In this document: one piece after another, positions 1-64,000 of the stretch
Layout of the letters: every line of letters starts with the position of its first letter
Position numbering within the stretch: position 1 is the stretch's first letter
Notes under the pieces: generated by a model
Databases searched by the model: none
Seen by the model: the letters and a program-made list of their open reading frames with translations, nothing else
Told to the model about the DNA's origin: nothing
Assembly: GCF_030440425.1 (NCBI RefSeq)
Contig: NZ_CP098023.1
Location: 3,594,501 to 3,658,500 of the forward strand
Direction: 5' to 3'
DNA: 64,000 bases
Origin: Microbulbifer sp. MI-G
GTDB taxonomy: Bacteria > Pseudomonadota > Gammaproteobacteria > Pseudomonadales > Cellvibrionaceae
Program-made: the position numbers and the translations under genes

Positions 1-137
1 TCATGCAGCAATGGATGTAATTTCCTATCACCAGAATCATTACCAACAGCAGTCTGTTTTATAAGGGCTAAGGCCTCGCCTTTTGACAGTCGCTGTTGTT
101 TGAACTCGGAAACAATATATTCAATTAAATTGACCAT
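1..137 (-). CDS. Trans-AT PKS, N-terminal fragment (docking helix plus start of DH), runs off the left edge
   Basis: Reading the minus strand from an ATG at 135-137 gives 45 codons open to the window edge. Residues 1-30 (MVNLIEYIVS...LSKGEALALIKQ) resemble the N-terminal four-helix-bundle docking element of trans-AT PKSs, with the usual 'LSxGEAL' turn. The reading then runs into LHPLLH, the typical first residues of a dehydratase domain. The preceding PKS (324-11492) ends just after a KS with a matching C-terminal docking helix, so the two proteins together would complete a KS|DH split module. I see no Shine-Dalgarno sequence before this ATG, so the exact start is less certain than the identity. 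It lies 186 bp downstream of the previous gene on the same strand. Confidence 0.72.
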   Translation of the reverse strand, partial: MVNLIEYIVSEFKQQRLSKGEALALIKQTAVGNDSGDRKLHPLLH

Positions 138-323
138 TTGACTGTACTTTATACGTATTATGACACATCACAAGCACATGCAATAATCGCCATGCAAGCA
201 CAGTGTCCAATGTGATTTGCTTTATGAAAGAAAGTAAAATTTTCTAAGCGTGTAGTTCAGCAGGGCCGCGCACACTTCAAAGAATTTATTAGGGTGTAAG
301 ATACACTAAAGAAAAATATGTTT
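138..323. other. Intergenic spacer between two PKS genes
   Basis: AT-rich spacer of 186 bp between the stop of the 324-11492 PKS and the ATG at 137. I found no convincing hairpin terminator followed by a U-run and no strong promoter, so the downstream PKS may be read through from upstream. Confidence 0.4.
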
Positions 324-3300
324 TTACAACAACTGCTGCAATAACTCAGCGGCATCTGAGGTTGATAACGCATTATCGATTACACGATCTAATAACGTCT
401 CAGCAGTGTGGCCGTGCTTTAGCATATCTGACTTTAACACTGCAATTTCTTTAGCGTTTTTCTTTTTCACCCAAATAGGATGTCTGGCAAATTGATAGCT
501 TGGCATGGCAAGGTAATTTGGTCGATATTGGTTAAGCAGCTGTTGATCAATTCGATTCGTATCAGCGGCGGAGGCATGAGTTAGTTCTTTTACACAAACC
601 TGTAACAGTGGGTGTAGGTGTGTTGAGGATTCTTTGCTTTCAACACTATTCTGATAGGGCCGGTATTGACCGATCCAATAACGTTCTTCAGCAAATGGAT
701 AGCCCGGCAGAGTAATTCGCTGAGGCAATCCATCCGGGTAAAGAAAATGCCAGTCAATTGTCAGCCCTTTGCTCCACAACTCAGCCACTTTATTAAATCT
801 GTCTTGCTCACACCATTTGCGTACAACGGCGATGCGTAGTTCATCATCGTCACTGAGAAGACTCAGGGCTTGAATATGATCCTTACTATTATGGGTAAAA
901 AGCCTATCTCCTGCGACTTCTCCAGAGATAAATTGCTGTAGGTTTTTCAATAAATCTGCATGATCATTCACCAGAAAAATCAATCTGTGCTGCAGCGGTT
1001 TTCTCCCAACCTGTAAAGTATAAGCTAAATTAGCCAGGTTGATATCTGGCTGCCGTTGCAAAACATCCACTAAAAATTGTGCCTGTTTTTGTAGCGCTTT
1101 TGGAGTTGTTGCAGATAACGGCAGCAACACTGGTACAGTAACCTGAGTAGGACTGCTGGCCTGTTGATACTCCTCAAGTACGATATGCGCATTGGTACCA
1201 CTAAATCCGAATGAATTGATAGCAGCCATGCGGGGCCGCCCATCAATGGACTGCCAGTCGCGCAATTGGTCATTAATATAAAACGGTCCGTTATTCAGTG
1301 ATACATGGGAATTCAGTGTATCAAAATTAATTGTTGGCAATAACTGCTGATTACGCAATGACATCACCAGTTTAATTACTCCAGCAATACCAGCTGCCGC
1401 TGAACAGTGGCCAATATTACTTTTTACTGAACCTACTGCACAATAATTCTGTTTATTGGTAAAATCTGCAAAGGCATTTCTCAAGCCTTCTATTTCAATG
1501 GGGTCACCAAGTCGAGTTCCTGTACCGTGCGCCTCTATTTGACCAATATACTCAGGGTTAATGCCGAATCTTTGGTAAACATGGGTTTGCAACTTACTTT
1601 GCGCCTCAGGGTTTGGCGCCGTTATACCATTAGTCTGGCCGTCCTGATTAATTCCCCAACCTGCTATGATACTCTTAATGGGATCCTTATCGCGTTGAGC
1701 ATCGGCCAGGCGTTTTAATAATATCACACCGCAACCTTCACCCAATACAATGCCATCGGCCCGTTGATCGAAACTATAACAGTGCCCGGATGGCGATAAC
1801 ATCCCTGCCTGGGAGGCTTTGATATGCATTTCTGGAGTAGACAAAACAATAACCCCGCCCGCTAATGCGGAATCACACGTGCCGGAATTGAGGCTTTCAC
1901 AGGCATTCGCAATTGCTACCAATGACGATGAACAGGCAGTATCTATGGCGATGTTCGGCCCTTGCAGATCAAGAACGTAAGCAATTCTAGCAGCAAGAAT
2001 CGAGTTTGCACCACCGGTAAAGCCATGTGAACTTATACGTAGTTCCCGTGACAGTTGATTATAATCGCCAGTAGTACAGCCAACAAACACGCCACATCGC
2101 GTCCCCGACAGTGACTCGGGGTTATATCCTGCATCCTCAATGGCATGCCATGAATTTTGCAGGAAGAGGCGTTGTTGTGGATCCATATTTTCAGCCTCAA
2201 GAGGTGAAATATTAAAAAATGAGGGATCAAATTTATCGTAATTGCTCAGCATGCCTATCCATTTACTTACTGATTTACCTGGAGTGACTTTATCCGGATA
2301 ATAGTATTTGTCGTTATCCCAACGCTGTATCGGAACCTCTTCAATGCAATCAACCCCGCTCGCGAGGTTGTGCCAATACTGTTGCAGATTGTCAGCTTTT
2401 GGGAACTGTCCGGCCATACCCACTATGGCAATAGCCTGCTCTGATTCACCGCTTACTTTATTGTTCGCAGTGGATCTCAGTGGCATTTGAACAGCTTGCG
2501 GTTGTACACAGCTAAACGACTTCAGGTTATGCCATTGCCCAAAGTTGGCTGGCTCAGGTAACTGGTGCACGAGATTTCTCAGACTCTTAACTGAAGGCAC
2601 AAGAGGAAGTTCCGTCACGGAACTCCTCTCTAATGCTGTCTGGACCATCTGGGAAAATTGTGCCATTGTGGGCAGTCGATAAATTTCCGTTGCTTCTATA
2701 TCGAGGCCATATTGATTATTGATTTTCTGGATCCAGGTTACCCCAGTGATAGAATCCAACCCTAAATCACTAAATTGCGACTTCGGGTCAATTTCATCAG
2801 CGGATATCTCCAATTCCTGAGCCAGCAACTCCAATAATTCATGGGTGATTCGCTCGTTACGATCATCTGTCGCAACAATCTTCGCAATACCGCTACGCTG
2901 CTTAGCCAGAGGAAGCTGCTGTTGCAGGAATTCAACGAATAGCCTCAACGTGGGATATCTGTAGATCCCGGTGACATCCAGGTCAGTGAGGAATTTTTCG
3001 TTGATCTGTCGGATCCAGGATACCCCACTGATCGAATCCAGCCCCAAATCCATAAACTGGCTGTCATGGTCAATCTGTCTCGACGGAAGTTGCAGCTCTT
3101 CAACTAGCAGGGCTTTTAGCTCTTCGACTAAGCCGACGGTATCGATCTGTTGCTGCTCAAGCCGTTGCTGACCCAGGTCCGGTAGACTGTCAGATTGGGA
3201 ATTTTGTTCAGGACTGCTCACCACACTGTGCACAATATACGCAGTTAAACTGGCTATGTTTGAATAGCTATAGATTTTAGTGGCATCCAAATCAGATTCG

Positions 3301-6300
3301 AGCGCCTGGTTGATCTTTTTGATCCAAGAGACAGCGGAAATTGAATCCAGACCCAAGTCAACAAATTGCACTTGTTCGGTGATCTCAGCAGTACCAATTT
3401 GTAGTTCTTCACACAGACTGGTTTTTAAATATTGCAAAACCTCTTCATACTTCCGACCTTCCACAGTAAGAGGCACTGTAGAATTGTGAGCAACGGGCGG
3501 TGGAGCCTCAGCAAAATTATGTTCAATGTTAGCCAAAACAGCGTCATTATTAACAAAGGTTTGCTCATGCATTGCCAGTTCAGCACGGTACGTCATTTGC
3601 AGCGGCTGTTGCTGCATATTCTGCCAGTGGGTTTTTAGCTGACATACAGTGGTGCGAGGCAATTGAGCAATACAATCAGCCAGCTGCATAGCCTCCGACA
3701 GTACCTGCTGCCGTGCAACTGTATTCAAATCAGGAACCTTAGCCGCTAAGTCACTACCTCTATACCTCTTGCCGCTAAACAAAGCTTCTCTGGCAAGATC
3801 GGTCCCTAATCTTACAGGCATCACCCAAGTGGCCCCGGCACCTGGAGTAAAGCCATAATTCATATAGGGCGCCTGGTAACTACTTTGGCCACTGTACAAT
3901 AGCAGATCGGCAAACAATCCCAGTGACCAGCCGCCACCAATAGCATGTCCCTGCATCGCAGCAACGACAGGTAGCGGGCACTGCATCGCAATCTGGAATA
4001 TTGGGTTGTCAGTAAATTGATTTTCTCCCCGCTGAATCGACTTTAAGGTACTTTCATCACCTCCTGCCGAGAACCAGGCACCATCGCCTGTCATTACCAC
4101 GCACTTAATCTGCGGATTAGTTACAGCCCGGCTGAATGCATTCTTTAAACTACGCACCAAGTTATCAGAAAACAGATTTTTATTAGTGGAATCCTGTAAG
4201 CTGATCACCCATATCCCAGAGGCTTCCACAGAGACAGCCACCGAATTATTGTTACCGGTAACCGGCTGCTCCGCAACAGCTGATTCCATCAACTTCTGGG
4301 CTGCCAGAGTTTGCCACTTTACCCGACAGAATCTGATCACATCCTCAGAAAAGTTGGTGAGTCGATCAACAACTGATCCTGGAGTTTGAACATTTTCAAG
4401 TTGCTCAATTCCATAAAGGTTAGCCTTAAAGGACTGAGTGATTAATTGTTTTGCCTGAATAATCGAACCGGACAACAATGCATGCCTGGCCAGATCAGCA
4501 CCATAGCGCTGTTCAAACACTGCCATTACACTGGTTGCTAAGGTTTCGTCATCGAGCAAGCCATGACTGTCAAATACGCTGCTATCAGTCACTAGACACA
4601 AATCACACTGGGCTGCAATGAGCCAGCAGATTGCACAGTTATGCCCTGCACCATTGAAAACCAGTATCGCCTTAGCAGTATATAACGCAGAAAATAGTGG
4701 AATAAAATGTTTGATGTCTGCGCAGCTTAAGGATGCAAACAGAATAGCGTCCAATTGTAAACAGACACCTTCGGGTAAGCTGTTAATAATAGAAATCAGT
4801 AATTTACTCATCTGCGCGGGATTTTTTTCCTCCGCAATATCATCGGCTACCTGGCGAGAAATTGTCAACCAGCGCGAATTGTTTGTTGAAATTTGCAGGG
4901 CGGAATGATATTTATCCACTATGCCGGCTTTTCCACCTGATATAATTTCAGGATTTAATAGCTTGGTGAGCCGAGCGGTTACCAACTTAATTTCTCTTGC
5001 CAGATGCTTTTTCAATAGCCCCAGTGACAACAGCGGCTTGCTAACTATGCTGTACAGCAGCTCGTAAAGAGTTTCGGCCATTTTTCCGCTCGCAACTCTG
5101 TGATAGGCAAGTCTGTTTTCGGTAGGCCATTTATCTGAATCAACTAATAACTGTATCGGCATTTTGCCATTAAAGCGTACAGACATTAACTGCAGTAAGG
5201 CGCTATCAGGTTGTAATGCCACACCTGCTGATAGGGCGTATTGACTGTCGCTTTCAAGCAGCAGCAAATCGGCCAAACAACCCAAAATCCAATCCAGTCC
5301 CGAGGCATCTCCGCTAAACACATTCACTACAGGAATTTCGATGGAAGTCAGTTGTTCTAGCAAGCCCGCTTGCAATGCATAGTTGTAGGCGGTGATTGCA
5401 TCCTGCTTAAAACAACTTCCTAATCCCTGAATAGACAGTACTTTTGCATATTCAATTGCGGTTACTGTATTAAACGCACTGATTAAATAATCGATGAAAG
5501 CCTGCTGCTGGCTCTTTGTGCCATCAAAGTTGATCCGCAACTGAATAACACCATTACCCATTTCAGTGAGTTTTATCCAGTCACTATGTACGTTTACATT
5601 TGGACTATTACTTGCTGTTACTGATGTCAGGCGTATCAACGGCTTGCTGGTCGTGTGGCGCTGCTGTTCCGATAATTTCTTTAATGTAGCGTCTGTAGAT
5701 AATTGAATACCCGCTGGCCTGGATCGGGAAGGCTGTGCCACCGAAATAAGGGTTTTGGTGCATTCAGGTAGGGGAATAACAAGCTGCGTTTCTGGCATCG
5801 CTGTCACTGGCTGTGCACGCGGCCCGGCTTGTCCTGGCTGAGAAGTCACAGATTGTGATACAGGCTGACGGATTGTTGTTACATAGTGAATACCCGATAG
5901 ACTGTATAATAGTTTGCCCTGACGATCGACCAGTTCCATATCTAGCAGAATCCGATGCTCAGTGCTGCGGTTGTGGCACAGTATATAAATATCGCCCGCC
6001 AAAACACCACGATAGGTGATCTGCTGAATGCTCAGCGGTGTATACGAGTATTGAAATTCGACATCGCCGATAAACTGGTTAATCACTGGCTGAAGCTGCA
6101 CCTCTACAGCATTGGCCAAACCGTGTTGTGGCTGGTTAAATTGGGCTTGCAGGATCAGCTCATTGCCATTAGCAGCAATCACACGCAATTGTGGACTAAA
6201 CAAAGCCGCATATTGTTGTTGATGGCTATTACCTGTCCGTTGCAGCAAGGCACCCACATCCAGGTGCTTATTCGCCAATGCTTCACTGCTCACCTGTCCC

Positions 6301-9300
6301 TGGCAGATCACGTCTGCATCAGGAGTACAGATCTCTACACCAATACCTGCAGCTAACTGCACTACCCTGGTATGTAGGGTTTGAGTTTTCTCACTGTTAA
6401 ATTGCTCAGAAAATTTCAAACCATTGATATTGATTTGATTGTTGCCATCAGTCGCACATATTGCCCGATCCACTGCCGCACACACCATTTCCAGTGCCTG
6501 CCAGTAATGCAGTTGTTGCCGAAAAGTTGTTCTAAACGTCACCTGAGCCAATGAGGAAATATTCTGCTGTAATAATGGATGCCCGATGGCTGCCGGTTGT
6601 TCGACTGACTGTTCAGTAACCGCGCATAGACTGCGGAAACGCATTGGGGTTTGCCAATATGATTGCCTTGTAAACGGATACAGTGGCAATGGTATTCGCC
6701 CAGGGCTCGCCTCTTGCCATAAACTTTGCCAGGGAATATCCGTGCCTTGTAACCAATCAGCCAATAGTGCATGCAGGTCCCGCTGTTTGATATTCAGTTC
6801 AACACACCGAGGCAAATCACCTGCATTATGTTGACGACTGCGCACGCTGGACCTGTTTTCTGCCGTCAACCCGCTCGGATTGTGACAAAAGTCGCTGAGT
6901 TGTTGCCCTAGCTCAGCCAGTGAATTGACCACAAAACCCAGTCTTTCCATCATAGCTTCGCGGCCAACCTGCAGAGTAAAGGCTACTTTGGCCAGTACGG
7001 CTGACTGCAGTTGATCGATTTGCTTTATCAGCGCTGCGGCTTTTTGCTGTAATTGTTGTTCATTTCGCGCTGACAAAATAACCAGTTGTGATTGTAGTTG
7101 CTGGTTACTGGCCACTACTGTTTCAGGAGCTTGCTGGATGATCAAATGAGCATTCGATCCTCCCGCCCCAAATGAGGAAATTCCCGCCAACAGTGGCTTA
7201 CCTTTTCTTGGTAGCCAGCTACAGCTAGTTTGCTGTAGTGTAAACGGAGTATTAGGGAAATGGATTTCCGGGCTGATGGTTGAAGTATTAATTGATGGTA
7301 CCAGCGTGCGATGCTGCAATTGCAGGACCACTTTACTTAATCCGGCAATGCCAGCTGCAGATTCGCAGTGACCAATATTGGTTTTTACTGAACCAATCCC
7401 ACAATACTGCAACTCCGCAGTGTGTTCCTTAAATGCCTGGCTTAATGCCGCTACTTCAATGGGATCACCGAGTGCTGTTCCTGTACCGTGCGCCTCAATA
7501 TAACTGATATCAGCAGCACTCACCCCAGCATCCTGCAAAGCAGCAGTTATCACTTTCGTTTGTGCCTGTACATTGGGTACTGTGTAGCCATTGGTTTTAC
7601 CGCCAGCATTAATGGCACTGCCTTTTAGTACAGCATAAATATAATCACCATCTTGTTGGGCGGTACCGAGCGGTTTTAGCAACACACAACCTACTGCCTC
7701 AGCATCAACAAAGCCATCTGAATCAGCAGCAAAGGCACGCAGGTTGTTGTCGGCAGTTAGCATATTGAGTTCGGACAAATACTGGTAATGTCCAGGATCA
7801 ACAATCACGTTAACCCCGCCCGCAATTGCCACTCGTGCTTCACCCTGTAGTAAACACTGTTTTGCCAAATGAATTGCAGTCAACGATGATGAACATGCGG
7901 TATCAATTGCCATCGATGGAGCAAAAAAATTCAGCGTATGAGATACCCTGTTGGCAATTGAAAAATAACAGGGTTGGGTACTGTAACCTGAGTTCATTAC
8001 CCCCACATACACAGCAACACCCTGCCGAGAATCTAAAGAATCAGGAGTATAACCTGCATCCTCAATCACGTGGTAACAGGCTTGCAAAAACAGTCTCTCC
8101 TGGGGATCTATCTTGCTGGCTTCTTTGGGAGCAATTTTGAAAAAAACCGGGTCAAATTTATCTACATCCTCGATAAAACCGCCCCATTTACTGTAAATAC
8201 CGCCAGACCCGCGTGAATTCTGATTGTGCTGTTTCCAATCCCAACGCTGTTCTGGAATCGTGCTGATACAGTTTTTGCCAGTTTTCAGGTTTTCCCAGAA
8301 ACTCGCCAGATCAGGCGCCTGTGGATAGCGCCCTACCACACCGATAATGGCAATATCGCTGTTGGTTCGCGCGCTCGATAATTTATTTGACCGAGAGCCG
8401 GATACTAAATCATCTTGCTGTGGTTTCCAGTTACTTGTTAGTTTTGCAAACCTAGTTTGCTGATTAGTCTCTAGGATCAGGGCCCCTAAAGATTTTTCTG
8501 CAGAAATCCGTAATGTCTGAATAACTGCGGGATATTCGTCTACAAAATACTGTACGAGGCCATTAATGGTTTGTACCTGAAAAAACAGGGTGCTGGTAAT
8601 TTGCGGGAAAAGTTCTTTGAATTTATTAGTCAGTTGTACCACCAAAATGGAATCCAGTCCTATATCAGCAAAGGTGGTATCATTGTCCAGTAGATCCAGT
8701 TTGATTTTTAAGGTGCCGGCAATCAGCTGTTTAACGTATTGCTGCGCATATTGTAACAGCTCATCTCTGTTTGTCGCCGCTCCCTGAGATGTTTCTTTAG
8801 TCGTTGTCGGATACTGCTGTGTCGCAATTATATTGTCAGGTACAGTAGGTCGTTGATTAACCACCTGCTGTATCACCTTACCATTACTTTGTGCCACTAT
8901 AATCTGTTGTCCTAATCCATGCAGTATCTTTGCGGGAAACACTATATTATAAAAACCCTGTTGAGCGAGAATTTCCCCCCATTTCTCAGGCGCAATAGCG
9001 GCGCTGCCATCGATCCGTAACGATGGATCCTGGCAATACCACCAGCCTTCCAACAAACCAAATGTCAGGTGGCTAAACAACGACCAGCTACTCACTTCAT
9101 TTAACAGTAACACACCACCCTTTTTCATAGTGGCCTTAACATTGTCCAAAGTGATGCGGACGTTGTCGGTGGCATGGATTACATTGGTGGCAATCACTAC
9201 ATCAAATGCTCCGGCCGTTATAGCTTGTTCGACAACAGGCTTGGAAACATCAAATATAGCTGTGGAAAGTTTTTTAAATTGTGGCTGATAATGTCGCTCG

Positions 9301-11492
9301 GCATGTTGCAGAAATACCCTAGATATATCGGTATAACAATACTCGACTATCTGAGCTCTATGGGCTATTAAGCACGGCAACAATAAAGAAGTTGTGCCTC
9401 CGGTACCAGCACCCACTTCCAGGATGCGAATAGTCGCTCCTGATTGCAGCTGACTGAGTAATGCCTGGAGGTTTTGCGCCAGTAACATATTATACAGATC
9501 AGCCTGTGGATTGTTCTTGTAAACCTTTTCTACCAGCATTAGCTGTGAATTGGGGAAGAGTACATCGGTAGCTGCCAGATCTGTGCTGAGAATGTCAGCC
9601 AACTTCCGTAAGCAGCTTTCCAGTAGGATTACATGATCAGCGACAGCAGCCTGCTTTCGCCACTGTTCAGCCTGCTGAAGCCAGCTTTGCCACAGCTGTG
9701 ATAACGATTCGGGTTCACCGATCACCGCCAGTTGATCATCCAGCAGTTGCTGTTGTTGTAAATAACTATGAGTCCTGTGCAGCCAGCGCAGCAAATAGCT
9801 TTTGTGAGTGGGTATTACATCGATAACTGACTGCGCTACAGGGCGACATAAATTAAGCTGCTGCAGAATTGACAGTACAATTTTTGCTGCAAGGGTATCC
9901 ATTGGCATGGCTGTGATCCCCTGCCCCAGATCGTCGACCTTAGCCATCAGTGTATGATCCGGCCGCACTGATAACGGCGCGTTAAGCACAGTAATTTGTG
10001 ATGCCCTAGTCTGCAATAAAGGGGTGAACAGAGTTTGACGGGCAAAGGAGTCATATACACTCACCAGGCTGATCTGATTCTGTGGTGACGCCAGCAAGGC
10101 ACTGACTGCCTGTGTTGCCTGTTTATGTGGAATAGAGGCAATACCATTTTGCGTCATCAGTGCATTGTACTTTTCACTGCTGACCGCACCCACATCTCCC
10201 CAATATCCCCAGTTAATGGTTTTTGATACCAGGCGGTTTTGTTGTTGCAAAAAAAACGCAAAGCCATCCTGAAAAGTTGATCCTGCAGCATAGTTGGCCT
10301 GTCCCTCAGAGTGTAACATCGATACTACAGAGGAGAAAAACAGAATAAAATCTCGCGTTATCCCGGCAAAAGCTATTGCCATATTCACACTAACATCTAC
10401 TTTACTGGCATAGCTTGCCTGAAAATCTGTCCAATCCATATTGGCTAAACGGCTATCATTCAGTACCAGCGCTGAGTGGATAATGCCATTTAGACTGCCA
10501 AACTGACTAATGATCTGTTGTTTAGCTTCTAGTAACGCCGCTAAATTACTGGCGTCAGCCTGGATATAAACAGGAAGTTTTCCAAAAATACCCAGACTCT
10601 TAATTTTTTTTCTGATAGCTTTATCTATTGGCCTTCTTCCCAACCAGATAACCTTAGCATCAAACTGTTCAATTAAATACTGGCTAACCACTTCCCCCAA
10701 ACCACCAGCTCCACCAATAATAAGATAGCGACCACTCTGCTGGAATACTCCTTCGTCAGGTTGCTGCAGTTCAGTGTAGACATGACAGGGCTGATACCAA
10801 TGACCTTTTCGATAAGCAAGCTGTTGATGCGCATTGATCAATGGCAGATTGAAACAATCACTGGCTGTCAGTTCTGCCAGGCTCTCAATATCCAGTAAGC
10901 GTAACGACCAGTTGGGATGCTCTTTTGCCAACGAACCTGCCAGGCCCAACACGCCTGCATAGGTGGGATTGATCAAATCATCTTCCAGTACCTGCTGACT
11001 GTTGGCAGTAATTAATATCAAGTTGATTGATTGATCTGTTGCAATTGTGATCAGCCGTTTAATGATATCAAACAGCTTCACAAACTGTTGTTGTTCGGGC
11101 AGTAAGTTTTGCAGTAGGGCAACAACAGGCTGCTGTTGTACATCGGGAGCCATCCAAACTAGGTTAATATCGCCTGCAGCATTACCCAAATGCTTACCAA
11201 GCTCAGCAAGATCGGTTATGTTTTGTGCTGACTTATCTGTTGTTTGTAACCATGACAATTGCTGTTCAGTACCATTTAATAATAAAAGCCGGTTTGCCCT
11301 GGGTTGTTTACTCGACAGCTTCTCAATATCAATAATTCGCCAATGAGGCGTACCAATCAGCGTTTGTTGTACTAGGGAAGTTTTTTGCCCGGTTGACTTG
11401 ATTGATTTAATAGCCTCCAGAGCATCGTTCTGACTGATGCTACCCTGTGCCAGTGCTTGATAAATAGCCTTTAGGCTTTGCGCGTGTTGCAT
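324..11492 (-). CDS. Trans-AT PKS: dock-KR-cMT-ACP / KS-DH*-crotonase x3-ACP-ACP-ACP / KS-dock
   Basis: 3722 aa. Residues 1-35 are an N-terminal docking helix pair (IYQALAQGSISQNDALEAIK). The KR has GGAGGLG near residue 260 and Tyr401 in NYAAG. A C-methyltransferase (about 620-860) carries the SAM loop EVGAGTGG near 692. ACP1 has Ser948. KS1 (about 1030-1450) has Cys1200 in TACSSS plus the EAHGTG and NIGH histidines. A DH-like region (about 1630-1860) lacks a recognisable catalytic His motif. Three crotonase-fold segments follow (about 1975-2190, 2205-2400 and 2420-2660); only the last keeps the FSAGG oxyanion loop and a full ECH core like PksI/CurF ECH2. Three tandem ACPs (Ser2717, Ser2820, Ser2914) each have the DSxxxxxW beta-branching flag. 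KS2 (about 3010-3440) has Cys3187, and the C-terminus is a docking helix (AETLLDRVIDNALS...). No AT and no TE. It completes the KS-DH|KR module begun by the upstream PKS. The start is supported by AGGAG five bases before the ATG. Confidence 0.93.
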   Translation of the reverse strand: MQHAQSLKAIYQALAQGSISQNDALEAIKSIKSTGQKTSLVQQTLIGTPHWRIIDIEKLSSKQPRANRLLLLNGTEQQLSWLQTTDKSAQNITDLAELGKHLGNAAGDINLVWMAPDVQQQPVVALLQNLLPEQQQFVKLFDIIKRLITIATDQSINLILITANSQQVLEDDLINPTYAGVLGLAGSLAKEHPNWSLRLLDIESLAELTASDCFNLPLINAHQQLAYRKGHWYQPCHVYTELQQPDEGVFQQSGRYLIIGGAGGLGEVVSQYLIEQFDAKVIWLGRRPIDKAIRKKIKSLGIFGKLPVYIQADASNLAALLEAKQQIISQFGSLNGIIHSALVLNDSRLANMDWTDFQASYASKVDVSVNMAIAFAGITRDFILFFSSVVSMLHSEGQANYAAGSTFQDGFAFFLQQQNRLVSKTINWGYWGDVGAVSSEKYNALMTQNGIASIPHKQATQAVSALLASPQNQISLVSVYDSFARQTLFTPLLQTRASQITVLNAPLSVRPDHTLMAKVDDLGQGITAMPMDTLAAKIVLSILQQLNLCRPVAQSVIDVIPTHKSYLLRWLHRTHSYLQQQQLLDDQLAVIGEPESLSQLWQSWLQQAEQWRKQAAVADHVILLESCLRKLADILSTDLAATDVLFPNSQLMLVEKVYKNNPQADLYNMLLAQNLQALLSQLQSGATIRILEVGAGTGGTTSLLLPCLIAHRAQIVEYCYTDISRVFLQHAERHYQPQFKKLSTAIFDVSKPVVEQAITAGAFDVVIATNVIHATDNVRITLDNVKATMKKGGVLLLNEVSSWSLFSHLTFGLLEGWWYCQDPSLRIDGSAAIAPEKWGEILAQQGFYNIVFPAKILHGLGQQIIVAQSNGKVIQQVVNQRPTVPDNIIATQQYPTTTKETSQGAATNRDELLQYAQQYVKQLIAGTLKIKLDLLDNDTTFADIGLDSILVVQLTNKFKELFPQITSTLFFQVQTINGLVQYFVDEYPAVIQTLRISAEKSLGALILETNQQTRFAKLTSNWKPQQDDLVSGSRSNKLSSARTNSDIAIIGVVGRYPQAPDLASFWENLKTGKNCISTIPEQRWDWKQHNQNSRGSGGIYSKWGGFIEDVDKFDPVFFKIAPKEASKIDPQERLFLQACYHVIEDAGYTPDSLDSRQGVAVYVGVMNSGYSTQPCYFSIANRVSHTLNFFAPSMAIDTACSSSLTAIHLAKQCLLQGEARVAIAGGVNVIVDPGHYQYLSELNMLTADNNLRAFAADSDGFVDAEAVGCVLLKPLGTAQQDGDYIYAVLKGSAINAGGKTNGYTVPNVQAQTKVITAALQDAGVSAADISYIEAHGTGTALGDPIEVAALSQAFKEHTAELQYCGIGSVKTNIGHCESAAGIAGLSKVVLQLQHRTLVPSINTSTISPEIHFPNTPFTLQQTSCSWLPRKGKPLLAGISSFGAGGSNAHLIIQQAPETVVASNQQLQSQLVILSARNEQQLQQKAAALIKQIDQLQSAVLAKVAFTLQVGREAMMERLGFVVNSLAELGQQLSDFCHNPSGLTAENRSSVRSRQHNAGDLPRCVELNIKQRDLHALLADWLQGTDIPWQSLWQEASPGRIPLPLYPFTRQSYWQTPMRFRSLCAVTEQSVEQPAAIGHPLLQQNISSLAQVTFRTTFRQQLHYWQALEMVCAAVDRAICATDGNNQININGLKFSEQFNSEKTQTLHTRVVQLAAGIGVEICTPDADVICQGQVSSEALANKHLDVGALLQRTGNSHQQQYAALFSPQLRVIAANGNELILQAQFNQPQHGLANAVEVQLQPVINQFIGDVEFQYSYTPLSIQQITYRGVLAGDIYILCHNRSTEHRILLDMELVDRQGKLLYSLSGIHYVTTIRQPVSQSVTSQPGQAGPRAQPVTAMPETQLVIPLPECTKTLISVAQPSRSRPAGIQLSTDATLKKLSEQQRHTTSKPLIRLTSVTASNSPNVNVHSDWIKLTEMGNGVIQLRINFDGTKSQQQAFIDYLISAFNTVTAIEYAKVLSIQGLGSCFKQDAITAYNYALQAGLLEQLTSIEIPVVNVFSGDASGLDWILGCLADLLLLESDSQYALSAGVALQPDSALLQLMSVRFNGKMPIQLLVDSDKWPTENRLAYHRVASGKMAETLYELLYSIVSKPLLSLGLLKKHLAREIKLVTARLTKLLNPEIISGGKAGIVDKYHSALQISTNNSRWLTISRQVADDIAEEKNPAQMSKLLISIINSLPEGVCLQLDAILFASLSCADIKHFIPLFSALYTAKAILVFNGAGHNCAICWLIAAQCDLCLVTDSSVFDSHGLLDDETLATSVMAVFEQRYGADLARHALLSGSIIQAKQLITQSFKANLYGIEQLENVQTPGSVVDRLTNFSEDVIRFCRVKWQTLAAQKLMESAVAEQPVTGNNNSVAVSVEASGIWVISLQDSTNKNLFSDNLVRSLKNAFSRAVTNPQIKCVVMTGDGAWFSAGGDESTLKSIQRGENQFTDNPIFQIAMQCPLPVVAAMQGHAIGGGWSLGLFADLLLYSGQSSYQAPYMNYGFTPGAGATWVMPVRLGTDLAREALFSGKRYRGSDLAAKVPDLNTVARQQVLSEAMQLADCIAQLPRTTVCQLKTHWQNMQQQPLQMTYRAELAMHEQTFVNNDAVLANIEHNFAEAPPPVAHNSTVPLTVEGRKYEEVLQYLKTSLCEELQIGTAEITEQVQFVDLGLDSISAVSWIKKINQALESDLDATKIYSYSNIASLTAYIVHSVVSSPEQNSQSDSLPDLGQQRLEQQQIDTVGLVEELKALLVEELQLPSRQIDHDSQFMDLGLDSISGVSWIRQINEKFLTDLDVTGIYRYPTLRLFVEFLQQQLPLAKQRSGIAKIVATDDRNERITHELLELLAQELEISADEIDPKSQFSDLGLDSITGVTWIQKINNQYGLDIEATEIYRLPTMAQFSQMVQTALERSSVTELPLVPSVKSLRNLVHQLPEPANFGQWHNLKSFSCVQPQAVQMPLRSTANNKVSGESEQAIAIVGMAGQFPKADNLQQYWHNLASGVDCIEEVPIQRWDNDKYYYPDKVTPGKSVSKWIGMLSNYDKFDPSFFNISPLEAENMDPQQRLFLQNSWHAIEDAGYNPESLSGTRCGVFVGCTTGDYNQLSRELRISSHGFTGGANSILAARIAYVLDLQGPNIAIDTACSSSLVAIANACESLNSGTCDSALAGGVIVLSTPEMHIKASQAGMLSPSGHCYSFDQRADGIVLGEGCGVILLKRLADAQRDKDPIKSIIAGWGINQDGQTNGITAPNPEAQSKLQTHVYQRFGINPEYIGQIEAHGTGTRLGDPIEIEGLRNAFADFTNKQNYCAVGSVKSNIGHCSAAAGIAGVIKLVMSLRNQQLLPTINFDTLNSHVSLNNGPFYINDQLRDWQSIDGRPRMAAINSFGFSGTNAHIVLEEYQQASSPTQVTVPVLLPLSATTPKALQKQAQFLVDVLQRQPDINLANLAYTLQVGRKPLQHRLIFLVNDHADLLKNLQQFISGEVAGDRLFTHNSKDHIQALSLLSDDDELRIAVVRKWCEQDRFNKVAELWSKGLTIDWHFLYPDGLPQRITLPGYPFAEERYWIGQYRPYQNSVESKESSTHLHPLLQVCVKELTHASAADTNRIDQQLLNQYRPNYLAMPSYQFARHPIWVKKKNAKEIAVLKSDMLKHGHTAETLLDRVIDNALSTSDAAELLQQLL

Positions 11493-11497
11493 GAAAA

Positions 11498-11517
11498 CTC
11501 CTGATCTTAGAAAGATC
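11498..11517 (-). promoter_or_regulatory. Strong Shine-Dalgarno with adjacent small inverted repeat
   Basis: On the minus strand AGGAG (11498-11502) sits five bases before the ATG at 11492 and fixes that start. Directly upstream is a perfect 6-bp inverted repeat with a 3-base loop (GATCTT-TCT-AAGATC, 11503-11517). It lies in the 86-bp gap between the two large PKS genes. A role in translation is only a possibility; a 6-bp stem of this kind can occur by chance. Confidence 0.55.
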
Positions 11518-11578
11518 GTTATCCAGCCGTTAATTACGCCATGGACAGAAGTAAAAGATACACTCTATTTATTTATAA

Positions 11579-14500
11579 TTATATAATTTCCATATCCACT
11601 GCCTCAGCAATGCTAAGCTGGTTGTTGGAAATTTTTGCAACAACCTGTTGGTAAAAATCCAGATCAAATTGATTGTGCTGAGCACTGTTATGAGCAGCAG
11701 TATTACGAGTAACAAATCCACGACACTCAACGCAAACCCGACCCTCTACATCAAGCAGGTCGATATTCATTGTTACCATGCCTGAATTGTCCTGCGGTCC
11801 TTCGCGAGTAATCAGCGCAAGCATCTGCTGCTCTGTGCTGCGATGTACAATCAGGCTGTCAATAGAAAAGGGCAATGACGGGGTGTTGGGGGTGTCGATG
11901 CCGTAAATTAGAGCAAAGCTTGATTGTAAGGCACTGTCCATTATTGAGGGGTGTAACAGGTAATCATTGATTGTATCGGTAACCACGGAAGGTAATGCCA
12001 ACTCAGCGAGGATTTGCTTCTGATCACCGCTTAGTCTGACAATGCCCTGATGGCTAGTGCCATATTGCAAACCCATTTCCTGCAGCAACTGATATGCCAT
12101 TGTTCCGCTTATTTCGTTACCGGTGTTTTTTGCAGTTAACTCAGCCACATTCTGATCAGCCGGAGTATAAACTGGGATAACCACAACATTGCTTTGAAAT
12201 AGAAGCTGTAATCCGACATCTGTAGTTGATTTGATATGTACTTCCAGCTGCAGATTGCCGCTTGGGCTATCAGCCACAGGAGTAATTTCTGTAATGATCT
12301 CTGTACTGCTGGTTACTACTAACGACCTGATCCAAGTACTCTGATTCAGTTGTAACAACTGTTCATCAGCCAGTTCACCTAGTGCATGTTTGGCGGCGTT
12401 CAGCGCCATTTCCAGATAAGCAACCCCAGGTAATAACGACTGGCCCTGCACTTTGTGGTCGGTCAGGAACCACTCAGTACCCATCAGGGTAGTTGTATAG
12501 CACTGCCGTTGCAGATCAGACTCATTTCGGTGTAACAATGGGTGCAACTGCACCGGGATAGAGGATGCTTTATTGAGCCTCAATAGTGCATCATTATCAT
12601 GTTGCCAATAGCTTTCTTTGGCAAAAGGATATAGTGGCAAAGTGACTCTGTTCGGCATAGCCAGCGGATAAAGTGCTTTCCAGTCAATTGGCATTCCCTG
12701 ACACCAGGCCTCGGCTATCTTATTCGCAGCCCCTTGTTGCAACCAATGCATGAAGTTCTGCTGCGGTGTCTGGTTCTGATCAGAAAATGCCTTAGTGTAT
12801 AACTTTTTATCGGCACAAGCTTGATATACAGAGCCGACACACATTGTATTAGGGTCTGCTCCGGCAAGATAAGTGGATAAACTTTTTTGTAACTGTTGTT
12901 TTGAACTGCAAACAATTGCTAGCCGATAGATCATTGGCGCACGCCCTATCTGCAGACCCGCCGCCAACTCTGCCAACAGCAGTTCGGGATTGGCTTCAAT
13001 GAAAGCATCCAGTTGGCTGGCGCTTTGCTGTAATTGAATTTCAGTTTTAGCTGACAGTGGCACAATAAATTTCTGTGCCAATAATCCTAGAACTTTGTTT
13101 GCCTGATCAATAGATTCTGTCACCTGCCCACCTTGTTCAAGCACCAGATGCGCATTGCTGCCGCTGAAACCAAATGAGCTGACAGCCGCCATTCTGCTGT
13201 TAGCAGGGTTTAACGGCCAGGGCCTGGCCTGGGTATTAACATAAAAAGGGCTGCCGCTCAGGTGAATATGCTCATTAATCTGCGTAAAATTAATACTAGG
13301 TGGCAATATTTTCTGCTGTAAGGCCTGCACCACCTTAATTACACCAGCAACCCCTGCCGCTGCCACAGAATGACCAATGTTACTTTTTACCGAGCCAAGT
13401 GCACAAAAATGTTCAGCATCAGTAAATTGTGCAAAGGCGGTTTTCAATCCTTCCACCTCAATTGGATCACCTAACTTTGTGCCCGTACCATGTGCCTCTA
13501 TCAAGCCAATGTGTCGAGGATCTATCGCAAACTTGCGATAGATTTGTTGCTCCAGTTGTGCCTGAGATTGGGCGCTTGGCGAAGTAATGCCATTGGTTTT
13601 ACCATCCTGATTAGTCCCCCAGCCTATGATATTTGCAAAAATATGATCATTGTCGGCACGGGCCTGTTGCAGGCGCTTTAACAACACCACTCCGACCCCT
13701 TCACCCGGAACAAAACCGTTGGCTCGTTGGTCGAAGGTAAAACAACGACCGTCCCTGGATAACATTCCAGACTGAGCCGTTTTGATGTGCATTGCCGGAC
13801 CAGACATCACATAAACGCCGCCTGCCAATGCCATGTCACAACTATTAGCTGTTAGGCTTTCACAAGCCGATGCTATAGCGACTAAAGACGATGAACAGGC
13901 GGTATCTATAGAAAGACAAGGGCCTTTAAAGTTGAGGTAATAAGCAATACGTGCTGCCAAAATAGAATTGGCACCTCCGGTAAAACCTTGAGCCGTCAAC
14001 TGTTGCAGAGAAAACTGCTGATAATCCCCACTGCCACAACCGACAAAGATTCCGACCTTGGTGTCTGCCAGGCTTTCCGGGTTATACCCGGCGTGCTCAA
14101 TACTATGCCAGCTGGTTTGTAAAAATAACCGTTGCTGGGGATCCATACTTTCAGCCTCAACTGGTGAGATATTAAAGAATAGAGGATCAAATTTATCGTA
14201 ATCATCTAACACACCCATCCATTTGCTATTGGTTTTACCAACATCAGGCTGCGCTTTGTCCTGGTAAAATACAGCGCTGTTCCATCTGTGCTCTGGTACT
14301 TCACTGATACAGTTTTTAGCATCGAGGATATTCTGCCAGAAACTGTCAATATCCTGTGCCATAGCAAACTGTCCGGCCATGCCAATAATTGCGATCCCGT
14401 CAGTTTCCGCAACACTGCTCGCAGAGCTTTTTTGTACCAAGCTGCGAATTGATTGCAGTGCTCTATTCGGTCTTGTTGCAGCAACATGTATTACCGATTG

Positions 14501-17500
14501 CTCCGACAGCTTATTTTTACCATCAGACGCAGTAACTTTCTCTGGCTCATTTAGTTCAGTGACACTGGCAAGATATTTATGCATATCCGCCAGTGTTGGG
14601 TAGCTGTATATCCTGGTAGCTTCAATCTCGATGGAGAAATGCTCATTCACTTTGCGCATCCAGGTAACTCCAGTGATTGAATCCATTCCTAAATCTATAA
14701 ACTGAGCATCGTCTTCAATCTCACTTACAGACAGATGTAATTCTTCGGCGAGTAGCTGTCGCAGAGCGGACAGAGCAGGTTGATTTTGTTGCCGCTCGTT
14801 GTTGTTGGTGGTTTCTACTAGCGGGGCTAATGATGACAGCGTTTCAGTAACAGGCGCGAAGCTATCCGGCGTTGCCGGTGGAGCTGTATATAGTTCAGGT
14901 GCCTGCTGAACTACTGATTGCGCCAGTAATTTATAGAACTCCGCCAGATTTGGATAGTTATATACCTGGCTCGCTTCTATCCCAAGATCAAACTGTTTAT
15001 TAATATTTTTAATCCAGGTTACTGCAGTAATTGAATCCAAGCCTAGATCAATAAACTGGCTATGATCGTCAATTTCATCAGGATCTAAATGTAGCTCAGT
15101 AGCTAATAGCTGGCGTGCTCGCTGCTGTATTGACAGCTGATCTGCTGCTACATTTTGTTCGCTTTTTTTCGAAGTCGAGAAAGCTTCACTGATAACCTGG
15201 TGATTGACATTGGCTTGTTGAGTAAATTGTTGCTCAATTCGACCCAGGATCTGTTCATTACCTACGAAAGTCTGCTGGTGCATTGCCAATTCCTGGGCAA
15301 AGCCATCTTGCAACTCTTCGGCAACTTCCTGCTGCCATTGTTTTTTTAAAGCTCTGAGCTGGGATTTTGAAAACTGTTTTGCCAGTGCCTGGGCTAACGT
15401 CAAAGCTTGTGTAAGGGTTTCTGCTCTTGAAGCCACCAACAGGGCCGGGCTGGCCTGAGCCAGAGTTTCTCCAGTAATGGCATCACCTGCCATCAGGTTG
15501 CGACCTGCAATGCTAGTGCCTAACTTTCTTGGCAACAGTCTGGTAGAACCTGCGCCTGGGGTAAATCCGTAATTGATGTAGGGGCTGATGTAGTGGCTTT
15601 GTTTACTGAATATTGATAGATCGGCAAACATCCCCAGCATCCAGCCTGCGCCTATGGCATGCCCCTGCATAGCGGCCACCACAGGCAATGGACACTCCAT
15701 TGGCAAAGCGAATACTTTACGATCAGTAAATCTCGCCTGCCCCTGTTGGATCGCCTTTAGGGTTTCTTTGGAGCCACCGGAGGAAAAGTAATTATCATAG
15801 CCGGTAAGCACCACAACTTTACAGTTTTTTCGCTCTGCCAACAAAGTAAAGGCCTGGCTAAGGCCACTGATTATCTGTTCTGTGAACAAATTTTTGCTGG
15901 CCTCATCCTGCATAGTAATTACCGCTACGCCCTGATCATCCAGCGCGGCAGTAATCACAGTACTGGCTAAATTAATTATCTCGGGCTTAGCAACTGCCGG
16001 TTCTCGCTGTGATTGGTCAGCTGGCGATCTTAACAGGCTGACGTTAATGGCAGTCAGCTCCCAATAGCAACCACAATCAGTTCTCAGCAGTTTATCAGCT
16101 AATTGCTGTCCCGCAGGCAGTGGCAATACCAACAGATCAGGCCGCCAAAGTTGCAGCTGCTCGGTACTGTACTGGCCATCACTGAATAAAACCATTCTGC
16201 CATGCTGTTCACCCAGATGTCGACGACACAGGGCATCACTTAACAGTAAACCCACGCCTGTCGTCCAGGGATCGGACAGTCTGAAGCTGGCACCGGAAGG
16301 ATAAATCACAGTGTTGGCTGCCATGCCTATCAACCAGGCAAAACCAACGATATTTCCCGAGAACATACAAATCACTCGTTGACGACAGGCAAGGATTTCT
16401 TGCAGCAGCTCAGCGGCCGATTGTGGGTCCTGTAATGTAGTCAATGCAGGCAGAAAGCCAGGTGCATCGCTACACAATAACAATTGGCTGTGATAATCAT
16501 CTTGCTTGAGCTTGTTCAGAAAATCTAGCAGTGCTTTTATAACACTTTCAGCGTCGCTGGCATTGGTAGTTACCCTTAGCTTGAGGGCGTGACCAGCTGT
16601 TTCAACTACAAGATCAGACACTTCTGGTTGCCATTGCCTGTCATTGGTGGCGTTGCTTGACATTTTGACTGAATAAACGCTCAGTTGTTCTCCCAGCGCT
16701 GACAAAATCTGCTGGCGAGGCCCTGCCAGTGTGTTGTGTAACAGGACTAACGCCTGGGGCGATTTTTCGCTGAGATTGACCGCCAGACTCAACGCCTGAT
16801 CGGATAGCTCAGTCTGTTTGCTCACATAGTGGCCCCAACCAGTATCAGCCAGTTTTCGGGCATTACAGATTTCACCACCTGTAACATTCAGTTCTTGCCA
16901 CGGCGAAGCCATTGCCAGCAGCTGACGTACTGCTGGTAAAAGTGGCAGATCAGACAGAGAAAACCGCCCATTGTCAGCGTACAGTACCCAGTCACAACTG
17001 GCTGCTAACAACCAGGCAGCACCAAAGCTTTGTGCACGGTTAATAAAAATGGTGGGCTGTTTGGCGATGGTCGCTGGCAGATCATTTTGCAGTAGAGTTC
17101 TGGCCTGGGATAAATCTCCTTGTAGCCCGAGACCGGGGTCAGTAGCAATAAGGAGTACTGTGACATCCTGCCGTGATAACCAGGCAAAGCTGTCACTAAG
17201 CGCCTGCTGTAATTCATCGTGCAGGATGCCCGCCTGTAAATTGATACTGAAAACTCCTGCACCATGATCCAGCACCTGTAATAATGGCAGTCCCTGAGCC
17301 ACTGTGGCTTCACTCAAAACAGCCAACTGAATTGCCGCAGGCTTGGATAAAATTGGCGTAGGCGACTCGAAGCGTTGTTGCGCCGGCAACTGAATATTGA
17401 CAGGCTTGGCTCTATTAGTGACTGCACTCAGCGGAGACGCAACATTATTTTTTCTGGCGAAAGCACTATGACTGTCCAGCTGTATGCATAGATCAGCGTT

Positions 17501-20500
17501 GGAAAAATCAACAACTACAATTGAGTTGTCCGCTGACTGTACAGTAGCCTGGTGTGCGAAATTTGTCGCAGGTTCTCTCTCAGTCCGGAGCGCTTTATCA
17601 GCCACTGGCACTTGGGTTACTACAGTAGTTTTTACCCCCCGCAGCTCGGCAAATATACGCTCCTGGCTATCAAGCAGGTAGATGTTGTATCCTGACAGCA
17701 GGTTAGTTTCTGACGGGTATTGCAGCATTATGCTACCATTGACAGGTAGCTCCTGCTGAAAGGTCAGTTCGGCAATCGACGCTAATATCAGCTCGCTGTT
17801 AGTGAACTGATTAAGCAGTGCTTCAACCTGCCCAAGCCAGTCCACCAGCAACAGCGCATTATCGCGTTCTCTTAGGTGCACCTTCTTGTGCACCAATGAC
17901 TGTTCCTGTGTCGTCGGTGGTAAAGTACCCTGTCGTTCACTGTGGTTAAGTAGTAGTTTGCCCTGACTCCAAATCCGCTCTTTGTTTATTGACGTTGAGC
18001 TATTTCTTAAGTCACGGTTGTTTTCTGGCTCTGAGCTGTATATCTCAAATACACCCTGATCCTTGCTTACCATCATTAACGCCACACGAATATTGCCCAG
18101 TTGTAAATCTGGAATCCCGCCAAATTCAACTTCACTCAGTAGTAGTTGAGGAACTTGTTCCAGCACCAGACCACTGCACTGCACTGCTGCCATCACCAGG
18201 CTCAGGCTCCAGGCCTGAGGCAGTGTGGCTGAGTCGGTTAAATGACGGTATAACAGAGCGCCGGAGCTGCTAAAACAAAGCTGCTTCAGGTCGGACACAT
18301 TGGCCTGTAATAGCGGGTGAACAATACTGCCTGTATATAATAAGTTCGCATCATCCGCTACCCTTGCCACCCAATAACGTTCCTGAGCAAATGGGTATCC
18401 AGGTAGGCTTATCAGCAATGGTGAATGTTTTGGATAGAATTTATCCCAGTCGATCTGCAAACCTTTGACCCACAGATCCAATAAATTTGATAATTTACGG
18501 CTTGCTATCCAGCGCTCAACCGCAAGTTGCATATCCTCATCTTGATTAATAGCCGATAGTACATTTTGTTTCACTTGACCGCTGTACACATCGGTCAAGT
18601 CCTTTGCTCCTTTGAGGTACTCTCGTAATTGTTGCACCAGGTGAGTGACTGATATAACGATCAGACCCAACCGTTCAGTCATTACTTCACGCCCTGTCTG
18701 CAGGGTATAGGCTAACGAGTGTAAATTGAGCGTCTCCTGTCGCGACTCGATAAAAGCGATTAACTCTACTACTTTTTGCTGTAACTGCATCGGGTTTCTG
18801 GCTGATAGGGGCACTATCACCGGCTCAACGCTAAGCTGCTGTTGAGCGTTTATTTGGTTCTCGCGTATTTCCGAAGGCTGATATTCCTGGATCACCATAT
18901 TGGCGTTGGAGCCTCCTGCACCAAACGAGGAGATCGTTGCTATGCGCGGTTGCTCTTTGCCATCTATCACAGGACGCTGCCAGTCCGTTAACTGCTGGTT
19001 AACAACAAATGCACTGCTGGCAAAATCAATATGAGGGTTAAGTACTTGAGAGTGCAACGACGGTACAACCTGCTGATGTTGGAGCTGCATCAGTACCTTG
19101 GTTAATCCAGCAATTCCGGCAGCTGATTCACAGTGGCCGATATTAGATTTAGCCGAGCCGATTAGACAGTAGTTTTGGCCACGCTGCTCAATGCCTTCAG
19201 CAAATGCGTGGTTGAGAGCGGCTATTTCAATGGGGTCTCCTAATTTTGTACCGGTGCCATGTGCTTCTACATAGCTGATCTGTGCAGGCGTAATTTGCGC
19301 GTTACGTAATGCCCGTTTGATCAACTGCCCCTGAGCCTTAGGATTAGGTACTGTAAAACCGTTCGTTTTACCGCCGTGATTAAGGGCGCTGCCTAGCAAT
19401 ACTCCGTAAATGTGATTACCCTGCTGTTCGGCTTCTGACAAGCGTTTTAATATAACCGCTCCAACGCCCTCGCCGGGAATGTACCCATCACCGCCTTCAC
19501 CAAAGCTTTGGCATTGTCCGGTGCTAGAGATAAATTGTCCGGCGCTTAACATCAGATATTTATTGGGGTGTATAGTGACATTCACCCCACCGGCAATAGC
19601 CAAATCGGTACGTAGCTGCTGTAGATCCTGTAATGCCAGGTGGATAGCGGTAAGTGATGCAGAACACATGGTGTCCAGGGTCATACTGGGACCATGCACA
19701 TTTAGGAAGTAAGACACCCGATTGGCAATACTGGCCACACTGCTGGCGATCCCCATACGCTGTCTGGACAAACTGTTTTCTGCACCAAACAGTTGATATT
19801 CATTGTACATAATCCCGACATATACTCCCACCTGGCCGGGCAAGTCATCGGCATGGGGGATTTGCACAGCATCCCGGGTGTAGCCTGCATCTTCCAAAGC
19901 ATGCCAGGCAGTTTGCAAAAATAATCGCTCTTGAGGATCGAGAATCTCTGCTTCCCTTGGCGAGATACCAAAGAATCTTGGATCAAATTGATCGACACCA
20001 GAAATAAAGCCACCCCAACGACTGTAATGAGCGCCGGATTGGGTACGATCCTCGCTGTAATAATCCTGCCAGCGCCACCTGTCCCGAGGCACTTCAACAA
20101 TGCAATCTTTACCTTCGCTAAGGTGTTTCCAATAGGCCATAACATCATCTGAACCTGGATAGCGACCACTCAGGCCAACAATAGCCACCGGCTCTGGAGT
20201 ACGATTCGCGTTACCTGCTGGTTTGGTCACAAGGGGTGTGGCTAAACGGAAACCGCGCCGCTCAGATACCCCATGAACCATTGCCAAAGCAGTATCGTTG
20301 GCCTGTTTCGCCTGTCGATTAACTGTCTGATTACTGGTAATGATTTTTTCGCCGTGGTATTGCTGTAAAAAGTCAGCCAGCTCATTTAAACTGTGGTATT
20401 CAAAAAACAGGGTTTTCGGTAAAGTGCCAAACTGTTGTTCCAGTTTCTGAGTCAGGGTCATCGCCAAAATTGAATCGATACCGTATTTTTCCAGAGCTGT

Positions 20501-23500
20501 AGCACTGTCGATTTGCTGGGCAGGCAACTTTAATTCTGCAGCAAATAACTGGCGTAATAATTCAGTCGCTGCACTTTTTTCGGATATTACCTGCTTCTCT
20601 ACTACTGTTTTTGAATCAGTTTTTGTGGAGCGAGCTGGTTGGGACAATGGTGATAATTGTTGTTGTTTTACTACCTGTGTACCGATCTGCATCACATTGC
20701 CATAGATCGTCATTAACCTGAACATACCATTTGTTAATACCAGGTGCAGCACCTCCAGTGCTACCTTACTGGGCATTGGTGACATACCAAATTGCTGGCG
20801 CAAAAACTGTAATCCGCTGTCTTCAACCTGAATACCACCTTGTTGCCATAGCGACCAATTAATGCTCACGGTAATACCACGACGCTGTCCGCTGGCGAAC
20901 AGCTGATTGCGATACCCGGCAAAGCCATCCAAATAGCCATTGGCCAGTGCATAGTTAGACTGGTTGATATTACCCAATGCAGCGGTAACCGAGGAAAATA
21001 ACGCAATAAAGTCCAGATCCAGCTCGGCGCTGGCGAGATCCAGGTTTTCTGTTGCCAAGGTCTTTGGCAGCATCACCTCAATCAAATCACTACTGCTATT
21101 GCTAGTAAAAGGTCGATCAGCAGTTGTTCCAGCACAGTGGAAGATACCTTTTACGGCCGACAGCTCTGCAAACAGTGCTGTTACCCCATCCCTATCGGTC
21201 AGATCGACCACTCTATAGTTGATACTCTGTCTGTGTTTCAGTTTGGCCTCTAATTCCTGTAGCTGGCCCAGCGAGGCTGAATTCAGCTCTGATCGGCCTA
21301 CTAACACCAACTGCACACTGTCGGCTTTAGTCAATAGATGATTGCAAATAATACGCCCAATTTTGCCCAGTCCACCCGTGACCACATAAGTGGCAGCCTC
21401 CTTCATCCAGGAAGTCGTCAGGTTATGTTGCCACGCCGCCGGTTGAGTCTGTTGCCAAAGTGGTTGATACCATCTTTGCTGTTGCCACTTTAAATGATTA
21501 ATATTTAATTGCAGGCCATCACTCAGCAGATCGGAGAATTCTGTGGCCGTAGGAAGCTGTGGCAACTCCAGTAATTGACTACGTAACCGGCGCTGTTCCC
21601 GATTAATGGTTTTTAGCAGCGCCGAAATTCCCTCCACTAATCCCACAACAGGCGAGCCAACAATGACCAGTTGTAGCATAGTTTCGGAGTGGGTGTTCGA
21701 TAATAGGCTCTTAAGCAACTCCGTTACAATCAGAACATGTTGCTGATACTGTTCAGCGTTACTAACGGTATTTTTCCTTAACTGCACAGTCTGAATTGTG
21801 TACTGCGACGACAACTGACTGGTAAGCTGTTGTGTGTCGATGGCTCCATCGGCCATTAGCAGCAACTGACATTGCATCTCAGAGGTTGGTTCACTGACAG
21901 TGAGCTTAGGCAGTTTTGCCCATTGCGGTTGAAATAAAACTAATTGCTGGCTGTCATCAGCAGTAGACTGATAATTGAATGTACGGGTTGTTAATCCCCG
22001 TAAACGGATGCATACCACACCAGATTCATCCAGTAAATCTATATCAAAACAATTTACGCTGTGCTCACCAGTATTATCTACGGAACGTATCCAGGCAAAC
22101 ATGCGCTGACAACACGGGCGCAGCACCATAGCCTCGGTTAAGGCAAAGGGCAATGCAGGTTGCGCAGGCAAATCAGAAAAATCCCAAAGCAGTGCATTTG
22201 TGGCCTGGAAAGCGGCATCAACAATGCCGGGCTGGATCATGTACTGATCCAAGCTGTCCTGCATGGATTTTGGCAACAGGATTTCCGCAAGTGCCTGACC
22301 GTGACCCAATCGTATTTTTTTCAGGGTTCGGTGAGACATTCCATATTGCAAACCTACCTGAGCAAAGCTCGTGTACAGTAGCTTTGCACTGAGTTCTGCA
22401 ACGGTCATTAGACCGATGATGTCAGGCAGGGCATGAGTCTCAGGCTGCTCTGGCTCATGTAGTATATAGTGACCGGAGCAACATAGTTGGTCCTGTTGAC
22501 CAATGATTCGCGCGATGGAAAAACTCAGTTTTCCCTGTGGATCGACTTGCACACTCACTTCAACGTCAATGTCAGTTTCATCCTGACCAACAATAATTGG
22601 ACGATGCCATACCACATCTTGCAGTACTGCCTGCATACCAGGGGTTTCCGCCAGTGCTAATGCCAGTGCCTCCCGTGCCATTTCGAGGTAGGCGACAGCG
22701 GGCAATACCGGACCTGTCGCCAGATGGTGATCATTAAGGAATGTTTCATTACCGGTAAATACTGAACGATAGCATTGGCGATGCAGATTTGAGGTATTCC
22801 GGTGCAACATAGGATGCAACCTAAAGTGACCCTCTGATACTGTATCGCCCAACGCATAATCCCCAGGTTCACCCAACCAGTAAGACTGTAGATTAAACGG
22901 ATAGGTAGGTAAGACGATTTTACCCAGGTTATTGCCCTGAAACAGCAGTTGCCAGTCGAAATCCAAACCTTTCACCCACAGTTTGGCTAATTTGGTAAAG
23001 TTGCCATCCCTTAACCATCTGTTAGTAGTCGTGGCCAGTTCGTGATCACTATTGAAAATCTCTACCGATTGATAATCACTGTCCCGATTGCCTGTCAAAC
23101 AATTTTCTGAAGCCCTGTTATTCAACCATTCCACTAGTTCAGTCTTCAATTCGATAACAGAACTGACCAGCACTGCCAGTCTGTGTTTCATCGCTTCTCG
23201 GCCTGTCAGTAAAGTATAAGCCAGTGCGTGCAAATCTATTTTCTGCTGTGCGGTCACAAAATGCAGTAGCTTTTCAGCATACTGTTGCAGCTGGAACTCG
23301 CTACCGGCAGACAAAACTACCATGATAGGCAGCTCACAAACCTCTTGAGGCGCTGCAGGGGATTCACTCAGGTACTGTTCAACAATCAGGTGAGCATTGG
23401 TTCCTCCAGCACCAAAACTACTGACACAAGCGCGACGCGGCCGTTCACGGCCATTCACTACTGGTGATTGCCACTTCTGAGTGTGATCAACAATGTAAAA

Positions 23501-26500
23501 GGGGCTGTCCTGCAACTCAATTTGTGGATTACGGGTTTTACAGTGCAAGGTTCCTGGCAAAGTGCTATATTGCATGGCAAGTAACACTTTACACAACCCG
23601 GCAACTCCAGCGGCCGTCTCCAAATGACCAATATTACTTTTAATGGAACCTAAACCACATTGTCCCGGCTGTATGACGATATTACGTTCACGATATAATT
23701 GTTTAAAAGCCTTTTTCAAGCCATTAATTTCGATGGGATCGCCCAGTGCCGTGCCTGTACCATGACATTCCACATAGCTGATGGTAGCAGGATCTATTCC
23801 GGCTTGATTAAAGGCATCGACGACCAGTTTGGCCTGACTATTAGGGTTTGGTGCAGTGAGTGAGTTGGCTTTACCGCCATGGTTCTCCGAAGAACCGATG
23901 ATCACTCCCGCAATATGATCGCCATCGCGCTCAGCTTTTGCCAGGGGTTTTAACAGCACTGCGGCGATCCCCTCACCCCGCACATAGCCGTTGGCCTCAG
24001 CGGAAAAAGTTTTACAGCGGCCATCCTGCGCCAGCATTCCAGCTTTGGAATACAGCAGGTGCATTTTGGGGGTGATAATCAGATTAGCGCCGCCTGCTAC
24101 AACCATTTCGCAGTTGTCCTGACGGATCGACTGCACTGCCCGGTGAACTGCTACCAGTGATGACGAGCAAGCGGTATCTATCACTTCACTCGGCCCGGTA
24201 AATCCAAATAAGTACGACAACCGATTCGCGGCAAACAGATGCATCAGGCCGCTCATTTGCAAGACATCATGACGTCGTAAACGACTGGCTACCAATTCAG
24301 CATAGTCGTTGAGATTAATGCCCAGAATCACCCCGATCTTTTCCCCGGAGAGATTATTGGGGTTGTAACCCGCACACTCCAACAACTCCCACGTACACTG
24401 TAAGAACAGTCTGTGCTGTGGATCCATCAGTTCAGCTTCTTTGGGGCTCATTTTAAAGAACAACGGATCAAATTGATCGATACCATTGATAAAACCACCC
24501 CACTTTACCTGAGTTTTGTCGCCATTTTTTGGATCGCCCCAATAGCTTTGCCAGTCCCATCGTGTCGCAGGAATCTGCTCAATACAGTCCACCTCATGTG
24601 CCAGTTTTTGCCACAGTTCATCCAACCCTCTTGCCTGCGGAAAATACCCGTGAGCACCAATAATGGCGACTGGTTGCTGTGTCGTTTTGACAGTTTGTAC
24701 AGGTTGCTGCCGGGTCCATTTTTCGATCAACCGTTGAGGAATAGCTGGAATTGGCGAACTATCCCTACTACTGTCAGTGACTGAGTGCAGATGCTCTGTC
24801 ACTGATTCAGATAACTTCAGCTGTTCGCCAAGGCTGGTCGATAGTTCTTTCAAGTTGCTAAAGTCAAATAGTGTGGAAGGCTGTAATTCAACACCCAGTT
24901 GACTATTTAAGCGCTTGACAAACTCGACAATTAAAATCGAGTCGAGTGGATATTCTCGCAATGGCAGTTCCAAACACACCTCAGAAATGTCCACTAGTGT
25001 AGTGTCAGAAAATGCCGCTATCACAATATCTTGCAACTGTTGTAGCTTCAGTTTATCTGGCTGAATTCCCGGAGCGGGATCCGACCGATATTTTTCTAAT
25101 TGGATTTCTGCAGTCATTGCCTGGTATTCACGTAACCCTCCAGGAAAAGTACTGATATTGATGTTGTCAGCATTTTTATACCAGGAAGAACAGGCGGCAT
25201 TTTCAGAGGCCTGTGCCGAGCGGTGCTGAACCCATTGATAGTACTCTTCACTAACTTCACGCCTTACTTCAATTGCGGGCGATCCGCTCTGCGCCTGCAG
25301 TTCAATCAAGCGGCAGATATAGTCCACCTGGCATTCAACGAATTCGGTGACCGAGCTGGAATTAGTATTTGTATTTGGTCCATAAAGAAAAAACAGGTTA
25401 GGAAATCCTGGAGTGGAAATTCCCAAATAGGTCACTGGGTGATGCTGCCAAGCCTGTTCCAGGCTGTTACCAGAAGAGTCAGTAATTTGATATGGCGGAA
25501 TCAAATTATTAAGCTGGAATCCGGTCGCGAAAATTACTGCATCTAGCGGATATTGGGACTTGTAAGTGTGGATTGCAGTTGAATTGAAGTGACTAATAGT
25601 GTCTGTGATTATCTGCACATTGGGTTGCCGCAATGCCTGATGATAGGTGTGGGAAGCCAGTGGCCGTGAACATCCCGTAGGATAACCAGGACGCAAACCC
25701 GCTTGATCCAACCATTGGTAGAACGAGAAAAATTCACTGAAATTAACTGATGCTGACTGCGCATAAAGTTCTGCAACCCTGGAATTGGCATCAAACGGGT
25801 CAAATTCTGGGAAGTTATCCAGCAGCTTCCGATAACCATCCTGATTATCAAAAAACTGCTGACGCATGGCTTGCCAATATTGTGGATCTGCAGCCATTTT
25901 TTTCAAAGTAATATCGGAATAAGATACCCTGGGAAAAATATATTTAGCGCTACGGGCAAACACACACAAAGACTCCACTTGACTCTGCAAGGCTTCAATA
26001 ACTTGCAGGGCACTGGCCCCATTACCAATGACGCCGACCTGGCACCCTGACAGATCTAACTCCTGAGGATATTGAGCAGAATGGTGCAGCGGGTTACAAA
26101 AACTTTCCATACCTTTAAACTGGGGAATAAACGGTGTATTGAGCTGGCCTGTCCCATTAACCAGGTATTGCCCCTGGAACTGCCGCTTATCCTTACAAGT
26201 TACCTGCCACTGGCTTCGCTCATCATTATATGCCGCCTGCTGTACCAGAGCATGAAATATTATATGCTCACCAAGGCCATATTTATCCACGCAGCGCTCA
26301 AAATAATCCAATATTAGTGGCTGTTTCGGCCACGCAGGGCCAACAAACTGTTCAAAGGAATAGCAGTATGCAAACATGGGAATGTCACAACCACAACCGG
26401 GATAACGATTTTGACTCCAGGTTCCCGCCACAGTGTCGGTTTTTTCTAAAATTACAAAGTCTATTCCTCGCTGTTTTAATGCGATTCCCATACAAATCCC

Positions 26501-26551
26501 GGACAAACCGGCACCGACTATAACGACTTTTTTACGGATAACTGATGACAT
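11579..26551 (-). CDS. Trans-AT PKS with N-terminal Baeyer-Villiger-type monooxygenase and beta-branching module
   Basis: 4990 aa. Residues 1-510 are a flavin monooxygenase of the Baeyer-Villiger/FMO class: FAD loop GAGLSG at 13-18, a variant FxG...HxxxYP fingerprint at 145-161, second Rossmann GNGAS near 176 and FATGF near 330. ACP1 (Ser538) follows directly. Then KS1 (Cys795), DH1 (His1275, Asp1445 in VDAAFQ), KR1 (GGLGKIG near 1723, Tyr1867) and ACP2 (Ser2027). KS2 has Cys2296 in a TMCSAS variant. Next come a DH-like region lacking the catalytic pattern (about 2740-2960), two degenerate crotonase-fold copies (about 3090-3290 and 3315-3530) and one full ECH (about 3535-3790, FSSGG). Tandem ACPs (Ser3840, Ser3958) carry the DSITxVTW flag. 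KS3 has Cys4219, DH3 has His4699 and Asp4872, and a C-terminal docking helix ends in LSIAEAVDMEII. Its ATG overlaps the hydrolase stop codon (TAATG), implying coupled translation. The order suggests oxygen insertion early in the pathway, then one reduced unit and one beta-branch. Confidence 0.94.
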   Translation of the reverse strand: MSSVIRKKVVIVGAGLSGICMGIALKQRGIDFVILEKTDTVAGTWSQNRYPGCGCDIPMFAYCYSFEQFVGPAWPKQPLILDYFERCVDKYGLGEHIIFHALVQQAAYNDERSQWQVTCKDKRQFQGQYLVNGTGQLNTPFIPQFKGMESFCNPLHHSAQYPQELDLSGCQVGVIGNGASALQVIEALQSQVESLCVFARSAKYIFPRVSYSDITLKKMAADPQYWQAMRQQFFDNQDGYRKLLDNFPEFDPFDANSRVAELYAQSASVNFSEFFSFYQWLDQAGLRPGYPTGCSRPLASHTYHQALRQPNVQIITDTISHFNSTAIHTYKSQYPLDAVIFATGFQLNNLIPPYQITDSSGNSLEQAWQHHPVTYLGISTPGFPNLFFLYGPNTNTNSSSVTEFVECQVDYICRLIELQAQSGSPAIEVRREVSEEYYQWVQHRSAQASENAACSSWYKNADNINISTFPGGLREYQAMTAEIQLEKYRSDPAPGIQPDKLKLQQLQDIVIAAFSDTTLVDISEVCLELPLREYPLDSILIVEFVKRLNSQLGVELQPSTLFDFSNLKELSTSLGEQLKLSESVTEHLHSVTDSSRDSSPIPAIPQRLIEKWTRQQPVQTVKTTQQPVAIIGAHGYFPQARGLDELWQKLAHEVDCIEQIPATRWDWQSYWGDPKNGDKTQVKWGGFINGIDQFDPLFFKMSPKEAELMDPQHRLFLQCTWELLECAGYNPNNLSGEKIGVILGINLNDYAELVASRLRRHDVLQMSGLMHLFAANRLSYLFGFTGPSEVIDTACSSSLVAVHRAVQSIRQDNCEMVVAGGANLIITPKMHLLYSKAGMLAQDGRCKTFSAEANGYVRGEGIAAVLLKPLAKAERDGDHIAGVIIGSSENHGGKANSLTAPNPNSQAKLVVDAFNQAGIDPATISYVECHGTGTALGDPIEINGLKKAFKQLYRERNIVIQPGQCGLGSIKSNIGHLETAAGVAGLCKVLLAMQYSTLPGTLHCKTRNPQIELQDSPFYIVDHTQKWQSPVVNGRERPRRACVSSFGAGGTNAHLIVEQYLSESPAAPQEVCELPIMVVLSAGSEFQLQQYAEKLLHFVTAQQKIDLHALAYTLLTGREAMKHRLAVLVSSVIELKTELVEWLNNRASENCLTGNRDSDYQSVEIFNSDHELATTTNRWLRDGNFTKLAKLWVKGLDFDWQLLFQGNNLGKIVLPTYPFNLQSYWLGEPGDYALGDTVSEGHFRLHPMLHRNTSNLHRQCYRSVFTGNETFLNDHHLATGPVLPAVAYLEMAREALALALAETPGMQAVLQDVVWHRPIIVGQDETDIDVEVSVQVDPQGKLSFSIARIIGQQDQLCCSGHYILHEPEQPETHALPDIIGLMTVAELSAKLLYTSFAQVGLQYGMSHRTLKKIRLGHGQALAEILLPKSMQDSLDQYMIQPGIVDAAFQATNALLWDFSDLPAQPALPFALTEAMVLRPCCQRMFAWIRSVDNTGEHSVNCFDIDLLDESGVVCIRLRGLTTRTFNYQSTADDSQQLVLFQPQWAKLPKLTVSEPTSEMQCQLLLMADGAIDTQQLTSQLSSQYTIQTVQLRKNTVSNAEQYQQHVLIVTELLKSLLSNTHSETMLQLVIVGSPVVGLVEGISALLKTINREQRRLRSQLLELPQLPTATEFSDLLSDGLQLNINHLKWQQQRWYQPLWQQTQPAAWQHNLTTSWMKEAATYVVTGGLGKIGRIICNHLLTKADSVQLVLVGRSELNSASLGQLQELEAKLKHRQSINYRVVDLTDRDGVTALFAELSAVKGIFHCAGTTADRPFTSNSSSDLIEVMLPKTLATENLDLASAELDLDFIALFSSVTAALGNINQSNYALANGYLDGFAGYRNQLFASGQRRGITVSINWSLWQQGGIQVEDSGLQFLRQQFGMSPMPSKVALEVLHLVLTNGMFRLMTIYGNVMQIGTQVVKQQQLSPLSQPARSTKTDSKTVVEKQVISEKSAATELLRQLFAAELKLPAQQIDSATALEKYGIDSILAMTLTQKLEQQFGTLPKTLFFEYHSLNELADFLQQYHGEKIITSNQTVNRQAKQANDTALAMVHGVSERRGFRLATPLVTKPAGNANRTPEPVAIVGLSGRYPGSDDVMAYWKHLSEGKDCIVEVPRDRWRWQDYYSEDRTQSGAHYSRWGGFISGVDQFDPRFFGISPREAEILDPQERLFLQTAWHALEDAGYTRDAVQIPHADDLPGQVGVYVGIMYNEYQLFGAENSLSRQRMGIASSVASIANRVSYFLNVHGPSMTLDTMCSASLTAIHLALQDLQQLRTDLAIAGGVNVTIHPNKYLMLSAGQFISSTGQCQSFGEGGDGYIPGEGVGAVILKRLSEAEQQGNHIYGVLLGSALNHGGKTNGFTVPNPKAQGQLIKRALRNAQITPAQISYVEAHGTGTKLGDPIEIAALNHAFAEGIEQRGQNYCLIGSAKSNIGHCESAAGIAGLTKVLMQLQHQQVVPSLHSQVLNPHIDFASSAFVVNQQLTDWQRPVIDGKEQPRIATISSFGAGGSNANMVIQEYQPSEIRENQINAQQQLSVEPVIVPLSARNPMQLQQKVVELIAFIESRQETLNLHSLAYTLQTGREVMTERLGLIVISVTHLVQQLREYLKGAKDLTDVYSGQVKQNVLSAINQDEDMQLAVERWIASRKLSNLLDLWVKGLQIDWDKFYPKHSPLLISLPGYPFAQERYWVARVADDANLLYTGSIVHPLLQANVSDLKQLCFSSSGALLYRHLTDSATLPQAWSLSLVMAAVQCSGLVLEQVPQLLLSEVEFGGIPDLQLGNIRVALMMVSKDQGVFEIYSSEPENNRDLRNSSTSINKERIWSQGKLLLNHSERQGTLPPTTQEQSLVHKKVHLRERDNALLLVDWLGQVEALLNQFTNSELILASIAELTFQQELPVNGSIMLQYPSETNLLSGYNIYLLDSQERIFAELRGVKTTVVTQVPVADKALRTEREPATNFAHQATVQSADNSIVVVDFSNADLCIQLDSHSAFARKNNVASPLSAVTNRAKPVNIQLPAQQRFESPTPILSKPAAIQLAVLSEATVAQGLPLLQVLDHGAGVFSINLQAGILHDELQQALSDSFAWLSRQDVTVLLIATDPGLGLQGDLSQARTLLQNDLPATIAKQPTIFINRAQSFGAAWLLAASCDWVLYADNGRFSLSDLPLLPAVRQLLAMASPWQELNVTGGEICNARKLADTGWGHYVSKQTELSDQALSLAVNLSEKSPQALVLLHNTLAGPRQQILSALGEQLSVYSVKMSSNATNDRQWQPEVSDLVVETAGHALKLRVTTNASDAESVIKALLDFLNKLKQDDYHSQLLLCSDAPGFLPALTTLQDPQSAAELLQEILACRQRVICMFSGNIVGFAWLIGMAANTVIYPSGASFRLSDPWTTGVGLLLSDALCRRHLGEQHGRMVLFSDGQYSTEQLQLWRPDLLVLPLPAGQQLADKLLRTDCGCYWELTAINVSLLRSPADQSQREPAVAKPEIINLASTVITAALDDQGVAVITMQDEASKNLFTEQIISGLSQAFTLLAERKNCKVVVLTGYDNYFSSGGSKETLKAIQQGQARFTDRKVFALPMECPLPVVAAMQGHAIGAGWMLGMFADLSIFSKQSHYISPYINYGFTPGAGSTRLLPRKLGTSIAGRNLMAGDAITGETLAQASPALLVASRAETLTQALTLAQALAKQFSKSQLRALKKQWQQEVAEELQDGFAQELAMHQQTFVGNEQILGRIEQQFTQQANVNHQVISEAFSTSKKSEQNVAADQLSIQQRARQLLATELHLDPDEIDDHSQFIDLGLDSITAVTWIKNINKQFDLGIEASQVYNYPNLAEFYKLLAQSVVQQAPELYTAPPATPDSFAPVTETLSSLAPLVETTNNNERQQNQPALSALRQLLAEELHLSVSEIEDDAQFIDLGMDSITGVTWMRKVNEHFSIEIEATRIYSYPTLADMHKYLASVTELNEPEKVTASDGKNKLSEQSVIHVAATRPNRALQSIRSLVQKSSASSVAETDGIAIIGMAGQFAMAQDIDSFWQNILDAKNCISEVPEHRWNSAVFYQDKAQPDVGKTNSKWMGVLDDYDKFDPLFFNISPVEAESMDPQQRLFLQTSWHSIEHAGYNPESLADTKVGIFVGCGSGDYQQFSLQQLTAQGFTGGANSILAARIAYYLNFKGPCLSIDTACSSSLVAIASACESLTANSCDMALAGGVYVMSGPAMHIKTAQSGMLSRDGRCFTFDQRANGFVPGEGVGVVLLKRLQQARADNDHIFANIIGWGTNQDGKTNGITSPSAQSQAQLEQQIYRKFAIDPRHIGLIEAHGTGTKLGDPIEVEGLKTAFAQFTDAEHFCALGSVKSNIGHSVAAAGVAGVIKVVQALQQKILPPSINFTQINEHIHLSGSPFYVNTQARPWPLNPANSRMAAVSSFGFSGSNAHLVLEQGGQVTESIDQANKVLGLLAQKFIVPLSAKTEIQLQQSASQLDAFIEANPELLLAELAAGLQIGRAPMIYRLAIVCSSKQQLQKSLSTYLAGADPNTMCVGSVYQACADKKLYTKAFSDQNQTPQQNFMHWLQQGAANKIAEAWCQGMPIDWKALYPLAMPNRVTLPLYPFAKESYWQHDNDALLRLNKASSIPVQLHPLLHRNESDLQRQCYTTTLMGTEWFLTDHKVQGQSLLPGVAYLEMALNAAKHALGELADEQLLQLNQSTWIRSLVVTSSTEIITEITPVADSPSGNLQLEVHIKSTTDVGLQLLFQSNVVVIPVYTPADQNVAELTAKNTGNEISGTMAYQLLQEMGLQYGTSHQGIVRLSGDQKQILAELALPSVVTDTINDYLLHPSIMDSALQSSFALIYGIDTPNTPSLPFSIDSLIVHRSTEQQMLALITREGPQDNSGMVTMNIDLLDVEGRVCVECRGFVTRNTAAHNSAQHNQFDLDFYQQVVAKISNNQLSIAEAVDMEII

Positions 26552-27303
26552 TAAAAAACCTCCCGAATAAATCTCTGGATGGTCTGCATGGCGATTTGAT
26601 GGTTATGGGCTATTGGAATGAGATGACCACTATCGACCACTATTTCAGCCTTCTGCTGGTAACAAGCTGCAGTAAATTGCGCAACTTCCGGAGGAAATAA
26701 AGGATCCTCCTTTCCATTAATAATTTTTATTGGAATGTAAGCTCGACATGGCTGCTCGAGAATGTTTTGAAAAAATATTTCTAATTCCAAACGACTAAAT
26801 CCCTGCATTACCTTTCCCATATAATCGTTTTGCTGTTGTTTTGAAATATTGCGCATAGTTGCAGGAGAAAACATCATGATTGGATTGATGCGATTCCTAA
26901 AAAAGTCAACCAACCCGTCTGCGTTTTCATGAGCCAGCTTTTGGAAAAATCGTAGTGTGAAAATGAGATTATTTTTTGGTGGCACTGAAGATAACAATAC
27001 TACCCCCTTAGCAGCTCCTGGCAGACGATTTTGCACTAATAACTGCTGACAAATAGCCCCACCCAGGCTTAGGCCGATGATCACATATGGACCGTTTACA
27101 TACTGAGTCAGATATTGCTGAACACAGTTTACGCATTGCTCCAGATTAACCTGTTGCCTCTGTTGTGCGGTAGCTGAAGGCTGATGCCCAGGCAAGTTAA
27201 CGGTATGGGTAATAAACCCCAGACGCTGAAACCAGGGAAGGAAGTGATGAAACACCCATACACCCAACCCCAAACCATGAATAAATATTAAATGCTTAGA
27301 CAT
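26551..27303 (-). CDS. Alpha/beta hydrolase, cluster-associated
   Basis: 250 aa, normal length for a single-domain alpha/beta hydrolase and without a signal peptide. The N-terminus has the oxyanion HG motif (FIHGLGLG). The nucleophile elbow is GLSLGG near residue 98, an acid is likely in NGKEDPLF, and the base is in SGHLIPI near the C-terminus, so the triad looks complete. Its stop codon shares one base with the ATG of the monooxygenase-PKS (TAATG), and an AAGG sits about ten bases before its own ATG. Tight coupling to a Baeyer-Villiger-type domain suggests it may hydrolyse an ester formed by oxygen insertion. Alternatives are a type II editing thioesterase or a general esterase; the sequence alone does not decide. 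Confidence 0.85.
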   Translation of the reverse strand: MSKHLIFIHGLGLGVWVFHHFLPWFQRLGFITHTVNLPGHQPSATAQQRQQVNLEQCVNCVQQYLTQYVNGPYVIIGLSLGGAICQQLLVQNRLPGAAKGVVLLSSVPPKNNLIFTLRFFQKLAHENADGLVDFFRNRINPIMMFSPATMRNISKQQQNDYMGKVMQGFSRLELEIFFQNILEQPCRAYIPIKIINGKEDPLFPPEVAQFTAACYQQKAEIVVDSGHLIPIAHNHQIAMQTIQRFIREVF

Positions 27304-27375
27304 TATTTCGTTGCCTTGAGAATTCAGGCTTGAAAATACTTTGTCAGAATATGTTGGGTAGCGGCATGGGTATGG

Positions 27376-30300
27376 TCAGTACAATTGTGGATTTCGCTGT
27401 ACTTTGATCACTGTCTTGCCCTGCGCCAGAATTTCGATTTGCTGCTGATCAAAAACGACTGTTACCTGCCTGCCATAAGCAGACATCGGATATATTTCAA
27501 TATTCCTTATGCTTATAATTCCTGTGTCCTCTCTCACCAACAGTGGCAGAATTTTGCTTAAGGCATTGTTCGGAAGCTGTTGTCCCTGAATTTCTGAAAC
27601 CACTATTGGCGTTGTACCGATGTAGGTTGACTCTGATCGCTGTAATCCCACATCTTTGATCGCCTGTATTGTCAAAGTAGCCAGCTCCACTGCACCATGT
27701 TGCCGGATCACTGAAAATAGTATTGCCAGGGAATCAGAGTTATTAAGCTGCGCATCAAGACGTAAACGGATAGCAGCATCATCAGTCAGTATCGCCGGTT
27801 GGTATCGTAATTCGCTGATCAACCAACCATTGACTCCCGGCATAAATCTGGCTGCACTACGACAGGCGGATTCCAGTAGCAAGTTAAGCGACAGACAGCG
27901 GAATTGTTCCTGATTGAAAATATAGCGGTCTGGTAATTGCAACCAATTTTTTTCACAGCTTATTGTTGTTTTCCTTTGACTGATATCACCGAGAATATCA
28001 TCTACTATCGTATGCTGTTGTTGTGTTACAAACCAATGTCTTTTACCCTGGAAAACATAGCCCGGCAAACGAAGTTTATCGGGAATTTCATGGTAATCGC
28101 CACTAAAATCTATGATTTTTCCTGCACACCACGCTCTGGCCTTATCCAGAGCGGTTACTAGCGATTGATCGTAAGTCACTACCGGCGAACCAATTACTTC
28201 ACCACTAATAAAAGTTTCCGAGGTATGCTGTTGCTGTAACCAACAATCCAGTCGCCTTATTAGCTGGGAAAAAGAACTGGCGGCGAATGCCAACCGATGC
28301 CGCAAAGCCGCTCTTGCAGTTTGCAGAGTGTAAAGAAATGCTGCAAAGTGCGCCTCTGATTGTTGCTCTTCAGCCCAGGCTTTTATTGCTCTAACATTGG
28401 CTTTTAACGCCTCGGGGGTTTTTGCCGATAATACCACCACACCCTCACCAAACAAGCTGCCAAACCGCAGAGGAGCAGCGTAGTTTTTTAATACCACATG
28501 GGCATTAGCGCCACCGGAACCAAAGCTGCTGACCCCTGCCAGTAATGAATGATTGTCACTGTGCCAAGCTTGTGCGCGACTGGCAATGGCCAAACCACTA
28601 TCCTGCAATTCAATCTCAGGGTTGAGCTGCTGAAAATGTAATGAAGCTGGGATCTGCTTATGCTGCATCATCAGTATAACTTTCAATACCCCAGCTAAAC
28701 CTGCCGCTGACTCCAAATGACCAATATTGGTTTTCACTGAACCCACCAAACAGTGACAGCTAGCAATGCTTCTGCTATTCGCCATTGCACTGCGTATAGC
28801 TTCGATTTCGATCGGATCACCCAGTGAAGTTCCAGTGCCGTGGGCTTCCAGATAACTGAGTTGATCGGCAGTTATTCCTGCATCCTTCCAGGCAGCATTA
28901 AGCAGTTCTTGTTGTCGGATGGCATTTGGGACAGTTAAACCACCGGCTAATCCGCCATGATTGCTGGCACTGCCAGGGATCAGTGCATGAATTCGATCGC
29001 CACTCTTTTCAGCATCTGCCAAATGTTTCAGCGCCAACATGATAATACCTTCAGAGCGCACATAACCATTGGCTTTGCTATCAAAGCTTTTACAGCGCCC
29101 ATCACCGGCCAGCATTCCGGCCTTGTTATAGGCCAGGCTCAGATAGGGGTGACAAATCACATTTGCCCCCCCTGCCAGCGCCAATTGACAGTGGCCCTGC
29201 CGTAATCCGGTAATAGCCTGATGCAACGCGACCAGTGAGGAAGAACAAGCAGTATCCATCACCATACTAGGGCCGCAAAAATCGAAAAAATAAGATATTC
29301 GGTTGGCCGCAACTGACAAAGCGCTCCCGGTGGCAAAATAGGCGTGTACACCCATGCGACTATCCTGCATGGCTCTGCCGTAATCGATATTACTGATCCC
29401 GATATAAACCCCGGTCTCACTACCTTGTAGTGTATCTGGCGCTATACAGGCATCTTCCAGGCAATGCCAAGTAGCCTGCATTAACAGGCGTTGTTGAGGA
29501 TCCATAGTAACGGCTTCAACAGGTGAAATACGAAAGAAAGCTGCATCAAACCTATCTACATCTTCGATAAAACCGCCCCACTGGGTCCCTGGGTACTGTT
29601 CGGCATTGAGCCACAGTCCACGGGACTTGGGATATTCACCGATGACACACTGCTCGCCTTGTAAAACCTTCCAGAATTGCTGCGGATTATTGATACCGCC
29701 GGGTAACTGACACGCCACACCCACCACTGCAATAGTCTGCTGTGACACTATGCCAGACGGATCAGTACCGGTAGTGGTTTTTTTGTACGATAGCTTATCA
29801 CAAACACTGGACTTGCCGGTCAACTCACCGGCCACAAAGTTACTCAACTTTATCAGGTTATTGTGTAGGAAGAATACTTTTGACGATAAACGAAGCCCGT
29901 ATTTGGTTTCAAGCTGCCCTTGCAACTTTAATAAATCTGCTGAGTCCAGACCCATTTCCATCAATGGCTGCTCAGGGTCTAACTGTTGCTCATCCAGGTC
30001 CACAATAGTGCCAATCAAGATGCTTAACTCCTGACGAATATCCGCTTCACTAAACGGGTATGCTCGATTGGCAGTAGTTGGGTTGGTGAAATTTCTTGCC
30101 ACAGTGCGCTGATCAATATCGTAAGATACCAGCACGCCCTTATGCTGATTTCGGCTGTCCTCTGGGCGATAGTTGGCAACTGACGATACTATCTCGGCAC
30201 CATGGGCTCGATGAAAGGCCAGTATAGTATCCTGATTGACATCTCTACACTGAATATACTGCGCAAAATCCCGATGTTTAGCCGCCGTATAGTTTTTACA

Positions 30301-31839
30301 CAGTGTGACACCAACCACACGATCAACACCCTGAGTCAGCGCTGCTTTTTGTAGGGTAAACTCCAGCAGCTGATCACCCAGCATCAAGTGCTGGAAATCA
30401 GGGTGCAAATTAATCGCCAGTAGCTGTACTATATGCCCAGAGTCATCATGTAACTCATGTACCGAAAGATAATTTTGCTGGAAAATTGCCGAAACTCGAT
30501 TTATACGCTGACTGTAAACTACGCCTATCACGGCTCCCTGATATTCCAGAACCAGTTGTCCCGCCGGGTATCTAGCAATACGCTGTGCCAGCAATTCATT
30601 GGGGATCTGTGAATGATCCCAACAAAGCTGCTCCAGTACTGATAACCGCGGGATATCGGTGTAGCAGGCATTGCGGATACTATAATCTCGCAGCTCCATG
30701 GTATGCAGACTGGCCTGTAACCAGCTGCCGCTTGCGGGAATACGAACAGCGGTGGTTTGATCAAACCAACCTCTCCCCGCAGCCTCAATCATCCATTGCC
30801 CGGAGCCAGTAATTCCAGCATTGGCTAGTAAATCTGACAGACTTTTCGGCACATTGTTCGCCATCACCACAAGGTGCACATTGTCCCGGGCCAATAAAGA
30901 TAACCTAAATAGTTCAGCCTGTGGCTGGCCGGTTAAATCAACCAGCACCAATTGCCGTGATGCATCCAACTGTACCAAAGGCAACATCTCGGTAGTTACG
31001 ACAATACAGCTGACCCCCATGGCCTCAGATAATACGGAGCGAAAAATGTCCAGTGGCAACTGTGTCGATCCACTCAGCAGAAGCAATATCAATGGCGATT
31101 TTTCTCGACATATCCTACCCAGTTGCTGGGCTATTTCGCTAGTAAATGATATTAGGTTCACTGCGCTTAAATCAGTGCAATGGGATGATAACTGAGTGGC
31201 GAAGCTGCTCAGATGACGGCGAAAAGCAATTAAGGCTGCCAACTCTTCCGCACTGTTTTCACTGAGTGGAAGTGGTGTTTGCTTGCTTAACCAGTCCATC
31301 AAAGATTGTGGCAGAGCCGTCAGAGCAGATGATGATTTTTCCTGTTCAATAGTACCGGACAATGCAAGCTGCATATTAATAATAACTGATAAGCTTTGCG
31401 TTATTATTTGTACCTCGACGTTGTTATGTTGCTTTGGCAGTGTGGAAGAAAGTTCAACAATAGCTTTATCGCCGAGCTTTTCGGCTAACTGCTCAGGCTG
31501 GCAATGATACAGTTCCGTCAACAGGTCAATTGCTACAAGCTGCTGCAGCCTTTGTCGTAAACGAAATCCTTTATCCAGCTGCTGTACGACCAGCCCCGTA
31601 TTCTCTAACAACTCCAGTAGCCAGCTTAAGCGACTTTTCCCAATGGCAGTAGCTTTTACCAGACTGTCCAGGGTTTGATAACTATTAACTCTCAAAGCAG
31701 AAAATAGTCCGCATTTTTGACTCGCGTCAAGCAGAGGCAACAGCAAGTAGCCAGCTAAATTCTTATGAAATATTTCATTCATTTTAAAACAAACCAGGGA
31801 TCTGAAATGATGCTTTTGGTGAACCTGAAACAACATCAT
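27376..31839 (-). CDS. Starter PKS: adaptor-GNAT-ACP-KS-inactive DH
   Basis: About 1487 aa from the ATG at 31839. The N-terminal 370 residues are a methyltransferase-like adaptor region (starting around MNEIFHKNLAG) without a clear SAM motif. Residues about 380-580 are a GNAT-type acyl loading domain, as in CurA and pederin-family starters, which load ACP with acetyl from malonyl-CoA. ACP Ser633 follows (GLDSADLL). The KS has Cys865 in DTACSSS with EAHGTG and NIGH intact. The last 170 residues are DH-like, but the position of the catalytic His reads as Q/F residues, and the protein ends without ACP. The missing ACP is probably the one after the monooxygenase in 11579-26551. The start is uncertain: the frame is open to a GTG at 31899 inside the START gene, and ATG 31782 (MNEIF) also fits the domain edge; none has an ideal ribosome site. 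Confidence 0.88.
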   Translation of the reverse strand: MMLFQVHQKHHFRSLVCFKMNEIFHKNLAGYLLLPLLDASQKCGLFSALRVNSYQTLDSLVKATAIGKSRLSWLLELLENTGLVVQQLDKGFRLRQRLQQLVAIDLLTELYHCQPEQLAEKLGDKAIVELSSTLPKQHNNVEVQIITQSLSVIINMQLALSGTIEQEKSSSALTALPQSLMDWLSKQTPLPLSENSAEELAALIAFRRHLSSFATQLSSHCTDLSAVNLISFTSEIAQQLGRICREKSPLILLLLSGSTQLPLDIFRSVLSEAMGVSCIVVTTEMLPLVQLDASRQLVLVDLTGQPQAELFRLSLLARDNVHLVVMANNVPKSLSDLLANAGITGSGQWMIEAAGRGWFDQTTAVRIPASGSWLQASLHTMELRDYSIRNACYTDIPRLSVLEQLCWDHSQIPNELLAQRIARYPAGQLVLEYQGAVIGVVYSQRINRVSAIFQQNYLSVHELHDDSGHIVQLLAINLHPDFQHLMLGDQLLEFTLQKAALTQGVDRVVGVTLCKNYTAAKHRDFAQYIQCRDVNQDTILAFHRAHGAEIVSSVANYRPEDSRNQHKGVLVSYDIDQRTVARNFTNPTTANRAYPFSEADIRQELSILIGTIVDLDEQQLDPEQPLMEMGLDSADLLKLQGQLETKYGLRLSSKVFFLHNNLIKLSNFVAGELTGKSSVCDKLSYKKTTTGTDPSGIVSQQTIAVVGVACQLPGGINNPQQFWKVLQGEQCVIGEYPKSRGLWLNAEQYPGTQWGGFIEDVDRFDAAFFRISPVEAVTMDPQQRLLMQATWHCLEDACIAPDTLQGSETGVYIGISNIDYGRAMQDSRMGVHAYFATGSALSVAANRISYFFDFCGPSMVMDTACSSSLVALHQAITGLRQGHCQLALAGGANVICHPYLSLAYNKAGMLAGDGRCKSFDSKANGYVRSEGIIMLALKHLADAEKSGDRIHALIPGSASNHGGLAGGLTVPNAIRQQELLNAAWKDAGITADQLSYLEAHGTGTSLGDPIEIEAIRSAMANSRSIASCHCLVGSVKTNIGHLESAAGLAGVLKVILMMQHKQIPASLHFQQLNPEIELQDSGLAIASRAQAWHSDNHSLLAGVSSFGSGGANAHVVLKNYAAPLRFGSLFGEGVVVLSAKTPEALKANVRAIKAWAEEQQSEAHFAAFLYTLQTARAALRHRLAFAASSFSQLIRRLDCWLQQQHTSETFISGEVIGSPVVTYDQSLVTALDKARAWCAGKIIDFSGDYHEIPDKLRLPGYVFQGKRHWFVTQQQHTIVDDILGDISQRKTTISCEKNWLQLPDRYIFNQEQFRCLSLNLLLESACRSAARFMPGVNGWLISELRYQPAILTDDAAIRLRLDAQLNNSDSLAILFSVIRQHGAVELATLTIQAIKDVGLQRSESTYIGTTPIVVSEIQGQQLPNNALSKILPLLVREDTGIISIRNIEIYPMSAYGRQVTVVFDQQQIEILAQGKTVIKVQRNPQLY

Positions 31840-31852
31840 TAGCAGAAGTTCA

Positions 31853-32566
31853 TCAAGGCTCCTGAATAAAATCAACTGTGGCATCTTTGTATAACTCACG
31901 ATCCAACAATGATTGCATGTGATACATGACTCGATACATATATTTTTTCATTACTGAGTTAACCAAAAACCCGGGCATATTACCGCCGAAATCCTCGTCA
32001 AAAACAAACTCCACTTTGACCTGACCGTTCTCCATTGGTGTCATCGTCCAGATATTATGCTTATGGGTGGTACGCAAACAGCAGGGATCTCTTTCGGAGC
32101 GATTTGGTGCAGCAATAATATTGGTCACCACCTGGCCTGTCTCAGGATTCTGCTGTGTGTGAATCATTACCAGCTTTTCCCGCCGCTTGAACCACAAAGG
32201 CATATTCGTTTTGTAGCTGGAATACTGTATATTATCGGCGACCTGTTCAATCAGCTTACCATCATGACAAAAACTCCCACAGGCATTGGGATCGTGGATC
32301 ATTTTCACGAATGCTCCCAATGTAGCATTGACCTTAGTTGAACTTTTAAAACGCATCAGAGTGGTTCCTGGCTCTTTTAGTGAATACACCTGTACTCCGT
32401 TGTCTTCACGAATCAACTGCCATTCACCGGTACCTGAATAGGTGAAGTAAATCAACCATGCTATTGCCACAAGCACTATGACAAAAAAAATAATACCAAT
32501 ATATCTGCCTATCTTTTTTAGTATTACTAGTGGTTTTACAGTACTTTTTATAATTTCAGAACTCAT
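31853..32566 (-). CDS. Membrane-anchored START-domain protein, copy 2
   Basis: About 237 aa. One N-terminal hydrophobic helix (about 15-38) is followed by a START-like lipid-binding domain of about 190 residues. Landmarks shared with the neighbouring gene at 33000-33689 are EWQL...NGVQVYS, a PG turn, a CC pair after the central strands and a long C-terminal helix with LLDRE. I chose the second ATG (32566) because AGGA lies six bases before it; the first ATG (32572) directly abuts that site. START domains bind single hydrophobic ligands in a deep cavity. In a PKS cluster a role in binding, moving or tolerating the lipophilic product at the membrane is possible, but not shown. Confidence 0.8.
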   Translation of the reverse strand: MSSEIIKSTVKPLVILKKIGRYIGIIFFVIVLVAIAWLIYFTYSGTGEWQLIREDNGVQVYSLKEPGTTLMRFKSSTKVNATLGAFVKMIHDPNACGSFCHDGKLIEQVADNIQYSSYKTNMPLWFKRREKLVMIHTQQNPETGQVVTNIIAAPNRSERDPCCLRTTHKHNIWTMTPMENGQVKVEFVFDEDFGGNMPGFLVNSVMKKYMYRVMYHMQSLLDRELYKDATVDFIQEP

Positions 32567-32572
32567 AATCAT

Positions 32573-32999
32573 TCCTGCTTCTATTGATATTTATAATTTA
32601 CAGAGAAAACAATGCCTCGACATTCAATCAATGCAGAATCTGCTCTTGGGAGATATGATTAAAACTATCTTCACTCAACTTTAAGTATTGAAATCTAAAA
32701 TTAAATTTCATCTCACGTTATGAGAGATTATAAATATTCTTCAAGAGAGCGCAACATTATTGACAATGGGATGCTACAATCTAACCGGTGTTATTTATCA
32801 GCTCGATGTTTTTACTGGAACTGCGACTTCGTTAATAACAGTTCAGGGTTCTCTTTGTAGGCGCTTCCAGAAAATCCTGAGCATATAGCCAAAAAATATA
32901 CCGGATTTATCGTTAATTACGGAATAAGATCCTTTATTGAAAATCCTAATTTAATAAAATCAAGAATAGAAACACAAAGGAACGGATGTGCAATGATAT
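32573..32999. other. AT-rich intergenic region between the two START genes
   Basis: 427 bp without a credible gene. It is markedly AT-rich compared with its surroundings. An ATTATA on the plus strand near 32725 reads TATAAT on the minus strand, but I could not place a good -35 at the right distance, so an internal promoter for the START/PKS genes to the left is only a weak possibility. No strong terminator hairpin seen. Confidence 0.4.
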
Positions 33000-33689
33000 T
33001 TAGGACACCGTAATAAAATCGAAATGAGCGTTCCGGTATTTTTCTCGATCAACAAAACTCTGGAAACGGCTCAACACCCTAAATGCGCCATTAACAAAAA
33101 TTTTGTTCAACATAAAATCAGGAAAATACACACCCGGGTTGAAATCGCGCTGCATTTCTATCTCAATAATACCATTCTCTTTTGGGATAAATCGGTAATG
33201 GACGTTGAACTCTGTAACTCTGAAACAGCAATCATCTACTGGCAGCACGTGAGGGGCAGCAGTATGATAATAATAAACAATACCCGTGCCAGCATCCTGC
33301 ACAAATTGCGACTTAACCACAAACTGTCTGACACTGTGATTCATGGGAAATGGGTACTTAAACTCCGAATAATAGAGCTGGGGACTTTTGCGGTCAATAA
33401 TTTTTGCTTCGAGACAACCAAATTCCGGGCAGGTGGTTTGATCCTGAAAAAATGCAATGACGCTATGCATGTTTGCCTGCACATCCACATGTGCCTTTAC
33501 TCGTTTGAGGCCTTTTCCCGGTGACTTCATGGAGTACACCTGAACGCCATTTTTATCAATCTCCAACTGCCATTCGCTGGAACCTGACATCTTCCAGTAA
33601 AACTGTATGACCTGCATTAATGCCAACAATATTGCAATTGTCCCCAATAAATAAACAGTGATTTTACTAACTATTTTTCTGCCATTCAC
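33000..33689 (-). CDS. Membrane-anchored START-domain protein, copy 1
   Basis: 229 aa, paralogue of the gene at 31853-32566. It has an N-terminal transmembrane anchor (about residues 9-30, YLLGTIAILLALMQVIQFYW) and then a START-like domain with EWQL, NGVQVYS, DDCCFR and a C-terminal helix ending in VDREKYRNA. The start is a GTG at 33689 preceded by AGGAGAG with seven bases of spacing. It lies 28 bp after the MATE gene on the same strand and is probably cotranscribed with it. The anchor suggests the domain faces the periplasm or the cytoplasmic membrane surface; topology cannot be settled here. A substrate is unknown. Confidence 0.8.
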   Translation of the reverse strand: MNGRKIVSKITVYLLGTIAILLALMQVIQFYWKMSGSSEWQLEIDKNGVQVYSMKSPGKGLKRVKAHVDVQANMHSVIAFFQDQTTCPEFGCLEAKIIDRKSPQLYYSEFKYPFPMNHSVRQFVVKSQFVQDAGTGIVYYYHTAAPHVLPVDDCCFRVTEFNVHYRFIPKENGIIEIEMQRDFNPGVYFPDFMLNKIFVNGAFRVLSRFQSFVDREKYRNAHFDFITVS

Positions 33690-33717
33690 TCCTTATCTCT
33701 CCTATGCAAATAAATAA

Positions 33718-35085
33718 TTAAAGTGTTTTCTTTTGCCAAGCACCTGCTCTCCACATTTGCAGCAATATAATCACCAGTAACAATCCATACAAAGTTTGTG
33801 CCACCCAAACTTGCAATAATCCAAGCTGTAAATGAACAACCATTACCCAGGCTACAGGAATGAACAAACACCAGCGCAATAAAAATGATACCAGAGCTAC
33901 TTTTTTTCCGTAGCCGACGCTGAATAAAGTATTGCTTAAAATAAAACTTATTCCGACCACGCCTGTGGTGGCTGCGATAACTTGTACAGGCACTATAGCC
34001 AGTTGCACAGTCGCAACATCGTTAAGAAATAACGCCAAAAATTGTTCAGGAAAGAACAGCAAGGGTGCCCCCAAAGTACTGATTCCTAACACTCCTAATA
34101 AAGTTACATCCCAACCCCATTGCATGGCATCATCAGGGTGTGAACTACCCAGCGAATTCGAGGCCAGTGTGGCTAGTACTTTGCCCAGAGCACTGGCAAA
34201 TACCAGCAGCACCATGCTGGTTCTAATTAGCACGGTAGCAGCGGCCATTTCGGCCGCACCAATCAGGCCATAAATCCAGAACATCACTACTGAGCCAAGC
34301 GAAAATAGCCCCTGCTGGAAGGTTACCGGAAGTGCTATTCTGCCCAGCGTCATCAACTGGTTTTGGTCAACCACCATGCTGCTAAGAAACACCTTTCGGG
34401 TTTGTACTATGGTGATCAGTAAATAACATAACACACCGCTATATAAAGCAATTACAGTAGCCAGTGCGGCACCTTTGGTTCCTAAAGCCGGAGCACCCCA
34501 GTTGCCCTCAATCAGGATGAAATTACCAAGCAGTTTCAAGCAGTTAATCAACAAAAGTACCAGCATAAACCACTTAATCTTGCCCTGACCATTCCAATAG
34601 CCATCAAAACTATTGAGCATGCCCTGAGCGACTATTGCCAATAGCAGTACCTGTAAATAGGGCAATCCCTGTTCAACAATACCGGGGGCACTCGCCAGTC
34701 GGCCATAGACATATGGCATCACGCTATAACAGATAATCAGCATTGGCAGTCCCAGTACTACTGCCAGTAGCAGCCCTGAATGCAATATCCTTAGCAGCTT
34801 GTCTGGCTCCATGCCCTGCCCCTTGCCACGTGCAGTCAAACCCTGTACCGCCGGCACTATGCCCAGCATAACCGCCAGGATTAGGGTGTTTAAAAAGCCT
34901 GACAAACCTACTCCAGCTATAGCACTGTCGCCCAGGGCGCCCAACATGGCTAAATCGATGAATACTGTAATCAGAGAAGATCCTAACGCAATCACCAGAG
35001 GCAAAGCGCGGGTTATAATTGTTTTGAAACGCTGCATTCTGCCCGCTAAAACATTGAGATCAGAGGCTATAGAATCTGTTGGCAT
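33718..35085 (-). CDS. MATE-family efflux transporter
   Basis: 455 aa with about twelve hydrophobic segments, the normal size and layout for multidrug and toxic compound extrusion (MATE) transporters. The two halves each start with a polar segment followed by a helix pair (RALPLVIALGSS...IDLAMLG and RIALPVTFQQGLFS...), the usual internal MATE symmetry. It would use a sodium or proton gradient to move compounds out of the cytoplasm. Placed between the NRPS thioesterase end and the START genes, it is the best candidate for export of, or self-resistance to, the cluster product. No clear Shine-Dalgarno sequence precedes the ATG. Confidence 0.9.
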   Translation of the reverse strand: MPTDSIASDLNVLAGRMQRFKTIITRALPLVIALGSSLITVFIDLAMLGALGDSAIAGVGLSGFLNTLILAVMLGIVPAVQGLTARGKGQGMEPDKLLRILHSGLLLAVVLGLPMLIICYSVMPYVYGRLASAPGIVEQGLPYLQVLLLAIVAQGMLNSFDGYWNGQGKIKWFMLVLLLINCLKLLGNFILIEGNWGAPALGTKGAALATVIALYSGVLCYLLITIVQTRKVFLSSMVVDQNQLMTLGRIALPVTFQQGLFSLGSVVMFWIYGLIGAAEMAAATVLIRTSMVLLVFASALGKVLATLASNSLGSSHPDDAMQWGWDVTLLGVLGISTLGAPLLFFPEQFLALFLNDVATVQLAIVPVQVIAATTGVVGISFILSNTLFSVGYGKKVALVSFLLRWCLFIPVAWVMVVHLQLGLLQVWVAQTLYGLLLVIILLQMWRAGAWQKKTL

Positions 35086-35392
35086 AAGGAATTAATAATT
35101 ATCCAGGACTTCTGACAAATCGGAACAAAGCAGTTACATAAAAATTCAAAGGGTACAAAAGCTGAAAGCAGGGGCCATTGTAGAGATTGGCAACGGATGA
35201 ACTGTGATGCTCCAGGCTGCATCGCTCGCCGGCGTTTTCGCCTACCTTCACATCCCCTACCGTCGAGCAGGGTCCGCTACGACCTCGATGAGCCATTGAT
35301 TGTCGAAGTATGTGGAGCCCTGGCCCATACTGGCACTTTTCTCAAGATCTGATTGCCTAAACCTTAGGTCTACCGCGCACATCTTCTCGGAC
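35086..35392. other. Intergenic segment with locally GC-rich, unexplained sequence
   Basis: 307 bp between the NRPS stop and the MATE start. Bases about 35160-35300 are GC-richer than the flanks and include a short hairpin (GGCG-TTTT-CGCC, 35231-35242). A 65-codon minus-strand frame (35099-35296) is open but has no recognisable family and an unusual basic/Cys composition, so I do not call it a gene. It may be a worn-down mobile-element remnant; nothing in it proves that. Confidence 0.4.
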
Positions 35393-38300
35393 TCAGTCCA
35401 GCTTCATGCGATTGCACTGCAAAACCAAGTTGGTCTGCGCCAGCATGCTGTTGTGATCGCCTGATACGGTTAGCAACTTAACCTGACCTCGACATAAATC
35501 CTGCCAAGCAAGGTGATTAGCCTGTTGCTTACCGGCAAGATTTCCATCCTGAGCAATGATCAGATTGATATCAATGCTCTGCAGCAGGCTTTCCGGACGA
35601 TAATCCCGATAAGCTCGAATATCAGCACACACCTGTTCCACTAGGCCCTGATAATCGCTTTTGTTTATGCCGATCCGTTGTCTGGAGCAACAATCCATAA
35701 ACAGATCCAGCAAATCATTGCCAGAACCTTGCTGCGTAGCCTCTACAATAAATTCATGCGGTGATGCCCCAAGACCATTCATTAACTCAACAAACATTGA
35801 CTTTAGCAGACCTTGTGTATCGCTAAATAATACTTGCCACAGCAGTGGTGCAGCAGTATCCAGTAACGTCAAACTAACCACCTGTTGGCCAGCCTGTTGT
35901 AATTGCTGCACCATCTCAAAAGCCACTACACCACCAAAAGAGTGGCCAATAAGATGAGGTAGCTCTGAGCCGACTTGCGTAGATATAGCATTAATATAAT
36001 TACCTGCCAGTTCTTCAACCGTCAACGACTTCGCTCCCCAATTGCCATTGTGCACCACCCAGAAATCAGTATTGGGCAGCCTTTTTGCAATGGATTTCCA
36101 TGACTGGCTATTACCGGCGATACCTGATACGGCAAATACTGGTGGCTTTCCCTGTTTTTGCAACGGCAGCAGTAACTCAGGGATAAGCGGTTGCTGCAAC
36201 TCAATCAAAGCTCCGAGCTTTTTCGGAGTATGATGTGATAATACTGTGGTAAGCGGATAATCAAGTTGCTGCTGCTGATTAACCTTGCTCATCAATTGAA
36301 CAGCAAGAATTGAGTGTCCACCCAAATCGAAGAAGCTGTCATGAACACCAATTGTATCAACCGGTAGATCAAGCACCTCACCCCAAAGTGCTACAAGCTG
36401 TTTTTCCAGCTCGGTTCCAGGCGCCACATACTCCTTGGTACTCGGGATCTCCACGGACAGGCTTGCCAACTTATTCCGATCCACCTTGCCGTGATCTGTT
36501 ATGGGAATACTTGCCAGTGGATGAAATATCGCAGGCAGCATATAGCTGGGAAAGTGCTTCTCCAGATCAGCTCGTAACAATGCATTCAGATCGTCAACCG
36601 CAATGTCCCTATGGTTTCTGCGGCTGTAAAACGCCACCAAGTATCTATTCTCCCGAGAGCCTGTTTGCTGCAATACAACCGCACAGGATTGCACATCAGG
36701 GTGGCGACTTAACTGGACTTCAATTTCCTCTACTTCAATACGATAGCCCCTGATTTTTACCTGGGTATCCACCCTGTCCAGATATTGCAAACTGCCATCA
36801 TCCAGCCACCTCGCCCTGTCACCACTGCGATACATTCTCTCGCCTGCAACAAATGGATCCACCAGAAATCTCTGCTGCGTCAGCTCTGGCTGATTAACAT
36901 AACCCCTGGCCAACCCCGCCCCTGCAATATATAGCTCACCCGCTACTCCTATCGGCGCCAAACGGAAATAGTCGTCCAATATGTAAATACGGGTGTTGGC
37001 GATGGGTTGTCCTATAGACACCCCGCCATCCGGCAACAGCGCCAGATCATCCATACCAAAGCTTGCTGTAGTACAACCAACGGTTGCCTCCGTAGGTCCA
37101 TAAATATTAACAATCTCAACCTTTGCCGGATACGCTTGTAAAAATACCAGTTGCTCTTTGCTTAGGGCTTCACCACCAATAATAAGCCGCAGCGGCTTGC
37201 AGTCACTGGTGAATGTCGCACAGCGCAGGATAGACAAATGTGCTGGAGTGAGAGTAATAAAGTCATAGCTTTGCTGTAAAAACTTGCCGGAAGCAAATAA
37301 TTCAGTACCATCCAGTTCACTGATATTTACCAACCTGCCCGATACAAGCGGAACAAACAGTGCGGTAATTGATCCGTCAAACGTAAATGCTTGATGTGCA
37401 ATGCTGGACTGCCCTTCATCACTAACGTTCAGATACTGGTTTTTACAGTAAATTAAATAGTTCACTAAACTGCGATGCTCAATGGCAACGCCTTTTGGCT
37501 GACCTGTCGAGCCTGAGGTATAGATAACATAAGCAAGCCCGTTAACCTCCGCCCGCCGGCCCATAGCCGTGCCAGTGACGCATTGCCCACAGTCCTGACG
37601 GTCCTCATCTAAACAAATAATTTGCTGTTGTCTAAAACCCATTTCATGTAGTTCAGCGGCATGAGAGGACTCAGTAACAACCACATTGATCCCACTATTG
37701 GCCACTACATGTCTAAGGCGCTCTGCGGGATGCGCCACTGACAGGGGCACGTAGGCACAACCAGCACTCATAATACCCAGTAAAGCCACCATCATATTGA
37801 GAGAAGGCTGCAGATACACACCAATCAGTGCCTCAGCCGACAAATCATGCCCAGCTAAAACAGCGGCTAATTGTTCCACCCGCTCGGCTAACTGAGCGTA
37901 ACTCAACAGCTCCCCGGCACAGGAGACTGCCGGGGCATTAGGCAGGGTTTCCACCTGCTCATAGAACAAATCAATAAGGGTTTTATCAGCAGGAAAATCC
38001 GCATCTGTGTTATTGAAATCCTGAAGTAGGCGAATGCGCTCCTGCTCTGGCAGATAATTAAGCTTGGCCAAAGGTTGTTCGGCCTGCCTCAGTACCACAT
38101 CACACCAACCGGCAAAGTGCTGATACAGACGATCTATGGTTTGCGTGCTAAACAGATCCGTGCTGTATTCCAGGTTTAAGGTTAATCCTTCGGCCTGTTC
38201 AATAAATTCCAGGGTCAGATCAAATTTGCTCACCTGATGCGGTAACTGCAGTGGCTGAATATGCGCATCCAGTGCCACCTGCTGGGTATTCTGCAATACC

Positions 38301-41300
38301 ACCATTACCTGAAACAAGGGTGTGGCTGACAGGTTACGCTCCACCTGCATCGCCTCAACGATTTTTTCAAACGGTGCATCCTGGTGTTCATAGGCCGACA
38401 AACAGGTGTTCTTCACCGCTGCCAGCAGCTCGCTAAAACTGGCCTGTGGCTGCAGCTTGGTCCTCAATGGCAGGGTGTTTACAAACATACCAATCAACCG
38501 CTCGGTTTCCACAAAATGGCGGTTGGCAATAGGGCTACCTACACAGATATCGGTCTGGCCGCTGAATCGCCACAACAATACCTTGACCACACTCAGCAGC
38601 GTCATGAACAAAGTCGCACCCTGCTCTCTGGCAAACTGGTTCAGTTGCTGCAGTTGCTCTACCGGTAGGTGATAACTGCGTCTTGTGCCGACAAACCGCT
38701 GCACTTTGGGCCGCGGGAAGTCTGTCGCCAACTCCAGCAGTGGTGGTAGTCCCGCCAATTGTGTTTGCCAGTAATCCAACTGCTCGGACAGTAGTCCATG
38801 CTGCTCCAGGCGACGGCGTTGCCAGATACTGTAATCCGCATATTGGATTGGCAGTTCCGGTAGCTGTGGCTCACGCCCCTGCTGGTAAGCATGGAGTAAT
38901 TCGCCCAGTTCACTGAGTAATACACCGGTCGACCAGCCATCACTCACAATATGATGCATATTCAGCAGCAATACATGTTGTTGAGGGGACTGTTTAATCA
39001 CCAGCCCGCGCACTAACGGCCCTCTCTCTAAATCAAAGGGCTGCCGTGCTTCCTGTAGGCACAAGGCCTCGATAGCCTGCTGTGGCTGCTGATCCACAGA
39101 CAGGTCCTGATATTGAAACGCGAACTCCCTACTCTGCAGAACCCGCTGTCGGGCACTGCCATTTATATTCGGGAATACTGTACGCAATACCTCGTGGCGT
39201 GCAATCACCTGGTTGATCGCTTGATTGAGCGCTTCAATATCCAGAGTTCCCTGCCAAACAACAGCAAACGGTATATTATAATGACTGGCGCCAGGGTCGT
39301 GATGGGTCAAAAACCACAACCTTTCCTGGGCATAACTGACCGGCAGCAACCCTGCCTGTTGCTTTGGCCGAGGCTGTAACCCCCTGGCTCTAACAGGCAT
39401 TTCGGGTTGCGTGTTTTTAGCAATATAACTCGCTAACCCGGCTATGGTGTTGTGCTCAAAAATCAACTTCAATGGCAAATCCAGCGATAATCGCTGCCTG
39501 ATAAGTGAAAACAACTGGGTAGAGGTCAGTGAATGTCCACCCAAATCGAAGAAGCTGTCATGAACACCAATTGTACCGACCGGTAGATCAAGCACCTCAC
39601 CCCAAAGTGCTACAAGCTGTTTTTCCAGCTCGGTTCCAGGCGCCACATACTCCTTGGTACTCGGGATCTCCACGGACAGGCTTGCCAACTTATTCCGATC
39701 CACCTTGCCGTGATCTGTTATGGGAATACTTGCCAGTGGATGAAATATCGCAGGCAGCATATAGCTGGGAAAGTGCTTCTCCAGATCAGCTCGTAACAAT
39801 GCATTCAGATCGTCAACCGCAATGTCCCTATGGTTTCTGCGGCTGTAAAACGCCACCAAGTATCTATTCTCCCGAGAGCCTGTTTGCTGCAATACAACCG
39901 CACAGGATTGCACATCAGGGTGGCGACTTAACTGGACTTCAATTTCCTCTACTTCAATACGATAGCCCCTGATTTTTACCTGGGTATCCACCCTGTCCAG
40001 ATATTGCAAACTGCCATCATCCAGCCACCTCGCCCTGTCACCACTGCGATACATTCTCTCGCCTGCAACAAATGGATCCACCAGAAATCTCTGCTGCGTC
40101 AGCTCTGGCTGATTAACATAACCCCTGGCCAACCCCGCCCCTGCAATATATAGCTCACCCGCTACTCCTATCGGCGCCAAACGGAAATAGTCGTCCAATA
40201 TGTAAATACGGGTGTTGGCGATGGGTTGTCCTATAGACACCCCGCCATCCGGCAACAGCGCCAGATCATCCATACCAAAGCTTGCTGTAGTACAACCAAC
40301 AGTTGCCTCCGTAGGTCCATACATATTAACAATCTCAACCTTTGCCGGATACGCTTGTAAAAATACCAGTTGCTCTTTGCTTAGGGCTTCACCACCAATA
40401 ATAAGTCGCAGCGGCTTGCAGTCACTGGTGAATGTCGCACAGCGCAGGATAGACAAATGTGCTGGAGTGAGCTTAATAAAGTCATAGCTTTGTTGTAAAA
40501 ACTTGCCGGAAGCAAATAATTCAGTACCATCCAGTTCACTGATATTTACCAACCTGCCCGATACAAGCGGAACAAACAGTGCAGTAATTGATCCGTCAAA
40601 CGTAAATGACCAATGTGCAATGCTGGACTGCCCTTCATCACTAACGTTCAGATACTGGTTTTTACAGTAAATTAAATAGTTCACTAAACTGCGATGCTCA
40701 ATGGCAACGCCTTTTGGCTGACCTGTCGAGCCTGAGGTATAGATAACATAAGCAAGCCCGTTAACCTCCGCCCGCCGGCCCATAGCCGTGCCAGTGACGC
40801 ATTGCCCACAGTCCTGACGGTCCTCATCTAAACAAATAATTTGCTGTTGTCTAAAACCCATTTCATGTAGTTCAGCGGCATGAGAGGACTCAGTAACAAC
40901 CACATTGATCCCACTATTGGCCACTACATGTCTAAGGCGCTCTGCGGGATGCGCCACTGACAGGGGCACGTAGGCACAACCAGCACTCATAATACCCAGT
41001 AAAGCCACCATCATATTGAGAGAAGGCTGCAGATACACACCAATCAGTGCCTCAGCCGACAAATCATGCCCAGCTAAAACAGCGGCTAATTGTTCCACCC
41101 GCTCGGCTAACTGAGCGTAACTCAACAGCTCCCCGGCACAGGAGACTGCCGGGGCATTAGGCAGGGTTTCCACCTGCTCATAGAACAAATCAATAAGGGT
41201 TTTATCAGCAGGAAAATCCGCATCTGTGTTATTGAAATCCTGAAGTAGGCGAATGCGCTCCTGCTCTGGCAGATAATTAAGCTTGGCCAAAGGTTGTTCG

Positions 41301-42568
41301 GCCTGCCTCAGTACCACATCACACCAACCGGCAAAGTGCTGATACAGACGATCTATGGTTTGCGTGCTAAACAGATCCGTGCTGTATTCCAGGTTTAAGG
41401 TTAATCCTTCGGCCTGTTCAATAAATTCCAGGGTCAGATCAAATTTGCTCACCTGATGCGGTAACTGCAGTGGCTGAATATGCGCATCCAGTGCCACCTG
41501 CTGGGTATTCTGCAATACCACCATTACCTGAAACAAGGGTGTGGCTGACAGGTTACGCTCCACCTGCATCGCCTCAACGATTTTTTCAAACGGTGCATCC
41601 TGGTGTTCATAGGCCGACAAACAGGTGTTCTTCACCGCTGCCAGCAGCTCGCTAAAACTGGCCTGTGGCTGCAGCTTGGTCCTCAATGGCAGGGTGTTTA
41701 CAAACATACCAATCAACCGCTCGGTTTCCACAAAATGGCGGTTGGCAATAGGGCTACCTACACAGATATCGGTCTGGCCGCTGAATCGCCACAACAATAC
41801 CTTGACCACACTCAGCAGCGTCATGAACAAAGTCGCACCCTGCTCTCTGGCAAACTGGTTCAGTTGCTGCAGTTGCTCTACCGGTAGGTGATAACTGCGT
41901 CTTGTGCCGACAAACCGCTGCACTTTGGGCCGCGGGAAGTCTGTCGCCAACTCCAGCAGTGGTGGTAGTCCCGCCAATTGTGTTTGCCAGTAATCCAACT
42001 GCTCGGACAGTAGTCCATGCTGCTCCAGGCGACGGCGTTGCCAGATACTGTAATCCGCATATTGGATTGGCAGTTCCGGTAGCTGTGGCTCACGCCCCTG
42101 CTGGTAAGCATGGAGTAATTCGCCCAGTTCACTGAGTAATACACCGGTCGACCAGCCATCACTCACAATATGATGCATATTCAGCAGCAATACATGTTGT
42201 TGAGGGGACTGTTTAATCACCAGCCCGCGCACTAACGGCCCTCTCTCTAAATCAAAGGGCTGCCGTGCTTCCTGTAGGCACAAGGCCTCGATAGCCTGCT
42301 GTGGCTGCTGATCCACAGACAGGTCCTGATATTGAAACGCGAACTCCCTACTCTGCAGAACCCGCTGTCGGGCACTGCCATTTATATTCGGGAATACTGT
42401 ACGCAATACCTCGTGGCGTGCAATCACCTGGTTGATCGCTTGATTGAGCGCTTCAATATCCAGAGTTCCCTGCCAAACAACAGCAAACGGTATATTATAA
42501 TGACTGGCGCCAGGGTCGTGATGGGTCAAAAACCACAACCTTTCCTGGGCATAACTGACCGGCAGCAA
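35393..42568 (-). CDS. NRPS, C-terminal part: C4-A4-PCP4-C5-A5-PCP5-TE
   Basis: About 2390 aa. It opens at a TTG inside a condensation domain and has no in-frame ATG before the HHIVSDG catalytic motif, so it is not a credible independent gene. It is the continuation of the NRPS at 42526-52395 after a one-base deletion. Domains: C4 (motif near 42170), A4, PCP4 (Ser codon at 39530-39532), C5 (motif near 38950), A5, PCP5 (Ser codon at 36311-36313, GGHSILAV) and a type I thioesterase with GHSFGG (Ser codon at 35939-35941), LLDTAAP and GDHNSML, giving a full Ser-Asp-His set. Pocket codes read from the sequence are D-G-T-K-I-G-M-V-G for A4 and D-G-T-T-I-G-I-V-G for A5; I cannot assign their amino acids. 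The TE releases the finished chain by hydrolysis or cyclisation. No epimerisation domain is present. Confidence 0.85.
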   Translation of the reverse strand: MLPVSYAQERLWFLTHHDPGASHYNIPFAVVWQGTLDIEALNQAINQVIARHEVLRTVFPNINGSARQRVLQSREFAFQYQDLSVDQQPQQAIEALCLQEARQPFDLERGPLVRGLVIKQSPQQHVLLLNMHHIVSDGWSTGVLLSELGELLHAYQQGREPQLPELPIQYADYSIWQRRRLEQHGLLSEQLDYWQTQLAGLPPLLELATDFPRPKVQRFVGTRRSYHLPVEQLQQLNQFAREQGATLFMTLLSVVKVLLWRFSGQTDICVGSPIANRHFVETERLIGMFVNTLPLRTKLQPQASFSELLAAVKNTCLSAYEHQDAPFEKIVEAMQVERNLSATPLFQVMVVLQNTQQVALDAHIQPLQLPHQVSKFDLTLEFIEQAEGLTLNLEYSTDLFSTQTIDRLYQHFAGWCDVVLRQAEQPLAKLNYLPEQERIRLLQDFNNTDADFPADKTLIDLFYEQVETLPNAPAVSCAGELLSYAQLAERVEQLAAVLAGHDLSAEALIGVYLQPSLNMMVALLGIMSAGCAYVPLSVAHPAERLRHVVANSGINVVVTESSHAAELHEMGFRQQQIICLDEDRQDCGQCVTGTAMGRRAEVNGLAYVIYTSGSTGQPKGVAIEHRSLVNYLIYCKNQYLNVSDEGQSSIAHWSFTFDGSITALFVPLVSGRLVNISELDGTELFASGKFLQQSYDFIKLTPAHLSILRCATFTSDCKPLRLIIGGEALSKEQLVFLQAYPAKVEIVNMYGPTEATVGCTTASFGMDDLALLPDGGVSIGQPIANTRIYILDDYFRLAPIGVAGELYIAGAGLARGYVNQPELTQQRFLVDPFVAGERMYRSGDRARWLDDGSLQYLDRVDTQVKIRGYRIEVEEIEVQLSRHPDVQSCAVVLQQTGSRENRYLVAFYSRRNHRDIAVDDLNALLRADLEKHFPSYMLPAIFHPLASIPITDHGKVDRNKLASLSVEIPSTKEYVAPGTELEKQLVALWGEVLDLPVGTIGVHDSFFDLGGHSLTSTQLFSLIRQRLSLDLPLKLIFEHNTIAGLASYIAKNTQPEMPVRARGLQPRPKQQAGLLPVSYAQERLWFLTHHDPGASHYNIPFAVVWQGTLDIEALNQAINQVIARHEVLRTVFPNINGSARQRVLQSREFAFQYQDLSVDQQPQQAIEALCLQEARQPFDLERGPLVRGLVIKQSPQQHVLLLNMHHIVSDGWSTGVLLSELGELLHAYQQGREPQLPELPIQYADYSIWQRRRLEQHGLLSEQLDYWQTQLAGLPPLLELATDFPRPKVQRFVGTRRSYHLPVEQLQQLNQFAREQGATLFMTLLSVVKVLLWRFSGQTDICVGSPIANRHFVETERLIGMFVNTLPLRTKLQPQASFSELLAAVKNTCLSAYEHQDAPFEKIVEAMQVERNLSATPLFQVMVVLQNTQQVALDAHIQPLQLPHQVSKFDLTLEFIEQAEGLTLNLEYSTDLFSTQTIDRLYQHFAGWCDVVLRQAEQPLAKLNYLPEQERIRLLQDFNNTDADFPADKTLIDLFYEQVETLPNAPAVSCAGELLSYAQLAERVEQLAAVLAGHDLSAEALIGVYLQPSLNMMVALLGIMSAGCAYVPLSVAHPAERLRHVVANSGINVVVTESSHAAELHEMGFRQQQIICLDEDRQDCGQCVTGTAMGRRAEVNGLAYVIYTSGSTGQPKGVAIEHRSLVNYLIYCKNQYLNVSDEGQSSIAHQAFTFDGSITALFVPLVSGRLVNISELDGTELFASGKFLQQSYDFITLTPAHLSILRCATFTSDCKPLRLIIGGEALSKEQLVFLQAYPAKVEIVNIYGPTEATVGCTTASFGMDDLALLPDGGVSIGQPIANTRIYILDDYFRLAPIGVAGELYIAGAGLARGYVNQPELTQQRFLVDPFVAGERMYRSGDRARWLDDGSLQYLDRVDTQVKIRGYRIEVEEIEVQLSRHPDVQSCAVVLQQTGSRENRYLVAFYSRRNHRDIAVDDLNALLRADLEKHFPSYMLPAIFHPLASIPITDHGKVDRNKLASLSVEIPSTKEYVAPGTELEKQLVALWGEVLDLPVDTIGVHDSFFDLGGHSILAVQLMSKVNQQQQLDYPLTTVLSHHTPKKLGALIELQQPLIPELLLPLQKQGKPPVFAVSGIAGNSQSWKSIAKRLPNTDFWVVHNGNWGAKSLTVEELAGNYINAISTQVGSELPHLIGHSFGGVVAFEMVQQLQQAGQQVVSLTLLDTAAPLLWQVLFSDTQGLLKSMFVELMNGLGASPHEFIVEATQQGSGNDLLDLFMDCCSRQRIGINKSDYQGLVEQVCADIRAYRDYRPESLLQSIDINLIIAQDGNLAGKQQANHLAWQDLCRGQVKLLTVSGDHNSMLAQTNLVLQCNRMKLD
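36315..39533 (-). repeat. Repeat copy IV (C5-A5 region)
   Basis: 3219 bp. Relative to the next copy it differs mainly between about 37079 and 37403: the 322 position is Ile, 278 is Thr, and HQAF replaces HWSF just before the core Asp. A Gly to Asp change lies near the PCP edge. Confidence 0.9.
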
Positions 42569-42751
42569 CCCTGCCTGTTGCTTTGGCCGAGGCTGTAACC
42601 CCTGGCTCTAACAGGCATTTCGGGTTGCGTGTTTTTAGCAATATAACTCGCTAACCCGGCTATGGTGTTGTGCTCAAAAATCAACTTCAATGGCAAATCC
42701 AGCGATAATCGCTGCCTGATAAGTGAAAACAACTGGGTAGAGGTCAGTGAA
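39534..42751 (-). repeat. Repeat copy III (C4-A4 region), one base short
   Basis: 3218 bp. It differs from copy II mainly at about 40285-40410, including the Met codon at pocket position 322, and by the missing C at 42599-42602. Confidence 0.9.
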
Positions 42752-45700
42752 TGTCCACCCAAATCGAAGAAGCTGTCATGAACACCAATTGTACCGACCG
42801 GTAGATCAAGCACCTCACCCCAAAGTGCTACAAGCTGTTTTTCCAGCTCGGTTCCAGGCGCCACATACTCCTTGGTACTCGGGATCTCCACGGACAGGCT
42901 TGCCAACTTATTCCGATCCACCTTGCCGTGATCTGTTATGGGAATACTTGCCAGTGGATGAAATATCGCAGGCAGCATATAGCTGGGAAAGTGCTTCTCC
43001 AGATCAGCTCGTAACAATGCATTCAGATCGTCAACCGCAATGTCCCTATGGTTTCTGCGGCTGTAAAACGCCACCAAGTATCTATTCTCCCGAGAGCCTG
43101 TTTGCTGCAATACAACCGCACAGGATTGCACATCAGGGTGGCGACTTAACTGGACTTCAATTTCCTCTACTTCAATACGATAGCCCCTGATTTTTACCTG
43201 GGTATCCACCCTGTCCAGATATTGCAAACTGCCATCATCCAGCCACCTCGCCCTGTCACCACTGCGATACATTCTCTCGCCTGCAACAAATGGATCCACC
43301 AGAAATCTCTGCTGCGTCAGCTCTGGCTGATTAACATAACCCCTGGCCAACCCCGCCCCTGCAATATATAGCTCACCCGCTACTCCTATCGGCGCCAAAC
43401 GGAAATAGTCGTCCAATATGTAAATACGGGTGTTGGCGATGGGTTGTCCTATAGACACCCCGCCATCCGGCAACAGCGCCAGATCATCCATACCAAAGCT
43501 TGCCGTAGTACAACCAACAGTTGCCTCCGTAGGCCCGTACTCATTAACAACCTCAACCTTTGCCGGATACGCTTGTAAAAATACCAGTTGCTCTTTGCTT
43601 AGGGCTTCACCACCAATAATAAGCCGCAGCGGCTTGCAGTCACTGGTGAATGTCGCACAGCGCAGGATAGACAAATGTGCTGGAGTGAGCTTAATAAAGT
43701 CATAGCTTTGTTGTAAAAACTTGCCGGAAGCAAATAATTCAGTACCATCCAGTTCACTGATATTTACCAACCTGCCCGATACAAGCGGAACAAACAGTGC
43801 AGTAATTGATCCGTCAAACGTAAATGACCAATGTGCAATGCTGGACTGCCCTTCATCACTAACGTTCAGATACTGGTTTTTACAGTAAATTAAATAGTTC
43901 ACTAAACTGCGATGCTCAATGGCAACGCCTTTTGGCTGACCTGTCGAGCCTGAGGTATAGATAACATAAGCAAGCCCGTTAACCTCCGCCCGCCGGCCCA
44001 TAGCCGTGCCAGTGACGCATTGCCCACAGTCCTGACGGTCCTCATCTAAACAAATAATTTGCTGTTGTCTAAAACCCATTTCATGTAGTTCAGCGGCATG
44101 AGAGGACTCAGTAACAACCACATTGATCCCACTATTGGCCACTACATGTCTAAGGCGCTCTGCGGGATGCGCCACTGACAGGGGCACGTAGGCACAACCA
44201 GCACTCATAATACCCAGTAAAGCCACCATCATATTGAGAGAAGGCTGCAGATACACACCAATCAGTGCCTCAGCCGACAAATCATGCCCAGCTAAAACAG
44301 CGGCTAATTGTTCCACCCGCTCGGCTAACTGAGCGTAACTCAACAGCTCCCCGGCACAGGAGACTGCCGGGGCATTAGGCAGGGTTTCCACCTGCTCATA
44401 GAACAAATCAATAAGGGTTTTATCAGCAGGAAAATCCGCATCTGTGTTATTGAAATCCTGAAGTAGGCGAATGCGCTCCTGCTCTGGCAGATAATTAAGC
44501 TTGGCCAAAGGTTGTTCGGCCTGCCTCAGTACCACATCACACCAACCGGCAAAGTGCTGATACAGACGATCTATGGTTTGCGTGCTAAACAGATCCGTGC
44601 TGTATTCCAGGTTTAAGGTTAATCCTTCGGCCTGTTCAATAAATTCCAGGGTCAGATCAAATTTGCTCACCTGATGCGGTAACTGCAGTGGCTGAATATG
44701 CGCATCCAGTGCCACCTGCTGGGTATTCTGCAATACCACCATTACCTGAAACAAGGGTGTGGCTGACAGGTTACGCTCCACCTGCATCGCCTCAACGATT
44801 TTTTCAAACGGTGCATCCTGGTGTTCATAGGCCGACAAACAGGTGTTCTTCACCGCTGCCAGCAGCTCGCTAAAACTGGCCTGTGGCTGCAGCTTGGTCC
44901 TCAATGGCAGGGTGTTTACAAACATACCAATCAACCGCTCGGTTTCCACAAAATGGCGGTTGGCAATAGGGCTACCTACACAGATATCGGTCTGGCCGCT
45001 GAATCGCCACAACAATACCTTGACCACACTCAGCAGCGTCATGAACAAAGTCGCACCCTGCTCTCTGGCAAACTGGTTCAGTTGCTGCAGTTGCTCTACC
45101 GGTAGGTGATAACTGCGTCTTGTGCCGACAAACCGCTGCACTTTGGGCCGCGGGAAGTCTGTCGCCAACTCCAGCAGTGGTGGTAGTCCCGCCAATTGTG
45201 TTTGCCAGTAATCCAACTGCTCGGACAGTAGTCCATGCTGCTCCAGGCGACGGCGTTGCCAGATACTGTAATCCGCATATTGGATTGGCAGTTCCGGTAG
45301 CTGTGGCTCACGCCCCTGCTGGTAAGCATGGAGTAATTCGCCCAGTTCACTGAGTAATACACCGGTCGACCAGCCATCACTCACAATATGATGCATATTC
45401 AGCAGCAATACATGTTGTTGAGGGGACTGTTTAATCACCAGCCCGCGCACTAACGGCCCTCTCTCTAAATCAAAGGGCTGCCGTGCTTCCTGTAGGCACA
45501 AGGCCTCGATAGCCTGCTGTGGCTGCTGATCCACAGACAGGTCCTGATATTGAAACGCGAACTCCCTACTCTGCAGAACCCGCTGTCGGGCACTGCCATT
45601 TATATTCGGGAATACTGTACGCAATACCTCGTGGCGTGCAATCACCTGGTTGATCGCTTGATTGAGCGCTTCAATATCCAGAGTTCCCTGCCAAACAACA

Positions 45701-48700
45701 GCAAACGGTATATTATAATGACTGGCGCCAGGGTCGTGATGGGTCAAAAACCACAACCTTTCCTGGGCATAACTGACCGGCAGCAACCCTGCCTGTTGCT
45801 TTGGCCGAGGCTGTAACCCCCTGGCTCTAACAGGCATTTCGGGTTGCGTGTTTTTAGCAATATAACTCGCTAACCCGGCTATGGTGTTGTGCTCAAAAAT
45901 CAACTTCAATGGCAAATCCAGCGATAATCGCTGCCTGATAAGTGAAAACAACTGGGTAGAGGTCAGTGAATGTCCACCCAAATCGAAGAAGCTGTCATGA
46001 ACACCAATTGTACCGACCGGTAGATCAAGCACCTCACCCCAAAGTGCTACAAGCTGTTTTTCCAGCTCGGTTCCAGGCGCCACATACTCCTTGGTACTCG
46101 GGATCTCCACGGACAGGCTTGCCAACTTATTCCGATCCACCTTGCCGTGATCTGTTATGGGAATACTTGCCAGTGGATGAAATATCGCAGGCAGCATATA
46201 GCTGGGAAAGTGCTTCTCCAGATCAGCTCGTAACAATGCATTCAGATCGTCAACCGCAATGTCCCTATGGTTTCTGCGGCTGTAAAACGCCACCAAGTAT
46301 CTATTCTCCCGAGAGCCTGTTTGCTGCAATACAACCGCACAGGATTGCACATCAGGGTGGCGACTTAACTGGACTTCAATTTCCTCTACTTCAATACGAT
46401 AGCCCCTGATTTTTACCTGGGTATCCACCCTGTCCAGATATTGCAAACTGCCATCATCCAGCCACCTCGCCCTGTCACCACTGCGATACATTCTCTCGCC
46501 TGCAACAAATGGATCCACCAGAAATCTCTGCTGCGTCAGCTCTGGCTGATTAACATAACCCCTGGCCAACCCCGCCCCTGCAATATATAGCTCACCCGCT
46601 ACTCCTATCGGCGCCAAACGGAAATAGTCGTCCAATATGTAAATACGGGTGTTGGCGATGGGTTGTCCTATAGACACCCCGCCATCCGGCAACAGCGCCA
46701 GATCATCCATACCAAAGCTTGCCGTAGTACAACCAACAGTTGCCTCCGTAGGCCCGTACTCATTAACAACCTCAACCTTTGCCGGATACGCTTGTAAAAA
46801 TACCAGTTGCTCTTTGCTTAGGGCTTCACCACCAATAATAAGCCGCAGCGGCTTGCAGTCACTGGTGAATGTCGCACAGCGCAGGATAGACAAATGTGCT
46901 GGAGTGAGCTTAATAAAGTCATAGCTTTGTTGTAAAAACTTGCCGGAAGCAAATAATTCAGTACCATCCAGTTCACTGATATTTACCAACCTGCCCGATA
47001 CAAGCGGAACAAACAGTGCAGTAATTGATCCGTCAAACGTAAATGACCAATGTGCAATGCTGGACTGCCCTTCATCACTAACGTTCAGATACTGGTTTTT
47101 ACAGTAAATTAAATAGTTCACTAAACTGCGATGCTCAATGGCAACGCCTTTTGGCTGACCTGTGGAGCCTGAGGTGTAGATAACATAAGCAAGCCCGTTA
47201 ACCTCCGCCCGCCGGCCCATAGCCGTGCCAGTGACGCATTGCCCACAGTCCTGACGGTCCTCATCTAAACAAATAATTTGCTGTTGTCTAAAACCCATTT
47301 CATGTAGTTCAGCGGCATGAGACGACTCAGTAACAACCACATTGATCCCACTATTGGCCACTACATGTCTAAGGCGCTCTGCGGGATGCGCCACTGACAG
47401 GGGCACGTAGGCACAACCAGCGCTCATAATACCCAGTAAAGCCACCATCATATTGAGAGAAGGCTGCAGATACACACCAATCAGTGCCTCAGCCGACAAA
47501 TCATGCCCAGCTAAAACAGCGGCTAATTGTTCCACCCGCTCGGCTAACTGAGCGTAACTCAACAGCTCCCCGGCACAGGAGACTGCCGGGGCATTAGGCA
47601 GGGTTTCCACCTGCTCATAGAACAAATCAATAAGGGTTTTATCAGCAGGAAAATCCGCATCTGTGTTATTGAAATCCTGAAGTAGGCGAATGCGCTCCTG
47701 CTCTGGCAGATAATTAAGCTTGGCCAAAGGTTGTTCGGCCTGCCTCAGTACCACATCACACCAACCGGCAAAGTGCTGATACAGACGATCTATGGTTTGC
47801 GTGCTAAACAGATCCGTGCTGTATTCCAGGTTTAAGGTTAATCCTTCGGCCTGTTCAATAAATTCCAGGGTCAGATCAAATTTGCTCACCTGATGCGGTA
47901 ACTGCAGTGGCTGAATATGCGCATCCAGTGCCACCTGCTGGGTATTCTGCAATACCACCATTACCTGAAACAAGGGTGTGGCTGACAGGTTACGCTCCAC
48001 CTGCATCGCCTCAACGATTTTTTCAAACGGTGCATCCTGGTGTTCATAGGCCGACAAACAGGTGTTCTTCACCGCTGCCAGCAGCTCGCTAAAACTGGCC
48101 TGTGGCTGCAGCTTGGTCCTCAATGGCAGGGTGTTTACAAACATACCAATCAACCGCTCGGTTTCCACAAAATGGCGGTTGGCAATAGGGCTACCTACAC
48201 AGATATCGGTCTGGCCGCTGAATCGCCACAACAATACCTTGACCACACTCAGCAGCGTCATGAACAAAGTCGCACCCTGCTCTCTGGCAAACCGGTTCAG
48301 TTGCTGCAGTTGCTCTACCGGTAGGTGATAACTGCGTCTTGTGCCGACAAACCGCTGCACTTTGGGCCGCGGGAAGTCTGTCGCCAACTCCAGCAGTGGT
48401 GGTAGTCCCGCCAATTGTGTTTGCCAGTAATCCAACTGCTCGGACAGTAGTCCATGCTGCTCCAGGCGACGGCGTTGCCAGATACTGTAATCCGCATATT
48501 GGATTGGCAGTTCCGGTAGCTGTGGCTCACGCCCCTGCTGGTAAGCATGGAGTAATTCGCCCAGTTCACTGAGTAATACACCGGTCGACCAGCCATCACT
48601 CACAATATGATGCATATTCAGCAGCAATACATGTTGTTGAGGGGACTGTTTAATCACCAGCCCGCGCACTAACGGCCCTCTCTCTAAATCAAAGGGCTGC

Positions 48701-51700
48701 CGTGCTTCCTGTAGGCACAAGGCCTCGATAGCCTGCTGTGGCTTATCTGCTCCAGAGAAATCGTAAAAAGCAAATGCAAATGACCATTCTGACAGCAAAT
48801 GCTGACTGAGCTGATTCTGCTCTGTGTATATAACGCTACGTAATACTTCATGTCTGCATAAAATCTGGTTGAAGGCTCTATCGAAATTAGCCAGCTCAAA
48901 ATCACCGCTGATCGTTACTGCTCGCACACCATGGTATTCCGTATTATCAGGTTGTAATTTTTGTAAAAACCACATGCGCTCCTGAGCATAACTGAGTGGT
49001 ATCGCTTTAACATGTCGACGTAGTACTGGAATTTTTTCGTCTCCACTGGCTGCTTCAGTACTGATAAATGCTGCCAGGGACGCAATAGTAGGATGGGAAA
49101 ACAGACTCATCAGTTGCAATTCGATCGCCAGTTCCATTCTGATCCTAGACACCACCTGAGTCGCGGTTAATGAATGACCGCCCACCGCAAAGAAATCATC
49201 ATTAATGCCCAGTTCCGTATCCGGTAATTGTAGTGCTTCACACCAGATCGCCTGTAGGCTGTGTTCAATCTCGTTGCGGGGAGACACTTTTTCGGTTGGC
49301 GAATCACTTACTATCCTGATTTCCTGTAAGTGTTTACGATCGATTTTACCGTTGCCGGCCAGGGGAAACTGTTGCAGATGAGAGAACGCTGCTGGACGCA
49401 TAGGTTGGGCTAATCGCCGGGCAAGCCATTGTTGGATTTCTTCAAGTTCCTCGCTGGTCAATGCTTTTTCACGTTGATAAAACGCCACCAGTTTTTGATT
49501 TACTCCTTCCCCTTGTACCACCACAGCCACTTCGTCAAGCAAAGGATGTGAAGATGCTGTCACTTCTATTTCAAAGATTTCAATTCTGTATCCACGAAGC
49601 TTTATCTGGTTATCCAGTCTGCCAACAAAAGCAATAGTACCCTGCCTTGTCCAGTAGGCTTTATCACCACTACGATAAAGTTTTTCACCGGGAATAAATG
49701 GCGAATCGATAAATTTTTCTGCACTAAGCTGTGGATTATTTAAATAGCCCAGTGCCAAGCCCGCACCGCCAATGAAAAGCTCTCCGGCTACGCCTTCCGG
49801 CACTGGATTGAGTTGCTGATCCAGCACATACACCTGACTATTGCTCAGGGGTTTACCCAAACTAATTTCTACCTCAGCTGCACTTAGGTCGTCACTAGAT
49901 AGCTTCGAAACTGTGGTTTCTGTCGGTCCGTAATTGTTATAGATACGACATCGTGGATTGGCGTTTCTCGCCTGTTCAAGTAAATCTTTGCTGAGTGGCT
50001 CGCCTGCGAATACCAAGACCTGCTGGGGCATAACACACTGGCTATGTGACAGGGTGAACATGCGAAAATGAGACGGGGTGAGCTTGATGCAATCTATATT
50101 GTGACGATTGAAGTAGCTGAGTAACTCCGGCGGATTATGCACCAAATCTGTGTCAATGAGATGCAGAGTTTTGCCAAACAACAGGGAGACAAATAAATTG
50201 AAGTAACCCAAATCCGCTGATAATGTCGAAACATTGGCAAATACAGCACAGGACTGCAATTGCAATCTATCATAGATGCTACAGCAATAGTCAATCAGTG
50301 CACCCTGGCTTATCATTACCCCTTTTGGCTTACCAGTAGTACCTGATGTGTATATCACATAGGCTAAGCTATCACTGCCCGATTGCGCAACTGCGCCTGT
50401 GCTAAGCAGTGCAGCTGTATCTGCCAGGGTCACATCAATATCAATAACGGTTACATCAGGTAATTGTTTTAGTACCGTACTACTGGCAGACTGCACCATC
50501 AACCAATGACAGCCGCTATCTTGTAGAATCTTTGCCAGTCTGTCATCGGGAGTATCGGGATCAATTGGCAGGAACGCGGTACCAACCCGCCATGCAGCCA
50601 GCATTGCTGCCACCATAAACGCACCGCTTTCGGCAATAATAGCCACCAGTCCACCCGCCGGCAATTCATTTTTTTGCAAACTATAGGCCAGCTTTCTGAC
50701 CTGCTGTTCCAGCATAGCAAAACTCAGTTCTTCACCACGCCATACAAGTGCGACACGATCCGGATTAAGGCTTACCTGTTTACTAAATAATGAATAAAGC
50801 CCAGCTTTAGTTGGATACTCTCTCTTGGCAGTCTGCCCTAAACTGAGTAGTAATCTTTGTTGCTCAGGTGTACAGATCCGCAGATTTTGCAATTGTAGAT
50901 CTGGCTCCTTGCTGATCTGCTCAAGCAGATAGCTGAAGTGTTCTGCTAACTGCTGCACCAATACCGGTGAATACATGGATTCGTCAAATTTGAAACGTAA
51001 GGAAAAATCCTGATTTTTTTCAAACACTTCAAATGCAAATTCAAATTCACCCTGCTGATGGATATCTTCCACGATAGCCATATGCAATTGGTCATACATA
51101 GCCAAACCAGACAAATCACTACCCTGAGTAAAATTTTGGTACGCATAGGCCAGCTGAAATACCGGGTGACGATCTTTATTCTCGATATCAACCCCATTCA
51201 ACAATAATGGAAACGGATACTGACCATTAAACAGACCATCCAGCATGATTCGCCGGGCTTCTTTTAACAGTGCTGAAAACGCCATCTCGCTATCCACATT
51301 CATGCGTATAGCCAGCATATTGATAAAATACCCCAGCGTATTGGCATAATCTTTACTAGGTCGCCCCAAAGTCGGCATACCCAATACTATGTCCTGCTGA
51401 CCACTGTATTTATGTAACAGCAGTTGGAACATTCCCATAAAGAAAACAGATTTGGGTATTGACTGCTGTTCACAATATTGCGTTATCCAACTGACTCTTT
51501 GTTGCTCAAGTGCAAACCAAAGAGTCTGGTTTTGGGCCTGTCGACTAGATTTCTTCAGGTTGGGCACCAGTTCAAAGCTGTATAATTCATCGGCAAGTTG
51601 TTGGCGCCAGTACTGTTGTTGGGATCTGCCTTGCTGCGAGGCTATGAATGTCGTCTCCCACTGTACATAGTCGGCAAAATCAGCCCCCTGGTTCTCTGTC

Positions 51701-52395
51701 ACATATGGAATGTCTTGAAGCAGACTTTGATACCTAGCAAATAATTCTTGTAGTAATAGAATAGCTGATGTGCCATCAAGTATAATATGGTGAATAATAA
51801 TCAGCAGATAGTGTAATTTGCTGCTATCGGTATAGTAGTCGATTCGGGTTAACGGCGCATTATTCAGTGTGAATGGTATTTCCACAGCCTTTCTAATGGC
51901 TGCCAACATAGCATTTTTATCGGGCAGTAGTACATGGGTTCTTAATTCACTCAACCCCTGTTGTTCAACGTTATTTACCAATCCCTGAGGTGTTTCCTTA
52001 ATTCTGGCCATCAATATTGGATGCTGCTGCAACAGCTGCTGCCACGCCTGGTTGAATACTTTTGTGTCTATCGCTGCATCTAATGTAAGACATACAGGGA
52101 TGTTGTATGACACAGACTCAGGATTCTTTTGTTGAATAATATACAAACCTTTTTGTGCAATAGATAACGGAAAACTGACCGCTGCCTGACGCACAGACGA
52201 CTGAGTCTCACCTGCCTTTTTAACATCTCTTAGCAACAAAAGTTGAATAATCTCAGCTTTGTGGTGAATAATTTTTTGCTGGATCTCAGCTGTCACTACC
52301 CCTGGTTTGGCGTAACAGCTGAGTTGTTGCCCTTTGACAGCCAGTTTGATACCTGAAGACGATAATTGCTTCAAAAACTGAATTACAGTATGCAT
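42526..52395 (-). CDS. NRPS, N-terminal part: TubC dock-C1-A1-PCP1-C2-A2-PCP2-C3-A3-PCP3, then frameshift
   Basis: 3289 aa before the broken frame. Residues 1-60 form a TubC-type docking domain (GIKLAVKGQQLSC...IIHHKAEIIQLL). C1 has HHIILDG at 202. A1 has TSGTTG near 686 and GPTE near 823. PCP1 has Ser1075. C2 has HHIVSDG at 1262, and A2 and PCP2 (Ser2143) follow. C3 has its motif at 2335, then A3 and PCP3 (Ser3216). A2 and A3 share the pocket code D-G-T-K-I-G-E-V-G, close to the known Asn code D-L-T-K-L-G-E-V-G, so both probably load Asn or a relative. A1 reads D-L-F-K-V-A-N-V-S, which I cannot assign. After PCP3 the frame shifts at 42599-42602 and ends in about 25 nonsense residues. With one base restored it would continue into 35393-42568 as one 5667-aa synthetase. 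It starts 20 bp after the PKS stop. Confidence 0.9.
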   Translation of the reverse strand: MHTVIQFLKQLSSSGIKLAVKGQQLSCYAKPGVVTAEIQQKIIHHKAEIIQLLLLRDVKKAGETQSSVRQAAVSFPLSIAQKGLYIIQQKNPESVSYNIPVCLTLDAAIDTKVFNQAWQQLLQQHPILMARIKETPQGLVNNVEQQGLSELRTHVLLPDKNAMLAAIRKAVEIPFTLNNAPLTRIDYYTDSSKLHYLLIIIHHIILDGTSAILLLQELFARYQSLLQDIPYVTENQGADFADYVQWETTFIASQQGRSQQQYWRQQLADELYSFELVPNLKKSSRQAQNQTLWFALEQQRVSWITQYCEQQSIPKSVFFMGMFQLLLHKYSGQQDIVLGMPTLGRPSKDYANTLGYFINMLAIRMNVDSEMAFSALLKEARRIMLDGLFNGQYPFPLLLNGVDIENKDRHPVFQLAYAYQNFTQGSDLSGLAMYDQLHMAIVEDIHQQGEFEFAFEVFEKNQDFSLRFKFDESMYSPVLVQQLAEHFSYLLEQISKEPDLQLQNLRICTPEQQRLLLSLGQTAKREYPTKAGLYSLFSKQVSLNPDRVALVWRGEELSFAMLEQQVRKLAYSLQKNELPAGGLVAIIAESGAFMVAAMLAAWRVGTAFLPIDPDTPDDRLAKILQDSGCHWLMVQSASSTVLKQLPDVTVIDIDVTLADTAALLSTGAVAQSGSDSLAYVIYTSGTTGKPKGVMISQGALIDYCCSIYDRLQLQSCAVFANVSTLSADLGYFNLFVSLLFGKTLHLIDTDLVHNPPELLSYFNRHNIDCIKLTPSHFRMFTLSHSQCVMPQQVLVFAGEPLSKDLLEQARNANPRCRIYNNYGPTETTVSKLSSDDLSAAEVEISLGKPLSNSQVYVLDQQLNPVPEGVAGELFIGGAGLALGYLNNPQLSAEKFIDSPFIPGEKLYRSGDKAYWTRQGTIAFVGRLDNQIKLRGYRIEIFEIEVTASSHPLLDEVAVVVQGEGVNQKLVAFYQREKALTSEELEEIQQWLARRLAQPMRPAAFSHLQQFPLAGNGKIDRKHLQEIRIVSDSPTEKVSPRNEIEHSLQAIWCEALQLPDTELGINDDFFAVGGHSLTATQVVSRIRMELAIELQLMSLFSHPTIASLAAFISTEAASGDEKIPVLRRHVKAIPLSYAQERMWFLQKLQPDNTEYHGVRAVTISGDFELANFDRAFNQILCRHEVLRSVIYTEQNQLSQHLLSEWSFAFAFYDFSGADKPQQAIEALCLQEARQPFDLERGPLVRGLVIKQSPQQHVLLLNMHHIVSDGWSTGVLLSELGELLHAYQQGREPQLPELPIQYADYSIWQRRRLEQHGLLSEQLDYWQTQLAGLPPLLELATDFPRPKVQRFVGTRRSYHLPVEQLQQLNRFAREQGATLFMTLLSVVKVLLWRFSGQTDICVGSPIANRHFVETERLIGMFVNTLPLRTKLQPQASFSELLAAVKNTCLSAYEHQDAPFEKIVEAMQVERNLSATPLFQVMVVLQNTQQVALDAHIQPLQLPHQVSKFDLTLEFIEQAEGLTLNLEYSTDLFSTQTIDRLYQHFAGWCDVVLRQAEQPLAKLNYLPEQERIRLLQDFNNTDADFPADKTLIDLFYEQVETLPNAPAVSCAGELLSYAQLAERVEQLAAVLAGHDLSAEALIGVYLQPSLNMMVALLGIMSAGCAYVPLSVAHPAERLRHVVANSGINVVVTESSHAAELHEMGFRQQQIICLDEDRQDCGQCVTGTAMGRRAEVNGLAYVIYTSGSTGQPKGVAIEHRSLVNYLIYCKNQYLNVSDEGQSSIAHWSFTFDGSITALFVPLVSGRLVNISELDGTELFASGKFLQQSYDFIKLTPAHLSILRCATFTSDCKPLRLIIGGEALSKEQLVFLQAYPAKVEVVNEYGPTEATVGCTTASFGMDDLALLPDGGVSIGQPIANTRIYILDDYFRLAPIGVAGELYIAGAGLARGYVNQPELTQQRFLVDPFVAGERMYRSGDRARWLDDGSLQYLDRVDTQVKIRGYRIEVEEIEVQLSRHPDVQSCAVVLQQTGSRENRYLVAFYSRRNHRDIAVDDLNALLRADLEKHFPSYMLPAIFHPLASIPITDHGKVDRNKLASLSVEIPSTKEYVAPGTELEKQLVALWGEVLDLPVGTIGVHDSFFDLGGHSLTSTQLFSLIRQRLSLDLPLKLIFEHNTIAGLASYIAKNTQPEMPVRARGLQPRPKQQAGLLPVSYAQERLWFLTHHDPGASHYNIPFAVVWQGTLDIEALNQAINQVIARHEVLRTVFPNINGSARQRVLQSREFAFQYQDLSVDQQPQQAIEALCLQEARQPFDLERGPLVRGLVIKQSPQQHVLLLNMHHIVSDGWSTGVLLSELGELLHAYQQGREPQLPELPIQYADYSIWQRRRLEQHGLLSEQLDYWQTQLAGLPPLLELATDFPRPKVQRFVGTRRSYHLPVEQLQQLNQFAREQGATLFMTLLSVVKVLLWRFSGQTDICVGSPIANRHFVETERLIGMFVNTLPLRTKLQPQASFSELLAAVKNTCLSAYEHQDAPFEKIVEAMQVERNLSATPLFQVMVVLQNTQQVALDAHIQPLQLPHQVSKFDLTLEFIEQAEGLTLNLEYSTDLFSTQTIDRLYQHFAGWCDVVLRQAEQPLAKLNYLPEQERIRLLQDFNNTDADFPADKTLIDLFYEQVETLPNAPAVSCAGELLSYAQLAERVEQLAAVLAGHDLSAEALIGVYLQPSLNMMVALLGIMSAGCAYVPLSVAHPAERLRHVVANSGINVVVTESSHAAELHEMGFRQQQIICLDEDRQDCGQCVTGTAMGRRAEVNGLAYVIYTSGSTGQPKGVAIEHRSLVNYLIYCKNQYLNVSDEGQSSIAHWSFTFDGSITALFVPLVSGRLVNISELDGTELFASGKFLQQSYDFIKLTPAHLSILRCATFTSDCKPLRLIIGGEALSKEQLVFLQAYPAKVEVVNEYGPTEATVGCTTASFGMDDLALLPDGGVSIGQPIANTRIYILDDYFRLAPIGVAGELYIAGAGLARGYVNQPELTQQRFLVDPFVAGERMYRSGDRARWLDDGSLQYLDRVDTQVKIRGYRIEVEEIEVQLSRHPDVQSCAVVLQQTGSRENRYLVAFYSRRNHRDIAVDDLNALLRADLEKHFPSYMLPAIFHPLASIPITDHGKVDRNKLASLSVEIPSTKEYVAPGTELEKQLVALWGEVLDLPVGTIGVHDSFFDLGGHSLTSTQLFSLIRQRLSLDLPLKLIFEHNTIAGLASYIAKNTQPEMPVRARGYSLGQSNRQGCCRSVMPRKGCGF
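42599..42602 (-). other. One-base deletion in a C homopolymer causing a frameshift
   Basis: The linker after PCP3 has four C on the plus strand (42599-42602). The two sister copies of the repeat have five (39380-39384 and 45817-45821). The copy-to-copy distance here is 3218 rather than 3219, confirming a single missing base. The 35393-52395 span plus one base is divisible by three. Confidence 0.9.
42752..45970 (-). repeat. Repeat copy II (C3-A3 region)
   Basis: 3219 bp. Pocket code D-G-T-K-I-G-E-V-G, identical to copy I; I saw only scattered single-base differences from copy I. Confidence 0.9.
45971..48743 (-). repeat. Repeat copy I (partial, C2 core-A2 region)
   Basis: About 2773 bp. The first part of C2 (beyond 48743) is unrelated in detail to the other copies, so the array begins inside a condensation domain. 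Single-base differences from the other copies are visible near 47164, 47176, 47324, 47422 and 48293. Confidence 0.88.
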
Positions 52396-52415
52396 AATGA
52401 ATCTCAGGAAATCAT

Positions 52416-55400
52416 TTAAAATGTAAATTGATCCACATCAGAAAACTCTGACTTATCAGTTTGTCTGATCTCATCAATCAAATCATTTACTTCCAGATTA
52501 TGCTCCATCGCTGTCAGGCTGCTTAGGCTGGCCCGGGTTTTTACCAGTTGCAATGACATGATTTTTTTCGGATATTTATCCGCAAGCTGCTTCGCCAGCG
52601 ATAACACGGTAGAATAATTAAACAAATCGCCAACGGACAGCTTAATGGTCAGTAATTCGCTCAGTTCCAGCGCAAGACTTGAAATTTCCAGCGATGTCAT
52701 TCCTAAGGCAATAAAGTGCTGATGATGAGAAATATTCTCCGGACTGGCAGTCAGCGTTTTAGCAATATACTGACTAATAAATATGATCATTCTTGTAACG
52801 GCATCTAACCGTGTTAGCGACTGAATATTTTCGCCAGCAGGGAAATTACGATAAAACTGATAGAATTCAAATTTTGTTTCATTCTGTAACGGGTCGTTAC
52901 TGGTGTCTGCCGGAGTGAAAATCTCAGCCATATCTGCCCAATAACGATTACGGGCAAAAGGATAGCCAGGCAAAGATTGCTTAAGAGGCAATTTATCTTC
53001 ATAAATCTGCTGCCAGTCTATGTTTAGCCCACGGCACCAGAACTCCATCAATTTTTCCGGTTTATCGTTATTCACCCAACTCGTGATCAGGGATGCGGCC
53101 ACTTTAGGATCTTCCTGGAGTAAGCGAATGCTATCTGCATCCTCGGCTATATTGGCATAAAATAGCGAGCTTGAATCAAGATTTCCCGTTAAATACGCTT
53201 CCAGCCCATCACAGAGTTGTGCATGATTCTGTGCAACAATTGCCAATCTGTGGTCAAACGCCTCTCTACCCATTTGTAAGGTCGCTGCTATTTGCTGCAA
53301 GGAGACATTATCTAACTGTTGAGACTGTAACCAAGTAAACAGGTTGTCAGCTGTTTGCAGCAACTGTTTTTTGCTTTTTGCTGACAACGGGAAAATCAAC
53401 TGATGTAGGTGACTTGCGGTAATGCCTTCGTACTGCGCAGTATACTCTTCAAGCAGTATATGGGCATTAGTGCCTCCAACACCAAATGCACTGACACCAG
53501 CCAGGCGGGGTTGAGAATGATTTGATGGCCACGCAACAGGCTCGGTCAGTAGCCGAAAAGGTGAATCGGCAAGTTGCAAATCGGGATTAATCTGCTCTAG
53601 GTTCAAATTAGCCGGAAGCCATTGATGACGCATCGCCATCAGCACCTTAATCAGCCCCAGCATACCCGCCGCTGCTCCGGCATGACCTGTGTTGGATTTA
53701 ATCGCACCGAGATAACAATAGTTTGCTGCCAGCTGTTGCCTCTGTTGTGCTGCCATCATGGTAAACGACCGTTTCAGTCCGTCGACTTCTATGACATCTG
53801 CCAATGGCCAGCCAGTGCCATTGGTTTCTATGTAACTAATGGCGTCGGGTGAGACACCTGCTTTAGCATACACTCGGGAAATCAGATCTGCCTGGGCGTG
53901 TGGACTGGAGGCGAACAATCCACCTGATTGCCCTTTGTGATTGACACCCGAACCGCGAATAATACCATAGATGTTGTCACCATCTGCCTCGGCCTGTGAC
54001 AGAGGTTTTAGTAACACACTGGCGACTGCCTCCGCGGGCACTGAACCATCAGCATTTTTATCAAACGCTCGGCATTGCCCACTGGCAGAAAATAACATGC
54101 TGCCGCTGACAAAATCAGGCGGCATCGGATTGATCATAATGTTAACGCCAGCAACTACAGCGGCCTGACATTCACCCTGCAATATAGAATCCACGGCTCT
54201 GTGTATTGCCAACAATGCGCTGGAGCAAGTGGTATTAATGGTTTCGCTTGGACCGGTTAGGTCATACATATAACTGATTCTGTTTGCTAGCAAGCTGTGT
54301 TCAGTATTGAGCGGATGCAAGTGCGTCGCCGCAGGTTTGTGTTTCGCCAGTACTCGCTGGTATTCACCTGAGCTTCCGCCCACAAACACACCCACTTTCC
54401 TACCTGCGAAAGCACTGCTGCGATATCCTGCATCTTCGAAAGTGTGCCAAACACTTTCGATCAATAAGCGATGTGAGGGCTCCATTAATGCTGCGTCTGT
54501 TTCTGAAATAGCAAAGAACGATGGATCAAACTGATCAATTTCATTGATAAAACCACCGCGAATCGTCGCACTTGCTGAAATGGTATTATCAATCTGTTGC
54601 GCTAATTGATGCCGCTGTGATGACAGTTCACTGACCACAGAACGACCATGAATAAGATTGTCCCAAAACTCATCGGCATTGGCCGCACCCGGAAAACGAC
54701 CAGAGATGCCCACTATAGCAACTTTATCTCTAAGCGTCGGCACAGCTGTCGAAGCTGCTACCGACTCAGGTCCAGCCCGGGATTTTTGCCGGATATTGAG
54801 TTCATCAATACGCGATTGGTAGTGGGCACTCAATTCTGTCGCATATTGCTCACTTATATGAGCCGTCAGTTCGTTAAAGGTTGGGTATTCGTAAAAAGTG
54901 GATGGAGTAAGGTTAAACGCATAGGTATCTGCAATGATCTTAAATAGTCGGGTCAAACTGATGGAATCAAAGCCATAATCACCCATGTTGATGTCACGGG
55001 CAAAGTGTTCCCTGTCGACTCTGAGCACGTTTTCAACCAAACTCATAAAATCGTCTTCAAACCACTGGGAAACCAAGCTTTGCATATCTTGCTTTGTCAG
55101 TGGATTTGCAGCATCATCTTCAACTTTACTGCCACTCGCTGTGTGGCTGCTTGCAGCTGATATAAAAATGGGGGTGATTTTGCCAGCTTCACCAAAAGCA
55201 ACCGTAATCTGTGGATGATGTGCTGACAGGGCCGCCTCAAATGCTGCAATACCCTGTTCGGTGGTGAGTGGATGTAGCCCAGCGGCAGACTGCAACATGG
55301 TTACAATATCGTCACTCACCTGCATACCACCGTCCTGCCACAATGGCCAGTTGATAGCCAACAGTTTACCCAGTCCGTTATGCTCTGCGAGGTGATGGGC

Positions 55401-58400
55401 CAGTTTGTCCATAAAAGCATTGGCATAGGCATAATCGCTTTGTCCAGCATTGCCCGTTGTGGCCGTAATGGATGAGAACAGCACCACAAAGTCGGGAGTT
55501 TGCTCAGCAAATTGCTGGACCACGTTCACTGCGCCGTGTGTTTTAGCAGCAAGTACGGCCTCAATATCTATCAGCGATTTATTGTTGAGGAGAGCATCAC
55601 GGGTGAGTCCAGCACTGTGTATGATGCCGTCAACAGATCCAAACTCGGATAAAGTTGTTTTCCGCAAACGGATAACATCATTGATATTAGCAATATCGGC
55701 ACTGACGTAGCGTACCTGAGCACCCTCTGACTGAAGTTTATCGACCAACCTTGTAATTCTATTGTCTTGTTTGGAGCGACCGGTCAGTACCAGCCTGGCC
55801 TTCACATATTGCGCGAGATGGGTAGCAAAAATAAGCCCCAATCCACCTGTACCGCCTGTGATCACATAGACACCCTGCTGCTTAAATGGCTTTAGTGCTG
55901 GTGCAGCCAGAGGTACGTAGCCTGCCTCCCATGACAACAGCTGTCCATTGTCAATAACCAGCTGTTTCATCTCCACATCAATACTGGTTAATGCTGCACG
56001 TAATTGCCTCATATCAGCCTGTGATAAGCTGTGTTTACCCAGAGCATTGCGCACGGCAATGTGTTTAAAACGTAGCGGCAAACCTTCCTTAACCAGACTT
56101 TTAAACAAAGCGCTCACAGCCCCATCAACAGGAGTTAAGTTATGGCTTTGACTAACCGTCAGATAACTAAACCCTAGTGAGCGTCTAGTCTGTGCTGTCA
56201 TCGCCTTAAGCAGTAACATGGTAGCGATTGGTGCCAAAGTAAGTTGCGGAGTTAAATCGTCTTCAACACCAAAATCAGTAGTGTATGACCAGTGATAAAT
56301 AATGGTATCTGGCAACTGGTCCGCATCAGCTAGCCGCTCGAACAACTGCTGATAGTGATCTTCACAATTCACCTCTAGGGTAAATTCTTTTGACCGTTGC
56401 AACGCGTACTTTTGTCCCGGCCACAGCCAGATAATATCTTGATCTACCAGAGGCTCCAGCAACTCAGCAACTAATTGTTTGCCTGCTTTGCTATTGACCA
56501 GGGCCAATACTCTGCCCGGATTGTGCCACTGCTCAGCAACTGTTGTGGTCTGCCAGGTATGTTGGTAGCACAGCAGCGATAGCTGTGGTTGACTACCGTC
56601 GGTAGTGATAAACTGCGGCATTACATTGTCATCACCAGTCATTTGCTGCAACCACACGCGCTGGCGAGCGAAAGGATATCCAGGTAGAGAAATACGTGCT
56701 GGAAGTTGTTCACTATAAAGTTGCTGCCAGTCCACAGAAGCACCATGTACCCAGGAATTGACTACAGAGATCAGTTCGGACTCGACACTATTGGCCGTCA
56801 CTGTGATTTGAGAAAACTGCTGGGACCAGGCTTTATCAGCTTTTTTATCTTTGTTCAGTTGGTAGGTGTAAATGGAATCAGTTGACTCAGTAATTGTTGC
56901 AATCTGTCGTAACTTATCACATACATCTTGTATGGAGCTGCTGACAAATCCTGCTCGGAAATCCATAAGATCACGGCCAACCGCCAGAGTATAGGCAAAC
57001 TCCGTCAACTTTGGTTGATGCCTTTCAATAAACTGCAACAGATTACTGGCGTATTCCTGCAAACGTTTAGGATCTTTCGCTGAAATCAGGATTGGATGAG
57101 CGCTAAGCGTAACATCTGACTGCCAAGTAGAGCGATATTCCTGCAAAACAGCATGCGCATTGGCTCCACCAAAACCAAACGAGCTAATTCCGGCACACAG
57201 GGGTAATTCCTGATTACTTGTATCTTTTCTGCGTTTCCAAGTCTGAGTTTTATCCACCACATAAAATGGGGTACTGTCAAGATCGATATAAGGATTCAAT
57301 TTCTCGAAGTGCAATGATGCCGGAATTTGCTGATGTTTGATCGCCATCAATACTTTAATTATCCCGGAGATTCCAGCAGCAGTTTCAAGATGACCAATAT
57401 TGGTTTTTACCGAACTCAAACCAATTAATTTTTCGGTTGCATATAAATTTTGATGATGATGAAATAACTCTCTAAATGCACCTTTCAGTCCTTTGATTTC
57501 TATCGGATCACCCAAGCTGGTTCCGGTGCCGTGGCATTCAATGTATCCTACTGAAGTTGGATCAATATCAGCTTTTTTGTATGCTTCAATCAGCAGATTG
57601 ACCTGGGCCTGAGGATTGGGCGCCGTTAAAGTGGTCACTTTACCGCCATGATTTTCTGCAGTTGCACGAACCACTGCATAAACCGGGTTTTTATCCCTTT
57701 CAGCCAAATACAGGGGTTTTAACACTACAGCACCAGAACCTTCACCGCGTACATAGCCATCTGCACGTTTATCGAAGGTTTTACATTTACCATCAGTACT
57801 CAACATGCCTGCCTGACCAAAACAAATGTAAGCAGATGGTGATAACATGACCTGCACTCCGCCAACAATTGCCATCTCAGAGCTGCCAGTATGGATGGAT
57901 TCAATGGCGCGATGTAAGGCAATTAATGATGATGAACAGGCGGTATCAATCGGTGCACTGGGACCTCTCAGGTTTAGTAAAAATGAAATTCTGTTTACCA
58001 GTACAGAGTGAGAGTTACCTGTAGAAGTATAGGCATCCAGAGGTAACTTCATATCTCTGATCACATCGGTATAATCATTAGTGGCAACGCCAACAAACAA
58101 ACCCGTTTTGCTGCCGGACAAATCTGCTATTTTATGTCCGGAATCTTCAATAGCATGCCAGACAGTCTGCAAGAAAATCCGCTGTTGCGGATCCATCATC
58201 TCTGCTTCTCTGGGAGAGATTCCAAAGAAGAACGCATCAAATTTATCCACTTCCTTCATAAATCCACCCCATATAGAGTTGGATTTATTCATTTCTGTCA
58301 TAGGATCGCCAAGAAATTCCTGCCATGACCAACGTTCTTTGGGGATCTCGGTAATCATGTTTTTAGCATCGCGCAGATTCTGCCAAAACTCTTCAACATC

Positions 58401-61400
58401 TTCTGACTGAGGCATAGTGCCAGCAACACCGACAATGGCTATTGGCATATCGACAAAGCGGTTTGCCGGGTTAATCTGAGCTGCTTGTTCTGGTATTGCA
58501 ATGGCACTGCCCAGATATTTCGCGCTGGCCTGTTTAGAAAAGGTGACTGGATGCCCAGTGGCTTGTAGAGGTTGCACTGTCTTTGGGTGCGGGTCCGCAA
58601 TACTGTCGTTTTTTTCTCTACCGACTTGTTCTGGATAGGTCTTTGCCAAATGACCTGACAATTCGCGAATCGACGGATATTCAAAAAACAGTACCGGAGA
58701 CACATCCAGCTTGTAAATTTGGTTAATTTTATTGGCAAAAGTGGTTAATCCAATGGAGTCAAACCCCAGATCCAGAAGGATCTCATCAAGATCGATGTCT
58801 TCTTCTGCCAATTCCAGAAAATCCATTACCACCCGTACTAAACGCTGCGACACCTGATCTGCAAGTTTGCTCTCATCCGCATTGACAGCGGCAGTTTGAT
58901 TAATGCTACTGTCTGTTGCAATAGCATGCGGTTTACGTATACCCCAAGCATTTTCAATTTTATCTGGAATGCCCTGTAGAACAACTAACTGATTCAGCTT
59001 GCTGGTCAGCCCAAGCTCAAATGCCTCCAGTCCTACATCGTTCTGTAGCGGAGTGATACCAAGGACATTGCGGAAAAACTGCTCTGTCTGATCATCCAAC
59101 TGCATACCACCATTACGCCAAATCGACCAGTTAAAACTCAACGAATGACCATATCTCAATCCTCGTTGCTGTAACACATGGCGTCTGTGCATATAACTGT
59201 CCATAAAATGGTTAGCATACGCGTAGTCTGACTGTCCTGCATTACCACCCACCGCAGCCAACGATGAAAATACCACGAAGAAATCCAGCTGATCCTGTTG
59301 ACAGCTTTCATCAAGATGAAGTGTGCCTTGAATCTTTGGCGCCAATACAGCATCAAGCTCTTCAGTTGTTTTATGTTGCAATAACGAATCACGTAACACC
59401 CCAGCGCTATGAATAACTCCATTAATCGTGCCAAAGGTATCTCGAGTGGCCTGGGTAAGTTTGGAAACATCAGTAATTTTGCTGACGTCAGCTGCAAAGT
59501 AACTCACCTCAGCACCAGCGTCTCTGAGTGCTTGTAATTTCTGATCAATTACGGCAGATGATCGTGAACGTCCCGTTAGCATTAATTTAACTTGATAACG
59601 TCTTGCAAGATGCTTAGCGAACATTAGCCCAAGTCCACCAACGCCGCCTGTAATCAGGTAAACGCCACCCTGTTTAATTGCGATCTCCCTTGGCTGCATA
59701 ACTTCCGGGGCAACGACGGCCATTTGTCGTTTAAATCGTTGTCCATCAATATAACGGATAACACCATCTTTTTGACTCGCGACAAATCCTTCATATTGTA
59801 ATAGTGCCAGTTTTTGAGTCATTGTCAGTGCTGTATCCCAGCCCAAAGTTTTAATTTTTATTTTCCTGTTTTCTAACTGAGCGGTAATAGCAAAACCATT
59901 AATAGCCTCAATAACAGGATTAGGTAGACCACTAAACTGATAAGGACACAATATTTTTCCTGTCCACTTTGCCTTCGACAGGGCTTTAAGAAGTGTTAAC
60001 AAACTATAAATACTTGACTGTAGCTGCCTATCCAGCTCCACAGGCTGACTGTCAAATTCAGTCGAGTGCCAGTCGAAATAGATAACATCAGGAGTGCGAC
60101 CCTGTTGTTGTAGGGTTGTTAGTAGTTGTTGGTAATTTTCTTGCTCTGAGGGGTTTATACAATAATGGTGGGTGTCAACTTTACTGAAATGATTACCAAG
60201 AGACGCCAGTACAACCTTGTCAAGACTGATCCCTTGTTGATTTAATTTTTCCTGGTAGCTTGCAAAATTATCCTGGATTTTGGATAAAAACAACAACTGC
60301 CCAACCTGCTGTTGTTGCACGTCACTGGGTTGCTCATCGGCCTGTTGCCAATAGGGAGTATACAACAGGCGCTGAACATCCGTGGTACTTGATACGCGTT
60401 TAGCATGTACATCCAGTAAGGGAACTCCTGTTGATTCATTGATCTTCACCAATACCCTGCCCGTTGCGTCCACTATCCTGATATTGGCCTTGGAGACTCT
60501 GGCATTTTTTTTGGTGATATTTTCTACGTAACTAAAACAATTCGGCGATAAGGGATGAAAAATTTCCACTTGACCAATTGAGTAAGGTATATACATTTCA
60601 CCACCACCATCACTAACGTTGGCTCCCATTCCCGCTTGTAACGAACTATCTATTATGGAGGGGTGCAGCCAGAACTTTTCCAGCTCTCCGCCTTTGATCT
60701 CAGGGAGATTCAGAACACCCAGTATTTCTTTTTCATGGTGGCGAACTTGCTGCAAAGCCTGGAAACTTGGACCCAAACTCAACCCCAATGAGTTGAATAG
60801 TGGATAAATATCGGCAGCATCAATCACTTTTTTGCAACGTGCTTCTATTGCTGCCAAATCAATAAACTCATCGACTGGCGGATTTTCTGGGCGATATTCG
60901 AGTTTACCTTGACAATACAGTAGTTTGCGACCTTCCTGTTCGCTGAAAACTTCAAAGCTGACACTGCCCTCCTGAGGCATCAATTCAACAAATGCTTCTG
61001 TACCACCCGCCTTTTCCACTGTGAGCGGACTTACCCAAACTACATTACGAAGTTTCTGTACCTGCCGACTTGCCGACAGCTCTGCTGCTTTTCGTACCAG
61101 CTCTAAGTAGGCAACACCTGGTAATGTTGGAATATCAGACACCAGGTGGTCGTGAATACAGAAGTCCTGTTCGGTAAATGTTTTTCTGAACAGTTGCCTT
61201 TCGAAGGTTGATGCGTTGACGTCTATTAACGGGTGCAAAGCAGCTGTCAGGTTTACGCTCTGTAATTGCAATTCAGAATCAATCCAATGTCGCTTGTTGG
61301 CAAACGGATAAGTTGGTAAGGCAATACGTTTTGCTGTAGTGAGTTCTGTAAATCCCTGCCAATCATTTAGTATTCCATCAACCCACATCCTTGCCAGCTT

Positions 61401-64000
61401 TTCAGGTTGTGGTTGCTGCAGCAATATGTTCAACAATTCTGTTTTTTCAGACTGTGTCATATATTCGGTCAATTGCAGAGAATTCTTACTATTACCACGA
61501 AGAATTTTCTCATCTGTGGCGCCAGAAACAACTAACTCCAAAAGTTTGGTCAAATCTACAAAGTTATCGCTCAGTATCGCCACCCTATGTTCAAAGGATT
61601 TACGGCCACACTGCAAGGTAAATACCAGATCAGAATAATCAGGCAGACTATCGTTGTCTGTCTGTTTTAGTAGATAGCGGTGTAATCTGTCGGCGATTGC
61701 CATTAACTGTTTTTCATTGCGGGCTGACAGCGGCACAATTGTGTGATTGATACGGCTTTGGCCATTGACTGCAGCGACTGAATGTGGCTTGTACTGTTGC
61801 AGGATGAGATGAGTATTAGCACCACCAGCACCGAACGAACTGATCCCAGCAATAAGTGCTTTGCTATCATTTAATTTCCCAGCCGCTGGTGTCCATTCGG
61901 AGTGAGTTTGTTGTATATAAAAAGGAGAATTATCAAAGTCGATCAGTGGATTTGGTGCCTGAGAATGTAAGGATGGTACTAACTGTTTCCGTTGCATTTG
62001 CAACGCCACTTTATGAACACTAACGATTCCCGCCGCGGCCTCTAAGTGGCCAATATTGGATTTTATAGAACCAATCGGAATACTGCTGGATATCACATTG
62101 GTTGAACCAAACGCCATATTTAACGCCGATATCTCTATCGGATCGCCCAGTTCAGTGCCAGTACCGTGAGCTTCGATATAGTCGACCTGTTCTGGCGTGA
62201 TCTTAGCTTTGTGCAATGCTTGTTTGATCAAGTCACTTTGCGCTTTGGGGCTGGGCACGGTGTAACCGCTGGTTTTACCGCCATGATTAACGGCAACTGC
62301 TTTGATCACGGCATAAATTTGATCGCGATCCTGTTGTGCCTGTGCCAATGGTTTAAGTAACACTGCCCCAATGCCTTCTCCAGCAACATAGCCATTTGCC
62401 CCTTCGCCAAAACTGCGGCAGACACCATCCGGGGAGAGTGCCCGCCCATTCCAGTTAATATCAAATTTATGTTGGTGCAAATCTAAATTAACCCCGCCCA
62501 CCAGTGCCGCGCTACAGTCCCCCTGATTGATGGCTTCACAAGCCTGATACATGGCAGTAAGACTGGAAGAACAGGCGGTATCTATCGTTAAACTCGGGCC
62601 AGAAAAGTTCATCCAATAAGAAACCCGGTTGGCGATGCTCCACAAAAATGAATTACTACTGATTTCACGCCCGGAAATCTTTTGTTCTGAGCCAAGCAGC
62701 TGGTACATAGTCCATACCGCACCCACAAATACTCCGATATCCCTAGGTTGATCTTGTTTGACGATATTTTCTGGATAATATCCGGCGTCTTCCAAAGTCT
62801 CCCAAGACACTTCCAAAAACAATCGTTCCTGAGGATCCAGAACTTTGGCTTCACGTGGTGAAATATTGAAGAAGAGGGAATCGAACTTATCAATATTATT
62901 AATGAATCCCCCCCGATAACGAATGGTATTGGCAAAATGCGGACGTCCGTAGTATCTGTCCTCTGGGATGACTTCTACACAATCTCTACCGGTAATCAGG
63001 TTATCCCATAACTCTTGAAGATTGTCAGCTTTAGGATAACGTCCAGCCATACCTATAATGGCAATCTCCTTATTGGTGGCTTTGGCTGAGGATAAATTCT
63101 TTGCTGGCTGCGTGGCTGATGTTAACGGAATGGTTGTTGCTATAGCTGAATTAGTGACGGCCGTGGAGGGCTGAGGATCGTTATTTACGGTAGATTGTTC
63201 TACATTATACCAATCTTTCACCCGATAACGGCTCATCAGTTCTACTTCGCTCTGGAACTCATGGGTTCGCACCAGCTCTGCAATATTGATTGGCTGGTGC
63301 AATGCCTGCAAGAAGCGCTCAGTAGTATCATTAACTTGTTGTGATGTCATTCCCAATGGCACGGCAAGCCGAACCAGTTCATTGATTGATGTAGCTGTTT
63401 GCATGCCTATATTGTGCACACTCACACGAATCCCAGTTTGATTGAATAACCAAGCACAAAATGAAGCAGCAGGCTCCGCAAAATCTGCAAATGGCTCTAG
63501 CTGTTTAACATCCAACAAGACGCAATGACCTCCGACAGGCGTGACTATCGGCAGCTGGTGCGCCACGAATTCGTCTGCCAGTTGAGCGACCTGTTGGATA
63601 CGATTTCTGGCAGCATTCATCCAGTAATTCTGAGTTTGCATGGCATTGACTAATGCCTTGCGATCAATTACATCCAATCCCAGTGCCTGATTTTGAATGA
63701 CGGCTTCAACCTGGTTGATCAAATCTGCGTCATTGCTGGCAATTATGCCGCCTTTGTTGATTGCGAAGTCTTTCGCCAAACTCGCCACTACCACGTCAGC
63801 GAACATTAACAATTCATTAACCTGAGCCAACACCGCCTTATTGTTTTGTGGTTTGTCACAAATCAGCAAAGCATTATCTAATATCCTGGTAGCATCCATT
63901 ATCAGGGCTATGTCAAATTTATCTAGTAGTGCTTTCAGTTTGGCTAAGTGCCCACAGGTTATCGGGCTGCCACCAGCAGCGTTATTACTAATTTCAACAC
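52416..64000 (-). CDS. Trans-AT PKS with PLP beta-eliminating lyase domain: lyase-KS-DH-KR-ACP-KS-KR-ACP-KS0-ACP (5' end outside window)
   Basis: The frame is open to the right edge. Codons upstream of the Met at 63899 encode SNNAAGGSPIT...FDIALI, so that Met is internal; numbering below uses it. The lyase (to about 205) matches the tryptophanase/tyrosine phenol-lyase family: DATR (Asp2), the PLP lysine in SLAKDF (Lys43) followed by NKGG, GGH at 123-125 and carboxylate-binding LVRLAVP (Arg177). Then KS1 (Cys443), DH (His918 in HLVSDIPTLP, where Asp replaces the usual Gly, and Asp1084), KR (Tyr1559), ACP1 (Ser1715), KS2 (Cys1988), KR2 (Tyr2823) and ACP2 (Ser2979). KS3 has Cys3225 but ETNGTG at 3358, so the first catalytic His is Asn3360. 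That is a non-elongating KS0. ACP3 (Ser3736, GMTSLE) follows. The next gene starts with a TubC dock and a C domain, so this protein hands the chain to the NRPS. Confidence 0.93.
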   Translation of the reverse strand, partial: VEISNNAAGGSPITCGHLAKLKALLDKFDIALIMDATRILDNALLICDKPQNNKAVLAQVNELLMFADVVVASLAKDFAINKGGIIASNDADLINQVEAVIQNQALGLDVIDRKALVNAMQTQNYWMNAARNRIQQVAQLADEFVAHQLPIVTPVGGHCVLLDVKQLEPFADFAEPAASFCAWLFNQTGIRVSVHNIGMQTATSINELVRLAVPLGMTSQQVNDTTERFLQALHQPINIAELVRTHEFQSEVELMSRYRVKDWYNVEQSTVNNDPQPSTAVTNSAIATTIPLTSATQPAKNLSSAKATNKEIAIIGMAGRYPKADNLQELWDNLITGRDCVEVIPEDRYYGRPHFANTIRYRGGFINNIDKFDSLFFNISPREAKVLDPQERLFLEVSWETLEDAGYYPENIVKQDQPRDIGVFVGAVWTMYQLLGSEQKISGREISSNSFLWSIANRVSYWMNFSGPSLTIDTACSSSLTAMYQACEAINQGDCSAALVGGVNLDLHQHKFDINWNGRALSPDGVCRSFGEGANGYVAGEGIGAVLLKPLAQAQQDRDQIYAVIKAVAVNHGGKTSGYTVPSPKAQSDLIKQALHKAKITPEQVDYIEAHGTGTELGDPIEISALNMAFGSTNVISSSIPIGSIKSNIGHLEAAAGIVSVHKVALQMQRKQLVPSLHSQAPNPLIDFDNSPFYIQQTHSEWTPAAGKLNDSKALIAGISSFGAGGANTHLILQQYKPHSVAAVNGQSRINHTIVPLSARNEKQLMAIADRLHRYLLKQTDNDSLPDYSDLVFTLQCGRKSFEHRVAILSDNFVDLTKLLELVVSGATDEKILRGNSKNSLQLTEYMTQSEKTELLNILLQQPQPEKLARMWVDGILNDWQGFTELTTAKRIALPTYPFANKRHWIDSELQLQSVNLTAALHPLIDVNASTFERQLFRKTFTEQDFCIHDHLVSDIPTLPGVAYLELVRKAAELSASRQVQKLRNVVWVSPLTVEKAGGTEAFVELMPQEGSVSFEVFSEQEGRKLLYCQGKLEYRPENPPVDEFIDLAAIEARCKKVIDAADIYPLFNSLGLSLGPSFQALQQVRHHEKEILGVLNLPEIKGGELEKFWLHPSIIDSSLQAGMGANVSDGGGEMYIPYSIGQVEIFHPLSPNCFSYVENITKKNARVSKANIRIVDATGRVLVKINESTGVPLLDVHAKRVSSTTDVQRLLYTPYWQQADEQPSDVQQQQVGQLLFLSKIQDNFASYQEKLNQQGISLDKVVLASLGNHFSKVDTHHYCINPSEQENYQQLLTTLQQQGRTPDVIYFDWHSTEFDSQPVELDRQLQSSIYSLLTLLKALSKAKWTGKILCPYQFSGLPNPVIEAINGFAITAQLENRKIKIKTLGWDTALTMTQKLALLQYEGFVASQKDGVIRYIDGQRFKRQMAVVAPEVMQPREIAIKQGGVYLITGGVGGLGLMFAKHLARRYQVKLMLTGRSRSSAVIDQKLQALRDAGAEVSYFAADVSKITDVSKLTQATRDTFGTINGVIHSAGVLRDSLLQHKTTEELDAVLAPKIQGTLHLDESCQQDQLDFFVVFSSLAAVGGNAGQSDYAYANHFMDSYMHRRHVLQQRGLRYGHSLSFNWSIWRNGGMQLDDQTEQFFRNVLGITPLQNDVGLEAFELGLTSKLNQLVVLQGIPDKIENAWGIRKPHAIATDSSINQTAAVNADESKLADQVSQRLVRVVMDFLELAEEDIDLDEILLDLGFDSIGLTTFANKINQIYKLDVSPVLFFEYPSIRELSGHLAKTYPEQVGREKNDSIADPHPKTVQPLQATGHPVTFSKQASAKYLGSAIAIPEQAAQINPANRFVDMPIAIVGVAGTMPQSEDVEEFWQNLRDAKNMITEIPKERWSWQEFLGDPMTEMNKSNSIWGGFMKEVDKFDAFFFGISPREAEMMDPQQRIFLQTVWHAIEDSGHKIADLSGSKTGLFVGVATNDYTDVIRDMKLPLDAYTSTGNSHSVLVNRISFLLNLRGPSAPIDTACSSSLIALHRAIESIHTGSSEMAIVGGVQVMLSPSAYICFGQAGMLSTDGKCKTFDKRADGYVRGEGSGAVVLKPLYLAERDKNPVYAVVRATAENHGGKVTTLTAPNPQAQVNLLIEAYKKADIDPTSVGYIECHGTGTSLGDPIEIKGLKGAFRELFHHHQNLYATEKLIGLSSVKTNIGHLETAAGISGIIKVLMAIKHQQIPASLHFEKLNPYIDLDSTPFYVVDKTQTWKRRKDTSNQELPLCAGISSFGFGGANAHAVLQEYRSTWQSDVTLSAHPILISAKDPKRLQEYASNLLQFIERHQPKLTEFAYTLAVGRDLMDFRAGFVSSSIQDVCDKLRQIATITESTDSIYTYQLNKDKKADKAWSQQFSQITVTANSVESELISVVNSWVHGASVDWQQLYSEQLPARISLPGYPFARQRVWLQQMTGDDNVMPQFITTDGSQPQLSLLCYQHTWQTTTVAEQWHNPGRVLALVNSKAGKQLVAELLEPLVDQDIIWLWPGQKYALQRSKEFTLEVNCEDHYQQLFERLADADQLPDTIIYHWSYTTDFGVEDDLTPQLTLAPIATMLLLKAMTAQTRRSLGFSYLTVSQSHNLTPVDGAVSALFKSLVKEGLPLRFKHIAVRNALGKHSLSQADMRQLRAALTSIDVEMKQLVIDNGQLLSWEAGYVPLAAPALKPFKQQGVYVITGGTGGLGLIFATHLAQYVKARLVLTGRSKQDNRITRLVDKLQSEGAQVRYVSADIANINDVIRLRKTTLSEFGSVDGIIHSAGLTRDALLNNKSLIDIEAVLAAKTHGAVNVVQQFAEQTPDFVVLFSSITATTGNAGQSDYAYANAFMDKLAHHLAEHNGLGKLLAINWPLWQDGGMQVSDDIVTMLQSAAGLHPLTTEQGIAAFEAALSAHHPQITVAFGEAGKITPIFISAASSHTASGSKVEDDAANPLTKQDMQSLVSQWFEDDFMSLVENVLRVDREHFARDINMGDYGFDSISLTRLFKIIADTYAFNLTPSTFYEYPTFNELTAHISEQYATELSAHYQSRIDELNIRQKSRAGPESVAASTAVPTLRDKVAIVGISGRFPGAANADEFWDNLIHGRSVVSELSSQRHQLAQQIDNTISASATIRGGFINEIDQFDPSFFAISETDAALMEPSHRLLIESVWHTFEDAGYRSSAFAGRKVGVFVGGSSGEYQRVLAKHKPAATHLHPLNTEHSLLANRISYMYDLTGPSETINTTCSSALLAIHRAVDSILQGECQAAVVAGVNIMINPMPPDFVSGSMLFSASGQCRAFDKNADGSVPAEAVASVLLKPLSQAEADGDNIYGIIRGSGVNHKGQSGGLFASSPHAQADLISRVYAKAGVSPDAISYIETNGTGWPLADVIEVDGLKRSFTMMAAQQRQQLAANYCYLGAIKSNTGHAGAAAGMLGLIKVLMAMRHQWLPANLNLEQINPDLQLADSPFRLLTEPVAWPSNHSQPRLAGVSAFGVGGTNAHILLEEYTAQYEGITASHLHQLIFPLSAKSKKQLLQTADNLFTWLQSQQLDNVSLQQIAATLQMGREAFDHRLAIVAQNHAQLCDGLEAYLTGNLDSSSLFYANIAEDADSIRLLQEDPKVAASLITSWVNNDKPEKLMEFWCRGLNIDWQQIYEDKLPLKQSLPGYPFARNRYWADMAEIFTPADTSNDPLQNETKFEFYQFYRNFPAGENIQSLTRLDAVTRMIIFISQYIAKTLTASPENISHHQHFIALGMTSLEISSLALELSELLTIKLSVGDLFNYSTVLSLAKQLADKYPKKIMSLQLVKTRASLSSLTAMEHNLEVNDLIDEIRQTDKSEFSDVDQFTF

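What the first reader, a model, noticed from the sequence alone, without database searches (positions are those of the whole stretch)
36315..48743. Almost identical NRPS modules that differ mainly at substrate-pocket codons
The 3,219-bp C-A-PCP unit is repeated about 3.9 times with near-complete identity, including C domains and linkers. The differences I can see between A3, A4 and A5 fall largely within about 90-330 bp around the specificity residues: position 322 is E, E, M, I in A2-A5, 278 changes K to T in A5, and residues just before the core Asp change in A5. Identical frames with altered pockets suggest module duplication followed by short-tract recombination or selection on specificity, that is, natural subdomain exchange caught at an early stage. 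The alternative is a partly mis-assembled repeat.
Basis: seen in the sequence. Interest (0 to 1): 0.88.

Follow-up and report, generated by a model that had tools for sequence, protein, structure and literature searches.

The report
Near-identical peptide-synthetase modules, different pockets
A marine bacterium carries four almost letter-for-letter copies of one peptide-building enzyme module in a row, and three of the copies differ almost only in and around the pocket that chooses the amino acid, which looks like recombination keeping the frame uniform while the pockets stay different.

Summary
Confirmed. In a Microbulbifer trans-AT PKS-NRPS cluster, a 3,219-bp C-A-PCP unit is repeated 3.86 times (about 36315-48743). 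Modules 3, 4 and 5 are identical except for a 327-bp tract of the A core (17 of 20 variable sites; Fisher 9e-14), three sites at the last carrier domain's edge, and a one-base run-length difference that splits the synthetase into two ORFs. Module 2 shares module 3's pocket but has five private changes elsewhere.

New: synonymous sites vary in the same tract (M3-M5: 6 of 78 inside, 0 of 557 outside; p=3e-6), N/S ratio about 0.45. Point mutation after duplication explains this poorly; the tracts look older than, or foreign to, their identical flanks. It is not the usual core swap either: tracts stay 95-98% identical in protein, against 29-34% in two clear swaps among relatives. Best reading: homogenised array with short specificity islands retained by, or exchanged between, sister modules. 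No donor or close relative was found. Copy number, frame break, selection and substrates are untested. A sharp new case of known NRPS evolution.

The parts
42526..52395 (-). NRPS ORF A, 3289 aa: TubC_N docking domain, module 1 (C-A-PCP, not part of the array), modules 2 and 3 of the array
35393..42568 (-). NRPS ORF B, 2391 aa: modules 4 and 5 of the array and a C-terminal thioesterase; begins inside a repeat copy at a TTG with no docking-domain hit
36315..48743 (-). tandem array of the 3,219-bp C-A-PCP unit, 3.86 copies
45818..48743 (-). module 2 (M2); array edge in the N-terminal part of its C domain; private changes in the codons at 47164, 47176, 47323, 47422 (synonymous) and 48292 (R for Q)
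42599..45817 (-). module 3 (M3); same pocket as M2
39381..42598 (-). module 4 (M4); 322 = Met
36162..39380 (-). module 5 (M5); 322 = Ile, 278 = Thr, 230 = Gln, 231 = Ala; array edge at about 36314, next to the carrier serine (LGGHS motif) of its PCP
46723..47049 (-). pocket tract of M2 (identical to that of M3)
43504..43830 (-). pocket tract of M3
40286..40612 (-). pocket tract of M4: differs from M3 at 7 sites (4 synonymous codons, 2 replacement codons)
37067..37393 (-). pocket tract of M5: differs from M3 at 16 sites (6 synonymous codons, 5 replacement codons); 322 codon 37103-37105, 278 codon 37253-37255, 230 codon 37391-37393
42526..42604 (-). M3/M4 junction: one base shorter than the two sister junction copies in a short homopolymer, which shifts the frame and splits the NRPS into two ORFs
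33718..35085 (-). MATE exporter directly downstream of the NRPS
52416..63899 (-). PKS upstream of the NRPS (no AT domain among its Pfam hits)

Best explanation
The array is the C-terminal, five-residue NRPS part of a trans-AT polyketide/peptide assembly line. A C-A-PCP unit was amplified head-to-tail, with array edges in the N-terminal part of the M2 C domain and at the carrier serine of the M5 PCP, so the upstream-facing side and the thioesterase-facing side were kept (edges shown; benefit inferred). Recombination between the copies (unequal crossing-over or gene conversion, inferred) has made the frames almost identical. Two small islands in the A core escaped or were re-imported: one around residue 322 (offsets 905-952, shared by M4 and M5), and one around residues 278 and 230 (offsets 1091-1231, M5 only). 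They come from sister modules of the same A-domain lineage that already differed in specificity, not from an unrelated A domain (inferred). Selection for different building blocks at residues 4 and 5 probably keeps the islands apart (inferred). Residues 2 and 3 should be the same amino acid, residues 4 and 5 different ones (prediction).
For: Clustering of 17 of 20 variable sites among M3-M5 in 327 of 2,772 bp. Synonymous changes share the tract: M3 v M5 6 of 78 synonymous sites inside, 0 of 557 outside the PCP edge, p=3e-6. Changes of two or three bases in one codon (GAG to ATG or ATT, AAG to ACT, TGG to CAA) beside 2,394 bp with no change among M3-M5. Pocket codons 278 and 322 are hit, and position 230 follows the 278 type in relatives (Ser in 47 of 60 with K278, Ala in 47 of 51 with T278). 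M3-M5 tracts are 95-98% identical in protein, unlike two heterologous core swaps in relatives (29% and 34%). Only the four array copies match the tract in the own genome, apart from a 19-bp chance match. The cycle of homogenisation and break-out by functional divergence is the model of Medema 2014 (passages read).
Against: No violation of the four-gamete test: every site fits the tree ((M2,M3),(M4,M5)), so recombination is inferred from clustering and from synonymous sites, not from conflicting histories. No donor was found. Only 7 synonymous differences carry the key argument. M2 and M3 share a pocket yet still differ at five sites, so homogenisation is incomplete. M4 v M5 still differ by synonymous sites at 1025 and 920, outside the two islands as I draw them, which needs either further exchange or later mutation. 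Small pocket differences between similar modules also occur in relatives without identical flanks (6 of 9 code-differing pairs). Selection is not shown.
Confidence: 0.55

Rival explanations
1. Recent duplication followed by point mutations in the pocket under positive selection, or by a local mutation shower.
For: Two of five replaced codons are code positions (P of at least 2 = 0.053); no four-gamete conflict; single-position pocket differences between similar modules exist in relatives (P0301, P0302, P0279, P0268 and P0248).
Against: Seven synonymous changes lie in the same 327 bp and, apart from two at the PCP edge, none elsewhere among M3-M5; N/S ratio 0.45; two or three changes within single codons.
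Confidence: 0.18
2. Assembly or consensus artefact: wrong copy number, or pocket variants placed in the wrong copy.
For: A 12.4-kb near-perfect repeat is hard to assemble; a one-base length difference in a homopolymer splits the gene in one of three otherwise identical junctions. M3 has no private substitution and M4 only one.
Against: The copies are distinguishable (M2 by 5 private columns, M5 by 13, M4 by 1 and its residue 322, M3 by its combination of sites); 4.48 Mb in 2 contigs at 99.99% completeness. Random consensus error would not choose pocket codons.
Confidence: 0.17
3. Classical A-core subdomain exchange from an unrelated module (the hormaomycin or microcystin type), caught early.
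For: The position of the tract, within the A core, is where natural exchanges fall (PMC8097286, passages).
Against: The tract is still 95-98% identical in protein; two clear exchanges in relatives are 34% and 29% (P0146, P0116).
Confidence: 0.07
4. Targeted hypermutation such as a diversity-generating retroelement.
For: Changes are confined to a short coding tract; the genome holds four reverse-transcriptase matches, three over the family cut-off.
Against: Those matches lie at C1 0.89 and 2.02 Mb, over 1.5 Mb from the cluster; of 17 tract columns, 4 are C/T and 3 are G/T with no A on the coding strand; no other copy of the tract exists in the genome.
Confidence: 0.02

Closest known systems
Hormaomycin NRPS A-core subdomain exchange (Cruesemann, Kohlhaas, Piel 2013; recalled, and cited in PMC8097286 passages)
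   Same: Modules in one cluster whose differences centre on the A core
   Different: Here only 2-5 residues of the tract differ; no heterologous core. No sequence comparison with hormaomycin was made.
A-core recombination survey of Baunach et al. 2021 (PMC8097286, passages)
   Same: Recombination targets the A core; the C-A linker and A-sub tend to stay
   Different: Their events exchange part of the A core between modules, clusters or species; here tracts of at least 48 and 141 bp differ between near-identical sisters
Concerted evolution of PKS/NRPS modules, Medema et al. 2014 (PMC4256081, passages)
   Same: Copies homogenised by internal recombination; functionally diverged domains escape
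   Different: Here the escape is seen inside one domain, down to tens of base pairs around pocket codons
mcyB1/mcyC A-domain replacement in microcystin synthetases, 2007 (PMC2174460, passages)
   Same: A domain alone is exchanged between modules of one cluster; pockets differ by 1-6 residues in most strains
   Different: There the C domains are highly divergent; here C domains are identical within one genome (M3-M5)
Wollamide/desotamide bifurcation, Booth et al. 2022 (PMC9205934, passages)
   Same: Duplication followed by intragenomic A-domain recombination
   Different: Whole-gene duplication with a donor found elsewhere in the genome; here tandem modules and no donor

Membership tests
Modular NRPS (C-A-PCP elongation modules with TE) | C, A, PCP in each module and a terminal thioesterase | tested here: met
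   Pfam stretches: 5 Condensation, 5 AMP-binding, 5 PP-binding, 1 Thioesterase over ORFs A and B
Modular NRPS (C-A-PCP elongation modules with TE) | Unbroken reading frame through the modules | tested here: not met
   Frame changes by one base at the M3/M4 junction; sequencing error or real lesion not decided
trans-AT PKS-NRPS cluster | PKS modules without AT domains and discrete ATs in the cluster | tested here: met
   No AT hit in the 6 PKS ORFs scanned with Pfam; two AT-like proteins at L138:15786-17904, one over and one below the fabD cut-off
trans-AT PKS-NRPS cluster | Beta-branching cassette (HMGS, KS, ACP, ECH) | tested here: met
   HMG-CoA synthase at L049:290-1549, KS and ACP at L138:17927-19395, ECH domains inside PKS ORFs; no stand-alone ECH was looked for
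Natural A-core subdomain exchange | Identity drops only inside the A core while C, A-sub and PCP stay alike | tested here: met
   M3-M5, apart from the M5 PCP edge
Natural A-core subdomain exchange | Replacing segment comes from another A-domain lineage (large drop in identity; my criterion) | tested here: not met
   At most 5 of 109 tract residues differ; two clear exchanges in relatives differ at 71 of 107 and 75 of 105
Natural A-core subdomain exchange | A donor can be named | tested here: not met
   No donor in own genome, 47 other genomes of the genus, the 390-genome order sample or the 120 listed hits of each protein search. PMC8097286 found plausible partners for only 5 of 12 events in one set, so this does not exclude it.
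Concerted evolution of NRPS modules | Sister modules far more alike than expected from their specificity divergence | tested here: met
   0 synonymous differences among M3-M5 in 557 sites outside the tract and PCP edge; 6 of 78 inside for M3 v M5
Concerted evolution of NRPS modules | Modules cluster by gene cluster rather than by position when orthologous clusters are compared | not testable with these tools
   No orthologous cluster was found

The most novel reading that the evidence does not exclude
An NRPS array in which recombination keeps about 90% of each module uniform while tracts of roughly 50-150 bp around single pocket codons are independently kept or traded between sister modules. 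Specificity would then evolve by swapping one or two pocket patches (322 alone in M4; 322 plus 278/230 in M5) without touching any domain interface, giving a natural series of minimal reprogramming steps on one fixed frame.
Probability: 0.35. Interest if true: 0.75.

Novelty: new member of a known kind. Interest (0 to 1): 0.55.

Why it matters
Modules identical in C domain, linkers, A-sub and nearly all of the PCP, but with different pockets, form a ready-made natural experiment. Differences in substrate, rate or acceptance by the C domain can be assigned to one patch (M3 v M4: 2 residues) or two (M4 v M5: 4 tract residues, plus 1 at the PCP edge). If M3, M4 and M5 activate different amino acids, this shows very small natural steps by which an assembly line changes its product, and that an identical C domain accepts all of them, which bears on the C-domain gatekeeping debate. 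The pocket combinations K278+M322 (0 of 60 K278 domains) and T278+I322 (0 of 51 T278 domains) and W230 (0 of 532) were not seen in the relatives checked, so the substrates may be unusual.

Tried and rejected
Early-stage heterologous core swap: rejected as worded, because the tract is too similar. An unequal-crossover chimera reading of M3 (5' part like M5, 3' part like M2) was considered; it is compatible but not required, since private mutations in M2 explain it and there is no four-gamete conflict. Retroelement mutagenesis: disfavoured. Search for orthologous clusters: searches gave none; others (plasmids; 29 records, best place 7% of the query; genome contigs, same query) gave nothing of use. 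The large alignment misplaced position 278 (698 of 1,088 domains read T), so its code columns were dropped and redone pair by pair; there position 331 reads as a gap in several pairs and one pair (P0245) has a misplaced code. The 278/322/230 counts are, which covers the 240 proteins only; residues 230/231 were taken by counting back from Asp235, because one search had gaps there. One search scored only the 92 within-protein pairs with overall identity above 0.70 (one search compared 1,467 pairs), so core swaps below that are not in its table; one search lists several. Many of its near-identical pairs come from related Paenibacillus strains and are not independent. A first, smaller survey (120 proteins) found 9 pairs of at least 85% identity, all 9 with the same residues at the seven code positions read. 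Structure prediction was not run, because the tool returns no coordinates to measure pocket distances.
Full report
What is there. The window lies at C1:3594501-3658500 of a 4.48-Mb genome in 2 contigs, 99.99% complete. So the genus is Microbulbifer; no tool names the species. The NRPS is the peptide end of a trans-AT PKS-NRPS cluster: six PKS ORFs without AT hits, an HMG-CoA synthase, discrete KS, ACP and two AT-like proteins, a MATE exporter and MacB/ABC/HlyD exporter genes. GC is 38-52% per kb across the window against about 55% in two host stretches (gyrB locus and L051). In the genus search 18 of 48 genomes, own included, have some DNA match to the unit, but outside the own genome no match is longer than 192 bp. 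Horizontal acquisition is therefore likely (inference).

The repeat. Four in-register copies, period 3219, 3218, 3219. In gene order they are modules M2, M3 (ORF A) and M4, M5 (ORF B); M1 is not part of the array (32% identity to ORF B). The array edges lie in the N-terminal part of the M2 C domain (48743) and next to the carrier serine of the M5 PCP (about 36314).

Where the copies differ. Over 924 codons, 25 nucleotide columns vary: 17 in unit offsets 905-1231, 3 at the M5 PCP edge (152-197; one replacement, G to D) and 5 private to M2 (1346-2475; four synonymous, one R/Q). M3, M4 and M5 have no substitution outside the tract and the PCP edge. Replacements in the tract: 322 E,E,M,I; 319 V,V,I,I; 278 K,K,K,T; 231 S,S,S,A; 230 W,W,W,Q. 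Synonymous codons in the tract: 905, 920, 935, 938, 1025, 1112, 1202. By branch, six columns separate M2/M3 from M4/M5, all within 48 bp (905-952); ten M5-only tract columns fall at 920, 941 and 1091-1231; M4 alone differs at 1025.

What this says about mechanism. If the pockets had changed by point mutation after duplication, synonymous sites should be as quiet in the tract as outside it. They are not: M3 v M5 6 of 78 synonymous sites inside, 0 of 557 outside the PCP edge (p=3e-6); M3 v M4 4 of 78 against 0 of 568 (p=2e-4). The tract ratio of replacement to synonymous change per site is 0.45 (10/248.7 over 7/78.3), not distinguishable from 1 (p=0.14) and not above it. So the tracts look like segments with an ordinary diverged history and the flanks do not. 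Two routes fit: homogenisation of the flanks with the pockets retained, or import of short tracts from a diverged sister. I cannot separate them without related strains. The data fit one tree with no four-gamete conflict, so recombination is inferred from clustering.

How unusual. In 360 related proteins (the 120 listed by each of three searches, which had 7,997, 7,994 and 2,370 hits) I found 1,088 A domains in 359 proteins. Of 92 within-protein pairs with overall identity above 0.70, 22 are at least 97% identical outside the tract; in 2 of these 22 the pocket code differs (P0301 and P0302, apparently two versions of one Paenibacillus protein, one position). At 99% or more it differs in 0 of 6. 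At 85% or more it differs in 9 of 49; in 6 of those 9 the tract is still at least 80% identical (P0301, P0302, P0279, P0268, P0248, P0262), so modest pocket changes on a shared core do occur elsewhere, but without identical flanks. In the two clearest core exchanges (P0116, P0146) tract identity is 29% and 34%; a third (P0245) is at 68%. Here outside identity is 100% among M3-M5 within the A domain, tract identity 95-98%, and the code differs. The pattern is rare in this sample, not unprecedented in kind. The sample is biased to relatives of this protein and holds many related Paenibacillus strains.

Substrates. M2/M3 read D-G-T-K-I-G-E-V-G (positions 235-331; K517 not checked), which resembles the Asn-type code DLTK(L/V)GEVG (recalled; DLTKIGEVG and DLTKVGEVG are 21 of 538 domains) with Gly at 236 and Trp at 230. 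K278 occurs with E, H or N at 322 in 60 of 60 relatives, never with M; T278 never with I (0 of 51); W230 in 0 of 532, Q230 in 2 of 532 (6 of 538 domains dropped). I therefore do not name the substrates of M4 and M5.

Frame break. The M3/M4 junction is identical to the M2/M3 and M4/M5 junctions except for one base fewer in a short homopolymer. It ends ORF A in a short out-of-frame tail and leaves ORF B starting at a TTG at the start of the C domain. A residual long-read error is my first guess, a real lesion the second; the sequencing method is unknown to me. A natural gene boundary is unlikely, because the other two copies of the same DNA run straight through.

Literature. Passages (not whole papers) were read of PMC8097286, PMC9205934, PMC7486941, PMC11355689, PMC4256081, PMC13126170, PMC2533009 and PMC2174460. 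Most establish A-core recombination, A-domain-only exchange or concerted evolution as known processes; PMC11355689 gave only an MbtH passage on hormaomycin, PMC13126170 only how 34-residue pocket signatures are taken. Further search listings. One search (Microbulbifer with NRPS, polyketide, cluster and trans-AT terms; 15 of 211 papers listed) showed none on this cluster by title; that is one search of an open-access library. Hormaomycin details are recalled or from citations in PMC8097286.

Verdict. It is a clean instance of known processes (module amplification, homogenisation, A-core diversification) at unusually fine grain. The mechanism is inferred; selection, substrates, copy number and the frame break are untested.

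Noticed in passing
42526-42604: One-base length difference in a homopolymer at the M3/M4 junction is why the NRPS appears as two overlapping ORFs.
   Followed up: partly
L138:15786 to L050:13119 (C1:3570286-3671619): The cluster spans about 100 kb (true ends not determined): trans-AT PKS with beta-branching cassette, two discrete AT-like proteins, exporter genes and a NusG-like protein (L050:12592-13119) at one end, perhaps a cluster-specific antiterminator.
   Followed up: partly
whole window: GC 38-52% per kb in the cluster against about 55% in two host stretches; no DNA match of the NRPS unit over 192 bp in 47 other genomes of the genus: probably a foreign island.
   Followed up: partly
11579-26551: The 4990-aa PKS starts with an FAD monooxygenase-like domain (FMO/Pyr_redox hits), which may oxidise the polyketide chain.
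   Followed up: no
L050:2215-5277: GMC oxidoreductase fused to an aldehyde dehydrogenase in one 1020-aa protein beside the PKS.
   Followed up: no
31853-31899: 47-bp overlap between a START-like ORF and a PKS ORF whose first 600 residues have no Pfam hit; a second frame problem is possible here.
   Followed up: no
A domains M2-M4, residue 230: Trp at position 230 with Gly at 236; Trp there was seen in 0 of 532 related A domains, so the parental pocket itself is unusual.
   Followed up: partly
33718-35085: MATE exporter hits the solanimycin exporter family SolL weakly (79 bits, cut-off 780).
   Followed up: no
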